Source: Streptacidiphilus sp. PB12-B1b
GTDB lineage: Bacteria; Actinomycetota; Actinomycetes; Streptomycetales; Streptomycetaceae
Assembly: GCF_014084125.1 (NCBI RefSeq)
Contig: NZ_CP048405.1
Coordinates: 372,001 to 436,000, forward strand
Length of the DNA stretch: 64,000 nt
Direction of reading: 5' to 3'
The notes beneath the pieces were generated by a model. The model was not told where the DNA came from, ran no database searches, and saw only the letters and a program-made list of their open reading frames with translations. The number at the start of each line of letters is the position of its first letter. The first letter of the stretch is position 1. Made by a program: the position numbers and the translations under genes. Of the stretch, positions 1 through 64,000 are shown piece after piece.

Positions 1-1
1 C

Positions 2-1510
2 ACCGCCGACGGCTGCCTCGACCTGCTCGGCGCCCCCGCCTACGCGGCCCTCGCCCGCAGCGAGACGGTCCCGGCGCTGCGGGCCACCGGCGGCGGCACC
101 GCCCGGGAGACCCTGCTGCGGCTGTTCCTGCTGCAGCGCCCGGTGCCGTACGCGGCGGCCGAGGCGGCGGGCCTGCCGGTCCAGGAGTGCCTGGCCGACG
201 GCTGGCTGACCACAGCCCCGGGCGAGGCCGCAGCGCCCGACGACGCCGACCCCGCCGCTGTGCGCCTGGTGCGGGCCACCGTCGACATCCGCCCCTACGC
301 CAACGACATCGTCGGCACCGACGACGCCGGTGACGCCTGGATCGTGTCCGACCTCGGCTGCTCGGTCGGCGGCGCCGGCGGCATCGGCTCGGTCGGCGGG
401 GTGCCGCGCGCGGAGCTGGTGCTGGGCGTGGGCGGCGCGTCCACCACGCTGGCCAACATCACCGTGCGCCGCCCGGTGCGCCGGGTACTGGACGTGGGCA
501 CAGGCTCGGGCGTGCAGGCCCTGCACGCCGCCCGGCACGGGGCGCAGGTGGTCGCCACCGACGTCAACGCCCGAGCCCTGCACTTCACCCGGCTGACGGC
601 GGCGCTGTCCGGCCTGGCCAACGTCGAGACCCGGCAGGGGAGCCTGTTCGAGCCGGTGGGCGAGGAGACCTTCGACCTGATCGTGTCCAACCCGCCGTTC
701 GTGATCTCCCCCGCCGGGCGCTTCACCTATCGCGACGGCGGCATGGCGGGCGACGACCTGTGCGCGGCCCTGGTGGCCGAGGCCGGGCGGCACCTGGAGC
801 CGGGCGGCTACTGCCAGTTGCTCGCCAACTGGCAGCATGTGCGCGGCGAGGACTGGCGGGCCCGGCTGTCGGGCTGGATCCAGGGCACCGGCTGCGACGC
901 CTGGGTGATCCAGCGCGAGGTCCAGGACGTGTTCCAGTACGCCGAGTTGTGGCTGCGGGACGGCGGCGACCACCGCGAGGACCGGGCCCACTACGACGCC
1001 CGCTACCAGGAGTGGCTGGACGCCTTCGAGGCCGCCAAGGTCGAGGGCGTCGGCTTCGGCTGGATCACCCTGCGCCGCGCCCCCGAGGGCCGCGAGCCGG
1101 TGGTGCTGGCGGAGGAGTGGCCGCACCCGGTCGAGCAGCCGCTCGGCCCGGAGGTCGAGCGCTGGTTCGCCCGGCAGGACTTCCTGCGCGACCACGACGA
1201 CGCCGCGCTGCTCGCCGCCCGCTACCGGCTCGCCGACGAGGTGGTCCAGGAGCAGATCGGCGTGCCCGGCGCGGAGGATCCCGAGCACGTGGTGCTGCGT
1301 CAGAACCGGGGCATGCGCCGGGCGACCAAGGTGGACACCGTCGGCGCGGGCTTCGCCGGGGCCTGCGACGGCAGCCTCCCGGCCGGGGCCATCCTGGACG
1401 CCATCGCCCAACTGGTGCAGGAGGACCCGGTCGGGCTGCGCGACCGCACCCCGCAGCAGATCCGGATGCTGGTCGAGCAGGGCTTCCTGGTCCCGGTGGC
1501 GCTCGACTGA
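2..1510 (+). CDS. Class I SAM-dependent methyltransferase, 5' end outside window
   Basis: The frame is open from base 2, so the true start lies upstream of the window. A Rossmann SAM-binding motif I (VLDVGTGSGVQAL) is followed by an acidic residue in VVATDVNARAL and then by the catalytic-type motif DLIVSNPPFVIS. An NPPF motif is typical of N6-adenine or glutamine N-methyltransferases of the PrmC/RlmG type. The long N-terminal part before motif I (about 160 residues) and the C-terminal extension after the fold resemble the DUF7059-type methyltransferases common in actinobacteria. The substrate cannot be told from the sequence; rRNA, DNA or protein glutamine are all possible. It runs in the same direction as topA downstream and appears to be core chromosome. 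Confidence 0.85.
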   Translation, partial: TADGCLDLLGAPAYAALARSETVPALRATGGGTARETLLRLFLLQRPVPYAAAEAAGLPVQECLADGWLTTAPGEAAAPDDADPAAVRLVRATVDIRPYANDIVGTDDAGDAWIVSDLGCSVGGAGGIGSVGGVPRAELVLGVGGASTTLANITVRRPVRRVLDVGTGSGVQALHAARHGAQVVATDVNARALHFTRLTAALSGLANVETRQGSLFEPVGEETFDLIVSNPPFVISPAGRFTYRDGGMAGDDLCAALVAEAGRHLEPGGYCQLLANWQHVRGEDWRARLSGWIQGTGCDAWVIQREVQDVFQYAELWLRDGGDHREDRAHYDARYQEWLDAFEAAKVEGVGFGWITLRRAPEGREPVVLAEEWPHPVEQPLGPEVERWFARQDFLRDHDDAALLAARYRLADEVVQEQIGVPGAEDPEHVVLRQNRGMRRATKVDTVGAGFAGACDGSLPAGAILDAIAQLVQEDPVGLRDRTPQQIRMLVEQGFLVPVALD

Positions 1511-1647
1511 CGCCGCCCTGCCCCGCCCAGTCCCGCCCCGCCGCAGGCGCTGTTCACCTGCCCGACGCCTGGGTGCCGCCCGCCGTTCCGTGGGTACTGA
1601 CAGGGTGACGGCCCTACGGGTCGGATCTCTGTGCGGTTGGGGCGGGT

Positions 1648-2067
1648 GTGGGCACTCCACTGGGCTTGTTCACCGGGGCGTTCTTCACCCTGTTCGGGCT
1701 CGGCGTGCTCACCTGGTGCGTCACCGAGGTCCGGACCCGGATCGTGCTGCGCGGCAGCGGGACGCCGGCCACCGCGCGCGTGGTGGCCGGCCCGGGGCCC
1801 GCGCTGGACCACGCCGACACCTCCCCGCTGCTGGCGTTCCACGTCGAGGGCCGCGGCGAGATCGTCGCCCGGCCGCGCGGCTGGACGACGATACGGCGTA
1901 CGCCCGCGCTGGCCGTGGACGCGCTCGTCCCCGTCTCCTACGATCCGGCGCGCCCGGAGCGGGTGGCCGTGCACGGCGTACGCCAGGCGCGCAGCGACGT
2001 GTTCTGGCTGCTGCTCGGCGCGGCCTTCACCGTCTGCGGCGTGCTGCTGCTGGTGGCAGCGGTGTAG
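1648..2067 (+). CDS. DUF3592-type small membrane protein
   Basis: A 139-residue protein with one hydrophobic segment at each end (about residues 5-27 and 120-139) and a soluble beta-rich middle with a conserved-looking V-P-V-S-Y-D-P core (residues about 95-103). This two-helix layout with an intervening VxVxYDP segment is the DUF3592 pattern. The GTG start follows a G-rich stretch at about 1640. The function is unknown. It lies between the methyltransferase and topA; the gap to topA is about 530 bases, so it is probably not cotranscribed with topA. Confidence 0.7.
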   Translation: MGTPLGLFTGAFFTLFGLGVLTWCVTEVRTRIVLRGSGTPATARVVAGPGPALDHADTSPLLAFHVEGRGEIVARPRGWTTIRRTPALAVDALVPVSYDPARPERVAVHGVRQARSDVFWLLLGAAFTVCGVLLLVAAV

Positions 2068-2601
2068 CGTCCCGGGAGCGGGCCGCTGCGGCCCGGCGGA
2101 CCGCCGACGGATCACGTCCGGACCGACGCCGGACCGCTTCCGGACCGCTTCCGACACGCCCGATGTGTCGTATCTTCGCCCCACGCCACCCCGGCCGGTC
2201 CTACTATCCGGCTTATGTCGATCTTTCCTTTCGGGGCGCGGTGCGCCCCCAGCAGCGGGCCCGGCGGCCCGGAGAATCAAGGAAAGTGCAGAACAAAGGC
2301 GTCAGAGCGACGCTGGGAGGGCAAGCAGTAGAGCGGTACGGGCGGCACGTGCACCTGTCCGGGGTCAGCCATTCCCTGGTGTTTCTGAGCCATCTCCGTC
2401 GCCGTCGACAGCGGTCTGCACAGCGGGAAGGTCCGCTGTCGGGTTACCGTTCGAGTGGCGTCGGGCAGGTTCCGCTGACGGCGGAGCGGCATCAGTCCGT
2501 TTGACAAGGGGGACCTGGGTACGGTCACACTCCGCTTTCAGGGTCGTTTCCGTGCGAAGCGGCCCGACCACCCCACACACGACCGGGAGAGAAGAGCGAA
2601 G
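2068..2601 (+). promoter_or_regulatory. Long topA leader with a TTGACA element
   Basis: About 530 bases without a convincing gene. A TTGACA hexamer at 2501-2506 is a good match to a vegetative -35 box, but the matching -10 (around 2524-2531, CACACT-like) is weak. topA is supercoiling-regulated in actinobacteria, so a structured leader would make sense, but I see no clear riboswitch or operator. The open frames here have no recognisable domain and no good ribosome binding site. Confidence 0.3.
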
Positions 2602-5481
2602 GTGTCCCCGACCAGCGAGACCGCACGCGAAGGACGGCGACTCGTGATCGTCGAGTCGCCGGCCAAGGCGAAGACGATCAAGGGCTACCTCGGCCCCGGA
2701 TACGTGGTCGAGGCGAGCGTCGGGCATATCCGCGACCTCCCCGGCACCGCCGCCGAGGTGCCCGAGGGCTACACCGGCGAGGTGCGCCGCCTCGGCATCG
2801 ACGTCGAGCACGACTTCGAGCCGATCTACGTGGTCAACGCGGACAAGAAGTCCCAGGTGGCCAAGCTGAAGTCGCTGCTGAAGGACGCCGACGAACTCTT
2901 CCTCGCCACCGATGAGGACCGCGAGGGGGAGGCCATCGCCTGGCACCTCCAGGAGGTGCTGCGCCCCAAGGTGCCGGTGCACCGCATGGTGTTCCACGAG
3001 ATCACCAAGGACGCCATCCAGGCCGCCGTCAACAGCCCCCGCGAGCTGAACAAGCGCTTGGTCGACGCCCAGGAGACCCGCCGCATCCTGGACCGGCTGT
3101 ACGGCTACGAGGTCTCGCCGGTGCTGTGGAAGAAGGTCATGCCGAAGCTCTCGGCGGGCCGGGTGCAGTCCGTGGCGACCCGCCTGGTGGTGGAGCGCGA
3201 GCGGGAGCGGATGGCGTTCCGCTCCGCGTCCTACTGGGATCTGACCGCGGTCTTCGCCTCGGCCACCGCCGTCGACGGCGACCCCGGCACCTTCGGCGCC
3301 CGGCTCTCCTCGGTGGACGGCCGCCGGGTCGCCTCCGGCCGCGACTTCGACTCCCTCGGGCAGCTCAAGCCCGCGTCCGCGCAGACCCTGCACCTGGACG
3401 AGGAGGCCGCCCGGGCCCTGGCCGCGGGCCTGGCCGAGGCGACCTTCCGGGTCCGCAGCGTCGAGTCCAAGCCGTACCGCCGCTCCCCGTACGCGCCGTT
3501 CCGCACCACGACCATGCAGCAGGAGGCCGGGCGCAAGCTGGGCTTCGGCGCCAAGCGGGCCATGGACGTCGCGCAGAAGCTGTACGAGAACGGCTTCATC
3601 ACCTACATGCGCACCGACTCGACCACGCTGTCGGACACGGCCATCAGCGCCGCCCGCGCCCAGGTCGAGCAGCTGTACGGCCGCGAGTACCTGCCGGACG
3701 TGCCGCGGGTGTACACCGGCAAGGTCAAGAACGCCCAGGAGGCCCACGAGGCGATCCGCCCGTCCGGCGACCGCTTCCGCACCCCGGCCGAGACCGGGCT
3801 GCGCGGCGACGAGTTCCGGCTCTACGAGCTGATCTGGATGCGCACGGTCGCCTCGCAGATGAAGGACGCCGTCGGCCAGTCCGTGACCGTCAAGATCGCG
3901 GGCACCTCCACCGACGGCCGAGACGCTGAATTCTCGGCCACCGGCAAGATCATCACCTTCCACGGCTTCCTCAAGGCGTACGTCGAGGGCCGCGACGACC
4001 CCGACGCCGAGCTGGACGACCGCGAGCGCCGGCTGCCGCCGGTGGCCGAGGGCGACGCCCTGGGCGCGGAGGAGATCAACCCCGACGGCCACGCGACCAA
4101 GCCCCCGGCCCGCTTCACCGAGGCGTCCCTGATCAAGGACCTGGAGGACCGCGAGATCGGCCGCCCCTCCACCTACGCCGCGATCATCGACACCATCGTC
4201 GCCCGGCGCTACGTCTTCAAGAAGGGCACCGCGCTGGTCCCCTCCTTCCTGGCGCTGGCCGTGGTCCGGCTGCTGGAGGAGCACTTCGGCCGGCTGGTCG
4301 ACTACGACTTCACCGCCAAGATGGAGAACGACCTCGACGGCATCGCCCGCGGCGAGAGCGCCTCCGTGCCGTGGCTGCGCCGGTTCTACTACGGCGAGGG
4401 CGGCGAGGGCAGCCCGGCCTCCTCGGCCGCCGACGCCGGCAACGGCGACGGCGACCACCTCGGCGGCCTGAAGGAGCTGGTCACCGACCTGGGTGCGATC
4501 GATGCCCGCGAGATCAGCTCGTTCCCGCTCGGCGACAGCGGCATCGTGCTGCGCGTCGGCCGCTACGGCCCCTACGTGGAGAAGGGCGAGCAGCGCGCCG
4601 ACGTCCCGGACGAGCTGGCGCCGGACGAGCTGACCGTCGACCTCGCCGAGGAGCTGCTGGCCAAGCCCAGCGGCGTCCGCGAGCTGGGCAAGGACCCGGA
4701 GAGCGGCAACGAGATCGTCGCCAAGGACGGCCGCTACGGGCCGTACTTCACCGAGGTGCTGCCCGAGGGCACGCCCAAGACCGGCAAGAACGCGGTGAAG
4801 CCGCGCACCCAGTCGCTGCTGTCCACCATGTCCCTGGACACCGTCACGCTGGAGGACGCGCTCAAGGTCTTCGGCCTGCCCCGGGTCGTCGGCACCGACC
4901 CCGACGGCGTGGAGATCACCGCGCAGAACGGCCGCTACGGCCCGTACCTCAAGAAGGGCACCGACTCGCGCTCGCTGGAGAGCGAGGAGCAGATGTTCAC
5001 GGTGACCCTGGAGGAGGCGCTGGCGATCTACGCCACGCCCAAGCAGCGTGGCCGGGCCGCTGCCAAGCCGCCGCTGAGGGAGCTGGGCACCGACCCGGTC
5101 AGTGAGCGTCCGGTGGTGGTCAAGGACGGCCGCTTCGGCGCCTACGTCACCGACGGCGAGACCAATGCCACACTGCGGCGGGACGACAGCGTCGAGGACA
5201 TCACGCCCGAGCGCGGCTACGAGCTGCTCGCGGAGAAGCGGGCCAAGGGCCCGGCGAAGAAGGTCGCCAAGAAGGCCCCCGCGAAGAAGGCGGCGGCCAA
5301 GAAGGCGACCCCGGCGAAGAAGACGGCGACCAAGGCGGCGGCCAAGAAGACCACCGCCACCAAGACGGCCACCACGTCAGCGGCCAAGACCGCGGCCACC
5401 AAGACGGCGGCCAAGACCGCCGCCAAGAAGGCCCCGGCCACCAAGGCCGCCGCGAGCAAGGCCGCCGCCTCGGCGGAGTAG
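2602..5481 (+). CDS. topA: DNA topoisomerase I (type IA)
   Basis: A 959-residue type IA topoisomerase that relaxes negative supercoils through a 5'-phosphotyrosine intermediate. The N-terminal Toprim domain begins RRLVIVESPAKAKTIKGYLG, with acidic Toprim residues in ATDEDREGEAIAW. The active-site tyrosine is Tyr335 in GFITYMRTDSTTL. After the catalytic core there are no zinc-finger cysteines; instead there are four C-terminal repeats marked by GRYGPY or GRFGAY cores at about residues 650-860, as in actinobacterial TopA. The last roughly 70 residues are a Lys/Ala-rich tail (AAKK/AKKT units), which in mycobacterial and Streptomyces enzymes binds DNA and supports processivity. The GTG start has a GGGAGAGAAG-type ribosome site. 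It is followed by a strong hairpin terminator. Confidence 0.98.
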   Translation: MSPTSETAREGRRLVIVESPAKAKTIKGYLGPGYVVEASVGHIRDLPGTAAEVPEGYTGEVRRLGIDVEHDFEPIYVVNADKKSQVAKLKSLLKDADELFLATDEDREGEAIAWHLQEVLRPKVPVHRMVFHEITKDAIQAAVNSPRELNKRLVDAQETRRILDRLYGYEVSPVLWKKVMPKLSAGRVQSVATRLVVERERERMAFRSASYWDLTAVFASATAVDGDPGTFGARLSSVDGRRVASGRDFDSLGQLKPASAQTLHLDEEAARALAAGLAEATFRVRSVESKPYRRSPYAPFRTTTMQQEAGRKLGFGAKRAMDVAQKLYENGFITYMRTDSTTLSDTAISAARAQVEQLYGREYLPDVPRVYTGKVKNAQEAHEAIRPSGDRFRTPAETGLRGDEFRLYELIWMRTVASQMKDAVGQSVTVKIAGTSTDGRDAEFSATGKIITFHGFLKAYVEGRDDPDAELDDRERRLPPVAEGDALGAEEINPDGHATKPPARFTEASLIKDLEDREIGRPSTYAAIIDTIVARRYVFKKGTALVPSFLALAVVRLLEEHFGRLVDYDFTAKMENDLDGIARGESASVPWLRRFYYGEGGEGSPASSAADAGNGDGDHLGGLKELVTDLGAIDAREISSFPLGDSGIVLRVGRYGPYVEKGEQRADVPDELAPDELTVDLAEELLAKPSGVRELGKDPESGNEIVAKDGRYGPYFTEVLPEGTPKTGKNAVKPRTQSLLSTMSLDTVTLEDALKVFGLPRVVGTDPDGVEITAQNGRYGPYLKKGTDSRSLESEEQMFTVTLEEALAIYATPKQRGRAAAKPPLRELGTDPVSERPVVVKDGRFGAYVTDGETNATLRRDDSVEDITPERGYELLAEKRAKGPAKKVAKKAPAKKAAAKKATPAKKTATKAAAKKTTATKTATTSAAKTAATKTAAKTAAKKAPATKAAASKAAASAE

Positions 5482-5528
5482 CACCTGCCGCACCCGTGGC
5501 ATCCGGCCCGCCGGTCGCGTCCGCCCCC

Positions 5529-5560
5529 GGCGGCCCGGCGGCCCGGCGGCCCGGCGGCCC
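5529..5560 (+). repeat. Four tandem 8-bp GGCGGCCC units
   Basis: GGCGGCCC is repeated four times without interruption immediately before the topA terminator. It is a likely slippage site in non-coding DNA. No function is apparent. Confidence 0.75.
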
Positions 5561-5567
5561 CACCGGT

Positions 5568-5608
5568 CCCACCGGCCCCGCCCAGGTCAACCGGGCGGGG
5601 CCGGTGGG
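5568..5608 (+). terminator. Strong hairpin terminator after topA
   Basis: A perfect 16-bp inverted repeat (5568-5583 and 5593-5608, CCCACCGGCCCCGCCC and its complement) surrounds a 9-base loop, and part of the loop can pair further (GGT/ACC). It lies 87 bases after the topA stop. There is no U-tract, as is usual in high-GC actinobacteria. Confidence 0.8.
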
Positions 5609-5705
5609 GTGTTGGCCCCGGCCGGAGCTCGGACGGGTGTGGACGAGCTGTGCCCACAGGTGGAACGACACCTACGATGTCCGCCCCTCCGGTTAGGCTG
5701 GCCGC

Positions 5706-8700
5706 ATGACGAGTGCGGAGCGACCCGGACCCGACCACCCCCAGCCTGCCGCCCGAGCCGACGCCGAGCGCGCGCAGGCTTTCCTGCGCGTGCCCGCGTA
5801 CCGGCGGATCTGGCGGACGCAGCTGCTGGGCGGAGTCGGCGACCGGCTCGGGCTGCTGGTGCTGCTGGTCCTGGTGTGGACGGCGGCGGGCAGCTCGGGC
5901 GCGTTCGGCGGCGGGGAGCGCGGGCTGCTGCTCGCCATCGCCGCGCTGTTCGCGGTCCGGCTGGCCGGCACCGCGCTGTTCGGCGTGGCGCTGCTGCGGC
6001 CGGTCGCCCGGCTCGCCCACCGGCTCGACCGCCGCTGGACCCTGCTCGGCCTGGACGCGCTGCGGGCCGCGCTGCTCGCGGTCGCCCCCTTCTGGCTCGG
6101 CTGGACCGGCTCCGCCTCGCTGATCTGGCTGCTTGTCAGCGTCCTTGTGCTGGCCGCCGCCGAGCGGGTCGGCACGGTCGTCCGCGAGTCCCTGGGCGTC
6201 CAACTCCTGCCCGGCGCCGAGCTCGGCCGCCCGGTCGCGGACCAGCGCCCGGCGCTGCGCCATATCGACCGCTGGACCGGTTACGCCACCGTGCCGTCGG
6301 CCGCCGCCGCGCTGGTGGTGCTGATGCTGGTGGAGAACGGACTGGCCACCGGCGTCGGCTGGCTGAACGTCCATCTGGGCGCGCTCCCCGCCTTCGGCGC
6401 GGCCGGGCTGTTCCTGGCCGCCGCCGTCCTGCTGTACCGGCAGCAGCTGCCGGCCGCCCCGGCTGTGGCCGCCGGCCCCCGCTCCCCGCTGGCCGACCTG
6501 CGCGCCCCCGCCGACACCGCGCTGGGGCTCGGCCCCCGGGGCCGCACCGGCACGTCCGTCGTCTTCAGCTTCGCCGCCACCGGCGCCGTCGCCGCCATGG
6601 CCGCGTTCGCCGCCGTGGCGCTGCCGCACGCGTACAGCCTCGGCGCCGGGCCGGTCGGCTTCGGCCTGCTGGTGCTGGCCGCCGTGGCCGGTCCGCTGCT
6701 CGGCCTGCGCGTCGCGCCCTCGGTGCTGCCGCTGCTGGGCCGCCGCCGACTGCTGCCGCTGGCCCTCGGCACCGCCGCCGTCGCGCTGATCCTCAGCGGC
6801 CTGGTGGTCGACTTCGTGCTGGCCCTGGTCCTGGCCACGGTGGCGGGCACCGCCGCCGGCGTCGCCGCCCGGACCGCCCGGACCCTGCTCGACCAGGAGA
6901 CCGAGGAGGCCCGACAGCCCAAGGTCGCCGAACACCTGTACGCCATGCTGCGGGTCGCCGTCGGCGCCGCGCTGGTGCTCACCCCGCTGCTGGGCGCGGG
7001 CATCGGCCGGCAGCAGTACCAGGACGGCTCGGTCAGCTTCGACCACGGCGGCGCGGGCCTGGCCGTCGCCGTCGTCGGCCTGCTGCTGCTCGTCCTCGCC
7101 GTGGTCGTGTTCCTGCGCTCCGACGACCGCCGCCGGGTCGCGCCGTTCAGCCGCGACGTCTGGGACGCCCTGCGCGGCGGCGGCCGACCCGTCCCGCACC
7201 GCGCCGGAACCGGCTTCTTCATCGCCCTGGAGGGCGGCGACGGCGCGGGCAAGTCCACCCAGGCCCAGGCCCTCGCCGAGTGGATCCGCAGCAAGGGCCA
7301 CGAGGTCGTGGTCACCCGCGAGCCCGGCGGCAGCGCCGTCGGCCAGCGGCTGCGCGCCATGCTGCTGGACGTCGGCAACACCGGCATCTCGGACCGTGCC
7401 GAGGCGCTGCTGTACGCGGCCGACCGCGCCGAGCACGTCGAGTCGGTGATCCGCCCGGCGCTGGAGCGCGGGGCCGTCGTCATCACCGACCGCTACATCG
7501 ACTCGTCCGTCGCCTACCAGGGCGCCGGCCGCGACCTCTCCGGCGCCGAGGTCGGCCGGATCTCCCGCTGGGCCACCGACGGCCTGGTCCCCGATCTGAC
7601 GGTGCTGCTGGACGTCGCCCCCGAGGCCGCCCGCGAGCGCTTCACCGAGGCCCTGGACCGGCTGGAGTCCGAGCCGGTCGAGTTCCACGCCCGCGTGCGC
7701 GCCGGGTTCCTCGCGCTGGCCGCCGCCGACCCCTTCCGCTACCTGGTCGTGGACGCCGGACAGCCGGTCGCCGAGGTCACCGCCGCCATCCGGCACCGGC
7801 TCGACCGCGAACTGCCGCTCTCCGAGCAGGAGAAGGCGGCCCGGGCCGAGCAGGAACGGCTCGCCCGCGAGGCCGAGGCCGCGCGGCTGGCCGCCGAGGC
7901 CAAGGCCAAGGCCGAAGCGGAGCAGGCCGAGCGGGAGAAGCAGGCGCTGCTGGAGCGGCTCCGGCTGGAGGCCGAGGAGCAGGCCAAGGCCCGACAGGCC
8001 GAGGAGGACCGGCGCGCCGCCGAAGCCGCCCGCCAGGCCGCCGAGGAGGCTCGGCTCGCCGCCGAGGCCGAGGCCGACCGCCGGGCCGCGCAGGAGCGGG
8101 AGCGCCGCGAGGCCGAAGCCGCCGAGCGCCGCCACCGCGCCGAGGAGCAGGCCCGGCTGGCCGAGCTGGAGCGCCAGCGCGAGGCCAGGCGGCTGGAGGA
8201 GCGCCGCCGCGCGGAGGAGGCGCTGCTCCGCGCCGAGCAGGCCCGGCTCGCCGAGGCCGCAGCCGCCGAGGCGGCGGCTCAGGCGGCGGCAGCGTCGTCC
8301 GCCGACGCCACGGACGACGCCACGGACGAGCCGTCCGCCGACGCCGCTCACGACGCCACGGACGACCGCTCGGGCGGCGCCTCGGACGACTCCCCGGACG
8401 CCGACCTGGCCGAGACCACGGTCATGCCCGCGGTCGCACCCGACGCGCCGACCGTGGAGACGCCGGTGGTCCGCCCCGGCGGCGCGCTGCCGCCGGACGC
8501 CCCGACCCAGGTGATCCCCGCCGTCGCTCCCGCCGAGCCGTCGCGGCGGCCGGTCCCGCCCAGGCCCGACCACGCGCCGAAGACCCCGCCCGGCGCGTCC
8601 GGCCCGTCCTCCGGTTCGGCCCCCGGTGCGTCCTCCGGCGCGGCGTCCACCCAGGCGTCGGGCGCGGCGTCCGCCCAGGTGTCGCCCAACGAGCGGACGG

Positions 8701-9080
8701 CGGTGCTGCCGCAGCTGCCCAAGTCCTGGCGGATCGCCAGGCCCCGCAGTGAGGAGAGCGTCCAGGACAAGGTCCCCGACTGGCTGTTCCGGCCGCAGGA
8801 GCCGCAGGAGGAGACCGTCGAGACCGCCGCGCCCCCGGTCGATCGCACCCGGGAGCTGCCCAAGGTCACCCAGGAGGGCGCGGCCCCGCAGGCCGCCGGT
8901 GATCCCGACGCCACCACCCTGCTGCCCCGGGCCCGCTACGACTGGGCCGAGGAGACCCCGCTGGACAATCTGCCCAGCCTCACCGACGAACTGCTGGGCT
9001 CCCGCGACGAGTGGGCGCAGTGGCACGACAACGGCGAGGAGGGCCCGGAGCCCGAGGGCCGGGGCCGTTCGCGGCGCTGA
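5706..9080 (+). CDS. tmk: Fused MFS-like membrane protein / thymidylate kinase
   Basis: A 1124-residue fusion. Residues about 30-470 are hydrophobic, with about ten to twelve helices like a degenerate MFS transporter. At residue about 503 a complete thymidylate kinase domain begins: P-loop EGGDGAGKST, then TREPGG, and the DR motif in ITDRYIDSSVAYQGAGR. The kinase phosphorylates dTMP to dTDP for DNA synthesis. From about residue 700 to 870 there is an Ala/Glu/Arg-rich heptad region, probably a long coiled coil, and then an acidic, Pro-rich, presumably disordered tail. This fusion is known in Streptomyces. The transport substrate, if any, is unknown. The ATG start has no strong ribosome site. 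holB follows after 72 bases, which fits the usual tmk-holB linkage. Confidence 0.93.
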   Translation: MTSAERPGPDHPQPAARADAERAQAFLRVPAYRRIWRTQLLGGVGDRLGLLVLLVLVWTAAGSSGAFGGGERGLLLAIAALFAVRLAGTALFGVALLRPVARLAHRLDRRWTLLGLDALRAALLAVAPFWLGWTGSASLIWLLVSVLVLAAAERVGTVVRESLGVQLLPGAELGRPVADQRPALRHIDRWTGYATVPSAAAALVVLMLVENGLATGVGWLNVHLGALPAFGAAGLFLAAAVLLYRQQLPAAPAVAAGPRSPLADLRAPADTALGLGPRGRTGTSVVFSFAATGAVAAMAAFAAVALPHAYSLGAGPVGFGLLVLAAVAGPLLGLRVAPSVLPLLGRRRLLPLALGTAAVALILSGLVVDFVLALVLATVAGTAAGVAARTARTLLDQETEEARQPKVAEHLYAMLRVAVGAALVLTPLLGAGIGRQQYQDGSVSFDHGGAGLAVAVVGLLLLVLAVVVFLRSDDRRRVAPFSRDVWDALRGGGRPVPHRAGTGFFIALEGGDGAGKSTQAQALAEWIRSKGHEVVVTREPGGSAVGQRLRAMLLDVGNTGISDRAEALLYAADRAEHVESVIRPALERGAVVITDRYIDSSVAYQGAGRDLSGAEVGRISRWATDGLVPDLTVLLDVAPEAARERFTEALDRLESEPVEFHARVRAGFLALAAADPFRYLVVDAGQPVAEVTAAIRHRLDRELPLSEQEKAARAEQERLAREAEAARLAAEAKAKAEAEQAEREKQALLERLRLEAEEQAKARQAEEDRRAAEAARQAAEEARLAAEAEADRRAAQERERREAEAAERRHRAEEQARLAELERQREARRLEERRRAEEALLRAEQARLAEAAAAEAAAQAAAASSADATDDATDEPSADAAHDATDDRSGGASDDSPDADLAETTVMPAVAPDAPTVETPVVRPGGALPPDAPTQVIPAVAPAEPSRRPVPPRPDHAPKTPPGASGPSSGSAPGASSGAASTQASGAASAQVSPNERTAVLPQLPKSWRIARPRSEESVQDKVPDWLFRPQEPQEETVETAAPPVDRTRELPKVTQEGAAPQAAGDPDATTLLPRARYDWAEETPLDNLPSLTDELLGSRDEWAQWHDNGEEGPEPEGRGRSRR

Positions 9081-9152
9081 CCGGCGCGCGTTGTCGGTGC
9101 CGCCCGCTAGGGTCGGTGGCAGCAGGGAGAGAAGCAGAACCGGAGTGGCGAC

Positions 9153-10349
9153 GTGAGCGTGTGGGACGAGCTGATCGGCCAGGACGCGGTGGTGGAGCCA
9201 CTGGTCTCCGCCGCCAGGTCGGCGCGGGCGGTGCTGTCCGATGACGGCGGCGACGCCTCCGCCATGACCCATGCCTGGCTGTTCACCGGCCCGCCCGGCT
9301 CGGGGTGCTCGACGGCCGCCCGGGCCTTCGCCGCCGCGCTCCAGTGCACCTCGCCCGACCTGGAGCTGGGCGGCGTCCCCGGCTGCGGCTTCTGCGAGGG
9401 CTGCCACACCGCGCTGATCGGCAGCCACGCGGACGTGGAGACGGTGCGCACCGACGGGCTCAGCATCGGCGTCAAGGAGACCCGCGAGCTGGTCCGCAGT
9501 GCGTCCATGTCCCCGGCCGTGGGCCGCTGGCAGGTGATCATCCTGGAGGACGCCGACCGGCTCACCGAGGGCGCGGCCAACGTCCTGCTCAAGGCCATCG
9601 AGGAGCCCGCGCCGCGCACGGTCTGGCTGCTGTGCGCGCCGTCGGTGGAGGACGCCCTGCCGACCATCCGCTCCCGCTGCCGACTCCTGGTGCTGCGCTC
9701 TCCGGCGGTCGCGGCGGTCGCGGACGCCCTGGTCCGCCGGGACGGCATCGACCCGGAGACGGCGGCCTTCGCGGCCCGCGCCGCGCAGGGCCACATCGGC
9801 CGGGCCCGGCGGCTGGCCACCGACGCGGCCGCCCGCGAGCGCCGCGCCGAGGTGCTGGCCCTGCCGCTGCGCGTCGCCGACCTGGGCGCCTGCCTGGCCG
9901 GGGCGCAGAGCCTGGTGGACTCGGCCGGCGCCGACGCCAAGCAGGTCGCCGAGGAGGTCGACGCCAAGGAGACCGAGGAGTTGCGGGCGGCGCTGGGCGC
10001 GGCGGCGGGCGTCGGCGGCCGGATGCCGCGCGGTACGGCCGGGGCGATGAAGGAGCTGGAGGACCGGCAGAAGCGCCGGGCCACCCGTACCCAGCGCGAC
10101 AGCCTGGACCGGGCGCTGATCGACCTGTCCTCCTTCTACCGCGATGTGCTGGCCCTGCAGTTCGGCTCCACCGGCGAGCTGACCTGCGAGGATCTGCGCC
10201 CGTCGGTGCAGCGGGTGGCGTCCGGCTCCACCCCGGAAGCGACCCTGCGGCGGATCGAGGCGGTCCTCGGCTGCCGCGAGGCCCTGGAGCGCAACGTCGC
10301 CCCGCTGCTCGCGGTGGAGGCGATGACGGTGGCCCTGCGCGCAGGGTGA
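9153..10349 (+). CDS. holB: DNA polymerase III delta' subunit
   Basis: A 398-residue clamp-loader AAA+ subunit. The P-loop region reads TGPPGSGCSTAARAF, with Cys where the catalytic P-loop Lys would be. Delta' subunits do not hydrolyse ATP, so this fits the family. A zinc-binding cysteine cluster follows (Cys in LQCTSPDL, GCGFCEGC). The delta' arginine-finger region is present as PTIRSRCRLL, preceded by a Walker-B-like segment IILEDADRLTEGAANVLLKAIEEP. It works in the DnaX/delta complex that loads the beta clamp. The GTG start is preceded by GGGAGAGAAG. Adjacency to tmk supports the call. Confidence 0.93.
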   Translation: MSVWDELIGQDAVVEPLVSAARSARAVLSDDGGDASAMTHAWLFTGPPGSGCSTAARAFAAALQCTSPDLELGGVPGCGFCEGCHTALIGSHADVETVRTDGLSIGVKETRELVRSASMSPAVGRWQVIILEDADRLTEGAANVLLKAIEEPAPRTVWLLCAPSVEDALPTIRSRCRLLVLRSPAVAAVADALVRRDGIDPETAAFAARAAQGHIGRARRLATDAAARERRAEVLALPLRVADLGACLAGAQSLVDSAGADAKQVAEEVDAKETEELRAALGAAAGVGGRMPRGTAGAMKELEDRQKRRATRTQRDSLDRALIDLSSFYRDVLALQFGSTGELTCEDLRPSVQRVASGSTPEATLRRIEAVLGCREALERNVAPLLAVEAMTVALRAG

Positions 10350-10453
10350 ACCGCGTGCGGAGGTGTGGCCGCCGGGGAGCGGTTGATCCCCCGATCGGGT
10401 GAGACTTGGCCTGCGACGTGGGCACGGCGGGCCGGTGCGGGGATGCCCCCGAA

Positions 10454-11536
10454 GTGATCTCTGCGGTCCTGCTGGTGGCAGGTGTGTCGGCGGCTGTCTG
10501 GCTCGGTGTCCGCGCGCTGCGCTCCTGGCGGGAGCAGCGCGCCGTGCTGGCCTACGAACTGACGCCGCGTTACACCGGCGTCGCGGTGCGGCTGACCGCC
10601 GCGCTGGCGGCGGTGGGGTGTGCGCTGACCGGCGGGGTGCAGTACCTGGACGCCCGCCACCAGCCCGGCACCGGATCGGCGGTCTCGGCCATGGCCGCAG
10701 GCCGAAGCGTCGCCCAGGACGCGGACCCGGCCAGGCCCGGCTCGCTTCCCGGCTCCGCGCGCCCGTCCACCGCCGTCCCGCCGTCCGCCTCGTCCGCGCC
10801 CTCGACGCCTTCTGCGCCGTCCGCGCTGTCGGCTCCTTCCGCGCCGCCGACCGTGGTCGGCCACCCGGCCGGCGGCGAGCTGCTCGAGGGCACCCTGCCC
10901 GGCTGCCCCGGACGCCTGCGCATCTGGCTGCCGCCGCAGTACGCCCGCCGGACCCACCCGCTGCAGACCCTGGTCGTCCTGGCCGACCAGCAGGACCTCC
11001 CCGACCTGCTGTCGGGGCTGGCCGCCGCGGTGGACGAGGGCCGGGCCAATCCGCTGGTCGTGGTCGCGCCCGAATCCGCCCCGGGCAGCGCCCCGGCCGC
11101 CGACGGCTCGGCGCAGCCGGACGCCCCGCGCCTGCATGCCGCCATGCTGCAGGCGTTTCACGTGGAACCTTCCGCGCACGGCTGGGCGGTGCTCGGCCTG
11201 GATGCGGACGCCCGCGGCGCGGTCGCCGCCGACCTGGCCCACCCCGACTGGTACGCGGCCGGCGTGGGCGTCGACGGCCGTTACGAGGCCCTCCCGCCCG
11301 GGCTGCTGTCCGCCGGCGGTTCCGGGGTGCGGCTGCTGCTGGCCGACACCCAGCGGGACACCGCCGGGCAGCAGTCGGCGGCGCGGCTGCGCCGGGCGCT
11401 GACCTCGGTTCCGCAGGCCGACGTACGGTTGTCGGACACCGTGCGCGACCTCACCGACCAGAGCGAACGAGTCCGGCTGGCGCGGCTGTCTGCCGCCTAC
11501 CTCGCGGAGCAGATGGCCACGGACACGCGTCCGTGA
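10454..11536 (+). CDS. Membrane-anchored esterase-like protein of unknown function
   Basis: About 360 residues from the GTG at 10454 (a TTG at 10406 in the same frame is an alternative). An N-terminal hydrophobic anchor and a second hydrophobic segment are followed by an Ala/Pro/Ser-rich linker (about residues 80-130). The C-terminal domain resembles a polyketide- or feruloyl-esterase type alpha/beta hydrolase: strand pattern around residues 150-190 (LQTLVVLADQQ), and a segment AVLGLDADARGAVAADLAHP where the nucleophile elbow would sit. That elbow reads GLDAD, without the usual GxSxG serine, so it may be a non-catalytic or degenerate member. Probably extracytoplasmic. It is transcribed in the same direction as holB, with only about 100 bases between. 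Confidence 0.6.
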   Translation: MISAVLLVAGVSAAVWLGVRALRSWREQRAVLAYELTPRYTGVAVRLTAALAAVGCALTGGVQYLDARHQPGTGSAVSAMAAGRSVAQDADPARPGSLPGSARPSTAVPPSASSAPSTPSAPSALSAPSAPPTVVGHPAGGELLEGTLPGCPGRLRIWLPPQYARRTHPLQTLVVLADQQDLPDLLSGLAAAVDEGRANPLVVVAPESAPGSAPAADGSAQPDAPRLHAAMLQAFHVEPSAHGWAVLGLDADARGAVAADLAHPDWYAAGVGVDGRYEALPPGLLSAGGSGVRLLLADTQRDTAGQQSAARLRRALTSVPQADVRLSDTVRDLTDQSERVRLARLSAAYLAEQMATDTRP

Positions 11537-11586
11537 CTGTCCGCAGCGTTGTATACCCTCTGCGTATTCAAGGAGTGGGAGAAACC

Positions 11587-13164
11587 ATGAGCAGGTTGCG
11601 GCGCGCCGCGACGGCGGTACTGGTGGTCGCGGGTCTGGCGTTGAGCGGCTGCAGCTCCGCGTCCGCCCCGTCCGCCGCTTCGGGTTCGACGTCCGGCGGC
11701 ACCCCGCCCTCGGGCGATTCGGCCTCGGTCGCGGTGCTTCAGCCGCTGCCCGCGGCCATCCCGGCGGACCTCCAGCGCTACTACACGCAGAAGTTGCAAT
11801 GGAGCCCCTGCGACAGCGGCTTCCAGTGCGCGACGATGAAGGTCCCGCTGGACTACGCCGACCCGGCGGCCGGGGACATCACACTCGGCCTGGCCAAGAG
11901 CCCGGCCGCCGGGAACGGTCACAAGCGGCTCGGCTCGCTGCTGATCAACCCGGGCGGCCCGGGCGGCTCGGCGGTCGAGTACGCGGAGTACGCCGCCCAG
12001 ACCTACCCCGCGCCGGTCCGCGACGCCTACGACTTCGTCGGCGTCGATCCGCGCGGGGTCGGCCGCAGCACGCCGGTGACCTGCCTGACCAACCGGCAGA
12101 TGGACGCGTTCACGGCGGTGGACACCACGCCGACCACGCAGGCGCAGATCGACCGGCTGGTCGCGGCCGACAAGGAGTTCGCCCAGGGCTGCGAGCAGAA
12201 GTCCGGCAAGCTCCTCGCGCACGTCAGCACCGTCGACGCGGCCCGGGACATGGACGTGGTGCGGGCGCTCCTGGGCGATCCCCGGCTCAACTACCTGGGC
12301 AAGTCCTACGGCACCTTCCTCGGCGCCACCTACGCCGGCCTGTTCCCGAGCCGGGTCGGCACCATGGTGCTGGACGGCGCGATGAACCCCTCGCTCAGCG
12401 CGCTGCAGCTCGACAGCCAGCAGGCGGGCGGCTTCGAGACCGCGTTCAACGCCTTCGCCCGCGACTGCGTGAGCCACAGCGGCTGCCCGCTGGGGCGCAC
12501 CGCCGCCGCGGCCGACACCGGCCTGGACACCCTCTTCACCTCGCTCAGCGCCCGTCCGCTGCCGACCGGCCAGCCCCGAATGCTGGACGAGGCCCTGGGC
12601 ATGACCGGGGTGATCGCGGCCATGTACGACCAGGAGCAGTGGCCACAGTTGAGAGCAGCGCTCTCGCAGGCCGAGCGCGGCAACGGCGCGGGCCTGCTGG
12701 CCCTCTCCGACCAGTACTACGAACGCGACCCCTCCGGCCAGTACAGCAACCTGATGTACGCCAACGCCGCCGTGGACTGCCTGGACCTGCCCACCGCCGC
12801 CACCGACCCGCAGCAGGTCGAGCAGCAGCTGCCCGCCTACCAGGCGGCCTCGCACCAGTTCGGCGCCTCGCTCGCCTGGTCCGGCCTGACCTGCGCGTAC
12901 TGGCCGGTCAAGGCCACCGGCGAGCCGCACACCATCCCGGCCCGGGGCGCCGCCCCGATCCTGGTGGTCGGCACCACCCGCGACCCGGCCACCCCCTACG
13001 CCTGGGCGCAGGCCCTGGCCGCCCAGCTCGACTCCGGCACCCTGCTCACCTACAACGGCGACGGGCACACCGCCTACGCCCGGGGCAGCTCCTGCGTGGA
13101 CACGGCGGTGAACACCTACCTGCTGACCGGACGCACCCCGCCCAAGGGGACCGTCTGCCGGTAG
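11587..13164 (+). CDS. Secreted lipoprotein alpha/beta hydrolase, tripeptidyl aminopeptidase-like
   Basis: A 525-residue exported lipoprotein. The signal peptide ends in the lipobox LSGC, followed by a Ser/Ala/Gly-rich linker. The catalytic alpha/beta hydrolase fold shows the oxyanion segment LLINPGGPGGS, the nucleophile Ser240 in GKSYGTF, and the late Asp and His in TTRDPATPY and GDGHTAYARG. The C-terminal part matches the TAP-like domain of Streptomyces tripeptidyl aminopeptidases (SlpD/SlpE/Tap family). It probably cleaves peptides outside the membrane. The ATG start follows AAGGAGTGGGAGAAACC, a good ribosome site. It has its own short intergenic region with a TATACC element at about 11551. 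Confidence 0.88.
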   Translation: MSRLRRAATAVLVVAGLALSGCSSASAPSAASGSTSGGTPPSGDSASVAVLQPLPAAIPADLQRYYTQKLQWSPCDSGFQCATMKVPLDYADPAAGDITLGLAKSPAAGNGHKRLGSLLINPGGPGGSAVEYAEYAAQTYPAPVRDAYDFVGVDPRGVGRSTPVTCLTNRQMDAFTAVDTTPTTQAQIDRLVAADKEFAQGCEQKSGKLLAHVSTVDAARDMDVVRALLGDPRLNYLGKSYGTFLGATYAGLFPSRVGTMVLDGAMNPSLSALQLDSQQAGGFETAFNAFARDCVSHSGCPLGRTAAAADTGLDTLFTSLSARPLPTGQPRMLDEALGMTGVIAAMYDQEQWPQLRAALSQAERGNGAGLLALSDQYYERDPSGQYSNLMYANAAVDCLDLPTAATDPQQVEQQLPAYQAASHQFGASLAWSGLTCAYWPVKATGEPHTIPARGAAPILVVGTTRDPATPYAWAQALAAQLDSGTLLTYNGDGHTAYARGSSCVDTAVNTYLLTGRTPPKGTVCR

Positions 13165-13242
13165 GGGCCCTCCGGTAAGGACCGAACAAGTGCCACAATC
13201 CTTCCATCGCACCAATGGCTGGTGCGGCGGAGGGATTGTGGC

Positions 13243-13929
13243 ATGTTCGGCGTCATCAACTACGGCACCTATGTGGCAGGCGCACTGCTGATCATCCTGC
13301 TGCCCGGTCCCAACTCGATGTACGTCCTCGCCGTCGCCGCCCGCAAGGGGGTCAGGACCGGCTTCCGCGCCGCCACCGGGGTCTTCGTCGGCGACACCAC
13401 CCTGATCGTCCTCACCTCGCTCGGCGCCGCCTCCCTGCTGCGCGCCACCCCGCTGGTCTTCGACGCGGTCAAGCTCCTCGGCGCGGGCTACCTGCTCTTC
13501 CTCGGCTACGGCATGCTCCAGTCCGCCCGCCACCTCTGGCACACCCCCCCCGTCACTGCCACCTTCGCCGCTACTTCCTCCGGTGCTGCCTCCGCTGCCT
13601 CCGCCGCCACCCCCGACGACGAACGCGAGCGCCCCTTCCGCCGGGCCCTGCTGGTCAGCCTGCTCAACCCGAAGGCCATCCTCTTCCTGCTCTCCTTCTT
13701 CGTGCAGTTCGTCGCCCCCGCCGACCACACCCCGGCCCTCGCCTTCACCATCCTCGGCGCCACCCTGCAGAGCTTCAGCGTGCTCTACCTCACCACCCTC
13801 ATCCTCGGCGGCACCTACCTCGCCAACGCCTTCCGCCGCCGTCGCCGCCTCTCCGCCGCCCTCACCACAGGCGTCGCCGCCCTCTTCATAGGCTTCGCCG
13901 CCAAGCTCGCCACCGCATCCGCCGGCTGA
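13243..13929 (+). CDS. LysE/RhtB-family exporter
   Basis: A 228-residue membrane protein with about six hydrophobic helices. The N-terminal signature LIILLPGPNSMYVLAVAARKG matches LysE/RhtB amino-acid efflux proteins (PGPN motif near residue 17). A soluble, Thr/Ala-rich loop lies between helices 3 and 4 (about residues 98-125), as in the family. It exports amino acids or related small molecules; the substrate is not predictable. I chose the ATG at 13243 because GGCGGAGGG lies at the right distance upstream; an in-frame GTG seven codons earlier is less likely. Confidence 0.9.
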   Translation: MFGVINYGTYVAGALLIILLPGPNSMYVLAVAARKGVRTGFRAATGVFVGDTTLIVLTSLGAASLLRATPLVFDAVKLLGAGYLLFLGYGMLQSARHLWHTPPVTATFAATSSGAASAASAATPDDERERPFRRALLVSLLNPKAILFLLSFFVQFVAPADHTPALAFTILGATLQSFSVLYLTTLILGGTYLANAFRRRRRLSAALTTGVAALFIGFAAKLATASAG

Positions 13930-13998
13930 CCCCACCCGTCACGACCACCCCCGCCAGCTGTGTAGACTGTCCACCGTTGCCGATCGCAAGACCGGCTC

Positions 13999-14075
13999 GC
14001 CGCCTTAGCTCAGTTGGCCAGAGCAACGCACTCGTAATGCGTAGGTCTCGGGTTCGAATCCCGAAGGCGGCTCCA
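13999..14075 (+). tRNA. tRNA-Thr (anticodon CGT), CCA encoded
   Basis: Complete cloverleaf: acceptor GCCGCCT pairing with AGGCGGC, D-arm GCTC/GAGC, anticodon stem ACGCA/TGCGT with loop CTCGTAA giving anticodon CGT (reads ACG, Thr), variable AGGTC, T-arm TCGGG-TTCGAAT-CCCGA, discriminator T and encoded CCA at 14073-14075. It marks the junction between core genes and accessory DNA. tRNA genes are common integration sites, but no integrase or duplicated 3' end was found here. Confidence 0.97.
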
Positions 14076-14082
14076 GGCAGGT

Positions 14083-14115
14083 CCAGGTCACATAGCCCGT
14101 GACCTGGGCCTTTTG
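14083..14115 (+). terminator. Terminator after tRNA-Thr
   Basis: A perfect 9-bp inverted repeat (CCAGGTCAC at 14083-14091 and GTGACCTGG at 14099-14107) with a 7-base loop is followed by GCCTTTTG. This is a classical intrinsic terminator placed 8 bases after the tRNA CCA end. Confidence 0.85.
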
Positions 14116-14407
14116 CCATTCCGATACCTATCTCGTGGCCGTATAAGGGGCTTTGCAGGCAACATGATCTCCCCCGGTGGACATTCGGTGGACGAGCGTG
14201 CAGAGAGCGTGCAGAGCGTGGACTGGGAGGGTTCGCGCTGGGTGCGATGAGGTGGGGCGGATGGAGACAGCCAGCCAGTGTCCGGTTGGTGCCCGACGCC
14301 GGTCGACTTTGGGGGGTTCCCATAAAACCGGGGACGTATCTCGTTTGCTGTGGCTACCCTCAAGCGAGGACGACTTGCCGCGTCAGTCCAGCCTTGCGGG
14401 GAGAATC
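14116..14407. other. Intergenic, nothing recognised
   Basis: About 290 bases between the tRNA terminator and the next start. It contains short direct repeats of GTGCAGAG around 14199-14217. No integrase fragment, attachment-site copy or gene is visible. An open frame extending the next gene upstream to 14177 has no ribosome site and no recognisable domain. Confidence 0.5.
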
Positions 14408-15238
14408 ATGCCGATCGGTCTCGACGGCTTCATGCACTCGATCACGCCCCAGCGCGATCCCATCAACCTGTTTCCCAGCATCGGCGTGCACCGACTGACC
14501 CTGGGCTTCACTACACGGGAGATGGGCGACAACGGACCGCTCATCTCATTCTCTGGGGAACTGTGGGCGGAGGACATCCCCGGCACACTCGGGTGGATCA
14601 GCCCACTCACCCAGCCAGAGCCCCTGAATACCCGTTACGGCGGCGACAATTTGCGGCTGAACGCTAGTGTGACTGACGAACAGCTTCGGCGCCTGGAGCA
14701 GGCCCGCGCGTGCCGGGACCTGACCCTTCGCGCAGATCTCGTTGGGGTACGCCTCGACGCAACTGGCACGAGCTGGCCGGTTGGTCAGTGCCAGGTCCGG
14801 GTTTCGATTCCGCATGCCGAATGGTCAAAGAAGGTCGAACAGCTTGACGCCGGGGCATACGTGGATGTCCTGGTTCCCATCACCCAGGTTGAAGGACGTG
14901 CCATCGCAGCACGGCGCATCCGTGAGGCCCAGTTGGCGATCCGCAATGGCGACTACGAAGGCGCAGTGGGCGAGGCACGCTCTGCGTTGGATGCTGTGCG
15001 GCCAGCCTGCAACACGGAGGTCATCTACAACCGGGTCATGAACGGCGGCAGTAAGGCGAAGGAGCGTACACAGGAGGAGCGTTGGGCGGTTCTCATCCAG
15101 AGCGCCTACCAGCTGTTTAGCGGCGCGCCGCACGACGACCAGGGCACTACCGAGCACTTCACCTGGACGCGTGCTGACGCGGTAGCTGCGGTGGCCACCT
15201 CAGCAGGTCTTCTTGCGCGTCTGGCGGACCTTCCCTAG
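14408..15238 (+). CDS. Hypothetical protein next to tRNA-Thr
   Basis: About 276 residues from the ATG at 14408, which follows a GGGGAGAAT ribosome site. I do not recognise the family. The N-terminal half looks beta-rich. The C-terminal half is helical and contains QLAIRNGDYEGAVGEARSAL followed by a tract rich in Lys, Glu and Gln, resembling the helical repeats of HEPN or abortive-infection-like proteins. That is only a resemblance. No signal peptide or membrane helix is seen. Its codon use has visibly more A/T in third positions than the core genes upstream, which together with the tRNA neighbour suggests acquired DNA. Confidence 0.65.
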   Translation: MPIGLDGFMHSITPQRDPINLFPSIGVHRLTLGFTTREMGDNGPLISFSGELWAEDIPGTLGWISPLTQPEPLNTRYGGDNLRLNASVTDEQLRRLEQARACRDLTLRADLVGVRLDATGTSWPVGQCQVRVSIPHAEWSKKVEQLDAGAYVDVLVPITQVEGRAIAARRIREAQLAIRNGDYEGAVGEARSALDAVRPACNTEVIYNRVMNGGSKAKERTQEERWAVLIQSAYQLFSGAPHDDQGTTEHFTWTRADAVAAVATSAGLLARLADLP

Positions 15239-15346
15239 AGCTTTCTTAGTAGGGCAGCGGGCTGGCGCCAGGGCCCATAGGTGTGGCACAAATGAACCCG
15301 AACTGGCGCGTCGGACTTTCCGGCCGAGTGGGGCGAGGGAGTTCTC

Positions 15347-15748
15347 GTGGTGTTGTCCCGGGGCACGGGGCCCGGTAAGCCGGACGGCTCCAGCGGTTCC
15401 CGGCGTCCGGCCGGTGCGCTGGAGGCCGAGGTGCTCACGGTCGTGTGGAGCCATGGGGAGGCGATGTCGGTTAGCGAGGTGCAGCAGGCGCTGTCCGCTG
15501 ATCTGGCGTACCGGACGGTGCTGACGGTGCTGACCCGGCTGCATGCGAAGGGACTGCTGGAGCGAGTGCCGGTCGGTCGGTCGCACGCCTACAGTCCTCG
15601 CCGGGATCCGGCGGAGTTGGCGGCGGAGCGGATGGATGCCGCTCTTCGGGCCGGTCCGCAGCGGTCTGAGGTGTTGCAGCACTTCGTGGGTCGCTTGGAG
15701 CCGGACGAGCAGGCGGTGCTGCGCGACCTGCTTGAGCGCGGCGACTGA
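15347..15748 (+). CDS. BlaI/MecI/CopY-family repressor (copy 1)
   Basis: A 133-residue winged-helix repressor. After a Ser/Gly-rich lead the helix-turn-helix region reads ALEAEVLTVVWSHGEAMSVSEVQQAL followed by YRTVLTVLTRLHAKGLL, the typical BlaI recognition helix and wing. The C-terminal helix region (EVLQHFVGRLEPDEQAVLRDLLE) is the dimerisation part. The GTG start follows GGCGAGGGAG. It lies 11 bases before a gene for an M56 membrane metallopeptidase, the usual sensor partner. I see no TACA-TGTA operator directly upstream. The nearest such palindrome is in front of pstB at 17630, so the pst operon is a candidate target. Confidence 0.92.
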   Translation: MVLSRGTGPGKPDGSSGSRRPAGALEAEVLTVVWSHGEAMSVSEVQQALSADLAYRTVLTVLTRLHAKGLLERVPVGRSHAYSPRRDPAELAAERMDAALRAGPQRSEVLQHFVGRLEPDEQAVLRDLLERGD

Positions 15749-15759
15749 GGGCGACGGGC

Positions 15760-16686
15760 ATGCGGATCGATGTGTACCTGCTGTTGCTTGCACCGGTGCT
15801 GTTCGCCTGGCTGGGGCCGCCGCTGGTGGGGTGGCTGAGTCCGGCGGCGGCGGCTCGCACGCTGACGGCGCTGAGCGTCCTCGCGGCTTGCTCAGTGCTC
15901 TGGGCGCTGGTGGTGTTGTGTGTGGGCGGCCTGAGTCGAACCAGTGGGTTGCAGTACTGGCTGCACAGCAACCAGACGGCTCTGGCGGCATCCGACCCGG
16001 TGCCACGCAAGGTGGGGATCCTGGCGGTCGTCCTGCTCGGGTTTGTACTGCTGCATCTGGCTGTGGCCGTGGTGCGGCGTGCTCGTGGCGTGCGGGCGGT
16101 GGCCCGGGTGGTTGTCGGCTTGACGGCTGCTGGCGACCTGCTGATCCTCGATGATCAGGTTCCGGACGCCTACGCCGTGCCCGGTGGTTTTCGGCGTCCG
16201 GGCCGGATCGTGGTGACCACGGGGATGCTCGGCAGCTTGAAGGGGGAGGAGCGGCTGGCTGTCCTTGCGCACGAGCGCTCCCATCTCGCGCACCGCCACC
16301 ATATCTACCTCGCTGTGGCACAGATGGCGGTGTGTCTGTGCCCTTGTCTGGGGCGGGTGGCCACGCGGATCGCGTTTGTCCTGGAGCGGTGGGCGGACGA
16401 GGATGCGGCGGACGTGGTGGGGGACCGGCCGTTGGCTGCCCGTGCGCTGGCCCGCGCTGCCCTGGCGGTGGCCGAGTCCCCAGATGGGGGTGCGCACGGG
16501 CCGGGCCGACCGGCGCTGGCCTATGTCGGGCTGCGGGTCTCGGCCCGTGTCGAGGCCCTGCGCACGGAGCGTACGGTCAGCCGCTGGAGTGCGGTGTGGC
16601 CGGTCCTGGGCGTGCTGTTGCTGACAGCGTGCCTGTTCAGCGACGTGACATCCGCACTGGCCCACTGCTTCGCGGTCATTGGCTGA
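15760..16686 (+). CDS. M56-family membrane metallopeptidase (BlaR1-like, copy 1)
   Basis: A 308-residue membrane protein with three to four N-terminal helices, a cytoplasmic-type loop with the zinc site HERSH (within LAVLAHERSHLAHRHH) and the downstream ERWADEDAA glutamate motif that completes the M56 gluzincin site. It ends in a further membrane helix. It lacks a penicillin-binding sensor domain, so it is not a beta-lactam receptor of the BlaR1 type and must sense something else or act as a protease only. Family knowledge says M56 proteases inactivate the partner BlaI repressor. Downstream of and close to blaI (11-base gap), probably cotranscribed. Confidence 0.88.
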   Translation: MRIDVYLLLLAPVLFAWLGPPLVGWLSPAAAARTLTALSVLAACSVLWALVVLCVGGLSRTSGLQYWLHSNQTALAASDPVPRKVGILAVVLLGFVLLHLAVAVVRRARGVRAVARVVVGLTAAGDLLILDDQVPDAYAVPGGFRRPGRIVVTTGMLGSLKGEERLAVLAHERSHLAHRHHIYLAVAQMAVCLCPCLGRVATRIAFVLERWADEDAADVVGDRPLAARALARAALAVAESPDGGAHGPGRPALAYVGLRVSARVEALRTERTVSRWSAVWPVLGVLLLTACLFSDVTSALAHCFAVIG

Positions 16687-16746
16687 GCGCGGGAACCTGG
16701 TCCGATGACCGCGAGTGTGGCGGGACTTTGAGCGTTGGCCCCGGCT

Positions 16747-17346
16747 TCAGTGAGTCAGGGCGGTTCGTGCTTCCTTGACGCCGTAGTAGACGATCACGTA
16801 TCCGGCCAGCGGATCGGCCCACCAGAGGCCCCAGGCGTTCAGCACAAGGCCGAGCAGGACGGCAGTGGCCAGCAGGCCGTCGATGAACGTCACCCGGCCC
16901 TCGGTCTTCAGTACCGGGTTGTCCAGTGCCGTGCCAGTGCGGGCCTTGCCCGCGGCCAGAGTGAACATGACCAGGGCGGTGACCGCGGTCCAGACGATCC
17001 CAGTAGCGCTGTGGTGGGCGTGGAAACCGGTGGACAGGGCCCAGGTCGACTGCACCAGCAGGTAGAGCGCCAGCGCCGTGAACGCCCAGCCGATCAGCCG
17101 CATGGCCCGGTGCTGGCGGTCCTCACCGGTGCCCGACAGCTCCCAGATCACCACCGTGGAGGCGCCGATCTCGATCAGGGAGTCCAGGCCGAAGCCGGCC
17201 AGGGCCACCGAGCGCGCGGCGAGGGCGGCGAAGGCCAGCACGACGATACCGACGACGTTCCAGGTCAGGGTCGTGTATTCCAGGGCGAAGCCTCGCCGCA
17301 GCAGACGGGCGGTGTCCGCGGATGCTGCGGATGGAGTCGTGGTCAT
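16747..17346 (-). CDS. Cation diffusion facilitator-like transporter
   Basis: A 199-residue membrane protein with five to six helices. The segment ALAGFGLDSLIEIGAS matches the first metal-binding region of CDF-type transporters (G-x-D-S-x-x-E). The second site appears near VTFIDGLLATAVLLGLVLNAWGLWWADPLAG, again with an Asp in the expected place. The long cytoplasmic C-terminal domain of classical CDFs is absent, so it belongs to the short transporter subfamily common in actinobacteria. The likely role is export of divalent metal such as Zn or Co. It converges with the M56 gene. Confidence 0.8.
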   Translation of the reverse strand: MTTTPSAASADTARLLRRGFALEYTTLTWNVVGIVVLAFAALAARSVALAGFGLDSLIEIGASTVVIWELSGTGEDRQHRAMRLIGWAFTALALYLLVQSTWALSTGFHAHHSATGIVWTAVTALVMFTLAAGKARTGTALDNPVLKTEGRVTFIDGLLATAVLLGLVLNAWGLWWADPLAGYVIVYYGVKEARTALTH

Positions 17347-17629
17347 GGCGGCATCCTGCCAGGTCGGGCCCGGCTGCCTGATGTCGGTGGTGATGCAGGC
17401 GATCTCGCACCACCCGGCACGCGAAACGCGTGAAGGGCGAACGGCTGCGTTCAGGGCGCCTGTCCCAATCGGCTTGATGCTGCACGCCGTTGTTCACCTG
17501 GCAGGCGGACCATCCATGGCTCGGATCCTTGACAGGGGGTCCCGCGACCTGCGGATTCCGACGGGCGTCGGAGCGTTGCCGGTTCTGTCTTTCCCAGAGG
17601 ATTGCCCGTTGTTCATCTGCGCGACTGAA

Positions 17630-17647
17630 CTCCTACAGCTGTAGGAG
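17630..17647 (+). promoter_or_regulatory. Perfect BlaI/CopY-type operator upstream of pstB
   Basis: An 18-base perfect palindrome with the core TACA-GC-TGTA. TACA-N2-TGTA is the established core recognised by BlaI, MecI and CopY repressors. It lies about 95 bases before the pstB start. A BlaI gene is encoded 1.9 kb upstream. Confidence 0.65.
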
Positions 17648-17677
17648 GTTGGCGGTACACGCCTACGCCACTCTTGA

Positions 17678-17695
17678 CTCCTACAACTGTCCCAT
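17678..17695 (+). promoter_or_regulatory. Second, half-conserved BlaI-type site
   Basis: CTCCTACA is identical to the left arm of the palindrome at 17630; the right arm is degenerate (TACA-AC-TGTC). It overlaps the TTGACT -35-like hexamer at 17674-17679, so a bound repressor would block transcription toward pstB. Spacing centre to centre from the first site is 48 bases. Confidence 0.45.
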
Positions 17696-17740
17696 GATGA
17701 GTCAACGAGCGGTACGGCGCTGCGGATCCGGGCGGCGGCG

Positions 17741-18544
17741 ATGAGCGTGGAGACTGGAACGGCCGGTCCCGCAGCCGCCGCCGTGGCCGGCGACAGCGCG
17801 ATCGAGGTACGGCAGCTGAGTGTCGGCTTCCGCGACGCCGACATCCTGACCGGGGTCAGCCTGGACTTCCCGCGCTTTACCGTGAACGCGCTGCTGGGGC
17901 CGACGGGTTCGGGCAAGACGACGTTCCTGCGCACGTTGAACCGGATGAACGACCGGGTGGCCGGGTTCCGCCACAGCGGTGAGGTGCTGCTGGACGGCGC
18001 GAGCATCTGGGACCGCGGTGCGCAGTTGATGGTGCTGCGCCGCAGGGTCGGGATGCTGTTCCAGCGGCCCAATCCGTTCCCGATGTCGATCCAGGAGAAC
18101 GTGGTCGCCGGTGTGCGCGCCCATGGGCTGGCCCGCCGCTCGGAGTTGAAGGAGATCGCCGAGCGCCGGCTGCGCGAGGTCGGGTTGTGGGACGCGGTCA
18201 AGGACCGGCTCGGCGGCTCGCCGTTCCAGCTCTCGGGCGGTCAGCAGCAACTGCTCTGCCTAGCCCGGGCGTTGGCGGTCGATCCGCAGGTGCTGCTGCT
18301 GGACGAGCCGACGTCCTCGCTGGACCCGCTGGCGACCGAGGCAATCGAGGAGTTGATCCGCGCGCTGGCCCCGGCGCTGACGATCGTGATGGTCACCCAC
18401 AACCTGGCCCAGGCGTCGCGGGTGGCCGACCGCACCGCGTTCTTCTACCAGGGCCGCCTGGTCGAGCACGGGTCCACGGCCCAGATGTTCGACGCGCCCG
18501 CCCAGGAGGAGACCGCCCGCTACCTCAGCGGACGGATCGGCTGA
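17741..18544 (+). CDS. pstB: Phosphate ABC transporter ATPase, PstB-like
   Basis: A 267-residue ABC ATPase: Walker A GPTGSGKTTFLRTLNRMND, Q-loop in VGMLFQRPNPFPMSIQENV (the RPNPFPMS motif is characteristic of PstB), signature LSGGQQQLLCLARAL, Walker B LLLDEPTSSLD, and switch His in VMVTHNLAQASRVADRTAFFYQGRL. It powers high-affinity phosphate uptake with PstCA. It is the first gene of the operon, which is unusual since pstB is normally last. The upstream region contains BlaI-type operators. Confidence 0.93.
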   Translation: MSVETGTAGPAAAAVAGDSAIEVRQLSVGFRDADILTGVSLDFPRFTVNALLGPTGSGKTTFLRTLNRMNDRVAGFRHSGEVLLDGASIWDRGAQLMVLRRRVGMLFQRPNPFPMSIQENVVAGVRAHGLARRSELKEIAERRLREVGLWDAVKDRLGGSPFQLSGGQQQLLCLARALAVDPQVLLLDEPTSSLDPLATEAIEELIRALAPALTIVMVTHNLAQASRVADRTAFFYQGRLVEHGSTAQMFDAPAQEETARYLSGRIG

Positions 18545-18686
18545 CCGGCCTGCCGAACCCACGGGGCTGTGCCCCCGCCCCCTTTGACCCCGCCGCGAGC
18601 CCGGTCCATGTCCGTGTGCCCGTTCGGCGGTTCACCCGCACCAGCCCGCCGTATCCCATGCACCGTTTCCAGGAAGAAGATCCGCA

Positions 18687-19832
18687 GTGTCCACCAAATT
18701 CCGCGCGCTGCTCGCAGCGGCCGTGCTCGTCCCCGTCGCACTGACCTCCGCCTGCAGCAGCTCCTCGACGAGTGGTGCCGGTGCGTCGGCCTCCGGAAGC
18801 CCCGCCAGTTCCTCGGCCTCCAGTGGCACTGTGGCGACCGCCCCTCCGACCTCGACGGTCTCGCTGTCGGAGACCGGCAGCACGCTGCTGTACCCGCTGT
18901 TCAACCTGTGGGACCCGGCCTACCACCAGCAGTACTCCAACATCACGGTCACCGCCCAGGGCACCGGCTCGGGCACCGGCATCTCCCAGGCCGCTGCCGG
19001 GGCGGTCAGCATCGGCGCCTCCGACGCCTACCTGTCCCAGGGCCAGGTCGCCAAGACCCCCGGCCTGCTGAACATCCCGCTGGCGATCTCCGCTCAGCAG
19101 ATCAACTACAACATCCCCGGCTACAAGGGCGCCCTCAAGCTCAACGGGCAGCTCCTGTCACAGATCTACCAGGGCAAGATCACCAACTGGAACGACGCGG
19201 CCATCGCCAAGCTCAACCCCGGTGCCGCCCTGCCGAACCTGAAGATCGTGCCGCTGCACCGCGCTGACGGCTCCGGCGACACCTTCCTGTTCAGCCAGTA
19301 CCTGTCCAAGCAGGACGCCAGCGGCTGGGGCAACTCGATCGGCTACGGCACCACCATCAGCTTCCCGTCGGTGGCGGCCGCGCTGGGCGAGCAGGGCAAT
19401 GGCGGCATGGTCAGCGGCTGCGCCAAGACCCCCGGCTGCGTCGCCTACATCGGCATCAGCTACCTGAGCCAGACCAAGGCCCAGGGCCTGGGCGAGGCGA
19501 TGGTGGCCAACGCCTCGGGCAACTACCTGCTGCCCACTGCCACCACCATCTCGGCGGAGGCCCAGGCCATGACCGCGCAGACCCCCGCCAACGAGACCCT
19601 GTCGCTGATCAACGGCCCTGCGGCCCAGGGCTACCCGATCATCAACTACGAGTACGCCATCGTCGAGGCCAAGCAGGCCAGCGCCGACAAGGCCCAGGCC
19701 GTCCAGGCGTTCCTCAACTGGGCCCTGACCACCGGCAACAGCGCGACCTACCTGGACAAGGTGAACTTCCAGCCGCTCCCGTCGGCCATCGTGCAGCTGT
19801 CCGACGCCCAGATCGCGAAGATCACCGGCTGA
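18687..19832 (+). CDS. pstS: Phosphate-binding lipoprotein PstS-like
   Basis: A 381-residue exported lipoprotein with signal peptide and lipobox LTSAC, then a Ser/Ala-rich linker. The binding domain starts [16 protein letters not shown], the phosphate-contact loop of PstS, and continues with [14 protein letters not shown], a second phosphate-contact loop, and [18 protein letters not shown]. The GTG start has AGGAAGAAG upstream. It delivers periplasmic-side phosphate to PstCA. pstC begins 2 bases after its stop. Confidence 0.93.
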
Positions 19833-19834
19833 CC

Positions 19835-20917
19835 ATGACCACCTCCGCACCGACACCACCCCCGTCGGCCGCGGACCTCCGGGGAGCGGGACACAACCCG
19901 CTCCCCGGCAAGGCCCGCCGCCTGCCGCGCTCCGGCACCCTCGCCCGCTGGTCGGGCGGCGCGGTCGCCACCATCCCCCTGCTCGCCCTGCTGTTCATCC
20001 TGGTCACGCTGCTGATCGAGGCGCTGCCCGCCCTTGGGGCCAACGGCACCCACTTCTTCACCGGCACCGCCTGGCGCCCCGGGAACTTCTACGGCGACGG
20101 CGTCACCACCAGCGGCACCCTGCACCCGCCGGGCGCCTACTACGGCGCGCTGCCGCTGATCACCGGCACCCTGGCCACCTCCGCGATCGCCCTGCTGGTC
20201 GCGGTCCCCGTCTCCATCGGCACCGCGCTGATCATCGTGGAACGGCTGCCCAAGCGCCTCGCCGACCTGCTCGGCCTGCTCCTGGAACTCCTCGCGGGCA
20301 TCCCGAGTGTGATCGTCGGCCTGTGGGGCGCGCTGACCTTCGGCCCCTTCATCGCCAAGCACATCGCCCCGTTCCTGGCCGACCACGCCCCGAACGTGCC
20401 GGTCCTGGACTTCTTCCGGGGCCCGGTCGGCAACGGCGAGGGCCTGCTGACCTCCGGCCTGATCCTGGCCGTGATGGTCATCCCCATCGTCGCGGCCACC
20501 ACCCGGGACCTGCTGCGCCAGGTCCCGCTGCTGCCCCGCGAGGGTGCACTGGCCCTGGGCATGTCCGAGTGGGAGACCGCCCGGCGGGTCAGCCTGCCCT
20601 GGGTAGCCTCCGGCATCATCGGCGCCGTCGTCCTCGGGCTGGGGCGGGCACTGGGGGAGACCATGGCCGTCGCGATGGTCTCCGGCGTGGTCCTGGGCAC
20701 CATGCCCGGGAACCTGTACGGCACGATGACCACCATCGCCGCCACCGTCGTCTCCACCCTGGACTCGGCCCTGACCGACTACACCGGCTTCGCGGTCCGC
20801 ACCCTGGCCGAAGCCAGCCTGGTCCTGATGCTGATCACCCTGGCCACCAACATCGTCGCCCGCCTCCTGGTACGCCGCGTCTCGGGCACCGCGCTGCCTG
20901 TGGGCCGGGGAGTGTGA
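19835..20917 (+). CDS. pstC: Phosphate ABC transporter permease PstC-like
   Basis: A 360-residue permease with six helices. The binding-protein-dependent transport signature (EAA loop) is seen at [32 protein letters not shown] large external loop between helices 1 and 2 (with [17 protein letters not shown]) is characteristic of PstC. The stop of pstS and this ATG are only 2 bases apart, so translation is probably coupled. Confidence 0.93.
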
Positions 20918-20968
20918 CCTGATGACCCGACCCCGTACACCCGCCCCCATGCCCGCCCCGGAGGAGCG

Positions 20969-21841
20969 ATGACCATCCAGACCACCAGCGGGCGCGGCGG
21001 TGCAGGGCTTCGCCGGCGTGCCGTCAACCTCGCATTCTGGAGTGCCTGCTACCTGTGCCTGGCACTGGTGGTGATCCCCACCGTGTGGATGCTCGCGGGC
21101 GTGGTGGCCCGCGCTGTGCCCGTCTTCCACTTCAGCGTCCTGACCCACTCCACCAGCGGCAACGGCGGCGGACTGGCCAACGCCATCATCGGCACCGCCG
21201 TCGTGACCGCAGGCGTGCTGGTCGTCGGCGGCACGGTCAGCATCGCCACCGGCGTCTACCTGTCCGAGTTCGCCCCGCGCCGCACCCGGGGAATCCTGCG
21301 CGGCGCCTACGAGGTCCTGGCCGGCATCCCCTCGATCGTCCTTGGCTACGTCGGCTACATCGCCCTGGTCGTCGACTTCCACTGGGGCTTCTCCCTGCTC
21401 GCCGGGATCCTGGTGCTGTCGGTGATGGCGATCCCCTACATCACCAAGTCCACCGAGAGCGCCCTGGCCCAGGTCCCCACCACCTACCGAGAGGGAGCCG
21501 AAGCCCTCGGCATCCCGGCCGGCTGGGCCCTGCGCCGGATCATCCTCAAAGCGGCCCTGCCCGGCATCGTCACCGGCGTCCTGGTCGCCCTGGCCCTGGC
21601 CGTCGGTGAAACCGCCCCGCTGCTGTTCACCGCGGGCTGGTCGGACACCGCACCCACCGGGGCACTGACCAACTCACCGGTCGGCTACCTGACCTATCCG
21701 ATCTGGACCTTCTACAACCAGCCCTCCGCCTCCGCCCACGCCCTGTCCTACGACGCGGCCCTGCTCCTGCTGTGCTTCGTCCTGCTGCTCATTCTCGCCG
21801 GACGGGCGATCTCCGCCTACGCCCGCAGGCACGCCGAATAG
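20969..21841 (+). CDS. pstA: Phosphate ABC transporter permease PstA-like
   Basis: A 290-residue six-helix permease. The EAA-loop signature is present as [26 protein letters not shown], and the [17 protein letters not shown] segment is typical of PstA. The start follows GGAGGAGCG. It completes a B-S-C-A phosphate transport operon; padR follows 67 bases later. Confidence 0.93.
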
Positions 21842-21908
21842 CCCTCGCCTGCGCTGGCAGTACACCCGGCGCAGGCAGCCTGACCCCCACCGACCCCGCG
21901 GAGGCCCT

Positions 21909-22283
21909 ATGCCGAGGCCCAACCTCCCGGAGCCCGCCCTTGTCCTGCTCATAGCCCTGGCCGACGCGACCCTCGACGGACAGTCCCTCATGGACGAGAT
22001 CGACACCGTCCCCGGCAGCACCGCCTTCGTGAGCACCAGCACGCTCTACGGCTTCCTCGACCGACTGGTCGGCAGAGGACTCGTCCGCGTCGCCCACCAG
22101 GAGACCGTCCGCGGCCGCATCCATCGCCGGTTCTGCCTGACCGACCTGGGCAGCGATACCCTGCGTGCCGAGTCCGAACGGCTGCGCACCCTCGCCACCG
22201 AGGCTGAGCAGCGGCTCGCACGTGCCCGGCGGGACGCACCCTGCCCGCCACCGGAGCACTGCGTGCCGCGCGACTCCTGCTGA
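21909..22283 (+). CDS. PadR-family transcriptional regulator
   Basis: A 124-residue winged-helix protein. The N-terminal domain has the PadR pattern: LVLLIALADATLDGQSLMDEI, then STLYGFLDRLVGRGLVRVAHQETVRGRIHRRFCLTDLG, the wing ending in the typical Y/F-x-L-T-x-x-G. The short C-terminal helix (residues 85-110) would dimerise. It has a GGAGG ribosome site. The C-terminus carries a Cys pair (CPPPEHC) and a final Cys, which is unusual. Its position at the end of the pst operon suggests local control, but no operator was identified. Confidence 0.82.
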   Translation: MPRPNLPEPALVLLIALADATLDGQSLMDEIDTVPGSTAFVSTSTLYGFLDRLVGRGLVRVAHQETVRGRIHRRFCLTDLGSDTLRAESERLRTLATEAEQRLARARRDAPCPPPEHCVPRDSC

Positions 22284-22353
22284 TCACGGCTGTGCCCCGA
22301 TTCTCGGCCTTGGGGCATCAGAAACCATGACGGAGTTGCGTACGCTCGTGGGT

Positions 22354-23247
22354 ATGCTGCTCGCTTCCATACCGTCCCCGTCGGTGAACGGTTTCCATGT
22401 GGGGCCGTTGTTCGTCCACTTCTACGCGCTGATGTACATCGTCGGGATCAGCCTCGCGGTCATGATCGGTCGGCGCCGTTGGCGTGCGGCCGGCGGCCAC
22501 CCGGCGATGGTGGAGGAGGTCGCCATCTGGGGGGTGCCCTTCGGCATCCTCGGCGGCCGTATCTACTTCGACCTGACCACCCCGGCGCAGATCCCGCCGC
22601 ACTGGTGGGGGCCGCTGGCGGTGTGGGACGGCGGCCTGGGTATCTGGGGCGGCGTGGCGCTAGCCACTGCCGTGTGCGTATGGCGGCTGCGCAGGGCAGG
22701 TGCGAGCGTCACCGGCATGATGGACGCCCTGGCGCCGTGCCTGCTGGTCGCCTCGGGGATCGGCCGGATCGGCAACTACTTCAACCAGGAGCTGTTCGGC
22801 GGCCCGACCAGCCTGCCCTGGGGGCTGCGGATTGCTCCCCAGTTCCGTCCGCCGGGGTATCTGCAGGACACCACGTTCCACCCCACGTTCCTGTACGAGC
22901 TCATCTGGGACCTGCTGCTGGCCGGCCTCCTGGTGTGGCTCGGGCGTCGCGGCAGGATCGCCCCGGGCGGGCTGTTCGCGCTGTACGTCGCGGGGTACTC
23001 GGCGTTCCGGATGTTCGAGGAGACGCTGCGGGTCGACTACTCGCAGTACATCCTGGGCCTGCGGCTCAACTTCTACATCGCCTCAGTGATCACGCTGGCC
23101 GCGCTCGTCTGGTTCGCCGTACTCCAGCGCCGCCACCAGCAGTCGGCAGCCGAGCCGCCGACTGGCCTCGCGACCGGCGAGGCCGCTCCGGAGCCGGTCG
23201 CCGGGCAGGACGGCGGGGGCGCGTTGACGCGGCGTGTCTCGGGCTGA
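22354..23247 (+). CDS. lgt: Prolipoprotein diacylglyceryl transferase (copy 1)
   Basis: About 297 residues if starting at ATG 22354, which aligns the N-terminus MLLASIPSPS with typical Lgt starts; an in-frame ATG at 22327 would add nine residues. Seven hydrophobic helices. Family motifs present: WGVPFGILGGRIY, WDGGLGIWGG, and the Lgt signature GRIGNYFNQELFGGPTSLPWGL containing the essential Arg, Asn and Glu. It transfers diacylglycerol from phosphatidylglycerol to the lipobox Cys of prolipoproteins. The pst operon upstream encodes a lipoprotein substrate (PstS). A second lgt lies at 30.3 kb. Confidence 0.92.
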   Translation: MLLASIPSPSVNGFHVGPLFVHFYALMYIVGISLAVMIGRRRWRAAGGHPAMVEEVAIWGVPFGILGGRIYFDLTTPAQIPPHWWGPLAVWDGGLGIWGGVALATAVCVWRLRRAGASVTGMMDALAPCLLVASGIGRIGNYFNQELFGGPTSLPWGLRIAPQFRPPGYLQDTTFHPTFLYELIWDLLLAGLLVWLGRRGRIAPGGLFALYVAGYSAFRMFEETLRVDYSQYILGLRLNFYIASVITLAALVWFAVLQRRHQQSAAEPPTGLATGEAAPEPVAGQDGGGALTRRVSG

Positions 23248-23277
23248 GCCGCGGAGATCACGGTCCACGGGGGAGGA

Positions 23278-24351
23278 TCAGTCCGGTGTGCGGCTTCGCG
23301 GGTGCAGGTGCGCGAACCGGGGGTCGGTCTCCCACCAGGGAGCCGAGAGTTCCTGGGCCTCCTGCAGGGCGGCGGCCGAGGGGGTCGGCCTCGCACTGGC
23401 TGCCGCAGTCTCGCCCGTGCCCGCCAGGTGCTGGTGTGCCGTGCCGAGCCGTGCCAGTTCGCGGGCCGCCTGCTGCTCGTCCAGTTCCTGGTCGACCTTG
23501 ACGGTGCGCGCACGCTCTTCCTTGACCACCCGGGCGACCAGCGCGACCATGAACGGCACTCCGGCGATGTCGCCCAGCCCCCACAGCACCGCGCCGCCCC
23601 ATTTCTGGTCGGCGAGCGGTGACATGCCCCAGGGGCGGTCGAGGGCGGCCCAGTAGTGGGGTATCAGGAGGTGCCCGCCGAACACGAGGATGGCGCCCAG
23701 GCCGGCGTCGCACATCACCTCGGTGACGGTGATCACCACGCCGATCATCGGGTGGTAGTGGCGCCCGACCGGGTCGATCTGCAGGCGGGGCCAGAAGTAC
23801 GCCAGTCCGAACAGCACGAAGGAGACGTGGAAGAGGATGTCGTAGTGCTCGGAAGCCAGTGAGAGCTGGTACCAGCGGGTGAAGTACAGCAGCCACGGCG
23901 GCACGATCAGCAGCACTGTGGACACCAGCGGGAACATCAGCACCTGCGAGACGCGTCCGCGCAGCAGAGCACTCAGACGTTCGCGGCTGCGCTGGGGGGC
24001 GGCCTCCACCAGTACCGTCACCGGGGCGCCCATCGCCAGCAGCAGCGGTACCACCATGAGCAGCAGCACGGCCTGCACAGCCCGGTCGGTGAACAGGACC
24101 CGCTCGTACACGCCCAGTCCGCTGCAGACGGTGAACACCCACAGGGCCATGCCGAGCAGGAAGGCGGCCGTGCGCCCGATGGGCCAGCGCTCGTCGCGTC
24201 TGCGCAGCCGCAGCAGGCCGAACAGGTAGCCGAGCGTCCCCGCAACCACGATCGTCAGCACCACGGGGTCGGCCTGCCACAGGGTGAAGGCCCGCCCCAA
24301 GGTCCACTGCGGAGGTCCGCAGTAGACCGCTGCCAGTTCCATGCGCATCAC
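23278..24351 (-). CDS. Cytochrome c oxidase assembly protein, CtaG-like
   Basis: A 357-residue membrane protein with about seven helices and a long charged C-terminal tail (after about residue 290). The pattern, with FTRWYQLSLASEHYDILFHVSFVLFGLAYFWP and several membrane His residues, matches the caa3-type CtaG family involved in copper delivery to heme-copper oxidases. Two or three closely spaced starts are possible (24351, 24348 or 24342). It converges with lgt 1, leaving about 30 bases. No oxidase subunit gene is in the window. Confidence 0.85.
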   Translation of the reverse strand: MMRMELAAVYCGPPQWTLGRAFTLWQADPVVLTIVVAGTLGYLFGLLRLRRRDERWPIGRTAAFLLGMALWVFTVCSGLGVYERVLFTDRAVQAVLLLMVVPLLLAMGAPVTVLVEAAPQRSRERLSALLRGRVSQVLMFPLVSTVLLIVPPWLLYFTRWYQLSLASEHYDILFHVSFVLFGLAYFWPRLQIDPVGRHYHPMIGVVITVTEVMCDAGLGAILVFGGHLLIPHYWAALDRPWGMSPLADQKWGGAVLWGLGDIAGVPFMVALVARVVKEERARTVKVDQELDEQQAARELARLGTAHQHLAGTGETAAASARPTPSAAALQEAQELSAPWWETDPRFAHLHPRSRTPD

Positions 24352-24757
24352 CGCTGCCCCACATCCCTACCCGTCCGGCGGGCCGTGTGCCGTGCCCTGA
24401 TCGACTCCGCAGATCCCGTGCACAAATGTATCGGACACAGATCTATTCGATTCCAGAGGGGTTGGGCTGGTCTGTAGGTGAGCCCGTTCTTCCCGCTCAG
24501 AGGCTTGCGCTGGCGGGAATCACCTGGACCCGTGCCACGCACTCCGACCGTGCGGTCTGGGATCAACCACATCCCGCGACCCAAGGCGTTGCGTATCGCA
24601 GGTAGGTGTTGCCGGGCCGGACCCGATACCCGCCGAGTCGGCCGCGACTGCGGAGCATCACCGCTGCTCTGACCGTCGTGCGGAGCTCGGGAACCGTTCA
24701 TGCCGCCACGATCTGAAGCAGACTCAACTCTTGGTCTGCTGTGTCGATAATGGCGGC
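24352..24757. other. Intergenic with GATAAT promoter for the ClC gene
   Basis: About 400 bases without a gene between divergent genes. A GATAAT -10-like hexamer at 24746-24751 sits 6 bases before the ATG at 24758, the distance expected for a leaderless transcript. A short inverted repeat GCAGAC...GTCTGC (24717-24740) overlaps the region where the -35 would be. Nothing else recognised. Confidence 0.45.
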
Positions 24758-26191
24758 ATGGGCAAAGGCGAGCGTCCCAGTGAGCGGTTGCGCGTTCCGC
24801 AGCCGCTGATCCGCAGCCGGGTCCCCTCGGGGCGCGGGGCCACGGAGCAGCCCAATGTCACCGGGGACGGCGAGACGGCTCTCACCCCCGCGTTCTGGCT
24901 GGCCCTGGCCGCGACCGGAGTGGCCGCCGGGCTGCTCGGGGCGCTGCTGATGCTGATCCTGTTCGAGGTGCAGTACGCGGCGTTCGGCTACCACTCCGGG
25001 ACCTTCCAGGCCGGAGTGGAGGCTGCGGGGGTAGTCAGGCGGATCCTGTCACTGCTGGTGGCCGGGGCTTTCGGTGGCGTCGCCTGGTACCTGCTGCGAC
25101 GTGCGACCAGGGGCGAGCACTCCGAGGTGGATGACGCCATCTGGCGCGGTGACGGGCGGCTGGCGTTCCGCCGCAGCCTGGGCACTTCGCTGATCTCCGA
25201 GGTCGTCATCGGCATGGGAGCCTCCCTTGGGCGTGAGGCCGCGCCCAAGACCATGGGCGGCGCTGCCGCCAGCGTGTTCGCCGACCGGCTGCGGCTGAGC
25301 ACCGCCCAGCGGCGGCTGCTGGTCGCCTGCGGCGGCGGGGCGGGGCTGGCGGCGGTCTACAACGTCCCGCTGGGCGGGGCGCTGTTCACCGCCGAGATCC
25401 TGCTGGGCACCATCACCCTGCCTGTCATCCTGCCCGCGCTGGCCTGCTCGGGTATCGCCACCCTCACCGCGTGGGTCTACCTCTCCCGCCAGGCCACCTA
25501 CCTCGACGTGCCCGACTACCGTGTCGGCGCGGCGGTACTGGTGTGGGCGCTGCTGGCCGGGCCCGTAATCGGACTGGCCGCCGCCGGCTACATCCGCCTG
25601 GTCGGCTGGGTCTCCCACCACCAGCCGGCCGGACGCAGGGCCCTGCTGGCCCCGCTGGCCGCGTTCGCTGTCCTGGGCGTGGTCGGCATCTGGTATCCGC
25701 AGCTGTTCGGCAACGGCAAGGACATGGCCCACGACGCCTTCGTCGGCACCGGCACCATGTCCCTGTTCGCTGTGCTGTTCGTGCTCAAGCCGCTGCTGAC
25801 CTCGCTGTGTCTGGCCAGTGGGGCCTCGGGTGGCCTGTTCACCCCGGTCCTGAGCACCGGCGCGGTGTTCGGCGCCCTCCTCGGCGCGGCCTGGTCGCAA
25901 CTGTGGCCCGGCTCGCCGACCGGGGCCTACGCGATGGTCGGCGCCGCCGCCATGATCGGCGCGGGCATGCAGGCCCCTCTGGTCGGCCTGGTCCTGGTCC
26001 TGGAACTGACCCACACCAGCTTCGGCCTGATGATCCCCATGATCGCCGCGACCGTCACCGCCACCGCCGTCGCCCGACACATCGACGGCTACTCCATCTA
26101 CTCCGCCCGGCTGCCCGCCACGGGGAAGCCGGGCGACCCGCAGGGCTCGCCCGGGGCCGAGGACGGTGGCTCTGCCGCACCGAGTGCTTGA
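24758..26191 (+). CDS. ClC-family chloride channel/transporter
   Basis: A 477-residue membrane protein from ATG 24758 (an upstream in-frame start at 24731 is less likely because a -10-like box lies between them). ClC motifs: GREAAPKTMGGAA in place of GREGP, keeping the gating Glu; VYNVPLGGALFTAEI; and the selectivity-filter segment SGASGGLFTPVLSTGAVFG matching GxFxP. About ten to eleven helices; no cytoplasmic CBS domains. It should conduct or exchange chloride, perhaps for acid resistance. Some actinobacterial homologues are annotated as chloride channel proteins only. Confidence 0.9.
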   Translation: MGKGERPSERLRVPQPLIRSRVPSGRGATEQPNVTGDGETALTPAFWLALAATGVAAGLLGALLMLILFEVQYAAFGYHSGTFQAGVEAAGVVRRILSLLVAGAFGGVAWYLLRRATRGEHSEVDDAIWRGDGRLAFRRSLGTSLISEVVIGMGASLGREAAPKTMGGAAASVFADRLRLSTAQRRLLVACGGGAGLAAVYNVPLGGALFTAEILLGTITLPVILPALACSGIATLTAWVYLSRQATYLDVPDYRVGAAVLVWALLAGPVIGLAAAGYIRLVGWVSHHQPAGRRALLAPLAAFAVLGVVGIWYPQLFGNGKDMAHDAFVGTGTMSLFAVLFVLKPLLTSLCLASGASGGLFTPVLSTGAVFGALLGAAWSQLWPGSPTGAYAMVGAAAMIGAGMQAPLVGLVLVLELTHTSFGLMIPMIAATVTATAVARHIDGYSIYSARLPATGKPGDPQGSPGAEDGGSAAPSA

Positions 26192-26195
26192 CCGC

Positions 26196-26393
26196 TCACC
26201 TGGCGATGCTGTTGACGGTGCCGGCGAGTTCGTCGAGCAGGCTTCCGATGGGCGCGGCTGCGGAGGTCTTCGCCAGCAGGAATCCGAAGAGGGCTGCCAG
26301 AAGCGCGTAGCTGAACGTGATGCGCTTGTTCCTGATGACGATGGTCAGCAGGATCGCGAGCAGGACGACGCCGGATACGGAGAAGGTTGTCAC
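26196..26393 (-). CDS. Small two-helix membrane protein (65 aa)
   Basis: A 65-residue protein beginning MTTFSVSGVVLLAILLTIVI, with a first helix (about residues 8-20), a basic turn RNKRIT and a second helix (about residues 28-43). The GTG start at 26391-26393 is preceded by GAAGGAG at good spacing. Streptomyces genomes commonly carry such short hydrophobic proteins; the function is unknown. It is convergent with the ClC gene, with 4 bases between the stops. Confidence 0.7.
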   Translation of the reverse strand: MTTFSVSGVVLLAILLTIVIRNKRITFSYALLAALFGFLLAKTSAAAPIGSLLDELAGTVNSIAR

Positions 26394-26587
26394 GTGGGTC
26401 GGCTCCTTCGTCGATGCCGCAGCGGGGCTCACGCGGCCCGGGGCCTGCAGGAGTGGCCGGGGCGTGGCGGGCCGAAGGCTCGGCGTTGGCTCGGCCCCGG
26501 ACTGCGGCGCACTACTTCCGGCAGTGCCGCCCCGGCGGCACGGCGTGGACCCTGGGGCCCAGCCCAGTCGCCGGGGCGGCTGTCTGG

Positions 26588-27025
26588 TCAGGAGACGCCG
26601 ACCTGCTGCCAGCTCTCGACCCGCCCGTTCCAGTTGCCGGCGGTCCAGACCGCGACGTCGGCCTGGACCTGGCCGGGCGTGAAGGCGTCGGACGCCGCGG
26701 GCGCGGTCACGGTCTCCTGCCACAGCTGCGGCGAACCCGTGCACGCGACGCGGTCGTAGGTGACGGCGTCCACCTGGGTTCCGTCCCACTGCTGCTGGGA
26801 GACGGAGACCTCGATCTGGGCGTACGGCCCCTGCCAGGGGTCGCACGTGTAGGTTCCGCTCAGCGTCACCTGCCCGCTCGCGGTCACCGCCCCGAACGGG
26901 GCGACGCCCACCTGCCCGTCGTCGGCAGCGGCTGTTCCCGCTCCCATCGCCACCAGTACCCCGGCTCCGGCGGCCAGCGCCGCCCACCTCGTCGCACGCA
27001 CGCTTGCCGACTTGAACACGGACAT
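26588..27025 (-). CDS. Secreted DUF6299-like protein
   Basis: A 145-residue exported protein from ATG 27025, chosen because GAGAGGGG precedes it and it starts a signal peptide (MSVFKSASVRATRWAAL, hydrophobic core, cleavage after TAAA). The mature part begins near ADDGQVGV and contains ASGQVTLSGTYTCDP, the beta-strand and Cys pattern of DUF6299 proteins; a second Cys at RVACTG probably pairs with the first. The function is unknown. A copy of the 17-bp motif shared with the MFS and MarR promoters lies 70-85 bases upstream. Confidence 0.72.
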   Translation of the reverse strand: MSVFKSASVRATRWAALAAGAGVLVAMGAGTAAADDGQVGVAPFGAVTASGQVTLSGTYTCDPWQGPYAQIEVSVSQQQWDGTQVDAVTYDRVACTGSPQLWQETVTAPAASDAFTPGQVQADVAVWTAGNWNGRVESWQQVGVS

Positions 27026-27092
27026 GTGTACCCCTCTCGGCCCAGCCCCCGCAGGAGGCTGCTGGCTCTGTTGATCCGACCCCGATGAACTG

Positions 27093-27109
27093 GTCGTTGG
27101 CAGATATAT
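27093..27109 (+). promoter_or_regulatory. Shared 17-bp motif, copy a
   Basis: GTCGTTGGCAGATATAT differs in one base of 17 from the motif before the MFS gene and closely resembles the one before the tandem MarR gene. It lies 68-84 bases upstream of the DUF6299-like gene, within a longer imperfect inverted repeat (GTTGGCAGAT...ATCGGCAAC, 27097-27122). Candidate MarR operator. Confidence 0.5.
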
Positions 27110-27281
27110 GTCCATCGGCAACTACTCTGTATGCGAGATATCTGGGTAAACCGCCCTTGGGAGGGGATCGGCGAATCCAGTCGTGCCGCGGTTGAGCGAC
27201 TGGCGAAGACGCATGCGATATGCGCCGGGCGGACTTCCGCACCCGGGCCATCCGGGGCAGGTGGCCTCAGGGGCTGTGCGG

Positions 27282-28751
27282 TCAGAGCTCGAATGATGCG
27301 TCTGCCCCGCCACTGCTGCCGCCGCTGCCGCTCTCGGGGCTGGCCGGGCGGGCGACGGTGGCCAGGGCGAGCAGGGCGAAGGCGGCGAGGACGGCGAAGG
27401 CGGCGGTGAGCCCGGCGGTGCCTGGTGCGAGGTGCAGCGTGAGGGTGACGGCGGCGACGCCGAGGGCGGTGCCAAGGCCCCGGGTCATGTTGACCATGCC
27501 GCCGCCGGTGCCGGAGGCGGCGGTGGGGATGGCCCGCATGACGGCGGTGTTGTTGGCGGGCAGGAAGACTCCGAGCGACAGGCCCAGGAGTACCAGCGGT
27601 GCCGGCAGGAGTGCCTCTCGCAGGGGGAGCAGGGCCATCAGGCCGAGGGCGAGGACGCAGCCGAGGGCTCCTGTGCGGCTGCGGGCGCGGTTGCCCCAGC
27701 CCGGGGGCAGGACGCGGTCGGCCAGGGTGGCCGCGACCGCGAAGCCCACCGGCAGGGCGGTGAGGATCAATCCAGAGGTCAGGGCGCCTACGCCCTGGCG
27801 GGCCAGGCCGATCGGGACCAGGACCAGGGGTCCGAACAGCACCAGGTAGGCGCACAGTCCGCCGAACAGCCCCGGCGATATCCCGCCGCTGCGCAGCAGG
27901 GCGAGGTCGACCAGGGGGTTCGTGGTTCGGGCCTGGCGGCGGACGAAGGCCCAGCCGGCGGTCACGGCCAGGGTGAGCAGGACGGCGGTGGCCCACTGGG
28001 GCAGGCCCAGTCCGGAGGCCACCGACAGACCGAGCAGAAGCGCGGTGGTGGAGGTGGCGAGCAGGAGGATTCCGGGCAGGTCGACGCGGTTGGTGGTGGA
28101 GCGTTGGCGGGTGCGGGGGAGCAGGTAGTGGCCGGCGATCAGGGCGATGATGCCGACGGGGACGTTGATGCCGAAGACCCAGCGCCAGCCGATGGTGTCG
28201 ACCAGGGCGCCGCCGATGGTGGGGCCAAGGGCAAGGCCGATGGCCTGGCCGGCGGCCTGCATCCCCAGGGCGGTGCGCATCTTGTTCGGCGGGGCGCTGG
28301 TGGTGACCAGGGCGACGCTGTTGGCCTGGAGCATGGCCGCGCCCGCCGCCTGGAGCACCCGGAAGACGATCAGCAGGGTCAGGGTGGGGGCCAGTCCGCA
28401 GGCGGCGGAGGCGGCGGTGAACAGGGCGAAGCCGTAGAGGTACATCAGCTTGCGGCCGTGGGCGTCGGACAGGCGGCCGACCGGGATGAGCAGCGCGACC
28501 AGCGCGAGCATGTAGGCCAGGGAGACCCACTGCACGGCGGCCAGGGGGGTGTGGAACTGGCCGCGCAGGGCCTGGTAGGTGAGGGTGACGATGCTGGCGT
28601 CGAGCTGCCCCATGAAGGCGCCGAAGCAGACGGTGGCCACGGCCAGGCGCCAGGCCCAGGGGCGGGTGCGGATCAGGTCGGGGCGTGGGCGCTCCCAGGT
28701 GAGCAGCGCCCAGCCGCGCGGGCGGCGAAGGTCAGGGTCAGAGATGGCCAT
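27282..28751 (-). CDS. MFS drug-exporter (DHA2-like, EmrB/QacA family)
   Basis: A 489-residue membrane protein with about 13-14 helices. The segment FMGQLDASIVTLTYQAL near residue 45 and the motif-A-like PVGRLSDAHGRKLMYLYG are characteristic of DHA2 multidrug exporters, as is the motif-C region LQANSVALVTTSAP. The ATG has GAGGAAG upstream. It lies next to, and in the same direction as, a tandem-MarR regulator gene, a common repressor-exporter pairing. The promoter region carries a motif also found before the regulator. Confidence 0.92.
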   Translation of the reverse strand: MAISDPDLRRPRGWALLTWERPRPDLIRTRPWAWRLAVATVCFGAFMGQLDASIVTLTYQALRGQFHTPLAAVQWVSLAYMLALVALLIPVGRLSDAHGRKLMYLYGFALFTAASAACGLAPTLTLLIVFRVLQAAGAAMLQANSVALVTTSAPPNKMRTALGMQAAGQAIGLALGPTIGGALVDTIGWRWVFGINVPVGIIALIAGHYLLPRTRQRSTTNRVDLPGILLLATSTTALLLGLSVASGLGLPQWATAVLLTLAVTAGWAFVRRQARTTNPLVDLALLRSGGISPGLFGGLCAYLVLFGPLVLVPIGLARQGVGALTSGLILTALPVGFAVAATLADRVLPPGWGNRARSRTGALGCVLALGLMALLPLREALLPAPLVLLGLSLGVFLPANNTAVMRAIPTAASGTGGGMVNMTRGLGTALGVAAVTLTLHLAPGTAGLTAAFAVLAAFALLALATVARPASPESGSGGSSGGADASFEL

Positions 28752-28837
28752 GGCTTCCTCATCCCGAAGGTGAGCATCGAGGGCCCCGCTGGTCGCCGAC
28801 TGCGGATCGCGCAGACGGGGCAGGGCCTGCCATCACT

Positions 28838-28854
28838 ATATATCTGCTAACGAC
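28838..28854 (-). promoter_or_regulatory. Shared 17-bp motif, copy b
   Basis: On the minus strand it reads GTCGTTAGCAGATATAT. It lies 87-103 bases before the MFS start and after the tandem-MarR stop (in minus-strand order). It matches 16 of 17 bases with copy a and 14 of 17 with copy c. Confidence 0.55.
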
Positions 28855-29002
28855 ATAATCGTAAGGGGATGTAATCTGATGCAGATCGACCCGCGCCTCA
28901 AGCGCGCCGGGGTGGTACGGAGCAGGCGCGCGGGCATGACCGCGCGCCGTGGCAGGGGCGTCGGTTCGGTCGTGTTCAGGGGGGTTCTGTCTGTTGGCGG
29001 TC

Positions 29003-30073
29003 TCAGGCTGGCGGCTGTGCGGGCGCTGCGGTGTTCTCGTCGGGTCGTTCGCCGAGTTCGTCGTACAGGTGGTGGACCAGGGCGCCCATGGCGGGCAGTG
29101 CGGCGCTCAGGGCGGCGCGGTCCTCGGGTGCTATGGCGTCGAGTGCCGCTCCGATCCGGTTCTCGTGCGCTGCTTGCCAGGCGGCCAGGCGCTCGCGGCC
29201 GGTCCCGGTGAGCTGGACCACTGCCTTGCGGCGGTCCCCCGAATTGGTGCCCCGGTCGACCAGTCCGGCTGTCATCAGGCGGCTGATCAGGCCGGAGACG
29301 GTGTTGGGAGCCAGGCGCAGTCGTGTGGCGAGCTCGCCGGCGCCTGCGGGTTCGGACTCGGCGAGGGACTGCATGACCTCGACCTGCGCGATGGGCAGCG
29401 TCTCCCACGGGTAGTCGGTGCGGATCGAGGCGCGCAGCGCCCGGCGCAGCCCGGTGACCGCCTCGGTCAGCAACCGGGTGTCCAGGGCCGGCTCTCTGTC
29501 GTCTGCGGGGCGCATCGGGTCGGCGCGGGGGGACGGTGCGGCCATGCGGTTCATCCTAGTCGTCCAGGACCGCGCCGTTGCCGCCGCGGAAGCGGGGCGC
29601 AACTGTTTGACCAGGGCGTCGAGTCCGGGCAGCGCCCGTGCGAGAGATCCGCGTTCTCCGGGGGAGAGCAGTGCCACCGCGCCTTCGAGGCTGCGCTCGT
29701 GCGCCTGCTTCCATGCTTCGACTTCGCGCAGTCCCAGCGGCGTGAGTCCCAGGCCCACGACCCTGCGGTCGTGCGGGTCGCGTTCGCGCTCGACCAGGTC
29801 CGTCTCCAGTAGCCGGCTCAGGATCTGGGAGACGGTGTTGGGGGCGAGTCTGAGCCGCTCCGCGAGTTCCCGGATGCAGGCGTGGCCTGCTTCGTCGAGC
29901 GTCTGCAGGACCTCCAGTTGCGCGCCGGTGAGCTGCTCCCGGGTGCCGTGGGAGCGCAGCGAAGTGCGCAGTGCCCGGCGAAGTGCGCTGACCGTCCGGG
30001 AGAGCGACTGGGTATCCACGCGCTCGTCGGTCGAAGTTCCGGAGACAGTGGCGGGGGTGGGCACTTCGGTCAC
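29003..30073 (-). CDS. Tandem MarR-domain regulator (two MarR domains in one chain)
   Basis: About 356 residues from GTG 30073; an in-frame ATG at 30184 would extend it into the shared motif. Two complete MarR winged-helix domains are in one reading frame. Domain 1 contains AQLEVLQTLDEAGHACIRELAERLRLAPNTV then ISRLL-type wing residues and ERDPHDRRVVGLGLTPLG. Domain 2 contains AQVEVMQSLAESEPAGAGELATRLRLAPNTV then NSGDRRKAVVQLTGTG. The linker (around RSWTTRMNRMAAPSPRADPM) contains methionines that look like an old start of a second gene. MarR proteins normally work as dimers of about 150 residues, so this could act as a single-chain dimer. It is next to an MFS exporter and divergent from lgt 2. 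Confidence 0.88.
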   Translation of the reverse strand: MTEVPTPATVSGTSTDERVDTQSLSRTVSALRRALRTSLRSHGTREQLTGAQLEVLQTLDEAGHACIRELAERLRLAPNTVSQILSRLLETDLVERERDPHDRRVVGLGLTPLGLREVEAWKQAHERSLEGAVALLSPGERGSLARALPGLDALVKQLRPASAAATARSWTTRMNRMAAPSPRADPMRPADDREPALDTRLLTEAVTGLRRALRASIRTDYPWETLPIAQVEVMQSLAESEPAGAGELATRLRLAPNTVSGLISRLMTAGLVDRGTNSGDRRKAVVQLTGTGRERLAAWQAAHENRIGAALDAIAPEDRAALSAALPAMGALVHHLYDELGERPDENTAAPAQPPA

Positions 30074-30192
30074 GATAGTGGCCGCCCCCGGCCTGGAGCC
30101 GTAGCGCGTGGGCAGGCGTGTCGCCGTAGCTGACCAGGAATCCGCAGCTGGGCGTGAGGCGGCGCGGTAGAAGTAGTGCTGCATGCGACAAG

Positions 30193-30209
30193 TTCGGTAG
30201 CAGATGTAT
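30193..30209 (+). promoter_or_regulatory. Shared 17-bp motif, copy c, between tandem MarR and lgt 2
   Basis: TTCGGTAGCAGATGTAT matches 14 of 17 bases of copy b. It sits in the divergent region, about 120 bases before the MarR start and 60-75 bases before the lgt 2 start, where it could control both. Confidence 0.5.
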
Positions 30210-30267
30210 TGTGGTTTTCCTCGCAGGCGGGTCCGCCGCCGGCCCGGCCGCAAGGAGAGCCGCCCCG

Positions 30268-31128
30268 ATGGAACTGGCGTACCTGCCCAGTCCCTCGCAA
30301 GGCGTGTGGCATCTGGGACCCCTGCCGATCCGCGCTTACGCGCTGTGCATCCTGGCGGGGATCGCCGCCGCCCTGTGGCTGACCCGCCGCCGCTGGAACC
30401 GCCTGGGCGGCAACGTGGACGACATCGTGGACATCGCCCTGTGGGCCGTCCCCTTCGGCATCCTCGGCGGTCGCCTATACCACCTGGCCACCGACCCCGA
30501 GCTGTACTTCAAGCCGGGCCGGGACCCGGTCCGGGCGTTCTACATCTGGGACGGCGGGCTGGGTATCTGGGGCGCCGTCGCCCTGGGCGCGGTCGGCGCG
30601 TGGATCGGCTGCCGCAAGCGGGGAGTGCCGCTCCCGGCCTTCGCCGACGCCCTGGCCCCCGGGCTGATCCTGGCGCAGGCGATCGGCCGCTGGGGCAACT
30701 ACTTCAACCAGGAACTCTACGGAGACCCCACCACCCTGCCCTGGGGCCTGCTCATCGACCCCGCCCACCGGCCCCCTGCGACCCCGAACATCGCCCTGTA
30801 CCAACCGACCTTCCTCTACGAGTCGCTCTGGGACCTCGCCTGCGTCGCCCTGCTCCTGTGGGCGGACCGGCGCTGGAACTTCCACTCGGGACGGCTGTTC
30901 GCGCTCTACGCCGCCGCCTACACCGCGGGCCGCGGATGGGTGGAGGCACTGCGCGACGACCACGCCAACCGCATCCTGGGCCTGCGCGTCAACGACTGGA
31001 CCTCGCTGATCTGCTTCCTCGCCGCCACCGCCTACCTGATAGCCACCCGCAACCGACCCGCCCCGCCGATCTCCCCGGCGACCGGCGCCAGCACCGCGGC
31101 GGAGCACCGCTCGAAGGAGCGCGCGTGA
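30268..31128 (+). CDS. lgt: Prolipoprotein diacylglyceryl transferase (copy 2)
   Basis: A 286-residue membrane enzyme with canonical N-terminus MELAYLPSPSQGVWHLGPLP and seven helices. Motifs: WAVPFGILGGRLYHLATD, IWDGGLGIWGAV and the Lgt signature AIGRWGNYFNQELYGDPTTLPWGL. It modifies prolipoproteins at the lipobox Cys. The ATG has AAGGAGAG upstream. It overlaps the PAP2 gene by GTGA, so they are translationally coupled. Phosphatidylglycerol is its lipid donor and PAP2 enzymes can act on lipid phosphates, so the pair may be metabolically linked (inference). Confidence 0.93.
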   Translation: MELAYLPSPSQGVWHLGPLPIRAYALCILAGIAAALWLTRRRWNRLGGNVDDIVDIALWAVPFGILGGRLYHLATDPELYFKPGRDPVRAFYIWDGGLGIWGAVALGAVGAWIGCRKRGVPLPAFADALAPGLILAQAIGRWGNYFNQELYGDPTTLPWGLLIDPAHRPPATPNIALYQPTFLYESLWDLACVALLLWADRRWNFHSGRLFALYAAAYTAGRGWVEALRDDHANRILGLRVNDWTSLICFLAATAYLIATRNRPAPPISPATGASTAAEHRSKERA

Positions 31129-32069
31129 CCAGCGCCCCCACCACCCGATCGACCCGCAGGGGTATCCCGCCCCTGCTACCTGCCAGGCTGCGCCGCGCCG
31201 GGCGCCCCGCCTGGTGGGCCGAACTCCTGCTGACCGCGATCGGCTACGGCGCCTACTCGATCACCCGCAACGCGGTACCCGACCACCAGACCGCAGCACT
31301 GCACCGCGCCCAAGCCATCCTGCACGTGGAACGCGAACTGCACGTCAGCTTCGAACTCGCCCTCAACCACGCCGCCGACCATGTCACCTGGCTGATCGTC
31401 GGCATGGACTACTACTACGCGACGCTGCACTTCATCGTCACCATCGCCGTGCTGCTGTGGCTCTACTTCAAACGCCCCGGCGCCTACCGCGCGGCCCGCA
31501 CCGCCCTGTACGCGGCCACCGCCCTGGCCCTGGTCGGCTTCTACGCCTACGCCCTGGCCCCGCCCAGGTTCCTGACCGGCGACGGCTTCATCGACACCGT
31601 CGTGGTCCACCACACCTGGGGTTCGTGGGCGTCAGGGCCGGTCACCGACGTCTCCAACCAGTTCGCGGCCATGCCCTCCATCCACATCGCCTGGTCCACC
31701 TGGTGCGCCGTCGTCCTGTACAAGCTCGCCAAACCCCGGCTCATACGCGTCGCCGCCGTGCTCTACCCGTGCGCCACCTGTGTGGTAATCCTGGCCACCG
31801 CCAACCACTTCGAGACCGACGCCCTGGCCGGCCTGCTCACCATCGCCGCGGGCTTCGCCTTCCAACGGCTGCTCACCGGGCAGCGGGCCTTCCCCCGCGC
31901 CGCGGCGTCGACCGCGACCGGGCCCGGCTGCGACGGATCACTGTCCCCGGACCGGCCGGCGCGGACTCCTCTCGCGGGGCCGGTCACTGGGACCGCCGCA
32001 TCCCCGATGACAGATAGCGATTCCGGCGAATTCCCCCAGGCGAGGTCGGTGGCCGCACCCGACAGCTGA
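31125..32069 (+). CDS. PAP2-superfamily membrane phosphatase/phosphotransferase
   Basis: A 314-residue protein with about six helices. The PAP2 fold is indicated by MPSIHIAWSTWCAVVLYKL (PSxH motif) and ANHFETDALAGLLT, containing the second His and Asp of the C3 motif. There is no clear N-terminal KxxxxxxRP motif, which places it in the inositol-phosphotransferase or Aur1-like PAP2 branch seen in actinobacteria. The C-terminal 60 residues are Pro/Ala-rich. The GTG start overlaps the lgt 2 stop by four bases. Confidence 0.85.
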   Translation: MTSAPTTRSTRRGIPPLLPARLRRAGRPAWWAELLLTAIGYGAYSITRNAVPDHQTAALHRAQAILHVERELHVSFELALNHAADHVTWLIVGMDYYYATLHFIVTIAVLLWLYFKRPGAYRAARTALYAATALALVGFYAYALAPPRFLTGDGFIDTVVVHHTWGSWASGPVTDVSNQFAAMPSIHIAWSTWCAVVLYKLAKPRLIRVAAVLYPCATCVVILATANHFETDALAGLLTIAAGFAFQRLLTGQRAFPRAAASTATGPGCDGSLSPDRPARTPLAGPVTGTAASPMTDSDSGEFPQARSVAAPDS

Positions 32070-32071
32070 AG

Positions 32072-32086
32072 TGAGGAATTTCCTCA
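32072..32086 (+). promoter_or_regulatory. Palindrome TGAGGAATTTCCTCA after the PAP2 gene
   Basis: Seven-base arms around one central base, immediately after the PAP2 stop and about 225 bases before the penicillin-binding protein start. The following sequence is A/T-rich for this genome. It could be an operator for the PBP gene or a weak terminator; no T-tract follows. Confidence 0.35.
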
Positions 32087-32310
32087 AAATTACGCAGGCA
32101 CCCGGAGGGCCACAGGGGCGGTTGCCGACAGCGATTGCACTGCCCTGCCCTGCAAAGGCTCGCACATGCGGGAGCGGGGCATGTCCCGACCGCCTTTCTC
32201 AGGGAACTCCCGAACACGGGCCGCCCGATCCGATCCAGGGCGCACCGATGATGCGTAGGGTTGCCGCCAATTCCAAGACCCGACACGGGCGCAAACCGAC
32301 AAGGATGGGT

Positions 32311-34002
32311 ATGAACGGCGGAGCAAAAGCCGGAATCGCGGGATCCTGCGTCATTCTGCTGGCAGCCGGCGGATACGGCGGGTACAACCTCGTCAGCACC
32401 GGCAGCGTCAGCGGCCGTCCGGTGGCGAACCCCTCCGCCACCGCGATATCGACCACCCCGCCGAGCGATCCCCAGGCCCTGAAACTGGCCCAGTCGTTCC
32501 TGGACGCCTGGAAGACGGGAACAGCCCCGTACACCAAGGCCGCCGCCCAGACCGATGCCCCGGCCAGCGCCCAGCAGGACCTGAACGGCTACAGCAGCGG
32601 CCTCAAGCTCTCCTCGATAGCGTTCGGCAACGTCGTGGCCCAGGGCCCGGACACAGCTGTCGCCGGAGCGACCAAAGTGGACTTCACCGTCACCGCCCAG
32701 GTGGGCGGCGCATCGGGCGGCTCCTGGTCCTACCCCGACGCGATGGACGTCGTGCAGACCAACAGCGGCCTGAACGAGGTCCGCTGGGCCCCCAGTGTGC
32801 TCTACCCCAAGCTGGCCGCCGGTCAGCGACTGGCAGCGGGATCGATACCCGCCGGTCCCGGTCGGGCGACCGTGGAAGCCTCCGACGGCACGGTCCTGAC
32901 AGCGAGCAAGTACCCCTCCCTGGCCGGCGTCATCCCCACCATCGCCAGCAGCACCGAGGGAATGCGGGCCGAGACCGGCAGCACCGGCGGCAGCGGCGTG
33001 GAGATCACCACGAGCACCGGGGCGCCGGTCTCCACCCTGAAGGTCTTCGTCCCGGCCACCGGCGGTGTCATCCGCACGACCATCAACGCCCAACTCCAGG
33101 CCACAGCGGAGGCGGCGGTCATCGCCCCAGTCCTGGACGGCTTGCCCGGCTCGGTCGTCGCCCTGGACCGCACCAACGGCCACATCCTGGCCATCGCCTT
33201 CAGCGGCCACAGCGGCGACACCGCCATCAACGCCGAACTCGCCCCGGGCTCCACCATGAAGATCATCACCTCGGCGGCGCTGTTCGACGACGCCGGACTG
33301 ACCCCGTCCAGCCCGGCCCCGTGCACCTCCGACGTGGTGGCCGACGGCCAGGTCTTCCACAACGACAACTCCATCGTCCCCAACCCCAACACCACCGTCG
33401 AGGAGGGCTTCGCGGAGTCCTGCAACGCGTCCTTCATCAAGGACGGCTACGACAACCTGGTCCACGGCAGCGACGCCACCGACCTGGCCAAGGAGGCCGA
33501 CAACGTCTTCGGGCTCGGCAACTGGGACATCGGTGGCGGCGTGCAGACCGCCAACCCTCAGGTGCCGATGAACCCCGTGGGCTCGAACGCCGCCGCCGAC
33601 CTGATCGGCCAGGGCACCGTCACCATGAACCCGCTGATCCTCGCCTCGATCGCGGCCACCGTCCGCGACGGCGCGTTCCACCAGCCGATCATCCTGCCCG
33701 ACCAGCCGCAGCCCCCCGCCGCCCAGGCGCTGAACCCCACCACCGACAAGTACCTCCAGCAGATGATGGACTTCGACGCCCACAACCTCGCGGGCACCGC
33801 CGAACCGCGGATGAACTCGATCCCCGGGAGCGGAGGCAAGACCGGCACCGCCGAAGTCGGCCCCACCGGCCACGTCACCACCAACGGCTGGTTCGCCGCC
33901 TACGACGACAACATCTCGGCCGCTGCCCTGGTCCAAGGCGGCACCACGGGCGTCGGCACCGCCGGCTACATCGTCCAGAGCCTCTTCAACGCCGACCACT
34001 GA
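32311..34002 (+). CDS. Penicillin-binding protein (transpeptidase with NTF2-like N-terminal domain)
   Basis: About 563 residues from ATG 32311, chosen by AAGGA upstream and because MNGGAKAGIAG matches starts of Streptomyces PBPs; in-frame ATGs at 32248 and 32305 are alternatives. An N-terminal anchor helix is followed by a MecA_N/NTF2-like domain (LAQSFLDAWKTGTAPYTKAA) and the transpeptidase domain with all three motifs: SxxK as Ser314 in PGSTMK, SxN as Ser370 in ESCNAS, KTG at residue 510 in GGKTGTAE. It cross-links peptidoglycan outside the membrane. The long dimerisation domain of class B septal PBPs is reduced. It lies in an envelope cluster with lgt 2 and PAP2. Confidence 0.9.
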   Translation: MNGGAKAGIAGSCVILLAAGGYGGYNLVSTGSVSGRPVANPSATAISTTPPSDPQALKLAQSFLDAWKTGTAPYTKAAAQTDAPASAQQDLNGYSSGLKLSSIAFGNVVAQGPDTAVAGATKVDFTVTAQVGGASGGSWSYPDAMDVVQTNSGLNEVRWAPSVLYPKLAAGQRLAAGSIPAGPGRATVEASDGTVLTASKYPSLAGVIPTIASSTEGMRAETGSTGGSGVEITTSTGAPVSTLKVFVPATGGVIRTTINAQLQATAEAAVIAPVLDGLPGSVVALDRTNGHILAIAFSGHSGDTAINAELAPGSTMKIITSAALFDDAGLTPSSPAPCTSDVVADGQVFHNDNSIVPNPNTTVEEGFAESCNASFIKDGYDNLVHGSDATDLAKEADNVFGLGNWDIGGGVQTANPQVPMNPVGSNAAADLIGQGTVTMNPLILASIAATVRDGAFHQPIILPDQPQPPAAQALNPTTDKYLQQMMDFDAHNLAGTAEPRMNSIPGSGGKTGTAEVGPTGHVTTNGWFAAYDDNISAAALVQGGTTGVGTAGYIVQSLFNADH

Positions 34003-34326
34003 CCCCGCCCGGGCACGGCGGCAGAGACGCAGGGAACGCCACAGCGCTGAAGCCGACCGCGCCCGCCGACATTCGCGCCGGACGGCGGCGACGCCATCCA
34101 CGCAGCCGCCCCAACCCTCCCGCCGACCGATCCCCACCCACCCGGGCTCCATGCTGTTGCGGGCGATCGCCACCATCCGGAGCAGCCAGCTCATACAGAC
34201 CACACCGCCTCCGCGTCTGAACCGAGAGAGCCTGATGCCCGCCCCCACCCCCCGGTCCAGCGCACCCGATCCCGCTCCGGGCCACCACAGCCTGCCCGCA
34301 CTCCCAGGCAACGACCAAGAGTCACC
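34003..34326. other. Intergenic, nothing recognised
   Basis: About 320 bases downstream of the PBP gene. Open frames are present on both strands but lack ribosome sites and recognisable domains. No hairpin terminator is obvious. Confidence 0.4.
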
Positions 34327-34545
34327 ATGACAGCGCGTGAACCCTTGGCATTGACCTTCACCGCCCTCGCCGACCACGCAGTACTGCCGCTGCTGCCCCT
34401 GTCAGTCCTACTGATCGCGGCCCTGCTCCTGTCCACCACACTGCGCCGACATCTCGGCCGCGGGACCGCCTTCGCAGCGGTCTGCTTCCTCCTGCCCCTG
34501 GCCGCCACCTACGCCGCGATCGTGTGCGGCGGGCACGTCCGCTGA
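34327..34545 (+). CDS. Small membrane protein (72 aa), unknown function
   Basis: A 72-residue protein with two predicted hydrophobic helices (about residues 18-38 and 46-67) separated by a basic turn RRHLGRG. The ATG start has only a weak purine-rich stretch upstream. No family recognised. It may be real because both helices are well formed and the frame is clean, but short ORFs in this GC range also arise by chance. Confidence 0.45.
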   Translation: MTAREPLALTFTALADHAVLPLLPLSVLLIAALLLSTTLRRHLGRGTAFAAVCFLLPLAATYAAIVCGGHVR

Positions 34546-34848
34546 GGAGCCCGTCCCGAAGCCACGAGGCGGGCAGTCGCTGTCCACCGCCAGTGCCGGA
34601 CCTGGACGCACCGCCGAAGTGCCCTGAGCTCAAGCCAGGCGGATTCTGCGTACCCATGGGATCCGGCACCGGTGCCGACTCTCATTTGGTGACGGAATGT
34701 CACCTATTTTGCCAATAAATGGTGTGCTCAACCTGAGTGTCGATCTGGGGAAGGCGCACTGCCCGAGGACGCTTGAGGGATCCGGGGTGGACGTGTGCCT
34801 CTGTGTGCGGCGTTCGTTCACCGCACTCTGGGCGTTCAAGGGGATCAC
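34546..34848. other. Intergenic before the SulP gene
   Basis: About 300 bases. The part from 34680 to 34740 is notably A/T-rich (TGTCACCTATTTTGCCAATAAATGG) and is the likely promoter area for the SulP transporter. No operator recognised. Confidence 0.35.
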
Positions 34849-36183
34849 GTGGAGCCCGTCAGCACCGCACCGTACAGTCGGCCCGCAGACCGCACCGCGC
34901 AAGCCGTCGGATTGGCCGGTGGGTGGTTGGGCGGTCGCGCGACCGTCGCGGACATCCCGGCGGCAGTGGTGACGGCGCTGTTCAGTGTCCCGGAGAGCAT
35001 GGCCTACGCCTCGATCGCGGGCTTCGGGCCGTTCGCCGGCCTGTGCGCGGGGATCGTGCCGACGATGGTGGGCTCTCTGCTGGCCCGTAGCGTGCTGATG
35101 GTCACCACCTTGACCAGCGCCATCGCCCTGACCTCGCGCGGTGTCTTCCTCCACGCCCGCCTCTCGCCCGCGGACCCGGCCAACGTGGCCGCGCTGACGC
35201 TGCTGGTCGGCGTCGCGATGGCCCTCTTCGCCCTGCTGCGCGTAGGCAGGGTGCTGCGGGCTGTCTCCCCGGCGGCGATGACCGGCTTCTCGGTGGGGAT
35301 CGCCGTCCAGATCATCGCCGGGGCCCTGGGCGAGGCCACCGGTTACCGGGTGGAGCACCACAACCGGTTGCTGCGGATCGCAGGGTGGGCCAGCCACCCC
35401 GGCGCCTGGTCGGGCGCGGCGGCGACGGTGGCCGCGGCCACACTCGCGGTGTGGGCGACAGCGCACGCGCGACGACGAACGAAGCGGCTTGCGCTGCTGG
35501 TGGCTCTGGCGGCCGTCAGCGTGGGAGTGTGGGCGTTCTCGCTGCCGGTGCCGTTGGCTCGTTCGCTCGGCGCCGTTCCTGCGGCTCTGCCCGCACTGTC
35601 CCTGCCCGCGTGGGCCGTGATGCCCCGACTGCTGCCCGGGGCCTGTGCCGTGGCGCTGGTGGCACTCGCGCAAGCCGCCAGCATCTCCCCGGGGGCGCCG
35701 GACGCGACGAGCGGACCTCCCCGGGACGGTGGTCGCGACATCGTCGCCCAGGCGGCGGCCAACGTGGCCGGGGCCTTCTTCCAGGCACTTCCCGTCGGCG
35801 GCTCGCTCTCACGCACCGGCGTCAGCGTCGCGGCGGGAGCCGGCAGCCGCTGGGCAGGCGTCCTGTCCGGAGTCCTGATGGCCTTGATCGTCTCCACGCT
35901 GGGCGGCGCGACCGGACACATCCCCCTGCCCGCCATCGGCGCCCTGCTCATCATCATCGGCTTCGAACTCATCCGGGGACGCGCATCGCAGATCCGCGCC
36001 GTCTGGAGCCTGGGACCCGCGAACAGCGCCGTGATGGGGGCTACATTCCTGGCCACCACGGAACTTGCCCTGCCGCAAGCACTGCTGACCGGCCTGATCC
36101 TCTCGCTTGCACTCCGTCTGGCAGTCCGCTTCCGACGCACGCAAGCACCGACTGGTGTGGTCGACGCGGTGCCGCCGAGCTGA
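34849..36183 (+). CDS. SulP-family anion transporter lacking a STAS domain
   Basis: A 444-residue membrane protein of about 12 helices. GTG 34849 is preceded by AAGGGGA at the right distance. SulP hallmarks: DIPAAVVTALFSVPESMAYASIAGFGPFAGL near the N-terminus, MTGFSVGIAVQIIAGAL, and FFQALPVGGSLSRTGVSVAAGAGSRWAGVLSG (the conserved P-x-x-G-S-x-S-R-T motif). The protein ends soon after the last helix, so the cytoplasmic STAS domain found in most SulP proteins is missing. Substrates in the family include sulfate, bicarbonate and other oxyanions; this one cannot be assigned. Confidence 0.87.
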   Translation: MEPVSTAPYSRPADRTAQAVGLAGGWLGGRATVADIPAAVVTALFSVPESMAYASIAGFGPFAGLCAGIVPTMVGSLLARSVLMVTTLTSAIALTSRGVFLHARLSPADPANVAALTLLVGVAMALFALLRVGRVLRAVSPAAMTGFSVGIAVQIIAGALGEATGYRVEHHNRLLRIAGWASHPGAWSGAAATVAAATLAVWATAHARRRTKRLALLVALAAVSVGVWAFSLPVPLARSLGAVPAALPALSLPAWAVMPRLLPGACAVALVALAQAASISPGAPDATSGPPRDGGRDIVAQAAANVAGAFFQALPVGGSLSRTGVSVAAGAGSRWAGVLSGVLMALIVSTLGGATGHIPLPAIGALLIIIGFELIRGRASQIRAVWSLGPANSAVMGATFLATTELALPQALLTGLILSLALRLAVRFRRTQAPTGVVDAVPPS

Positions 36184-36284
36184 TGCTGCGTTCCGGGCCG
36201 AAATCGACGGGCCCCGGTTCGGTCTTGCCGCCCCTGCCGGAGATCGTGGTGAGGCGTCGCGGCCAACCAGTCGTTGCCGAGTAG

Positions 36285-36794
36285 TCAAAGGCCCGCACGG
36301 ACGAGTCCCATCGGACGCGGTGAGGATGTGCTGGCCTGGGTACTGATCTCGTTCCGATGGTGAGCCGTGATCACGGGCGGCCCCGCCGGACGCGATCGGC
36401 CCTCCTCAAACAGCACCCGCGCTGCAGCAGGCAGAGCAAGGGCCAGGCAGGCGGACATGACCGCCGCAGTGAGAACGACCGCAGCGTGGGGGCCCGGAGT
36501 GAGAGGGTCCCCCATCGCGGACCTGCGTACGCGGCTCCAGTCGCGGTGAGCCATCCCCGCCAACAGTCCGGCTGCCAAGATGCAGAGAATCCCAATAGCC
36601 GTCCGGGTAAGTCGATGCGGAAGGCCAGGAAGCGTGCAAAGGGCAGCGCCGCCCGCCATGAGAGCCAGACAGGTGCGGACCCAGGCAAGGAACGTGCGCT
36701 CGGCCGCCAGTACGTCCCTGCGCCCCGGGTCACCGGATGGCGCGGCACCCGGCCGACCGTCCGCTTCGGCGCTGCCCACCACGCCCACCGCCAC
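36285..36794 (-). CDS. DUF202 (YidH-like) membrane protein A
   Basis: About 169 residues from GTG 36794 (in-frame ATG at 36836 would fall inside the conserved promoter repeat, so the later start is preferred). The DUF202 signature AAERTFLAWVRTCLALMAGGAAL starts the membrane part, followed by two more helices and a basic tail rich in Pro and Ser. The function of DUF202 proteins is unknown. A second DUF202 gene lies upstream in the same direction. The 5' region is duplicated at 37.7 kb. Confidence 0.75.
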   Translation of the reverse strand: MAVGVVGSAEADGRPGAAPSGDPGRRDVLAAERTFLAWVRTCLALMAGGAALCTLPGLPHRLTRTAIGILCILAAGLLAGMAHRDWSRVRRSAMGDPLTPGPHAAVVLTAAVMSACLALALPAAARVLFEEGRSRPAGPPVITAHHRNEISTQASTSSPRPMGLVRAGL

Positions 36795-36809
36795 ATCCGT
36801 CTCCCACTC

Positions 36810-36900
36810 CTCCGAACACACCGCGCAAACACGCAACGTAGTCCAGGGCGCAGATCCGCGACGCTAGGTCACCTGACTCATCCTCCGAACGGGTGACACC
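36810..36900 (-). repeat. Promoter-like repeat A before DUF202 gene A
   Basis: On the minus strand it contains CACCCGTTCGG followed after about 45 bases by TGGACTACGTTGCGT. A diverged copy lies at 37651-37745. Shared blocks include the first 11 bases and TACGTTGCGT, and the similarity continues into the first codons of the gene (GCCGAAGC-GAC). Confidence 0.6.
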
Positions 36901-36974
36901 AGGACATAGCAGACCCTGGACTTGCGCCAGCGGTCTGCATGGCCCGCAGCCGATCCCGAACGGCAGCCGAGGTG

Positions 36975-37364
36975 TCAGAGAAGCCGAACGGCAATGACAA
37001 TGACCACCGGCCCTACGAGCGCCAAGAGCGCGAGCGCCAGGATCGCCTGAACGGGCATTCTGCTTCCCGCACTGCGCGCACCCTTCTGCCGAAGCCTCCA
37101 GAACCAGTAACCCGCTCCCGCTGCCCCCACTGCCAGAGCGATCAGGTAGTACACCACGGCGGCCCGAAGGCCGGGCGGGGCCACCCGCGGGAATTGCGCG
37201 ACCGCTAGTGCGCCTGCCAGTAGGGCGAGGGACGTGCGGATCCAGGCCAGGAAGGTTCGTTCATTGCCAAAGTGCGTGAGATAGCCGGTGGCATCGTTGC
37301 TCCCCAAGTGGGGCGGAGGCCCCTGGGGGTCGCAGGCGTCATTCGTGTGCTCCTCGTCCGCCAC
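36975..37364 (-). CDS. DUF202 (YidH-like) membrane protein B
   Basis: A 129-residue protein. The signature HFGNERTFLAWIRTSLALLAGALAV is near residue 32, followed by a second helix (VVYYLIALAVGAAGAGYWFW) and a C-terminal third helix. The N-terminal 25 residues are polar. This is the typical YidH length, longer than the short YidG form. It is probably cotranscribed with, and ahead of, DUF202 protein A (180-base gap). Confidence 0.88.
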   Translation of the reverse strand: MADEEHTNDACDPQGPPPHLGSNDATGYLTHFGNERTFLAWIRTSLALLAGALAVAQFPRVAPPGLRAAVVYYLIALAVGAAGAGYWFWRLRQKGARSAGSRMPVQAILALALLALVGPVVIVIAVRLL

Positions 37365-37399
37365 GCGGGTGACCCTTCCTTAAGCATCTGCGGGCGCGT

Positions 37400-37642
37400 T
37401 CCGGCTCACGCCCGCCCGCTCCACTCCTGACTGCAGGGGCCCGAGCCGACCACCCACGCCCTGGTCCCGGTAGCCCTGGCCGCCACGCCATGGGCGCACT
37501 CCAGCCCGGACTGGTGCTCACCGCACTTGACGGCCGGCTTCGCCCTCGCCGCCACCCTGGCCCACCGCCTGCTGCCCTGGGCTGGGGCAGCGGCGGCACG
37601 GCTGCGGTCAGCTTCGGCTGTGCTCAACACGTCTACAGGCAC
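37400..37642 (-). pseudogene. Possible decayed 5' copy of DUF202 gene A
   Basis: Downstream (minus strand) of the promoter-like repeat B, the codons GCC-GAA-GCT-GAC align with the first codons of DUF202 gene A after their shared leader, but no DUF202 signature follows in any frame I can follow. The sequence then loses similarity. It is best read as a remnant of a duplicated or recombined DUF202 locus. Confidence 0.3.
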
Positions 37643-37650
37643 ACCTGACT

Positions 37651-37745
37651 CCCCGAGCCGATCACTCCGTGCACGTACGCAACGTAATCCAGGGGACGGA
37701 TCGGCGATGCCAGGCCACGTGGTGCATGCCCCGAACGGGTGGCAT
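37651..37745 (-). repeat. Promoter-like repeat B
   Basis: A diverged direct copy of the 36810-36900 element. The minus strand has CACCCGTTCGG, then TGGATTACGTTGCGT at nearly the same spacing, and similarity continues to the GCCGAAGC codons. Roughly two thirds of bases are shared over about 90 positions by eye. Confidence 0.55.
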
Positions 37746-37786
37746 GGACAGCTGGGCCCGCTTTCATAGGTGCTGATCCGGAGCGG

Positions 37787-38170
37787 TCAGGCCCCTTCGC
37801 TGCGGCGGCGGGCGAGCAGCAGGGACTGGGCGCTGGTTCCGGGCAAGGGATCGCGGCGGATGGCATCGGGACGGGGTATGGCGTGGAGGCGGTGGTAAGC
37901 CCCCGCGGGCACATCCGGCAACAGCCACGCTGCTTGGCGTAGCAGTGCCCAGTACGAAGCCGACACGGGGTTGGTGCGTCCCAGTTCGACGAGGCAGTCC
38001 AGGAGGTAGTCCGGGACGCACACGTCGAACTGGGCAAGCACCCCCTGCGGTGTGATGCCCCCGCTCGTGGCCGCGCCCTCGGGCAGGAGCTTCGCTGCGG
38101 CTCGCAGGATGTCCTTGGCGGTCAATGGGCGCGGATTCTGCCGCTTGTGTTGCTTGCGGGTGGTGGCCAA
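37787..38170 (-). CDS. Hypothetical protein (127 aa)
   Basis: A 127-residue soluble protein with a basic N-terminus (ATTRKQHKRQNPRPLT), a possible helical region DILRAAAKLLPEG, and a middle segment VCVPDYLLDCLVELGRTNPVSASYWALLRQAAWLLP with two Cys and several aromatic residues. The TTG start at 38170 is supported by GAAGGGAG five bases upstream. No family recognised. It is in the same direction as the neighbouring minus-strand genes. Confidence 0.5.
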   Translation of the reverse strand: MATTRKQHKRQNPRPLTAKDILRAAAKLLPEGAATSGGITPQGVLAQFDVCVPDYLLDCLVELGRTNPVSASYWALLRQAAWLLPDVPAGAYHRLHAIPRPDAIRRDPLPGTSAQSLLLARRRSEGA

Positions 38171-38232
38171 CGGGGCTCCCTTCAGCTGCTGACGACCAAG
38201 TGTCCTACGGGCCTGCCGCCTGCGGAGCGTTT

Positions 38233-38445
38233 TCAGTCCCGCTCACGCGTTGGGCGCACGGCGCGGTGCAGGGACAGGGCGAGCAGGGCCGCGACCGCTG
38301 CGGGCAGCAGCCACCAGGCGTCGACTCCGACCTGGACCAGTCCCCAGGTGGCGGAAAGCGCGGCGGTGACGCCGACGGCGACACGCCAGTCATCGCCGAT
38401 GACGAAGTCGTACCAGAACCGTGTGAATGAGCGAAGCCAGGTCAT
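38233..38445 (-). CDS. Small membrane protein coupled to COG4280 gene
   Basis: A 70-residue protein beginning MTWLRSFTRFWYDFVIGDDWRVAVG, then two hydrophobic helices around VDAWWLLPAAVAALLAL, ending in a basic tail. Its ATG overlaps the stop of the COG4280-like gene (TGATG), so it is translated from the same message. Short proteins with a FWYDFVIGDDW-type start commonly follow COG4280 genes in actinobacteria (from memory). The function is unknown. Confidence 0.78.
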   Translation of the reverse strand: MTWLRSFTRFWYDFVIGDDWRVAVGVTAALSATWGLVQVGVDAWWLLPAAVAALLALSLHRAVRPTRERD

Positions 38446-39224
38446 CACGAGGTGCCTTCCATCGGGATCCCGCCGGTCGAGGTGCTGGGAGGGAGGGGGG
38501 ACGACCCGCGCCGCAGCAGCACGGTGCAGCCGGTGGCGAGCAGGGCGACGGCGGGGATCAGGGCCAGCAGGGTGGCGTCGGAGCCGGGCCAGTGGGCGCC
38601 GGTGCCCTCGACGGACCAGAAGGTCCCGAAGGAGGTGAGCATGACCCCGACGGCGAACTTCATGGTGTTCTCCGGGACTCTGGCCAGGGGTGCGCGCACG
38701 GCGAAGCCCACGCCGGTCACGGCGAGGACGGCCGCGGCGGCGCCGATGGCGGCCAGGGGGAGGTCGCGCTGATTGTTGCCGAAGGTGACCACGATGAACG
38801 CGACTTCGAGCCCCTCCAGGAAGACGCCCTTGGAGGCCAGGGTGAAGGCGTACCAGTCGCGGACCTGGCCCCGGCCACCGGCCTGGGCTTTGCCGGCGGC
38901 GGCGACCTGTTTGGTGTAGGCGGTGGTCTCGTCGTGCAGGGCCTTGTGGCCCGAGGCGCGCAGGATCGCCTTGCGCAGCCATTGCAGGCCGAAGACCAGC
39001 AGCAGCGCGCCGACGACCAGTCTCAGCGTCCCCAGTGGGATCAGGCCGATCGCCGGTCCCAGGGCGGCGACGGTTGCGGCCAGGGCGAGCAGGGCGGCGA
39101 CGGTGCCCTGCAGGGCGGAGCCCCAGTGGCGGCTGGTGCCGGCGGCCAGCACGATCGTCAGGGCCTCGACGGCTTCCACCGTGCAGGCCAGGAACACCGT
39201 CAGGAGCAGGACCAGGTCGCTCAT
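38445..39224 (-). CDS. COG4280-type membrane protein
   Basis: A 259-residue membrane protein with six to seven helices. The N-terminal FLACTVEAVEALTIVLAAG is followed by GLQWLRKAILRASGHKALHDE, and the core SKGVFLEGLEVAFIVVTFGNN contains paired Glu residues in membrane context, like metal-transport repeats (E-x-L-E). This pattern matches COG4280, related to the GDT1/LysE-type transporter fold. Possible cation transporter; substrate unknown. ATG 39224 follows the M56/BlaI block in the same direction. Confidence 0.75.
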   Translation of the reverse strand: MSDLVLLLTVFLACTVEAVEALTIVLAAGTSRHWGSALQGTVAALLALAATVAALGPAIGLIPLGTLRLVVGALLLVFGLQWLRKAILRASGHKALHDETTAYTKQVAAAGKAQAGGRGQVRDWYAFTLASKGVFLEGLEVAFIVVTFGNNQRDLPLAAIGAAAAVLAVTGVGFAVRAPLARVPENTMKFAVGVMLTSFGTFWSVEGTGAHWPGSDATLLALIPAVALLATGCTVLLRRGSSPLPPSTSTGGIPMEGTS

Positions 39225-39315
39225 GCGGTGCGCTCCGCCAGGGGATGCGGTTGGCGGTGGGTCACGGGTCCTGCGTTGCCGGGCCTGCGTTCTGGTGGTC
39301 GGCGGCTGTGGGTCA

Positions 39316-40290
39316 TCAGGCTCCGGCGATCTTGAGGAGGAGGTGGAAGTCGTGGGCGGCGGCGAACGCGCACAGGCCGCTGGCGGCCACCGCACAGGTG
39401 GTCGCGGCGAACGGGACCAGTGACCAGTCCAGCGGCGGGACAAAGCGGCGGGGCAGGGGCGGGGCGAGCAGGGCCGCGACGCGGCGCGGGACCGGCCCGG
39501 CCCGGTGCAGGGGGTCGCGCCGCAGGCCCAGCAGGCCAAGCGCTGCGACCGGGAGGCGTCGGCGGTCGGGGCTGCGCCTGGTGGCCAGGGCGGCTTTGCC
39601 GACCGCGCGGGCGACTTGGCGGCGGTCGCCGCAGGCGTGGGCGGCGTTCTCGTCGGCCCACCGCTCGATGGTGTAGGCGACGGCGGTGGCCAGGGGGCGC
39701 AGGATCGGGTTGGCGGCGGCGGCCAGGTGGGCGGCGGCGAGGAAGGCGTAGTGGTGGCCGTCCAGGTGGGCGCGTTCGTGGGCGAGCATGGCGTCGCGGT
39801 CGGCGTGGTCCAGGGCGTTGAGCATGCCGGTCGAGACCACGATCCGCCCCGGCAGGCCCGGCAGGGCGTAGGCGTCGGGCGCGGGGTCGTCGACGATGAC
39901 GAGCTGGTCGATGCCCGGCAGGCAGGCGGCCTGGGTACCGGCGGCGATCAGGGCCCGGACCCGGCGCCAAAGCAGGCGTCCGGCCGCGTAGGCGGCGGCG
40001 CACAGCAGCAGGGCAGCGGGGGCGGCCTCGACCCAGGTGACGGGGTCGCCCGCGCGCACGGTGGCCGCGGACCAGTGCCCGGCCCAGGCAGCCAGGGACA
40101 GGCGGATCAGCCCTGCCCCGGCCAGGATGCCGAGAGCGGCCGTACTGAGCGCAGCCAACGCGAGCGCGGCGGTGGTCAGCAGCCAGGTGGCCGCACGCGG
40201 CTCCAGACGGCGGGCGAGCGGCCGGGCCGCGAGCGCGGCGGGCACCGGCAGCAGCAGCGGAAAGTAGGGCAGCAGGTGCAGCACCGTCAC
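39316..40290 (-). CDS. M56-family membrane metallopeptidase (BlaR1-like, copy 2)
   Basis: A 324-residue membrane protease: N-terminal helices, zinc site HERAH within AMLAHERAHLDGHHYAF, and the completing motif ERWADENAAHACGD. It ends with a membrane helix and has no penicillin-binding sensor domain. It starts 7 bases after the blaI 2 stop and is its likely partner protease. It is more Ala-rich than copy 1 but has the same domain order. Confidence 0.9.
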   Translation of the reverse strand: MTVLHLLPYFPLLLPVPAALAARPLARRLEPRAATWLLTTAALALAALSTAALGILAGAGLIRLSLAAWAGHWSAATVRAGDPVTWVEAAPAALLLCAAAYAAGRLLWRRVRALIAAGTQAACLPGIDQLVIVDDPAPDAYALPGLPGRIVVSTGMLNALDHADRDAMLAHERAHLDGHHYAFLAAAHLAAAANPILRPLATAVAYTIERWADENAAHACGDRRQVARAVGKAALATRRSPDRRRLPVAALGLLGLRRDPLHRAGPVPRRVAALLAPPLPRRFVPPLDWSLVPFAATTCAVAASGLCAFAAAHDFHLLLKIAGA

Positions 40291-40297
40291 CTTCAGG

Positions 40298-40693
40298 TCA
40301 CCGGCCTTCGGGCAGGTCGGCGCCGAGGAGTTGGCGCAGGAGCTGCTCGTCGCCGGCGGGCAGGTCTTCGACGAAGCGCGAGAGCACGGCCTGGCGGTCG
40401 GGGTCCGACTCCAGGACCTGGCGCATGCGCCGGGCAGTCAGCCCGTGGCCGTCCGCGACCGGGGTGTAGGTGTAGGCGCGGCCCTGCTTGGTGCGGGACA
40501 GCAGGCCCTTGTCGTGCATCCGCGACAGCACGGTGACCACCGTGCTGTAGGACAGTGCGCCCCCCAGCTGTTCCAGGACCTGGCCGGGGGTGAGGGCTTC
40601 GCGGCTGATCTGGAGCAGGGCCAGGACCTCGCCCTCCAGGCCGCCGACCGGCCTGCGCTCACCCGCGACACCCGAGACGTCGTCGGTATTCAC
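40298..40693 (-). CDS. BlaI/MecI/CopY-family repressor (copy 2)
   Basis: A 131-residue winged-helix repressor. The recognition part is LEGEVLALLQISREALTPGQVLEQLGGALSYSTVVTVLSRMHDKGLL, then the wing RTKQGRAYTYTPV, and a C-terminal dimerisation helix. Three inverted repeats of the TCTACA-N4-TGTAGA type lie in its promoter and the divergent promoter, so autoregulation and control of the PAP2-DedA operon are likely. Confidence 0.95.
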   Translation of the reverse strand: MNTDDVSGVAGERRPVGGLEGEVLALLQISREALTPGQVLEQLGGALSYSTVVTVLSRMHDKGLLSRTKQGRAYTYTPVADGHGLTARRMRQVLESDPDRQAVLSRFVEDLPAGDEQLLRQLLGADLPEGR

Positions 40694-40717
40694 TGGTTGG
40701 CTGCCTTCCGTTCATCG

Positions 40718-40733
40718 TCTACAGTCCTATAGA
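40718..40733 (-). promoter_or_regulatory. BlaI 2 operator O1 (degenerate)
   Basis: TCTACA-GTCC-TATAGA: one base departs from a perfect inverted repeat. It is 25 bases before the blaI 2 start codon and has the same 4-base spacer as O2 and O3. Confidence 0.55.
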
Positions 40734-40734
40734 A

Positions 40735-40754
40735 CTTCTACATCGCTGTAGAAG
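40735..40754 (-). promoter_or_regulatory. BlaI 2 operator O2 (perfect)
   Basis: CTTCTACA-TCGC-TGTAGAAG, a perfect 8-bp-arm inverted repeat with a 4-base spacer, adjoining O1. It lies over the likely blaI 2 promoter. Confidence 0.75.
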
Positions 40755-40828
40755 TAGAGTGTGCCACACCCCAGGGTTGGCGCACGCCGATCCCGAGTTC
40801 CTGTCCCACGGCACGCCTGGCGCCTGAA

Positions 40829-40848
40829 CTTCTACATAGTTGTAGATG
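40829..40848 (+). promoter_or_regulatory. BlaI 2 operator O3 before the PAP2 gene
   Basis: CTTCTACA-TAGT-TGTAGATG, the left arm identical to O2 and the right arm differing at the last two positions. It lies about 60-80 bases before the PAP2 start, placing the PAP2-DedA genes under the same repressor. Confidence 0.7.
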
Positions 40849-40909
40849 TTACCGCGCCGTGCGGGTGCCCTGTGCGGCAGGCCCCAGCGAGTCTGAGAGA
40901 TCCCGCCTG

Positions 40910-41554
40910 ATGACAGTCCACCCCGCGGTCCAGCTGGCGTTCAACGGCTCGGGCATCGACGGTTCCTGGTTCACGAGCGTCACCGACTTCGCCCGCGACA
41001 CCAAGTGGCTCAACACCCCTGTGGCGCTGTGGACCAACGCCGGGCTGGGCGTGTTCGCGGTGCTCATGCTGATGGGCTGGTGGCGTGCGCGTCGCCGCGA
41101 CACCCGGGCGATGACCCTGGCGCTGGGGGCCCCGGTTGCCGTAGTGGTCGCGTTCGCGGTAGCCGAGGTGACCAAGAAGCTGGTCGCGGAGGTGCGGCCG
41201 TGCTACTCGCTGCCGCACGACTACTTCGTTGCCTCCTGTCCCGCGCCAAGCGACTACGCATTCCCCAGCGGCCACACCACCGTCGCTGCCGGAACCGTCG
41301 CCGCCCTGTTCCTGCTGGACCGGCGCCTTTCCGCTATCGCGGCTGCCTTCGCCTTTTTGGAGGGCTTGACCCGGGTCTACGTGGGCGCCCACTACCCCCA
41401 CGACGTCATCGGCGCCGCCCTGATCGCCCTGCCCGTCGCCTTCGTCTCCAGCCTGGTCCTGGGCCGAATCGCCGTACCGCTGGTCGCGCGCCTGCGCACC
41501 GGCGTTCTGGAACCCGTGCTGACCGCCACCCCGGCGGCCCACGCAGCACGCTGA
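40910..41554 (+). CDS. PAP2-family phosphatase
   Basis: About 214 residues from ATG 40910 (an in-frame start at 40859 is possible). Full PAP2 signature: KKLVAEVRP (motif 1), PSGHTTVAAGTV (motif 2) and TRVYVGAHYPHDV (motif 3), carrying the catalytic His pair and Asp. Five to six helices. It probably dephosphorylates undecaprenyl pyrophosphate or another lipid phosphate. It is followed at 13 bases by a DedA gene; both may act on undecaprenyl phosphate recycling. Confidence 0.92.
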   Translation: MTVHPAVQLAFNGSGIDGSWFTSVTDFARDTKWLNTPVALWTNAGLGVFAVLMLMGWWRARRRDTRAMTLALGAPVAVVVAFAVAEVTKKLVAEVRPCYSLPHDYFVASCPAPSDYAFPSGHTTVAAGTVAALFLLDRRLSAIAAAFAFLEGLTRVYVGAHYPHDVIGAALIALPVAFVSSLVLGRIAVPLVARLRTGVLEPVLTATPAAHAAR

Positions 41555-41567
41555 CCAGGACCACGCG

Positions 41568-42242
41568 ATGACTCCGCCACCGCCGCTGCCCGGCGTGCTA
41601 GGTGACCTGGCCCCGCTGCTCGACCACTGGGGATACCTGGCGGTCGCCTTCCTGGTCTTCGTCGAGGACTTCGGCGTTCCCGTGCCGGGCGAGACCGTGA
41701 TGATCGCCGCCGCCGTCTACGCCGGCACCGGACGGCTGAACATCGTCGCGGTCGCCGCCATCGCGATGATCGCGGCGATACTGGGGGACAACGTCGGCTA
41801 TGCGATCGGCCGCTTCGGCGGGCACAGCCTGATCGAGCGTTACGGCCGCTACGTCCTGCTCACTCCTGCCCGGATCGCCAAGGCCGAGGCGTTCTTCACC
41901 CGCCACGGCGGCAAGGTGGTCGTGGCCGCCCGGTTCATCGAGGGTCTGCGCCAGGCCAACGGCATCATCGCGGGCCTTGCCGAGATGCCCTGGCGCCGGT
42001 TCCTGGCGTTCAACGCCCTGGGCGCCGTCCTGTGGGTCGGTGCCTGGGTCACCGTCGGCGACCTGGCCGGACAGCACCTGAACACCCTTTACCTCGCCAT
42101 TCAGCGCTACGAGCTCTACTTCCTTGCCGCAGTCGCTGTGGCGGCCGTCGCCCTGACCGCCCGCGGCCTGCGCCGCCGCCGCACCCACGCCGGCCCGGGT
42201 GAAGGCGGCCAGGACACCCCCGTGAACCCTCCGCGTTCCTGA
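41568..42242 (+). CDS. DedA-family membrane protein 1
   Basis: A 224-residue protein. DedA/VTT hallmarks: VFVEDFGVPVPGETVMIAAAVYAG, GDNVGYAIGRFGGHSLIERYGRYVLL and VVVAARFIEGLRQANGIIAGLAEMPWRRFLAFNALGAVLW, including the conserved R-x-x-x-G-x-R/Q motif and a re-entrant helix. Family members transport undecaprenyl phosphate or other lipids. The basic C-terminal tail is short. The PAP2 gene upstream supports a role in lipid-carrier recycling. Confidence 0.92.
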   Translation: MTPPPPLPGVLGDLAPLLDHWGYLAVAFLVFVEDFGVPVPGETVMIAAAVYAGTGRLNIVAVAAIAMIAAILGDNVGYAIGRFGGHSLIERYGRYVLLTPARIAKAEAFFTRHGGKVVVAARFIEGLRQANGIIAGLAEMPWRRFLAFNALGAVLWVGAWVTVGDLAGQHLNTLYLAIQRYELYFLAAVAVAAVALTARGLRRRRTHAGPGEGGQDTPVNPPRS

Positions 42243-42261
42243 CCGGAAGAATGGAGTCCTT

Positions 42262-42894
42262 GTGCAGCACTTCATCGCCAGCTACGGCGTCATAGCCGTG
42301 TTCCTGCTGATGACCGCGGAGTCCGCGTGCATCCCCATCCCCTCCGAACTGGTCATGCTCTTCGGCGGGGCCCTGTCGGCCGGAGCCGTGCCCGGCGCGC
42401 ATCCCGCCCTGGTGTGGGTCTTCGCGGCCGGCGTCGCGGGCAACCTGACTGGCAGCTTCCTGGCCTGGGCCGTAGGCCGCTACGCGGGGCCGGCCGCCGT
42501 GCGCCGTTTCGGCCGCTACGTGTGGCTGCGCGAACACGACCTGGACCGCGCACAGGACTGGTTCGCCCGCCACGGCGCAGCTTCGGTATTCCTGGGCCGC
42601 ATGCTCCCTGTCGTGCGCACCTTCATCTCGCTGCCCGCCGGGATCGCCGCGATGCCCCCACTGAGGTTCGGCTTCTACACCGCCGCTGGCTGCGTCCCGT
42701 TCATCGGCATCCTGGCGTCGGTCGGCAGCGCCGTCGGCACGCACTGGCAGACCATCGCCGACGACTTCCACGGCCCCACCTACGCTATCGCCGCCCTCCT
42801 GGCGGCCGCCCTCGCCTGCGCCACAGTCCTGCACACCCGCCGTCACCGCAACCAGCCCCGCCACGCCGCACCTACCACCGGCTCCCGCCAATGA
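42262..42894 (+). CDS. DedA-family membrane protein 2
   Basis: A 210-residue protein of the VTT/DedA fold: TAESACIPIPSELVMLFGGAL, GNLTGSFLAWAVGRYAGPAAVRRFGRYVWL and SVFLGRMLPVVRTFISLPAGIAAMPPLRFGFYTAAGC. The GTG has GGAG upstream. It is only moderately similar to its neighbour, so the pair is an old duplication or two different subtypes. It overlaps the next small ORF by four bases (ATGA). Confidence 0.92.
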   Translation: MQHFIASYGVIAVFLLMTAESACIPIPSELVMLFGGALSAGAVPGAHPALVWVFAAGVAGNLTGSFLAWAVGRYAGPAAVRRFGRYVWLREHDLDRAQDWFARHGAASVFLGRMLPVVRTFISLPAGIAAMPPLRFGFYTAAGCVPFIGILASVGSAVGTHWQTIADDFHGPTYAIAALLAAALACATVLHTRRHRNQPRHAAPTTGSRQ

Positions 42895-43405
42895 CGGGGG
42901 CCAGGAGGCAAGGTGGACCGCAGAGCCCTTCAACCGGGAGCGAACTCCGGGACCCGGAGGCGGCCTGGCCAGGCGTGCGCCGCCGCGATACGCGCCGTGC
43001 CGCGGAACCGCTGGGCGTCGCCCCGAACGGGGCCCGCACCGCAGCGATACGCGCCGGACAACTGCTCGTCCTGGCCCTGATCACCACACCGATCGCCCTG
43101 CTCCTGGCCGGCCTCTGCCTCGGCTTGGTCGCTGTGCTGTTCACCCTGCTCGGCGGGTGACAGTGCTGCGGCTGCAGGCATATCCGAAGTCGTCCGCTGT
43201 CTGGGACCTCATGCTTACCGGCCAGTTCGGGGTGTTCGCGTCGTCGGCGCAACACGGCGTGGACCAGTTGGGCGACGCGGATCTGCGTCAGGGGAAGGGG
43301 CTTGCTGGGCGGCTGCCCCAGGTTCGGCTTGCTGAAGAAGTCTCCCGTGTTCGCTCCGGGCGGGTTCGGGAGGGCTCCGGTCGGCACGGGGAGGTTGCTG
43401 CCCAT
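42872..43405 (-). CDS. Possible minus-strand gene with strong ribosome site
   Basis: The ATG at 43403-43405 is preceded by AGGAGG eight bases upstream, one of the best ribosome sites in the window. The first 60 residues (MGSNLPVPTGALPNPPGANT..., then VAQLVHAVLRRRREHPE) look non-random. From about residue 75 the frame is antisense to the 89-residue protein at 42891-43160 and looks like an artefact, so either the real protein is shorter through a frameshift or the gene is broken. No family recognised. Confidence 0.35.
   Translation of the reverse strand: MGSNLPVPTGALPNPPGANTGDFFSKPNLGQPPSKPLPLTQIRVAQLVHAVLRRRREHPELAGKHEVPDSGRLRICLQPQHCHPPSRVNSTATKPRQRPARSRAIGVVIRARTSSCPARIAAVRAPFGATPSGSAARRVSRRRTPGQAASGSRSSLPVEGLCGPPCLLAPVIGGSRW
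42891..43160 (+). CDS. Small membrane protein coupled to DedA 2
   Basis: An 89-residue protein: a polar, Arg-rich N-terminal half and a single long hydrophobic C-terminal segment (about residues 60-88, LLVLALITTPIALLLAGLCLGLVAVLF). The start overlaps the stop of the upstream DedA gene (ATGA), which argues for translation. No family recognised. Confidence 0.6.
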   Translation: MTGARRQGGPQSPSTGSELRDPEAAWPGVRRRDTRRAAEPLGVAPNGARTAAIRAGQLLVLALITTPIALLLAGLCLGLVAVLFTLLGG

Positions 43406-43539
43406 GCGACCCGCCTCCTGTGTTGAGCTGAATGGAGGGCAGGGCTGCGCGAGGCGGGGGCACCGCGTCGGGGGTGGCGGAGCCCTATCGTGTCCGGACG
43501 AGCCCACAAGCGCGTCATTCCCGCTGCTGGCCTACCTCG
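43161..43539. other. Intergenic between DedA operon and COG4705 remnant
   Basis: About 380 bases with no convincing plus-strand gene. It holds the 5' half of the doubtful minus-strand frame starting at 43405 with its AGGAGG site. No terminator hairpin recognised. Confidence 0.35.
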
Positions 43540-43800
43540 GCGGGGGCCTTGCGTGCCCTGGAGCTCACGGCAGCGCTCTGGGTCGTCAAGGGCCTGTCGA
43601 CCGCGATGGGTGAGGCGACCTCAGACTACCTCGTCAACGCATGGCCCCGCAGCTCGCGTTCCTGCTGGTTTCGCTGGTTTCGTGGTCGCGCTGTCCCTGG
43701 AGTTCAAGGCGGCCCGCTACACGGCGTGGACGTATTGGTTCGCCGGGGTCATGGTCGGCGTCTTCGGGACGATGTGCGCTGACGTCGTCGGTGCTCTTGG
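43540..43800 (+). pseudogene. Remnant of a COG4705-type membrane protein
   Basis: Three frames together encode a recognisable fragment: frame 1 gives ALELTAALWVVKGLSTAMGEATSDYLVNA, frame 3 gives PQLAFLLV, and frame 2 gives VVALSLEFKAARY then TAWTYWFAGVMVGVFGTMCADVV. These match the conserved N-terminal half of COG4705 proteins (W-x-x-K-x-x-x-T-x-x-G-E-A-T-S-D and W-x-Y-W...V-F-G-T-M-x-A-D). Two frameshifts and loss of the C-terminal half make it a pseudogene. It ends where the ricin-type gene begins. Confidence 0.75.
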
Positions 43801-43870
43801 GCCACTTGAACATCGGAGGGCGGCGTCTCGACTGCTGGGCTCGGTGGCAGCCGAGACGCTGTGGGGTGGG

Positions 43871-44440
43871 TCAGCCGATGCTGGCGAGGGTGAAGGTGTC
43901 CGTAGCTGTGCCGGCGACGTAGAAGGGCTTGCCGAGCACGACCTGGCCCACGGAGTTGAAGGTGGCGTCCATGACCCGGTACGGCGTGTCGCCGACCTGG
44001 TTGGTCGGCTCGAAGGCGTACTGGTTCGCGGCGGCGTTGACGGGCGGCAGGGTCCACATCTGCCCGGTGCTCTCGGGTGTCGTGTGCAGGCAGTCGCTCT
44101 GGCGGATGCCGAAGCGGAACTGGGCCAGGCACAGGCCGCTGGCCGCGTTGACCACGTTGTAGGTACCGGACGCCTGACCGGCGACGGGCTGGAAGGTGAA
44201 CTGCTGCTCGGTGGCGCCCGAGCACGTCGAGCCGACCAGGTTGGTGTTGATGTTCGTAGTCCCGCCCGGCACGTCGACGCAGGAGTGGGTGGCAGCCGAG
44301 TAGATGGTGCTGGTGAAGGTCGTCGCCAGAGCGGTGTCTGCCCTGGCACCGTGCGACGGGGCGGCGCTGGCCGAAGGCGTGGCGAACAGCAGCAGGGCGC
44401 CGACTGCGGTCAGCGTCGCGGTCAGGGATCGCTGGTTCAT
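43871..44440 (-). CDS. Secreted ricin-type beta-trefoil protein 1
   Basis: A 189-residue exported protein: signal peptide with cleavage near TPSASA, then beta-trefoil-like repeats. The ricin signature is seen as TIYSAATHSCVDVPGG, and a second repeat NVVNAASGLCLAQFRFGIRQSDCLHTTPESTGQMWTLPPV with the Q-x-W-like motif QMW. It is probably a carbohydrate-binding protein outside the cell. A paralogue with the same repeat order is at 57707-58219. Confidence 0.8.
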   Translation of the reverse strand: MNQRSLTATLTAVGALLLFATPSASAAPSHGARADTALATTFTSTIYSAATHSCVDVPGGTTNINTNLVGSTCSGATEQQFTFQPVAGQASGTYNVVNAASGLCLAQFRFGIRQSDCLHTTPESTGQMWTLPPVNAAANQYAFEPTNQVGDTPYRVMDATFNSVGQVVLGKPFYVAGTATDTFTLASIG

Positions 44441-44799
44441 GGATCTCCTCGTGCGTTGTTCGGCAGAAGCGGGAGGGCGATCATGGAAGTCGTCCGGGGT
44501 GCTGTGCGATTGGCTGCATCTGCTCCGTGCACCGCCTCATCGCCTCCCTGATGGCATGAGCACGTCGAATTCTAGTGTCTGCCGCAAGAGGGTCCAGACC
44601 GCAGGAATCTCTTTCGGCGCATCGGCCGCGTGGCTTGATTCGCCGCCCGGGCGGGCAGCGTCTGCTGCCTTTCCACGCACGGCTGGTGACGTCGGGCCAG
44701 GTGGCGCGGGTTGCCGCTGGATAGCGGTGTCGCTCGGGGGTGGTGGGGTGGTGTGTGCGCTCCGCGGATGGGGTTCGTCATGTCGTGTGCTTCCAGTCC

Positions 44800-44926
44800 A
44801 GGGTTGTCCCGTCGGGGTGGTGGCGGGCCGGCATGGCCTGCGGTGCGTTCGTGGGGCCGGTGGGTGTTGCGGTGGGTCTCGAACTTGTGCAGGGCGTGGC
44901 GTAGGTGCGGCCCGTTTCAGGATGGG
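44800..44926 (-). pseudogene. Remnant of an rve-type integrase/transposase
   Basis: On the minus strand one frame reads NGPHLRHALHKFETHRNTHRPH, preceded directly by a stop codon and followed by unrelated sequence. HLRxxLxxFExHxNxHRPH is the typical end of the DDE integrase core in Streptomyces transposases. Only about 40 codons remain. Confidence 0.5.
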
Positions 44927-46276
44927 GCGGGGTGAGACATTGGCACCCGCCGGGTCCGGCGGAGGAGACACGGTTCGGGACGGTCGGCCCCTCCTGCGAC
45001 GGGTGAGCACAGGGGCAGCAGCGCTGGTGCTCGCGGCTGGGCTCGGTGGCACCCGATCAGGCCGATCCCACCGCCTTGGTGTTGACGCCTCGGTCACGGT
45101 CGGAATGCCTGCGCGCGCTCCGCTGGCAGCGGAGTACATGGTGCTGGAGAAAGTGCGTCCCGACCCGCGCTCAGGCGGCCGGAGCTGATCTGGGACGGTG
45201 TTTCCGGTTCCCATGGCATCGGCGGCGCTAGGGCGGCGACCGGGCAGCGGAAAATGATTGAAGATTCATTATCTCTCATCGTCCTGTCTGGCAGGGGCGA
45301 GGCTGCTCCTGGTGTCGCTTCGATGACAGTCGAATTAAATGTGGCCTGGAGTGTTGCGAACTGTTTCGGTGGACATCTGCCCCATGGTGCTGGTTCACCT
45401 GGAAGGCGGAAAAGTGACATCGGCCTCCGGACGGGCGGCTTGCCAGCTGCGCTTTCGGTGCGACCTGAGGCGCGCGGCTCGGGCGTCTTCTCCTGGGGCT
45501 GGCCGATAGTCGTCCGTGGATGAATGTCAACCCCCTGCTGGTGGGGGCTGTTCGTTGCTGCGGCGAGGTTCGTGTGCCCTGTGGTCCGGATGCTGTTGCG
45601 CGGGCAGGCGGACCCGCTCTTCCTGCTGCACCACTGCGTCCTGGCATTGTGGAACTCGCGACACCTGCGGCGTGCGGGGAGGAAGCAAGATTCTTTGTCC
45701 TCCGTGTCGGCTATGGCCTGCCATCTTTATCGGTTCTTAGTATTCGTCGAGGTTGGTGCTCTCAGAAAATTCTTGACCTGATCATGCCAATCCTGCTTTG
45801 CTCGTTCTGGCCGGCTCCCCAGCCGCGTGGTCGGATTGCGGAATCTGGACGGCGCGCAGAGGTGCTCAGAACTGCCCTCCAGTATGGGGCTGTTCTGTGT
45901 CGCTCGGCTGTCGTTCTCATTGCACGGCAGGAAACAGGGAAAGCCTTTCAGCGGAGCGGGTGGAGATCTCCTTGACAGAGATGCACGAGCCTTTCCGGTC
46001 CCAGGGAGTCGCCGTGGTGCACGGCGGGCCGGTCATCGGCCTTGCTGCTGCGCGGCGTGGTCCTATGTGTGCGTCTTGTGGACTGTGCAGGGGCGAGCTC
46101 TTTCGCGCCTGAGCGGTGGTAGTTGGCGCGTGAGCGGTGTCGGCCGCTTTGGCTGCTTGGGGCCACGGCCCCATCACCTGGGCTGGTCACCCGGCCCGGA
46201 CCGGCTGCTCCCGGTGACCTGCCCCTGCTGAGCCGGTTGAGCACTGAGTGATTCCCCCACACGCGAGGAGCAGATC
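44927..46276. other. Gene-poor, low-GC stretch with nothing recognised
   Basis: About 1.35 kb with no gene I can support on either strand. Local GC is lower than elsewhere, with A/T-rich patches at 45255-45275 and 45690-45800. Open frames such as one from 45524 lack family features. It appears to be decayed DNA next to a transposase remnant and a pseudogene. Confidence 0.5.
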
Positions 46277-46891
46277 ATGGCGACACAAGCGGAGTTCGGG
46301 CCTCTGACCCGGGCCAGAGGAACGGTCCTGTCCGGCGGCGTGACGGGCAGGCTGCATCGGGCGGCGGTGGTGCGGATCGGCTTCGGGCTGGTCTGGGCGA
46401 TCGACGCGTCGTTCAAGTGGCTGCCGGGTTTTTTGCGTGGCCAGACCATCTCTGACGAGCTCGGCCAGGGCAGCGCGGTCCACACTCCGGTGATCCACCA
46501 GTGGATTCAGATGTGGCACGGCATCGCCACCACCTCGCCCGGGACGTTCGCCGTGGGGACCGCCGTGATCGAGACCCTGATCGCGTTGGGACTGGTCTTC
46601 GGGGCCTTCAGCAACCTGGTCTTCATCGGCAGCGCCGTCTACTCGCTCGGCATCTGGTCCTCTGCCGAGGCGTTCGGGCTGCCCTGGAACACCCCGGGCA
46701 TCACCGATGTGGGCCCCTCGGTCGCCTACATCTTCGCGTCTCTCGCGCTGATGCACGCCTACGCGGGCTCCACCTGGAGCCTCGACACCCGCCTGCGTCC
46801 CCGCCTCGGCCGCCTCGCCTGGCTGGCCGGACCCACGCCCGAGGAGATCCAGCAGCGTACCGCCCACCCCGCCCCCACATCGGCGGTCTGA
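46277..46891 (+). CDS. DoxX-like membrane protein
   Basis: A 204-residue protein with four predicted helices. RIGFGLVWAIDASFKWLPGF begins the membrane part, a pattern typical of DoxX-like or TQO-small-subunit-like proteins, and TAVIETLIALGLVFGAFSN and SVAYIFASLALMHAYAG continue it. The ATG has GAGGAGC upstream. It precedes the two-component system and redox locus in the same direction, 116 bases away. A redox role is plausible but unproven. Confidence 0.7.
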   Translation: MATQAEFGPLTRARGTVLSGGVTGRLHRAAVVRIGFGLVWAIDASFKWLPGFLRGQTISDELGQGSAVHTPVIHQWIQMWHGIATTSPGTFAVGTAVIETLIALGLVFGAFSNLVFIGSAVYSLGIWSSAEAFGLPWNTPGITDVGPSVAYIFASLALMHAYAGSTWSLDTRLRPRLGRLAWLAGPTPEEIQQRTAHPAPTSAV

Positions 46892-47007
46892 GGAATACGG
46901 TCCACAGCTGTGCCTATAGGTATCCGGCGACCGGGCCGCCGGCAGGCGGCCCGGTCGCCGCGCTGTCCCGCAGCGATGCTGCCCCGGTGGTCGCCTACTC
47001 TGGCGCC

Positions 47008-47703
47008 ATGCAGAAGACGGGCGTGGACGCCGTGAGGGTTCGGGTGCTGGTGGTCGAGGACGACCCGGGGATCGCCAGGTCGCTGGTGCGCGGGCTGGAG
47101 CGGGCCGGTTACCTGGCGCGGAGCGTCGACACCGGCCGGGCGGCACTGGCCGTCGAGCCGGCCCCGGACCTGGTGCTGCTGGACCTGGGCCTGCCGGACC
47201 TGGACGGTGTCGAGGTCTGCCGGCTGCTGCGGCGGCGTTCGGACCTGGCCGTGATCGTGGTGACCGCGCGGGGCGAGGAGGGCGACCGAGTCTCGGCCCT
47301 GGACGAGGGCGCGGACGACTACCTGGTCAAACCGTTCGGCCTCGCCGAACTCCTCGCCCGGGTCCGCGCGGTCCTGCGACGGACCCGCCCGCAGATCACC
47401 GAGCTGATGCAGCACGGACCCCTCTCGGTGGACCCGAGGACCCGCAAGGTCACCGTCAACGAGCAGGAAGTCGTGCTGACCGCGAAGGAGTTCGACATCC
47501 TGGAGTGCCTGGCGGTGGACCCGGGACGGGTGGTGACCAGGCAAGAGATCCTGGAACGCGCCTGGGACGCCCACTGGTACGGCCCCACCAAGGTCCTGGA
47601 CGTCCACATGGCGGCCCTGCGCCGCAAACTGGGCGTCCCGGGGCTGGTGGAGACGGTCTACGGCCGCGGCTTCCGGCTCAGCGACCCGGCGGAGTCCCCG
47701 TGA
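47008..47703 (+). CDS. OmpR-family response regulator
   Basis: About 231 residues. Receiver domain: VLVVEDDPGIARSLVRGL, phospho-acceptor Asp59 in LVLLDLGLPDLDG, and the Lys in ADDYLVKPFGLAELLARV. A winged-helix output domain follows (LTAKEFDILECLAVDPGRVVTRQEIL, VLDVHMAALRRKLG, VYGRGFRL). GTGs at 47029 and 47038 are alternative starts. The stop overlaps the kinase GTG start (GTGA), so they are coupled. Its genomic position ahead of the flavin redox genes makes that locus the likely target. Confidence 0.95.
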   Translation: MQKTGVDAVRVRVLVVEDDPGIARSLVRGLERAGYLARSVDTGRAALAVEPAPDLVLLDLGLPDLDGVEVCRLLRRRSDLAVIVVTARGEEGDRVSALDEGADDYLVKPFGLAELLARVRAVLRRTRPQITELMQHGPLSVDPRTRKVTVNEQEVVLTAKEFDILECLAVDPGRVVTRQEILERAWDAHWYGPTKVLDVHMAALRRKLGVPGLVETVYGRGFRLSDPAESP

Positions 47704-49115
47704 CCCGGCGGATCGCACTGACCGTGCTCGCCCTGGTCACCGTGCTCCTGACCCTGGCAGTGGTACCGCTCGGGGTACTGCTCACCGACCGCGAGCAGAC
47801 CTCGTTCCGCGCCTCAGCGCAGGCGGACGCCCAGCAGCTGGCCGCCGCCGCCGAGGAGAACCTGTCCGACCACCGGTCCGACACCTCGATGCTGCAACTC
47901 CTGGCGGCGGCCCAGGCCCGCGGCGACTGCGCGGCGGTCTACGACTCCGCCTCCCGCCTGGTCGCACGGACCCCCTGCGACGACGCCACCGGCGGTAGTG
48001 CCCCGGCCCTGGTCACCGCCACGCTGGCCCATCCGCAGACCAGCGCCAGGCAGGCGGGGGAGCGGCTCACCGTCGCGACACCGGTCGGCGACATCCAGGA
48101 CATCTCCGGAGTCACCGTCCTGGTCCGGTCCGCCGACCCGCTGAACGACCGGATCTGGGCGGTGTGGGGCTGGCTCGCGCTGATCGCGGTGGCCGCGCTG
48201 CTCGCGGGGACCTTCGTGTCCGTCCGGCTCGCCCGCTGGGTCGGCAGCCCCCTGCACACCCTCGACCAGGCCGCGCAGCACCTGGGCGAGGGCGCGCTGG
48301 AGGTCCGCGCACCCGCCGGGCAGGGCCCGCAGGAGGTCCGCCGGCTGGCGGCGACCTTCAACACCATGGCCGGACGCACCGAAGCGCTCGTCCACGGTCA
48401 CCGCACCGTCCTGGCCGATGTCTCGCACCAGCTGCGGACGCCGCTGGCCGCACTGCGGCTGCGGCTGGACCTGCTGGCGGCCGACGTCGACGGGGACGCG
48501 GCGCAGGAGCTCGCGGGGGCGCAGGAGGAGATCGCCCGGCTGTCGCGGCTGGTGGACGGGCTGCTGGCGGTCGCCAGGGCGGAGGGCGCGGTACCGCGCC
48601 CGGTCGCGGTCCGGGTGGACCAGGTGGTGGCCGAGCGGCTGGCCGCCTGGGAACCGGTCGCAGCCGAGCGCCAGGTGTCGCTGTCCGCGCGCGGCGGCGA
48701 GGGGCTCACGGTGCTCCTGGGCGCCGGTGACCTGGAGCAGGTGCTGGACAACCTCGTGGCCAACGCCCTCGACGCGGTGCCCGAGGGCGGCACGGTGCGG
48801 ATCCGGGCCGAGGCGGGCTCGGGGCTGGCCGGGCAGGCGGCGGTGGAACTGCGGGTGGTCGACAACGGTCCTGGGATGAGCGTGCGGGCGCGGGAGTCGG
48901 CGTTCCGCCGCTTCGGCAATCCGGAAGCGGGCGGCACCGGCCTGGGGCTGGCGATCGTGCACCGGCTGGTCACCGCGAACGGTGGCACGGCCCGTCTGGA
49001 GGACAGCGCGGGCGGTGGCTTGACCGTGGTCCTGGACCTCCCACGGCGGCCGCGTGGCCAGGGTCGCGGCAGCGGTCAGCAGCCGCCGACCGGTGAGTCG
49101 CCGACCCCACGGTGA
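47700..49115 (+). CDS. Sensor histidine kinase
   Basis: A 471-residue membrane kinase: two helices flanking an extracytoplasmic sensor region (about residues 30-155) that contains two Cys (RGDCAAVY and RTPCDD), then HAMP, the phospho-acceptor His243 in DVSHQLRTPL, N-box NLVANALDAVP, G1 DNGPGM and G2 GTGLGLAIVHRL. The pair of extracytoplasmic Cys is compatible with redox sensing but may simply form a disulfide. It partners the overlapping response regulator. Confidence 0.94.
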   Translation: MTRRIALTVLALVTVLLTLAVVPLGVLLTDREQTSFRASAQADAQQLAAAAEENLSDHRSDTSMLQLLAAAQARGDCAAVYDSASRLVARTPCDDATGGSAPALVTATLAHPQTSARQAGERLTVATPVGDIQDISGVTVLVRSADPLNDRIWAVWGWLALIAVAALLAGTFVSVRLARWVGSPLHTLDQAAQHLGEGALEVRAPAGQGPQEVRRLAATFNTMAGRTEALVHGHRTVLADVSHQLRTPLAALRLRLDLLAADVDGDAAQELAGAQEEIARLSRLVDGLLAVARAEGAVPRPVAVRVDQVVAERLAAWEPVAAERQVSLSARGGEGLTVLLGAGDLEQVLDNLVANALDAVPEGGTVRIRAEAGSGLAGQAAVELRVVDNGPGMSVRARESAFRRFGNPEAGGTGLGLAIVHRLVTANGGTARLEDSAGGGLTVVLDLPRRPRGQGRGSGQQPPTGESPTPR

Positions 49116-49379
49116 AGCTCACGATCAGACCGGCGAAGGCGAGGAACGCTGCCGTACCGGCGCGTGCGCCCGCGCCCGCGCCTTGGTCTTTTCGGATCCT
49201 GGATCTGCTCTGAGCTGGTCTTTCTTCGGGCTTTACGGGTTCCGAAGGATTTCTGAACGGGTTCCCGACCCCTCGTCCCGGAGGCTGTAGACCGGACGCG
49301 TTTCGGGCGTGTCCGCCGGGCCGCCGCACCACCGGACGGTGCAGCGGCTCTGGTTCACCGACGCGCGAGGAGCTCCACG

Positions 49380-49781
49380 ATGCCCCACACCGATCGGGTC
49401 CACGACGCTGCCTCGGCTCGTCGGCGTGACAGGGGACTGCGACGGGTCAAGCTGACCACCATCGCCATAGCCGCGACCGCCGCCGCCGGGTCCGTCGTGC
49501 TGGGTGCCGGTTACGCCTCGGCCCTGCCCGGATCTTCCCCAGCAAGTACTCCGGCGCCCCATGCCGCTGCCGCGCAGCCCTCGCGCACCCCCTCGAACGA
49601 CAGCACGCCCGCGCACAGCCCGGCACCGAAGACAGCGCCCAAGGCCGCTCCGAGTACGGCGCCGAAGGCCGCGCCGTCGAGTGCGCCGAGCACCGCGCTG
49701 CAACCGCCGACGCAGGCCCCGGCGGCGGCCCCGACCACGCAGGCACCACAGCCCGCGCAGGCCACCTCGGGCGGATCGTGA
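49380..49781 (+). CDS. Membrane-anchored Ala/Pro-rich protein in the redox locus
   Basis: A 133-residue protein with a basic N-terminus, one hydrophobic segment (about residues 25-47, TTIAIAATAAAGSVVLGAGYASA) and a long low-complexity extracytoplasmic part of Ala, Pro, Ser and Thr with repeated PKAAPS/APKTAPK units. It could be a spacer or cell-wall-spanning stalk. The ATG has GAGGAGCTCC upstream. The apbE start overlaps its stop by four bases, so it belongs to the flavin operon. Confidence 0.65.
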   Translation: MPHTDRVHDAASARRRDRGLRRVKLTTIAIAATAAAGSVVLGAGYASALPGSSPASTPAPHAAAAQPSRTPSNDSTPAHSPAPKTAPKAAPSTAPKAAPSSAPSTALQPPTQAPAAAPTTQAPQPAQATSGGS

Positions 49782-50725
49782 CCGCCCTGGCCGGACCGGC
49801 GGCCGCGCCGGTCCGACTGGTCTTCCCGGCCCTGGGCACCACGGCGGTGCTGCTGGTCGAGGACCCCGCCGCGCTGGAGCCGGCGCGCGCGGTGCTGGTG
49901 GCCGAGCTGGCCGCGATCGACGCCGCGTGCAGCCGGTTCCGCCCGGACTCGGAACTCTCGCGCGCCAACGCCGCTGCGGGCGTCCCGGTGACCGTCGGCC
50001 CGCTCTTCGCCGAGGCACTGGACGCCGCCCTGCGGGCCGCCGAGCTCACCGACGGCGTGGTCGACCCCACGGTCGGCCCCTCCCTGGTCGCGCTCGGCTA
50101 CGACCGGACATTCGCTTCAGTGCGCCCGGAGGAGGTCGCCCCGATCAGTCCGGTGCCGGCCGGCGGCTGGCGCGGCGTCGAATGGGACGCGCGGACGCGT
50201 CGGCTGCGGCTGCCCGCCGGAACCGGCCTGGACCTGGGCGCCACCGCCAAGGCCCTGGCCGCCGACCGGGCCGCCGACCTGGCCGCTCGCGCGGCCGGAT
50301 GCGGGGTGCTGGTCAGCCTCGGCGGCGACCTGTCCATCGCCGGAGCGGTGCCCGACCAGGGCTGGCAGGTGAAGATCGCCGACCACCACGCCGCCCCGCC
50401 CACCGCCCCCGGACCGGTGGTGACGCTGCGGACCGGCGGCCTGGCGACCTCCGGCACCACCGTCCGCGCCTGGCGGCGCGGCGACCGGGCCCTGCACCAC
50501 ATCGTCGACCCGTCCACCGGGGACGTCCCCGCGCCGGTCTGGCGCACGGTCAGCGTCGCCGCCGCGAACTGCGTGGACGCGAACACCGCCAGCACCGCCG
50601 CGATCGTCCTCGGCGAACGGGCACCCGCCTGGCTCAGCGCCGCCGCACTGCCCGCGCGCCTGGTCCGCACCGATGGAACCGTGGTCACCATGAGCGGCTG
50701 GCCGACCGAAGGCGACCCCCGATGA
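49778..50725 (+). CDS. apbE: FAD:protein FMN transferase (ApbE)
   Basis: A 315-residue ApbE-fold enzyme. It hydrolyses FAD and attaches FMN through a phosphoester to Thr or Ser of target proteins. Motifs: LDLGATAKALAADRAADLA (the family LGG-x-x-K-G-type segment), LVSLGGDL, and the substrate-binding ALHHIVDPSTGDVP. No lipobox is visible and there is no clear signal peptide, so cytoplasmic or N-in localisation is possible. The likely target is the FMN-binding protein at 56014, which has an SGAT motif. Overlaps both neighbours by four bases. Confidence 0.92.
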   Translation: MTALAGPAAAPVRLVFPALGTTAVLLVEDPAALEPARAVLVAELAAIDAACSRFRPDSELSRANAAAGVPVTVGPLFAEALDAALRAAELTDGVVDPTVGPSLVALGYDRTFASVRPEEVAPISPVPAGGWRGVEWDARTRRLRLPAGTGLDLGATAKALAADRAADLAARAAGCGVLVSLGGDLSIAGAVPDQGWQVKIADHHAAPPTAPGPVVTLRTGGLATSGTTVRAWRRGDRALHHIVDPSTGDVPAPVWRTVSVAAANCVDANTASTAAIVLGERAPAWLSAAALPARLVRTDGTVVTMSGWPTEGDPR

Positions 50726-51453
50726 GCACCAGCACCGTGATCCAGCTCGCCGCCGGCCCGAGCCCGCTGTGGTACACCACCCGGGCCAGCGGCACCGTCG
50801 CGCTGGTACTGCTCACCGCCACCGTCGTGCTCGGCATCGCGGGTGGCGGCCAACTGGCGCCCAAGCGGATCGCCCGGTTCGAGGTCAGCACGCTGCACCG
50901 CAACCTGTCGCTGCTGACCCTGGTGTTCCTGGCGCTGCACATCACCACCGCGATCGCCGACACCTTCGTGAGTCTGACCTGGTGGGACGCGGTGGTGCCG
51001 TTCGCCGCCTCGTACCGGCCGCTGTGGGTCGGCCTCGGCGCCCTCGCGTTCGACCTGCTGCTCGCGGTCCTGCTCACCAGCGCGGTACGGCTGCGGCTGG
51101 GCGTGCGGCGCTGGAAGGCGGTGCACTGGCTGGCGTACGCGGCCTGGCCGCTGGCGGTCTTCCACGGCGCGGGCACCGGCACCGACACCCGGCTCTCGCT
51201 GCAACTCGCCCTCAACGCTCTCTGTGTGGCCGCAGTCGTGGTCGCCGTGTGGTGGCGGCTCCACCGGCTGGGTCCGGAACACCGCACCGCCAAGCTGTGG
51301 GCGGGCGCGGCCAGCGTGCTCGTCCCGGTGGTGCTGGTGGTGTTCCTGGCGGCGGGCCCGCTCAAGGCCGGATGGGCGCAGCGTGCCGACGGCAGCCGCA
51401 CTCCGGCCGCCGTCTCGACGGCTACTACCGACCGAACGGAGGCCGCCTCATGA
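50722..51453 (+). CDS. Ferric-reductase-like heme membrane protein
   Basis: A 243-residue membrane protein with six helices, corresponding to the ferric-reductase-like transmembrane (YedZ-type) domain. Bis-His heme pairs are suggested by STLHRNLSLLTLVFLALHITTAIAD in one helix and VHWLAYAAWPLAVFHGAGTG in another. It has no FAD/NAD domain. It would pass electrons across the membrane between the cytoplasmic flavin/FeS proteins and the extracytoplasmic flavoprotein. The start overlaps apbE (ATGA). Confidence 0.87.
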   Translation: MSTSTVIQLAAGPSPLWYTTRASGTVALVLLTATVVLGIAGGGQLAPKRIARFEVSTLHRNLSLLTLVFLALHITTAIADTFVSLTWWDAVVPFAASYRPLWVGLGALAFDLLLAVLLTSAVRLRLGVRRWKAVHWLAYAAWPLAVFHGAGTGTDTRLSLQLALNALCVAAVVVAVWWRLHRLGPEHRTAKLWAGAASVLVPVVLVVFLAAGPLKAGWAQRADGSRTPAAVSTATTDRTEAAS

Positions 51454-52790
51454 GCGCGACCCAGGCCACCACCCCGCACTCCCCGGCCGCCGACGGCCCC
51501 ATGGGCCCGTACGGCAGTCGGCTGCTCGATGGCTGGTTCAGCACCGGCAGCCCCGCCGATCTCGACCAGCACCTGCACCGCTACGGCCCGCCCCCGCTGC
51601 CCCGCAGCCGCCAGGGCGGAGTGCTGATCCGCGCGGTGGAGGAGGCCGGGCTGACCGGTCGCGGCGGCGCGGCCTTCCCCACCGGACGCAAGCTGCGCAC
51701 CGTCGCCGAGGGACGCGGCACCGCCGTGGTGGTGGCGAACGGCATGGAGAGCGAACCGGCCAGCCGCAAGGACCAGCTGCTGCTGCACCTCGCCCCGCAC
51801 CTGGTCCTGGACGGCATGACCCTCGCCGCCGCGGCCGTCGGCGCCGACGAGATCCACCTGTGCCTGCCCCGCAGCCGCGACAACCAGCGGCAGGCGCTCA
51901 CTGCTGCCCTGGTTGCCCGCCGCCGCGCCGGTCTTGACCCGGTACCGGTCCGGATCCACACGCTGCCGCACCACTACGTCTCCAGCGAGGAGACCTCCCT
52001 GGTGAACTGGATCAACGGCGGCGACGCCCGGCCGCTGGCCACCCCGCCGCGCCCGTTCGAGAAGGGCGTGGCCGGTCGCCCGACGTTGATCGACAACGTC
52101 GAGACCCTGGCCCACCTGGCCCTGATCGCCCGCTACGGACCCGGCTGGTACCGCAGCACCGGCGCTGCCGACGCACCCGGCACCACTCTGGTCACCGTCA
52201 CCGGAACGGTCCACAATCCGGGTGTCTACGAGATCCCGCTGGGCACACCGATCGGCCAGGTCCTGGGCACGGCCGGAGGACCCGCCCAGCCACTGGGCGC
52301 GGTCCTGGTGGGCGGCTTCTTCGGCAGCTGGCTGACCGCCGCCGACGCCGCCCGGACGCCGTTCAGCAAGCCCGGCCTGGCCGCCGCCGGTGCCGGACCC
52401 GGCGCCGGTGTGCTGATCGCCCTCGCCGAGGGCGCCTGCGGGCTGGCCGAGACCGCCGACGTGCTGCGCTACCTCGCCGCCCAGAGCGCCCGCCAGTGCG
52501 GCCCCTGCCGCTTCGGGCTGCCCGCCGTCGCCGAGGACTTCGCCACCCTTGCTTGGGGCGGCGCGGACCGCGAGCTGATGGACCGGTTGCACCGCCGCGT
52601 CGGCCTGCTGCCCGGGCGCGGTGCCTGCCGCCACCCCGACGGAGCTGCCCGCCTGGCCGCCACCGCGCTGCAGGTCTTCGCCGACGACGTCCGCCACCAC
52701 CAGTACGGTCGGCCCTGTGCCGCCGCGAATGAACCGGCCACCGTCACCGTGCCCAACCTGCCGGCACCGGAACAGGAGGGGTGGCGATGA
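51450..52790 (+). CDS. NuoF-like NADH dehydrogenase flavin/FeS protein
   Basis: A 446-residue protein with the complex I 51-kDa-like layout. The FMN/NADH region includes GLTGRGGAAFPTGRKLRT and ANGMESEPASRKDQLLL; the SLBB-type segment TLVTVTGTVHNPGVYEIPLGTPIG follows; and the 4Fe-4S motif SARQCGPCRFG, with Cys again at GRGACRHPDG. A related electron-transfer protein occurs in RnfC-like and formate dehydrogenase complexes. It likely feeds NADH electrons into the ferredoxin and membrane hemes. The start overlaps the previous stop (ATGA). Confidence 0.9.
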   Translation: MSATQATTPHSPAADGPMGPYGSRLLDGWFSTGSPADLDQHLHRYGPPPLPRSRQGGVLIRAVEEAGLTGRGGAAFPTGRKLRTVAEGRGTAVVVANGMESEPASRKDQLLLHLAPHLVLDGMTLAAAAVGADEIHLCLPRSRDNQRQALTAALVARRRAGLDPVPVRIHTLPHHYVSSEETSLVNWINGGDARPLATPPRPFEKGVAGRPTLIDNVETLAHLALIARYGPGWYRSTGAADAPGTTLVTVTGTVHNPGVYEIPLGTPIGQVLGTAGGPAQPLGAVLVGGFFGSWLTAADAARTPFSKPGLAAAGAGPGAGVLIALAEGACGLAETADVLRYLAAQSARQCGPCRFGLPAVAEDFATLAWGGADRELMDRLHRRVGLLPGRGACRHPDGAARLAATALQVFADDVRHHQYGRPCAAANEPATVTVPNLPAPEQEGWR

Positions 52791-52996
52791 GCGGCCACAC
52801 GCTCGGCATCGACCGCATCGCCTGCCAAGGACGCGGCCTGTGCGCCGAACTCCTGCCCGAACGCATCGACCTGGACGAATGGGGATACCCCGTCATACCT
52901 GACCAAACCATCCCAGGGCCTCTGCTCACCCATGCCAGACGCGCCGTCGCCGGATGCCCCGTCCTCGCCCTGCGCCTGGAACGCTCCCGTCCCTGA
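52787..52996 (+). CDS. Small ferredoxin
   Basis: A 69-residue ferredoxin. Cluster cysteines: Cys at IACQGRGLC (C-x5-C) and Cys at AGCPVLAL before the conserved Pro, a pattern for one 3Fe-4S (or 4Fe-4S with another ligand) cluster as in P450-type actinobacterial ferredoxins. AGGAGG precedes the ATG, which overlaps the NuoF-like stop. It probably shuttles electrons between the NuoF-like protein and the membrane partners. Confidence 0.87.
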   Translation: MSGHTLGIDRIACQGRGLCAELLPERIDLDEWGYPVIPDQTIPGPLLTHARRAVAGCPVLALRLERSRP

Positions 52997-53097
52997 CGCG
53001 GAGCAGGTACGAGTCGCTTCCCTGAACCGCTTCTTAGGAACGATGGGGCCAGACTGCTCCCTGCACGGCTGCACGGCACCAGTGAAAGGACCCCTCC

Positions 53098-53802
53098 ATG
53101 CCCCTGACCGGCAGTGACGCGGCAGATCCCCGCACCCAGGACCTTCCCGTGCCCGCGTCGGACAGTGGACCGGAGGGCAACGAGCGGCTCACCGCGAGCA
53201 CCGGAGGGGTGCTCCTGGTGCTGTTCGCCGCCGAGGGCGTCACCATCCTTTCGCTGAGCCGACTGCTGACCTGGCACTACTTCTTCGGGTTCATGCTCAT
53301 CGGGCCGGTCCTACTCAAACTCGGCTCCACCCTCTACCGCTTCACCCGCTACTACAGCGGCGCCCCCGACTATCGGCGCAAGGGCCCGCCAATGCCGCTG
53401 CTGCGGGTCCTGGGCCCGTTCGTGGTGATCACCAGCGTCACCGTCATCGGCACCGGCGTCGCTCTGGGACTCCTGGGCACGGACGACAAGATCGGGCCCT
53501 TCCCGCTGCTGCTCCTGCACAAGGCGAGCTTCGTCGCCTGGGCCGCCGTCATGACTGTTCATGTCCTGGCCTACGTCTGGCGACTGCCCCGGCTGATCGG
53601 CGCCGACCTGAGCCGCCGCCCCGCCCGCCACGGCGAGCCCCAGCCCGGGCGGGCCGGGGCCCGTTGGTCCCTGCTCGCCGGGTCCCTCGCCATCGGCTTG
53701 ACCATCGCCCTGCTGGGCACACCCCTGGCGTCCAAATGGCGCGGAGCCGACCACCACGGCCACCACCGCGTCCACGTCGGAGCCCAGCACCAGGCCGGCT
53801 GA
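53098..53802 (+). CDS. b561-like multi-helix membrane protein
   Basis: A 234-residue protein with four to five helices. His residues at helix positions (LLTWHYFFGFMLIG, LLLHKASFVAWAAVMTVHVLAYVW) suggest heme b ligation, as in cytochrome b561/DUF4405-like proteins. The C-terminal tail is His-rich (GADHHGHHRVHVGAQHQ), which may bind metal. The ATG is preceded by AAAGGACC. It lies between the ferredoxin and the reductase in the redox locus. Confidence 0.75.
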   Translation: MPLTGSDAADPRTQDLPVPASDSGPEGNERLTASTGGVLLVLFAAEGVTILSLSRLLTWHYFFGFMLIGPVLLKLGSTLYRFTRYYSGAPDYRRKGPPMPLLRVLGPFVVITSVTVIGTGVALGLLGTDDKIGPFPLLLLHKASFVAWAAVMTVHVLAYVWRLPRLIGADLSRRPARHGEPQPGRAGARWSLLAGSLAIGLTIALLGTPLASKWRGADHHGHHRVHVGAQHQAG

Positions 53803-53901
53803 ACCGCATCCGCAGGTTCTCCTCACCCGCCGCCTACCCCCAGCGCAGCACACTGAGGGTAGGAACACCGGGATGCCCGCCATGCGGCGGGAGGCACGGA
53901 T

Positions 53902-54201
53902 GTGGGGACGACCATGGTGAATCCACGAGCCCGCGCACGCGACGAGGGCCTGGCCCGAACAGCCTCCTGGACCCGACGCACCGCCGCCGCAGCAGGGCTG
54001 CTCTGCGCAGCCCTCGCCACGTTCTTCGCCCATGCCCTGCCCGGACAGGCCGCAGCGCCGAGCACGTCGCCCTCGGGAGCCTCGGGGACTTCGGGGGACT
54101 CGGGTCACGGACAGCACGGCTCCCACGGCCAGGTCCAGAGCCCCGCGCAGCCCCCTGCACCGGGATCGGGAACGGGCCAGGCCGTCTCCGGAGCCTCGTG
54201 A
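53902..54201 (+). CDS. Exported or anchored small Ser/Gly/His protein
   Basis: A 99-residue protein from GTG 53902 (GGGAGG upstream) or ATG 53914. A basic N-terminus is followed by a hydrophobic segment (AAAAGLLCAALATFFAHALPG) and a low-complexity tail rich in Ser, Gly, Pro and His with HGQHGSHGQ. Unknown function. Like the protein at 49380 it may be a disordered accessory of the redox chain. Confidence 0.55.
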   Translation: MGTTMVNPRARARDEGLARTASWTRRTAAAAGLLCAALATFFAHALPGQAAAPSTSPSGASGTSGDSGHGQHGSHGQVQSPAQPPAPGSGTGQAVSGAS

Positions 54202-54360
54202 AGCCGGCACACGGCAACCCCCTACGGGACTTGTTGCCGCTCTGCGGCGAGCACGGTCGGCGGCGGTGATGAGGATCAGCACCGGCAGGCGGGATCCAGC
54301 CCGGTGCCGGCCGTCCACCTTCGCCCTGCTTCGACGGTGCGCTCAAGGGACGGAACCGCC

Positions 54361-54480
54361 GTGTTGGCCGACCTGGTGAGACGAGCGTGGAAGAGACTGC
54401 GAACGGTGGACGTCGAGGCGGTGCTCTTCTTCGCCGCGTCGGCCTATGTCCTGTGGCTCTGGTCGACCTGGCCCTCCTGA
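54361..54480 (+). CDS. Very small membrane protein (39 aa)
   Basis: GTG at 54361, preceded by AAGGGACGG, encodes a 39-residue protein: a basic helix MLADLVRRAWKRLRTVDVEA followed by a single hydrophobic span VLFFAASAYVLWLWSTW. The composition (positive-inside, one Trp-rich helix) is typical of real small membrane proteins. It sits between the b561-like and reductase genes in the same direction. Confidence 0.5.
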   Translation: MLADLVRRAWKRLRTVDVEAVLFFAASAYVLWLWSTWPS

Positions 54481-54592
54481 GGAACACCCACTGCCGACAT
54501 CGACGAGGGCCGCCGGCCCTGTGACCTCAGTGTTAGGTGCGAGAGGAGAAGGTGGCGCCACCACTTCCCCGCACCATGATGGAAGGCTGCTG

Positions 54593-55999
54593 ATGCCAGC
54601 AGTGAGCATGTCCGCGCACGAGCGGGCCAGGCACCGCGCGGCCCCGCCTCCGCCGCCCTCCCCACTGTCGGCGACGGGATCGCCCCGTTCGCTGGCGCTG
54701 CTCCTGGTGATCTGCGCCGGAGTACTGCCGGTGCTGTTCATCTGGTGGCAGAACACCATCGCCGGATCGCTGGACAGCCCGTCCGCCTGCCTCATCGCGG
54801 CCGGGAGCATAGCCGGGCTGCTGGCGGCGTACCTGCTGCTGGTGCTGGTCGCGCTGATGGCACGGGTACCGTGGCTGGAGAACCGGGTCGGCTCGGACGT
54901 GATCGCCCGCTACCACCGCTCGCTGGGCGAGTACACCGTCATCCTGGTCTGCGCCCACGCGCTGCTGCTCACCGTCGGCTACGCCTGGCAGGGCGGGACG
55001 AACCCGGTCTCCGAGAGCGTCACCCTGCTGTTCGACTACACCGACGTATGGCTGTCGACGATCGCGCTGGCACTGCTGCTGCTGGTCGGCGTGGTCTCCG
55101 CGCGCGCGGTGCGCCGGAAGCTGTCGTACGAGTCCTGGTACCACGTCCACCTGCTGGTGTACGCGGCGATCGGGCTGGCCTTCGCGCACGAGTTCGCGGT
55201 CGGCACCGAGTTCTCCGCCTCGTTGCGCAACCGGCTGCTGTGGTCGGCCGCGCACCTCGTGGTCGGCGCCGCCGTCCTGCTGTTCCGGGTGCTGCTGCCG
55301 CTGTGGCGTTCACTGCGGTACCGGGTGCGGGTCGCCCGGGTCGTCAGCGAGGGCCCGGGCGTCGTCTCGCTGCACCTGACCGGCCGGAACCTGGACCGGC
55401 TGGACGCCGAGGCGGGGCAGTTCCTGCGCTGGCGCTTCCTGGCCCGGGGGCACTGGTGGCAGTCCCACCCGTACTCGCTGTCCGCCGCGCCCTCCGCGGA
55501 CGGCCTGCGGATCACCGTCAAGGACCTCGGGGACGCCAGCTCCTCCCTCGCCCGGCTGGCCCCCGGCACCCGGGTCTGGTTCGAGGGCCCGTACGGGGCC
55601 TTCACCGCCCGCCGCCGCTCCCCCGCCCGACGCGTGCTGCTGATCGCCGGGGGCGCGGGCATCACCCCGCTCCGGGCGCTGTACGAGTCGCTGCCCGGAC
55701 GCGGATCGGACCTGGTGCTGATCTACCGCGCCTCCCGAGCCGAGGACCTGGTGCTCTACCGGGAGCTGGAAGCTATCGCCCGCCGACGTGGCCTGGGCCT
55801 GTTCGCCCGCGTCGGCCCACGCGGACACCCGGACCAGGACCCGCTGCGCGGCAGCGAACTGCGCGCGATGGTCCCGGACGTGGCCGACCGCGACGTCTAC
55901 CTCTGCGGCCCGGCCGGGATGACCCGCACGGTCAGCGCCCACCTGCGCGCCGCCGGAGTACCCAAGCAGCGGCTCCACATCGAGGCGTTCGAACTCTAG
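54593..55999 (+). CDS. Transmembrane ferredoxin/ferric reductase with FAD and NAD domains
   Basis: A 468-residue protein from ATG 54593 (GGAAGG upstream). The N-terminal half is a ferric-reductase-like heme domain with paired His (IARYHRSLGEYTVILVCAHALLL and SYESWYHVHLLVYAAIGLAFAHEF). The C-terminal half is a ferredoxin-NADP reductase module: FAD motif HPYSLSAAP (RxYS-like with His in place of Arg), NAD motif LIAGGAGITPLRALYE, CGPAGM and the C-terminal aromatic-acidic end IEAFEL. It moves electrons from NAD(P)H through FAD and hemes across the membrane. The FMN-binding gene follows after 14 bases. Confidence 0.93.
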   Translation: MPAVSMSAHERARHRAAPPPPPSPLSATGSPRSLALLLVICAGVLPVLFIWWQNTIAGSLDSPSACLIAAGSIAGLLAAYLLLVLVALMARVPWLENRVGSDVIARYHRSLGEYTVILVCAHALLLTVGYAWQGGTNPVSESVTLLFDYTDVWLSTIALALLLLVGVVSARAVRRKLSYESWYHVHLLVYAAIGLAFAHEFAVGTEFSASLRNRLLWSAAHLVVGAAVLLFRVLLPLWRSLRYRVRVARVVSEGPGVVSLHLTGRNLDRLDAEAGQFLRWRFLARGHWWQSHPYSLSAAPSADGLRITVKDLGDASSSLARLAPGTRVWFEGPYGAFTARRRSPARRVLLIAGGAGITPLRALYESLPGRGSDLVLIYRASRAEDLVLYRELEAIARRRGLGLFARVGPRGHPDQDPLRGSELRAMVPDVADRDVYLCGPAGMTRTVSAHLRAAGVPKQRLHIEAFEL

Positions 56000-56013
56000 G
56001 AGGCTGGCTACCC

Positions 56014-56466
56014 ATGCGCAGAATCACCGCGGGCCTGGCCGCCACCGCCGCCGCCGTCGCCCTGCTGATCGGCGTGAAGGCCAACTCGGCCAGCGCCCCC
56101 AGATCCGCCCTCGCCGGGGCGGGCAACACCCAGCCGGTACCGCAGGGCCCGACAGGCGCAAAGACTCCGGCACCGGGCAAGAGCGCAGCGGCCAACGGCA
56201 GCTTCCAGGGCAGCGTCATCGACACCCGATACGGCCCGGTGCAGGTCGAGGCCGTCGTCAAGGGCGGCAGACTCAGCAACGTCGTCGTGCTCCAGCAGAC
56301 CGACGGCGGACGCAGCAGCCAGATCGACTCCTACGCCCTGCCGTTGCTGACCGCCGAGGCACTGAAGGCACAGAGCGCCGACATCGACGTCGTCTCCGGC
56401 GCCACCTACACCTCCACCGGCTACGCCCAGTCCCTCCAGGCCGCACTCGATGCCGCCGCACGGTGA
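56014..56466 (+). CDS. Exported FMN-binding protein, ApbE target
   Basis: A 150-residue exported protein: signal anchor, Ala/Pro linker, and an FMN-bind domain starting GSFQGSVIDTRYGPVQVEAVVKGG. The flavinylation motif is DVVSGATYTS, with the acceptor most likely Thr131 of SGAT. AGGAGG upstream gives a strong start. In characterised systems (NqrC, RnfG, Fmn-bind of Listeria) this Thr carries FMN attached by ApbE. It is the terminal extracytoplasmic electron carrier of the cluster. Confidence 0.92.
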   Translation: MRRITAGLAATAAAVALLIGVKANSASAPRSALAGAGNTQPVPQGPTGAKTPAPGKSAAANGSFQGSVIDTRYGPVQVEAVVKGGRLSNVVVLQQTDGGRSSQIDSYALPLLTAEALKAQSADIDVVSGATYTSTGYAQSLQAALDAAAR

Positions 56467-56481
56467 ACAACGAGCCCTCTG

Positions 56482-56760
56482 CCCACCCTCGCCCGCTCGG
56501 AGCAGGGCGTCCGCGAGGTCGAGGACGACGACCTCACGGACATCATGGCCGAAGCCCTGGACCGGGTCGCGGCAGCCTCCCGGGTCCGGCACCTGCGACT
56601 GGAGAGCAGCCTGTCGGCTGCCCCGCTGCGCGGCAACATCGGCCTGCTGTCCATCGCGGTGGGCAACCTCCTGGACAACGCGGTGAACCACAACCACGAG
56701 GGCGGCCTGCTCAGCGTCACCACCCGTCACTGGCCATCGTCACCGCCCAGTGCGGACAAG
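56482..56760 (+). pseudogene. Histidine kinase C-terminal remnant
   Basis: One frame encodes LARSEQGVREVEDDDLTDIMAEALD followed by IGLLSIAVGNLLDNAVNHNHEGG. These are the DHp-to-HATPase link and the N-box (N-L-x-D-N-A-x-x-H-N) of a histidine kinase. The phospho-acceptor region before it and the G1/G2 boxes after it are missing. A frame from GTG or ATG within it exists but encodes no complete domain. Confidence 0.75.
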
Positions 56761-56870
56761 TCACCGCCCGCTCCCGTCAGACCGGCGGCCTCACTATCAC
56801 CCTGCGTTTGTCCTGAAAAGCGCCACGACACAGCCCGTAGTCCTGGGCTGGGCTGTCGGATCCGGGGAAC

Positions 56871-57608
56871 ATGGCAGACATGACCAACGCGGGTGGGACC
56901 ACCGTCGCCGACCACGGTGAACCCCACGATGATGCTTTAGGCAGTCGCCTCAACTGGCTGCGAGCGGGAGTCCTGGGAGCGAACGACGGAGTGGTGTCCA
57001 CGGCCGGCCTGGTCGTCGGTGTAGCAGGTGCGACCAGCTCCGCGCAGGCACTGCTGACCGCCGGACTCGCCGGACTCCTCGCCGGCTCTCTGTCGATGGG
57101 AGCCGGGGAATTCGTCTCGGTCAGCACCCAACGCGACTCCGAGCAAGCAGCTCTGGCATTGGAGAGGCGCGAGCTGGACGCGACGCCGGAAGCCGAACTA
57201 CTCGAACTGACCGGCATATACCAGGACAAGGGCCTTGACCCCGTCCTCGCCCGCCAGGTCGCGATCCAGCTCACCGCCCACGACGCCTTGGGCGCGCACG
57301 CCGAGACCGAGCTGGGCATCGACCCCGATCAACTGGCCAACCCGTGGCACGCGGCAGGTGCGAGCTTTCTGTCCTTCACTGTCGGCGCCCTGCTCCCGCT
57401 CTTGGGGATGGTGCTGCCTGCGGCCTCGGTCCGCCTCTACATCACCGTTGCCGCCGTACTCGCGGCACTGGTCCTGTGCGGCAAGGTCAGCGCACAGCTG
57501 GGACACGCCCCAGTGCGGCCTGCCGTGCTCCGCAATGTCGTCGGCGGTGCCCTGGCGATGGGCGTCACCTATCTCGCCGGAATCCTGCTGGGAGCCACCG
57601 GCCACTGA
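56871..57608 (+). CDS. VIT1/CCC1-family iron/manganese transporter
   Basis: A 245-residue membrane protein. N-terminal LNWLRAGVLGANDGVVSTAGLVVGVAGA and GSLSMGAGEFVSVSTQRDSE are diagnostic of the VIT1/CCC1 family (G-A-N-D-G and S-M-G-x-G-E-F/Y-V-S). The cytoplasmic helical metal-binding region contains repeated Glu (EAELLELTGIYQDKG). About five helices. It should export or sequester Fe(II)/Mn(II). Next to a ferric-reductase-like redox locus, which fits an iron-related role. Confidence 0.92.
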   Translation: MADMTNAGGTTVADHGEPHDDALGSRLNWLRAGVLGANDGVVSTAGLVVGVAGATSSAQALLTAGLAGLLAGSLSMGAGEFVSVSTQRDSEQAALALERRELDATPEAELLELTGIYQDKGLDPVLARQVAIQLTAHDALGAHAETELGIDPDQLANPWHAAGASFLSFTVGALLPLLGMVLPAASVRLYITVAAVLAALVLCGKVSAQLGHAPVRPAVLRNVVGGALAMGVTYLAGILLGATGH

Positions 57609-57706
57609 TGGCAGCCGCCCTCTGCCGGTGAGTCCGCCCCAAGGCTCTGCATCCGCTGTCTGGTCAGGAGTGCCCACGCGTTGCTTCGGTGGGGCAGCAC
57701 GCGACA

Positions 57707-58219
57707 CTACGGTGTGGTGCTGAGTGTCAGGATCTGGGCCGGGATGGAGGCGCAGGCTGCAAGGTCGAACAGGGGGCCCGGGTATCCGCTCGGCGTCGGG
57801 TACACCTGGATGCAGTCGGCGTTGGACGTGCCGGCGGCGACGAACTGGTACTGGTCGGCGTTCGTGTCGACTTGCTGAAGCGTCCAAGCGGTGGAACTGC
57901 TGCATGCTTCCTGTCGAACCCCGAGGCGATACTTCGCGAGGCACAGGCCATTCGCCTGGCTGACGATCTGGTAGGTCGCGGTGGCGCCGGATACCCCTTG
58001 GAAGGCGAAGTGCTGGGCCGTCGACCCGTCGCAAGGGTGGCCGTACGTGTCGAGGAAGTAGTGGGCGGGGTCAGTGGTGCTGGTGTTCAGGCAGCTGTTC
58101 TGCGCCGCCGAGTAGATGGTGGCGATGGGAGCGGACGGGCCGGCGGCCCTCTGAGCCCCTGTGACCACGCCGACGACCGCGAAGACTGATGCTGCCACCA
58201 CGAATGCCCTGGGCGTCAC
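57707..58219 (-). CDS. Secreted ricin-type beta-trefoil protein 2
   Basis: A 170-residue protein from GTG 58219, where AGTAGGGGGA precedes a signal peptide (MTPRAFVVAASVFAVVGVVTG). Ricin-type features: TIYSAAQNSCLNTSTTD, then IVSQANGLCLAKYRLGVRQEACSSSTAWTLQQV (second repeat with W motif). It is paralogous to the protein at 43871: both share SAA-x-x-SC and GLCLA-x-(F/Y)-R-x-G-(I/V)-RQ. A longer in-frame start at 58366 would overlap the IS end. Confidence 0.75.
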   Translation of the reverse strand: MTPRAFVVAASVFAVVGVVTGAQRAAGPSAPIATIYSAAQNSCLNTSTTDPAHYFLDTYGHPCDGSTAQHFAFQGVSGATATYQIVSQANGLCLAKYRLGVRQEACSSSTAWTLQQVDTNADQYQFVAAGTSNADCIQVYPTPSGYPGPLFDLAACASIPAQILTLSTTP

Positions 58220-58358
58220 GATGTGTCCCCCTACTTCGCCCGCAGTAGGTCCGCGGGTCACCCGTAATTCCATCCCCGTGACCGGCGACGGCGCTCTCCA
58301 TAGTGCTTTGGCTGCCGCATGCATGACAAGGTTCTCGGTCGGGCTGAACCAGTTCTTA

Positions 58359-59280
58359 GAGGGCATCTCGTGTGAGTAGTTTGTCCTTGATGCCCTAGTA
58401 CGTGCCTCGCCAGGTTGATGTGGTCTCGTCCGTTATGCGCTTGGCGAGGTTGTCGATCGAGGCGATGTGGATCATGGCCTCGGAGCTGGCGGGGAGGGTC
58501 TCGTAGTCGCGGGCGAGGCGCCGGCGCAGCATGATCCAACCCAGGCTTCGTTCGACTACCCACCGCCTTTTCACCACGTGAAATCCGGGGATGTCGGACT
58601 TGCGGTGGACGACTTCGACGTCGATGCCGAGGGTGGCGCCGTGCTCGACCATGGCGTTTTTGAAGCCGGTGTCTACCCAGCTCTTGGAGATGCTTGGGTA
58701 TGTTTTCTTGGCCTGGTTGAGGAGGCGGATTCCGAGGGCGTTCTCGGACAGGCTCGCGGCGGTGACGGCGACGGCGAGGATGAGTCCGACGGTGTCGGTC
58801 AGTATGCCTCTCTTCCGGCCGACGATCTTCTTGGCGGCGTCGGTTCCCTGGCTGCTCAGGGGCACGTTAGTGGAGGTCTTGACGCTCTGGGTGTCGATGA
58901 CGGACGCGGTCGGCTCGGGGCTGCGTCCCTCTTTCACGCGGGCGAGTCCGGTGAGGTCGTAGTTGAGTTCGGCGAAGATGCCTTCGTCGCGCCAGGCGGC
59001 GTAGTAGGCATAGACGGTGCCGTGGTTGGGGAAGTCGTGCGGAACGTACTTCCAGGGGATTCCGGTGCGATTGACGTAGAGGATTGCGTTGAAGACGTCG
59101 CGGAGGTCTACTTTCGCTGGCTGGCCGGTGGGCCGGCGATCGAGCCGGGCTTTCCTCCAAGCCGTCAGTTTCGGCTCGATCAGGGCCCATCGGGCGTCGG
59201 AGAGGTCGCTGGGGTACGGCTTGCGCTGGCTCACGGCACGGTATTGCCATGCGCATGACGGAACTTGTCGTTCCGCCCTC
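58359..59280 (-). mobile_element. IS5-family insertion sequence A
   Basis: About 0.9 kb containing one transposase. Boundaries are tentative: GAGGGC at 58359 and its complement GCCCTC at 59275-59280 are placed symmetrically 36 and 41 bases outside the coding sequence, but the inner bases of the proposed ends match poorly and no target duplication is visible. Confidence 0.6.
58395..59234 (-). CDS. IS5-family transposase (element A)
   Basis: A 279-residue DDE transposase. N-terminal helix-turn-helix-type DUF4096 region: PSDLSDARWALIEPKL. Catalytic parts: SVIDTQSVKTS (first Asp), WVDTGFKNAMVEHGATLGIDVEVV (second Asp) and RRWVVERSLGWIMLRRRLARDYE (catalytic Glu in V-E-R-S-x-x-W). It appears full length with all three acidic residues. 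Single ORF, no frameshift. Confidence 0.92.
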   Translation of the reverse strand: MSQRKPYPSDLSDARWALIEPKLTAWRKARLDRRPTGQPAKVDLRDVFNAILYVNRTGIPWKYVPHDFPNHGTVYAYYAAWRDEGIFAELNYDLTGLARVKEGRSPEPTASVIDTQSVKTSTNVPLSSQGTDAAKKIVGRKRGILTDTVGLILAVAVTAASLSENALGIRLLNQAKKTYPSISKSWVDTGFKNAMVEHGATLGIDVEVVHRKSDIPGFHVVKRRWVVERSLGWIMLRRRLARDYETLPASSEAMIHIASIDNLAKRITDETTSTWRGTY

Positions 59281-59458
59281 GACTGGGCGGTTCTATGACT
59301 TCTTCAAACCAGACGGACTTCCATGAATAGAAGCGGACGAGACGGGCGCCTGTGCCGGCAGGCAGGGCGGTTGCAGAGTGCTCATTTTCGACAGAACCGA
59401 GTAAATGCGACAGGAAGAAAAGCCACTTGCCGGAATAAAGCTCTCTAAACGCCCACTT

Positions 59459-59486
59459 AGAGGGCGGTAAGTGAGCCTATGTCTGG
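59459..59486 (+). repeat. Left terminal inverted repeat of element B
   Basis: Begins AGAGGGCGGTAAGTGA. It pairs with the complement at 60868-60895 (AGAGGGCTGTACGTGA on the minus strand). It overlaps the stop of the accessory gene. Confidence 0.7.
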
Positions 59487-59965
59487 TTCATCCTCTTGTC
59501 GGGAGTGAGTGGGGCGGCGGTGGGCTCGCCGGTCGGCAGGGGCTGTGCGGTGGTGAACTGCCCGGGTGCGATCTCAGTCAGGATTCCGTGCCTGGTCAGG
59601 CGCTTGAGCTTGGTGCGGATGTTGTTGATGTTGTTCGGTGTGAGGGGCAGGTCCATCGCCTCGCAGACGTTCCGGGCCCGCAGGGGAGCGTCGGTGTCGG
59701 CGAATACGGCCAGGATCTGCTGGTAGGCGGGACCCTCGGGGACGACCACGGTCGGCGTCGTCGCCGGCGGCACTTCGTCGGGCAGGTTGAGGAGTGTTTT
59801 GCGGGTGATCGCGATGTGGTCGGCGGCCTGGGCGAGCCCGTCCAATAGCGCGGTGAGCTGCGTGATCTGCTCGTGGGCGGCTTCCGCCTGCGCGGCGATT
59901 TGCTTCTCCTGGGCCTCCAGGCGCACCAGCAGGGCGCCGAGGGTCTGGTGTTCGTCGCCGCTCAC
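59477..59965 (-). CDS. IS-encoded accessory protein of unknown function
   Basis: A 162-residue protein whose GTG start overlaps the transposase stop (GTGA), so it is translated from the transposase message, inside the IS ends. Residues about 8-55 form a likely coiled coil (LGALLVRLEAQEKQIAAQAEAAHEQITQ...). Residues about 80-140 look like a winged helix (AYQQILAVFADTDAPLRARNVCEAMDL, then NNIRTKLKRLTRHGILTEIAPGQF). It resembles a DNA-binding regulator. IS5 elements usually encode only a transposase. Confidence 0.75.
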   Translation of the reverse strand: MSGDEHQTLGALLVRLEAQEKQIAAQAEAAHEQITQLTALLDGLAQAADHIAITRKTLLNLPDEVPPATTPTVVVPEGPAYQQILAVFADTDAPLRARNVCEAMDLPLTPNNINNIRTKLKRLTRHGILTEIAPGQFTTAQPLPTGEPTAAPLTPDKRMNQT

Positions 59966-60792
59966 GCGCCGCGCCAGGCCGGCGTGGAAGTGCCGGTCAG
60001 CCGACGGGCCATCACATCGCTTATGGCCCAGTACACGCGGGACTCGGAGGAGGCGGTGCTGTGTTCGTACTCGCGGACCAGCCGGCGGTGCAGCATCAGG
60101 ATCCCGTTGGTCTGTTCCACTCTCCAGCGGATCGGCTGGGGAACGAAGCCCGTCTGGTCGGGGTTGCGCTCGACGATGTCCACCTCGACGCCCATGGCGG
60201 CACCGTGCGCGACGACGGTCTTCTTGAATCCCTGGTCCACCAGTGCCTTGTGGACGGTGGAGGTGCTGGTGGCGACCTTGTCCAGCAGGGCGGTGCCGAT
60301 GGCGTTGTCGTGGACGCAGGCAGCCGTCACGATCACCGCGATCACCAGTCCGAGGATGTCGACGGCCAGTCCGCGCTTCCTGCCCGGTACTTTCTTCGCC
60401 GCGTCACGTCCGGTCGTGGCGGCAGGCACTCCGGCGGCGGCGTGCAGACTCTGGGTGTCGAGCACCACCAGACTCGGATCCTCGGTCCGCCCGGCCCGTT
60501 CGCGGACCTGGCAGCGCAGGAGTTCGTGGATCGCCTCGGTGGTGCCGTCGTTGCGCCAGGCGTAGAAATAGTACTTGACCGCGCCGGGCGGCGGCAGGTC
60601 ACCGGGCAAGTAGGACCACGGGCAGCCGCTCCGCCCCTGATAGAGGATGCCGTTGACGATCTCGCGCATCGGATAACGGCCCTGATGGCCGCTCACCGAG
60701 GGGTGCGCCGCCTTCCACGCCGTGATCATCGGTTCGATCAGCGCCCACCGCTCGTCCGTCAAATCGCTCGGGTAACCCCTTCGCTCACTCAC
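59962..60792 (-). CDS. IS5-family transposase (element B)
   Basis: A 276-residue DDE transposase: DUF4096-like start PSDLTDERWALIEPMI, first Asp in LVVLDTQSLHAA, second Asp in KALVDQGFKKTVVAHGAAMGVEVDIV, catalytic Glu in RWRVEQTNGILMLHRRLVREYE. It is only distantly similar to the element A transposase, so the two elements inserted independently. Full length and apparently intact. Confidence 0.92.
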   Translation of the reverse strand: MSERRGYPSDLTDERWALIEPMITAWKAAHPSVSGHQGRYPMREIVNGILYQGRSGCPWSYLPGDLPPPGAVKYYFYAWRNDGTTEAIHELLRCQVRERAGRTEDPSLVVLDTQSLHAAAGVPAATTGRDAAKKVPGRKRGLAVDILGLVIAVIVTAACVHDNAIGTALLDKVATSTSTVHKALVDQGFKKTVVAHGAAMGVEVDIVERNPDQTGFVPQPIRWRVEQTNGILMLHRRLVREYEHSTASSESRVYWAISDVMARRLTGTSTPAWRGA

Positions 60793-60867
60793 CCTGTCAG
60801 CCCACCACCACCCGACGCGCTGTACAGCGGCCTTACGGGCAAGCCCACACGATCGAGGGATCAGAAA

Positions 60868-60895
60868 GCGGACAGAAGGTCACGTACAGCCCTCT
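60868..60895 (-). repeat. Right terminal inverted repeat of element B
   Basis: Complement of the left end with about seven mismatches in 28. It lies 76 bases upstream of the transposase start, leaving room for the promoter. Confidence 0.7.
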
Positions 60896-60979
60896 CGCAA
60901 CTCACCTACGCAGCCACACATCGGCATGGGTCTGGTGACCCAGTGCATACGATCTGCGGACCGTTCGATGTACGTCTTT

Positions 60980-61198
60980 TCAGGTTGCTGGTACTGCGTG
61001 CAGGTCGAGGATGCCTGCTTTCGCCTGGGCGAGTAGGTCCTGGAACTGGTCGGCGCTCATCTGGATGTGCTGGCCGAAGTCGTCGGTGATGCGGATGCGC
61101 TTGTCGGCGGGTGCTGCCGGGTCGATGAACAGTTCGGGGCAGCCGCAGTTGCAGTTGCCGCAGAACGTCGCCAGTGGGGTGGTGCTCAGGTTGCTCAT
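60980..61198 (-). CDS. Small Cys-rich protein with C-x2-C-x-C-x-C motif
   Basis: A 72-residue protein from ATG 61198 (AAGGCGGTAGGA upstream). The cysteine motif FCGNCNCGCPELF near residue 12 is followed by DPAAPADKRIRITDDFGQHIQMS and an amphipathic C-terminal helix. The Cys-rich start followed by an ITDDFGQ-x-(I/V)-QMS segment is recalled as a small conserved Streptomyces family without assigned function. Metal binding is likely from the four cysteines. It is downstream of the ECF sigma gene in the same direction. Confidence 0.7.
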   Translation of the reverse strand: MSNLSTTPLATFCGNCNCGCPELFIDPAAPADKRIRITDDFGQHIQMSADQFQDLLAQAKAGILDLHAVPAT

Positions 61199-61312
61199 GG
61201 TCCTACCGCCTTGGGTGTCGTGGGCTGTGTCCGGGCTGTCTGACACCTCATCGATTCCCATCACGGCAGCTCCGACAAACCCTCCCAATTCACTTAAAAT
61301 AGGAGGTCGGTG

Positions 61313-61546
61313 ATGGGAACTGGAAGGCATTCAGTACCGACTAATACAAGGGGGGTCAGCGTCGGCCGGTATGCCAGAGACACGACTTGGCCCGCTGCGA
61401 GAGGCGGTCCGGCTCCTTTGCTGAGGCGATGTCCTCATGCGGTCAGCGGGTCCGGCGCGAGTGGCCGAAGGGGCAGACGGCCTGGGCGACGGAAGTCTGC
61501 GTACTGTGCCGTCGGACGCGGCTTCCCCGTATCGTCCTCTGCCTGA
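61313..61546 (+). CDS. Doubtful small ORF with AGGAGG site
   Basis: ATG at 61313 is preceded by TTAAAATAGGAGGTCGGTG, a good ribosome site, and encodes 77 residues. From about residue 40 it is antisense to the sigma factor gene and Arg-rich. The strong upstream region is the only positive evidence; it may be a chance match or a short antisense transcript leader. Confidence 0.2.
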   Translation: MGTGRHSVPTNTRGVSVGRYARDTTWPAARGGPAPLLRRCPHAVSGSGASGRRGRRPGRRKSAYCAVGRGFPVSSSA

Positions 61547-62097
61547 CGCAGGAGGCGGATCAGGTGGCTGCGGGCGCGGGCGACGCGGGAGCGGATGGTG
61601 CCGACCGGGCACTGGAGCACGTGGGCCGCCTGTGCGTAGGGCAGGCCGATGACCTGGGTCAGGACGAAGGCTTCGCGGTGCGTCCTGGGTAGGCGGGTCA
61701 GCAGGTCGACCAGGGCGATGCCCTCGTCGAAGCCGGGCAGTGAATCGCGCCGTTGCGCCTCGGCCGCTTCACGCCAGTCGCGCAGTTCCGCGATCCGGGG
61801 TCGTGCGACGGCGTGGCGGTAGCGGTCGACTACGGTGCGCCGGGCGATGGACAGGAGCCAGGTGCGGGCGGTGGAGCGGGCGTCGAAGCCGGGCAGGCTG
61901 CCCAGGGCTCGCAGGAAGGTCTCCTGGGTGAGATCGTCGGCGGTCTGGGCGTCGGTGAGGTGGGCGAGGTAGCGCCACACGTCCTGACGGGTGGCGCGGG
62001 CGAAGGCGTCGATGCTCGGAGGGTGGCCGTGACCGGCGGCCAGGGCGAGGGCGGTGAGTTCTTCGTCGTCCACGGACTGCCTCTCGTACTGGTTCAC
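61435..62097 (-). CDS. ECF RNA polymerase sigma factor (SigC-like)
   Basis: A 220-residue ECF sigma factor. Region 2: FARATRQDVWRYLAHLTDAQTADDLTQETFLRALGSLPGF with the region 2.4 segment STARTWLLSIARRTVVDRYRH. Region 4: LPRTHREAFVLTQVIGLPYAQAAHVLQCPVGTIRSRVARAR. It resembles mycobacterial SigC-type factors that lack an adjacent anti-sigma gene; none is seen here. The neighbours (Cys-rich protein, VKOR, DUF929, metal ATPase) suggest copper or thiol stress control. Confidence 0.92.
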   Translation of the reverse strand: MNQYERQSVDDEELTALALAAGHGHPPSIDAFARATRQDVWRYLAHLTDAQTADDLTQETFLRALGSLPGFDARSTARTWLLSIARRTVVDRYRHAVARPRIAELRDWREAAEAQRRDSLPGFDEGIALVDLLTRLPRTHREAFVLTQVIGLPYAQAAHVLQCPVGTIRSRVARARSHLIRLLRQAEDDTGKPRPTAQYADFRRPGRLPLRPLAPDPLTA

Positions 62098-62179
62098 GGC
62101 CCGCCTTTACCGCGATTCGGGCAGTGCGGTGGTGCGATGTCCGGTGTCGAGTCGGCCGGACGCCGCACCACCCGGGTGG

Positions 62180-62698
62180 TCAACTGCCGGCGCTGGTGGG
62201 CTTGGAGGTGAGTGCGGTGCCGAAGGCGATGAGGACGAACATCAGGGCGGAGATCACGTGGACTCCGGTGCACCACAGGCAGATGGCGTTGATCTCGAAG
62301 AGTTCGGCGTAGACAAGGTAGAGCGCGACGCCGATCCCGGTGACGGCCAGCACCAACCGGCCCGCGCGCAGCAAGCGGTGGCCGCTGCGCCAGGCGGCGG
62401 GGGTATTGGCTGCGGTCATCGCGGTGAAGTACGCGACGCCGAGCCAGACCACGGGGATTCCGAGGATGACGGACTGGGGGCTGGTGGTGACCTTGCGGCA
62501 GTTGATGACCGCGTTCTCGGGGCAGGCCAGCAGGGCGGGGCTGGTGTAGTGCTCGACGGTGAGGTAGGCGGCGATGGCCAGGCCCGCCAGGGCCAGGACG
62601 AGGCCGAGCAGGGGCAGGGGCCGGGGCACGGTCGAGTGCGCGGCCGGTGTCGGGTGCTGCGGGACTGCGGGTCTGCGGGTGGCCCGGTTGCCGCTCAT
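62180..62698 (-). CDS. Vitamin K epoxide reductase-family membrane protein
   Basis: A 172-residue protein of four to five helices. The VKOR cysteines are AVINCRKV in the first loop (with the earlier LLACPEN) and the active-site CLWCTG in the last helix. It reoxidises a DsbA-like protein and passes electrons to quinone. The ATG overlaps the upstream DUF929 gene (ATGA), coupling the pair. Confidence 0.92.
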
Positions 62699-63624
62699 CC
62701 CAGCTTCCCCTGGTCGGCGGTGGCGGCGGCCGAGGTGCAGACGGTGGCGGGCTTGTCGCCGGTGAGCTTGCACAGCGCGGTGGTCAGGGCGTTGGCCGTG
62801 CCGTCGACGGCCTGCGTGATCGGGCTGGCGGGGTCGTTCAGGACGGCGGCGACCTGCTGCTGGGTCTTGCCCGCGAGCAGTTGCGGGGAGTAGGAGGCGC
62901 CGGAGATCAGGAACTGGCCGCCCAGGTCGGCGAAGGGGATGGAACCCGCGCTGGAGGCGGAGACGTAGGGCGCGGCGTCGTAGGTGGTCAGCAGCTGCTG
63001 CTGGGCGGCGGTGGGGGTGTCCAGGGTGGTGTAGCCGTTGGCGGTGGGCTGGTTGGTGTTGGTCTCCACCCCGCTGAACGACAGGTAGGCGCTGGTGTAG
63101 GCGGCGCCGTGGAAGGAGAACGTCGGGGTGTTGGGGTAGACGTCCCCGGAGGCGGAGTGGGTCAGTCCCAGGTTGGTGAACGTCCCGAATCGGGACAGCG
63201 CGATGATCATCGGCCAGCGTTCGGCCGCGCAGTACGGGCAGTACTCCGCGCCGATGTAGACGACCTCGGGCTTGCCGCCACTGGTCAGGGCGGGTGCGCC
63301 CTTGATGGCGAGCGGAATCTGGCCGACCTGGCCCGCCCCGACCTTGTCCAGGGTCGCCGTGCTCACGCCGGTGACCTGGGCCACCAGCGAGGCGGGGGCT
63401 GTTCCGGACATGGCCTGCACCGTGCTGGAGGACTTTCCGGCGGCAGTGGTGCTGGTGTGGCGAGTGAGGCGCACGCCGATCAGGACCGCGACGGCCACCA
63501 GGACGACGGCGGTGGCGGCGCTGGCGATCTGGATCATGGCGCGGCGGTGCTGGGCGGCGGCCCGCTGCGCGGCTATGCGCTCACGCGCCTGCCGCTTACT
63601 GTCGATGCTGGGTTTCCCGGACAT
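62695..63624 (-). CDS. DUF929 membrane-anchored thioredoxin-like protein
   Basis: A 309-residue protein from ATG 63624 (AAGGAG upstream). A charged N-terminus and one membrane helix are followed by an extracytoplasmic thioredoxin-like domain with the CxxC site in [20 protein letters not shown]. It fits a disulfide-bond formation partner for the overlapping VKOR gene. Confidence 0.9.
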
Positions 63625-63810
63625 GGATGGGTGCTCCTTGATCTGCTTCGGACTTGGGACGGGCACGACCGTGCGGTGATCGGGGCGGCTCGGGGGTAGC
63701 GGGCGGACGCGGCAGGACTGCCGACTGGTCTGCGCGTGCCGGTGTCGGCCGCCGGTCGGGACCAGCTGAGCGGCGGCGACCTGCCGCAGCGGGCACCCCT
63801 TGAGGCGAGC
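63625..63810. other. Short gap between P-type ATPase and DUF929
   Basis: About 185 bases with no gene. It includes the likely promoter of the DUF929-VKOR pair. Nothing recognised. Confidence 0.35.
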
Positions 63811-64000
63811 TCATCCATCGGCGCCGCCCCACAAGGCCGGGCGGCTGTCGCGGCCACGGACCTGGTCCCGGGTGCGGGCAGGGGCCGGCTCCCAGGTGCG
63901 CAGGCGCAGGCTGTTGGCCACGACCAAGACCGAGCTGGCGGACATGGCGGCTGCGGCGAGCATCGGGTTGAGCCAGCCCAGTGCGGCCAGCGGGATCAGC
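63811..64000 (-). CDS. Heavy-metal P-type ATPase, C-terminus only
   Basis: The last 62 residues of a minus-strand gene that continues beyond the window. The end of the final helices reads LIPLAALGWLNPMLAAAAMSASSVLVVANSLRLR, the conserved C-terminal stretch (N-P...M-x-x-S-S-V-x-V-V-x-N-A/S-L-R-L) of P1B ATPases of the copper type, followed by a polar tail. Probably exports Cu(I). Confidence 0.9.
   Translation of the reverse strand, partial: LIPLAALGWLNPMLAAAAMSASSVLVVANSLRLRTWEPAPARTRDQVRGRDSRPALWGGADG

Follow-up and report, generated by a model that had tools for sequence, protein, structure and literature searches.

Gene content of the locus

The window analysed here, a stretch of 64,000 nucleotides from Streptacidiphilus sp. 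PB12-B1b, carries genes for a two-component system, ApbE, two heme proteins (FR1 and FR2), a NuoF-like protein, a ferredoxin, a b561-like membrane protein, an FMN_bind protein and a VIT-family transporter (Table 1). Pfam searches recovered all the ApbE, heme-protein, NuoF-like, ferredoxin, FMN_bind, VIT and two-component genes listed in the first-pass annotation, and a recount of the SGATYT motif led to the same acceptor position, Thr131, in the FMN_bind protein. A DoxX-like protein proposed in that annotation was not confirmed, its profile match lying under the cut-off (E 0.064). The b561-like assignment is tentative: the protein reaches no Pfam cut-off and its fold matches are mixed, but His60, His141 and His155 are present in 31/31 relatives. 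Likewise, the ATGA coupling described for nearly all genes applies to the junctions at 50722, 51450 and 52787, whereas those at 47700 and 49778 are GTGA overlaps and the junctions after 52996 show none.

Two small ORFs not named in the first-pass annotation apparently encode membrane-anchored peptides, ending in ATSGGS and AVSGAS, respectively (tail peptides 1 and 2). A possible kinase remnant was likewise not mentioned there. Composition and tRNA scans revealed nothing bearing on the electron-transfer question.

Table 1. Features of the locus, in positions of the window
Feature	Coordinates	Strand	Evidence and remarks
Response regulator (Response_reg + Trans_reg_C)	47008..47703	+	Pfam E 1.9e-25 and 2.9e-21
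Sensor histidine kinase	47700..49115	+	HATPase_c E 4.3e-22, HisKA, HAMP; 4-base overlap with response regulator
Tail peptide 1 (candidate ApbE substrate)	49380..49781	+	No Pfam family; GTGA overlap with ApbE
ApbE (FAD:protein FMN transferase)	49778..50725	+	PF02424, 173.6 bits
FR1, MsrQ-like membrane protein	50722..51453	+	PF01794 (Ferric_reduct), 35 bits, cut-off 28; no NAD domain
NuoF-like protein	51450..52790	+	PF01512 E 7.1e-33, PF10589 E 2.6e-13, PF10531
Ferredoxin, three cysteines	52787..52996	+	PF13459 E 7.7e-12
b561-like membrane protein	53098..53802	+	Three invariant histidines; under every Pfam cut-off
Tail peptide 2	53914..54201	+	No Pfam family; membrane helix, His/Gly/Pro-rich linker, C-terminus GQAVSGAS
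FR2, transmembrane reductase (module B)	54593..55999	+	Pfam: Ferric_reduct, FAD- and NAD-binding
FMN_bind protein (module B)	56014..56466	+	PF04205 E 2.1e-9; hydrophobic N-terminus, SGATYT, predicted acceptor Thr131
Possible histidine-kinase remnant, between module B and VIT	about 56500..56816	+	HATPase_c E 0.083, sub-threshold
VIT-family transporter VIT1 (module B side)	56871..57608	+	PF01988 E 6.1e-66

Two modules at one locus

The locus was compared with three sets of relatives: orthologous loci (A1, 53 unique loci with a NuoF-like orthologue), paralogous loci (A2, n = 8) and loci of the Actinomycetes (class loci, n = 62). A 37-residue match from Mycobacterium celatum (L066), which has no NuoF-like ORF, was left out. 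The locus consists of two modules, A and B, and not of a single chain. Module A, which is conserved, comprises the two-component system, ApbE, the diheme MsrQ-like protein FR1, the NuoF-like protein, the ferredoxin and often the three-histidine membrane protein. Its conserved unit runs tail peptide-ApbE-FR1-NuoF-ferredoxin, often with the two-component system (response regulator and histidine kinase both above 250 bits in 43/53 orthologous loci) and the b561-like protein (29/53). Module B, formed by FR2 and the FMN_bind protein, with VIT, is separate and came to adjoin module A in the window.

An FMN_bind gene lies near module A in 2/53 unique loci with a NuoF-like orthologue, namely the window and L047 (by locus set, 2/52 A1, 0/8 A2 and 0/62 class loci); FR2 together with FMN_bind is found there in 2/53 orthologous loci, and VIT in 4/53. 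Elsewhere, in 24 FMN_bind loci, the FMN_bind gene stands with FR2, and neither NuoF nor ferredoxin was matched. These counts bear on the earlier proposal of one chain joining the two heme proteins and the NuoF/ferredoxin branch to the FMN_bind protein, with ApbE loading Thr131 and iron reduction as the outcome. The arrangement in the window is consistent with it, since all genes lie on one strand within 11 kb, the ApbE nearest to the FMN_bind gene is that of module A, and VIT is adjacent. However, the expected co-occurrence of all families in one locus fails, and the single chain is not borne out because FMN_bind and VIT rarely adjoin module A orthologues; the source genome also encodes a second, canonical-type ApbE. 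We consider this chain very unlikely and rejected the reading that includes module B on the co-occurrence counts. Its general design, a transmembrane path from NADH to the outside, is plausible and already published for Actinobacteria, but the placing of all listed genes in one path ending in FMN_bind is not retained. VIT is not conserved alongside module A, so that an iron link based on this transporter is weak for the module and was also discarded.

Partner proteins of module A

FR1 contains four histidines, each present in 128/129 sequences, and probably binds two hemes. The NuoF-like protein, predicted to bind FMN/NADH and Fe-S, aligned with chain 1 of complex I (2fug, E 2.1e-51) and scored below the NuoF equivalog, at 198.4 bits versus a cut-off of 558.65. 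Its cluster site is changed, the first cysteine of the four-cysteine NuoF motif being absent in the 2fug alignment; Cys330, Cys350, Cys353, Cys393 and Cys423 are kept in 115-120 of 124 sequences. Similarly, Cys13, Cys19 and Cys57 of the ferredoxin are kept in 120-121 of 122. The AlphaFold2 model of the b561-like protein is helical (pLDDT 76). Foldseek returned no match to it at E<=0.001, an absence that is not evidence of a new fold, and VIA-align placed it among mixed helical bundles (best Z 8.8), where 4o6y, at Z 7.0, did not stand above unrelated bundles.

A motif scan of the NuoF-like protein, ferredoxin, FR1 and b561-like protein found no conserved acceptor motif, at most 4/124 sequences sharing a position. 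The scan does not support these four proteins as ApbE targets.

Sequence features of the tail peptides

The gene directly before ApbE usually encodes a membrane-anchored, disordered, Pro/Ser-rich peptide with [ST]-G-[AG]-S at its very C-terminus, hereafter a tail peptide. Tail peptide 1 of the window has a positively charged N-terminus, one membrane helix, a Pro/Ala-rich linker of ~89 residues and the C-terminus QATSGGS; the tails extend 37-159 residues past the helix. None of seven tails (the window's two and five relatives) contains a Pfam family over cut-off, and so none has an FMN_bind domain.

According to a review (PMC12052999), the ApbE acceptor motif is D-x-x-[ST]-G-A-[ST], and the enzyme requires seven residues; Thr is preferred, Ser is accepted, an Asp-to-Ala change is tolerated, and engineered flavin tags perform best at a terminus. 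By its sequence, the tail C-terminus resembles such a tag. With respect to DxxSGA[ST], QATSGGS keeps the S and G and departs at two positions (D to Q and A to G), which counts against tail flavinylation, as does the serine at the acceptor position, given the preference for Thr. The full published motif occurs in two paralogous tails (L131 and L133, ending in DSTSGAS), and residue -7 is Asp in 5/8 A2 tails. Tails encoded after the b561 gene in L038, L068, L071 and L072 end in SGGS or SGAS. Among looser tails, whose ends include TRGS, TQGS and SNGS, residue -4 is S or T in 25/25, a position not fixed by the selection; Gly at -3 is missing from the looser xGS tails (0/24), a further point against flavinylation.

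Distribution of the tails and linkage to ApbE

Forward-strand ORFs of at least 60 residues ending in [ST]G[AG]S were detected in the operon region of 46/53 orthologous loci, that of L096 lacking a helix in the same frame. A search of the whole locus on either strand, requiring a helix followed by a low-complexity tail ending in [ST]G[AGS]S, also gave 46/53 A1 loci, a set that may differ from the former (the tail of L088 is on the other strand), together with 8/8 A2 and 26/62 class loci. The same search found none in 24 FMN_bind loci (328 kb, larger stretches being used for 20 of them) or in eight FR-NuoF loci without ApbE (156 kb). In an earlier FMN_bind control (0/34, L145 being left out as it has no anchor), 30/34 loci covered only ~3 kb, too short upstream of FR2.

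Taking the best-matching candidate where several ORFs qualified, a tail lies immediately upstream of ApbE or FR in 43/52 A1 and 8/8 A2 loci, and in 24 (strict) plus 24 (ending in [GA]S) of the 62 class loci; two relaxed A1 rows, L034 (YRAS) and L079 (SKAS), were excluded from the tail counts. That strict tails stand just before ApbE in only 24/62 class loci counts against flavinylation. Looser ends are also enriched, at a density of 4.59 per 100 kb for class loci versus 0.91 for the FMN_bind control loci, but that they occur in the controls at all counts against flavinylation. As background to the tail motif, 4/1801 coding-like ORFs have that ending, two of these four being tails beside ApbE.

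By a hand tally with looser criteria (accepting a C-terminal [GA]S, an SGGS-type motif close to the C-terminus, or a tail at another place in the operon or the genome), 58/61 Actinomycetes genomes carrying this ApbE clade have a tail, the others being G347 and, at a contig edge, G526 and G562. What looked like exceptions in G299, G444 and G508 were resolved: these genomes have a tail elsewhere, ending in SRGS and located beside FR1-NuoF in two of them. Ten genomes have an orthologous locus with a tail and without a same-strand ApbE, and all ten encode this ApbE clade, at L053 on the opposite strand and in G651 in pieces. Around the ApbEs of these genomes, 17 loci showed a strict tail just before ApbE (4), an internal motif with an extension (3), no motif (4) or no tail there (6), a pattern that counts against flavinylation; four of these ApbEs (L260, L262, L263 and L272) have neither FR nor tail nearby. 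Two uncut loci without tail motif or local ApbE (L034 and L093) belong to genomes, G661 and G016, that also lack this ApbE.

Could the conserved C-terminus be a docking or localisation signal, whether for FR1, for the cell wall or for some other modification, that stays unflavinylated while ApbE acts on a target elsewhere? The TRGS, TQGS and SNGS ends would suit a generic small C-terminal tag, and tails remain beside FR1 where ApbE is unlinked. Nevertheless, strict tails track this ApbE clade and are found neither in FR-NuoF loci without ApbE nor in FMN_bind loci, in L034, L093 and L078 loss or alteration affects the tail motif and ApbE jointly, and the four partner families have no conserved acceptor motif. 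A target elsewhere is also hard to name in the 32/61 class genomes with this ApbE clade that have no FMN_bind protein: 23 of these 32 have a single ApbE match, and neither DUF2271 over cut-off nor DUF3570 was found in any of them (0/32 each). Such a signal therefore appears unlikely, and flavinylation of the tail is the reading we prefer. Two further observations weigh against the latter, namely the altered tails of L078 (TRSS) and L079 (SKAS) despite a retained ApbE, and the presence of an FMN_bind protein somewhere in every Streptomycetaceae genome that has module A (33/33).

A distinct ApbE clade

The ApbE of module A aligned to 1vrm, 4xdt and others, with His241 of the HH(I/L)xDP region present in 125/125 sequences. 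In the tree, in which row L111 was ignored (a wrongly extracted ORF on a very long branch), its clade is split from the FMN_bind-linked ApbEs by a 100/100 branch. The signal scan detected no signal-like stretch in this clade (0/125), so that the enzyme does not match the exported or lipidated form usual for extracytosolic flavinylation. This counts against the preferred reading, as a cytosolic enzyme would need to load a tail that positive-inside reasoning places outside.

The FMN-loaded tail could instead be cytosolic (N-out, C-in) and carry electrons back and forth between FR1 and the NuoF/ferredoxin side, the signal-less ApbE (0/125) putting enzyme and tail in the same compartment. By eye, however, the Arg-rich N-terminus before the helix and the almost uncharged C-side predict a C-out orientation. 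Moreover, a hydrophobic N-terminal stretch is present in 25/26 FMN_bind proteins (a figure replacing 1/27, obtained with a profile that covered the N-terminus), and no signal peptide was found in the ApbEs linked to them (0/22 rows, one wrongly extracted). A signal-less ApbE is thus no proof of a cytosolic substrate, because FMN_bind proteins with a hydrophobic N-terminus pair with signal-less ApbEs, and we hold a cytosolic tail to be distinctly improbable.

Discussion

Read directly from the DNA are the gene content, the conserved residues, the C-terminal motif of the tails, the association of that motif with one ApbE clade, and the lack of FMN_bind partners. We consider it probable that module A represents a transmembrane electron-transfer operon of Actinobacteria whose dedicated ApbE clade puts FMN on the C-terminal Ser of a small membrane-anchored peptide without a flavin-binding domain. 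The tail peptide, and not the FMN_bind protein, is the likely carrier of this module. In the scheme that we infer (flavinylation of the tail, its outward orientation, the direction of electron flow, the proteins taking part in it and the acceptor), NADH would reduce the FMN of the NuoF-like protein, whose iron-sulfur centre would pass electrons to the three-cysteine ferredoxin and then to FR1. FR1 would transfer them across the membrane to the FMN that caps the disordered tail, which may swing to an outer acceptor. The two-component system probably controls expression, and in the window a second candidate tail follows the b561-like protein.

Part of this system is already described. MsrQ-like flavinylation clusters are known in Actinobacteria, 31 with a NuoF-like protein and 153 with VIT1 (Meheust et al. 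2021, PMC8238504); like module A, they combine a PF01794 heme protein, ApbE and a PF10589 NuoF-like protein, with NAD(P)H as likely donor. Module A has the same arrangement, its PF01794 gene lying next to ApbE with a PF10589 NuoF-like partner. Whereas the consulted portion of that survey calls FMN_bind typical though not required, and describes no tail peptide, module A has a tail peptide and a ferredoxin and no FMN_bind; the absence of an FMN_bind partner and the overlooked tail-peptide gene are what is new. Our literature search, which covered only a minority of subscription papers and no bioRxiv preprints, found no description of C-terminal SGAS/SGGS tail peptides.

The tails can be set beside other ApbE substrates. 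FMN_bind carriers (PF04205) are also membrane-anchored FMN carriers beside a heme protein, but they have an FMN_bind domain, which the tail lacks. DUF2271 and DUF3570 are, as reported in PMC8238504, ApbE targets without FMN_bind, located beside 'orphan' apbE genes and bearing a conserved [S/T]GA[S/T]; they are, however, domains of about 135 and 420 residues, whereas the tails are domainless and their motif is the C-terminus itself. FMN_red proteins, as presented by Huang et al. (2024, PMC11334425), resemble the tails in having an unstructured C-terminal extension with the acceptor motif; there, however, the extension belongs to a folded domain that binds flavin, and the proteins are mostly from Firmicutes. 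The engineered Flavin-tag (Tong et al. 2021, per PMC12052999) indicates that a seven-residue terminal acceptor is enough for ApbE; it is a laboratory construct, and its counterpart in nature would be the tails, whose motif has drifted.

With somewhat less assurance, we lean towards regarding the tails as natural flavin tags: minimal flavoproteins without a flavin-binding fold, with one FMN on a C-terminal Ser and a disordered tether able to reach into or across the thick cell wall. They would form a new class of ApbE substrates across the Actinomycetes, explaining a share of 'orphan' apbE genes. In the survey of PMC8238504, 17% of genomes had ApbE without FMN_bind, which DUF2271 and DUF3570 partly explain, and tail peptides are a candidate for the actinobacterial share. 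Domain-based surveys would easily miss them because they are short and have no Pfam domain over cut-off (seven examined). If confirmed, the tails would represent a new type of flavoprotein, and a very minimal one, nature's version of the flavin tag. An electron carrier would then need no flavin-binding fold at all, with consequences for the understanding of extracellular electron transfer among Gram-positive bacteria of the soil.

Gene content of the locus

All gene families listed for this locus by the first-pass annotation were found in the window (Table). Four-base coupling of the kind it claims between nearly all genes holds for the regulator-kinase pair and for the run from the ORF ending at 49781 through the ferredoxin, where four-base overlaps occur at the 49781/ApbE, ApbE/FR1, FR1/NuoF and NuoF/ferredoxin junctions, but the junctions beyond have gaps. 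A DoxX-like ORF does precede the locus as described, but it scored under the cut-off and was found beside module A (two-component system to b561-like protein) in the window alone among the compared loci.

Table. Features of the flavin/electron-transfer locus in the window
Feature	Coordinates	Strand	Remark
DoxX-like protein	46277-46891		score below cut-off
Response regulator	47008-47703	+	
Histidine kinase	47700-49115	+	
Tail peptide ORF	49380-49781	+	133 residues
ApbE	49778-50725	+	
FR1	50722-51453	+	MsrQ-like Ferric_reduct protein without NAD domain
NuoF-like protein	51450-52790	+	
Ferredoxin	52787-52996	+	three cysteines
b561-like membrane protein	53098-53802	+	
Second small ORF (second tail peptide)	53914-54201	+	3' of b561-like gene, ends SGAS
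FR2	54593-55999	+	Ferric_reduct+FAD+NAD protein
FMN_bind protein	56014-56466	+	
Possible kinase remnant	near 56500-56816	+	
VIT	56871-57608	+	

Two modules rather than one chain

Orthologues of the NuoF-like protein (at least 507.9 bits; next match 323.7) were identified in 33/297 Streptomycetaceae genomes, the window's genome included. Named relatives belong to Streptacidiphilus, Actinacidiphila, Streptantibioticus, Streptomyces, Kitasatospora, Catenulispora, Actinospica and Trebonia, besides MAGs; several of these carriers, from the genera other than Streptomyces and Kitasatospora, are acid-soil actinomycetes, with a possible link to acidity or iron(III). Comparison of 53 unique loci, counting the window and leaving out duplicates and L066, repeatedly revealed the order regulator-kinase-small ORF-ApbE-FR1-NuoF-ferredoxin, with both members of the two-component pair above 250 bits in 43/53 and a b561-like protein in 29/53. 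FR2 with FMN_bind was close to module A in just two cases, the window and (divergently oriented) L047, and VIT in 4/53, so that the locus is a conserved module A with an unusual neighbour, module B. The co-occurrence check thus found the full gene set not kept together, module B being mostly apart, and the single chain proposed to join all listed genes is not upheld: the first-pass annotation largely described the locus correctly but was wrong to read it as one chain. Module B stands alone in 24 larger FMN_bind loci, as FR2 and FMN_bind, often accompanied by an ApbE of canonical type and a divergent pair of two-component genes, and with VIT in three; neither NuoF nor ferredoxin was matched there.

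By eye, two look-alike secreted ORFs (43871-44440 and 57707-58366, both on the minus strand; TIYSAA..SC..., GLCLA..R.G.RQ) bracket the whole locus, a possible sign of duplication or insertion. Two transposase-like ORFs, also recognized by eye from translations (58395-59234 and 59962-60792 (-)), lie shortly past VIT and could be the source of module B's odd neighbourhood.

A third FR-NuoF pair (L137-L144; in the window's own genome, G000:C1 ~1587082-1588278), with NuoF 42-48% identical, had no ApbE, FMN_bind, ferredoxin or tail match. Its chromosomal surroundings are alike in L137, L138 and L144. This pair may represent the form preceding the addition of flavinylation.

A tail peptide accompanies ApbE

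The product of the small ORF that precedes ApbE has an Arg-rich start, continues with a single hydrophobic helix and then an extended region, rich in Pro/Ala, Ser or Gly, whose composition varies among loci, while the C-terminus itself reads [ST]-G-[AG]-S. Such an ORF was present in 46/53 orthologous loci, including L096, which has no helix in the same frame; of the other seven, L056 and L065 are cut or fragmentary. Among these seven, too, the L088 tail (TGAS) is on the opposite strand, those of L079, L034 and L078 end SKAS, YRAS and TRSS, the last with a diverged ApbE, and L093 has no tail at the orthologous locus. Tails 3' of the b561-like gene in L038, L068, L071 and L072 end SGGS or SGAS. 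Apart from module A, a coding-like ORF ending GGSHTSTGAS (L081:15212-15610 (+)) is possibly another tail peptide. In L271, L273, L274 and L222, variant tails run on beyond SGGS into an extension that is rich in Gly/Asp or longer, so not every tail ends in a free serine.

Paralogous loci (L129-L136), with NuoF about 50% identical and different, Ser-rich linkers, replicate this terminus: tails end TSG[AGS]S in 8/8, with Asp at -7 in 5/8, and in L131 and L133 the ending DSTSGAS is the full published ApbE motif.

Replication across Actinomycetes

Clade-A ApbE, the clade linked to tail peptides, was detected (E<=1e-40) in 62/394 sampled Actinomycetes genomes, 61 without the window's. Among 62 such loci from 60 genomes, 57 carried an FR protein, 52 NuoF and 51 ferredoxin; none had FMN_bind in its surroundings. 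The ORF just before ApbE was a strict tail in 24, a looser one (C-terminal [GA]S) in 24, had an internal motif in 1 and was motif-less in 2; the remaining 11/62 without a tail there include contig edges and tails elsewhere in the operon. In G299, G444 and G508 the ApbE locus has no tail, but one ending SRGS is found at another place in the genome, adjoining FR1-NuoF in two of the three. By hand tally and the looser definition, 58/61 class genomes have a tail.

Scanning whole loci on either strand for the strict motif ([ST]G[AGS]S) returned 46/53 orthologous, 8/8 paralogous and 26/62 class loci, and none of 24 FMN_bind loci (328 kb, both strands) or of eight FR-NuoF loci without ApbE (156 kb, both strands). 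As background, 4/1801 coding-like ORFs end this way, two being tails beside ApbE. Per 100 kb, looser ends number 4.59 in the class loci and 0.91 in the FMN_bind loci, so chance may account for a few of the looser tails in the class. All 25 looser tails analysed have S/T at -4, a position free of the selection criterion, and none has Gly at -3, giving the consensus [ST]-x-[GA]-S.

Tail and ApbE co-occur across genomes

Ten genomes (11 loci) have a tail at the orthologous locus without same-strand ApbE, and all possess clade-A ApbE: on the opposite strand in L053, elsewhere in the others, and only as pieces in G651. In four of their 17 ApbE loci a strict tail immediately precedes ApbE; three show an internal motif with extension, four a motif-less ORF and six no tail at that place. 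G661, whose tail is decayed, retains only a weak canonical-type ApbE match, and G016, carrying the tail-less L093, canonical-type matches alone. In an unrooted tree, 21/22 FMN_bind-linked ApbEs separate from all 40 clade-A sequences at 100/100, the 22nd row being an extraction error.

No FMN_bind protein was found in 32/61 class genomes (27/51 of those of good quality), and these 32 showed neither DUF2271 over cut-off nor DUF3570. A single ApbE match occurs in 23 of them, 22 with a tail by hand tally (9 strict, 13 looser); G562 lies at a contig edge. NuoF, ferredoxin, FR1 and b561 lack a conserved [ST]G[AG][ST]. Every one of the 33 Streptomycetaceae genomes that carry module A encodes an FMN_bind protein somewhere, so this orphan ApbE argument is not directly applicable to the window.

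Proposed electron path and flavinylation

Each of the four FR1 histidines is kept in 128/129 sequences, and together they would be enough for two b hemes. The NuoF-like protein is related to chain 1 of complex I (E 2.1e-51) but scores far under the NuoF equivalog cut-offs. The cysteine that normally opens the cluster motif is missing from it, and five others are kept; this loss, with Cys330 and Cys423 conserved in the group, suggests a remodelled iron-sulfur site. Judged from the protein families, electrons would pass from NADH through NuoF and ferredoxin to FR1.

According to PMC12052999, ApbE moves FMN from FAD to the final position of a motif seven residues long, serine is tolerated as acceptor with lower yield, an Asp-to-Ala change has a minor effect, and engineered flavin tags perform best at a terminus. 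We infer that clade-A ApbE would place FMN on the tail's terminal serine, the tail then serving as FR1's outer electron carrier. Where ApbE is unlinked, the tail remains beside FR1, which fits a working part rather than a maturation factor.

The compartment is the weak point of this loading proposal, since clade-A ApbE is signal-less (0/125 with a signal peptide). A signal-like stretch was likewise found in 0/22 rows (one of them wrongly extracted) of FMN_bind-linked Streptomycetaceae ApbEs from the FMN_bind loci (L099-L128, L145, L147, L148, L275), even though 25/26 FMN_bind proteins begin with a hydrophobic segment. Flavinylation ahead of export may be an actinobacterial habit, general to these loci.

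Relation to known systems

PMC8238504 reports actinobacterial MsrQ-like/ApbE clusters, with a NuoF-like subset of 31 and a VIT1 subset of 153, and poses the orphan apbE question. Folded flavoproteins with acceptor motifs on unstructured C-terminal extensions were described in 2024 (PMC11334425); the extension there belongs to a folded protein, whereas the tail here is domain-less. Within the partial body of literature searched, C-terminal tail substrates that lack a domain are nowhere described. The system is of the MsrQ-like kind, its new feature being a class-wide domain-less tail peptide, which is the best candidate substrate of clade-A ApbE.
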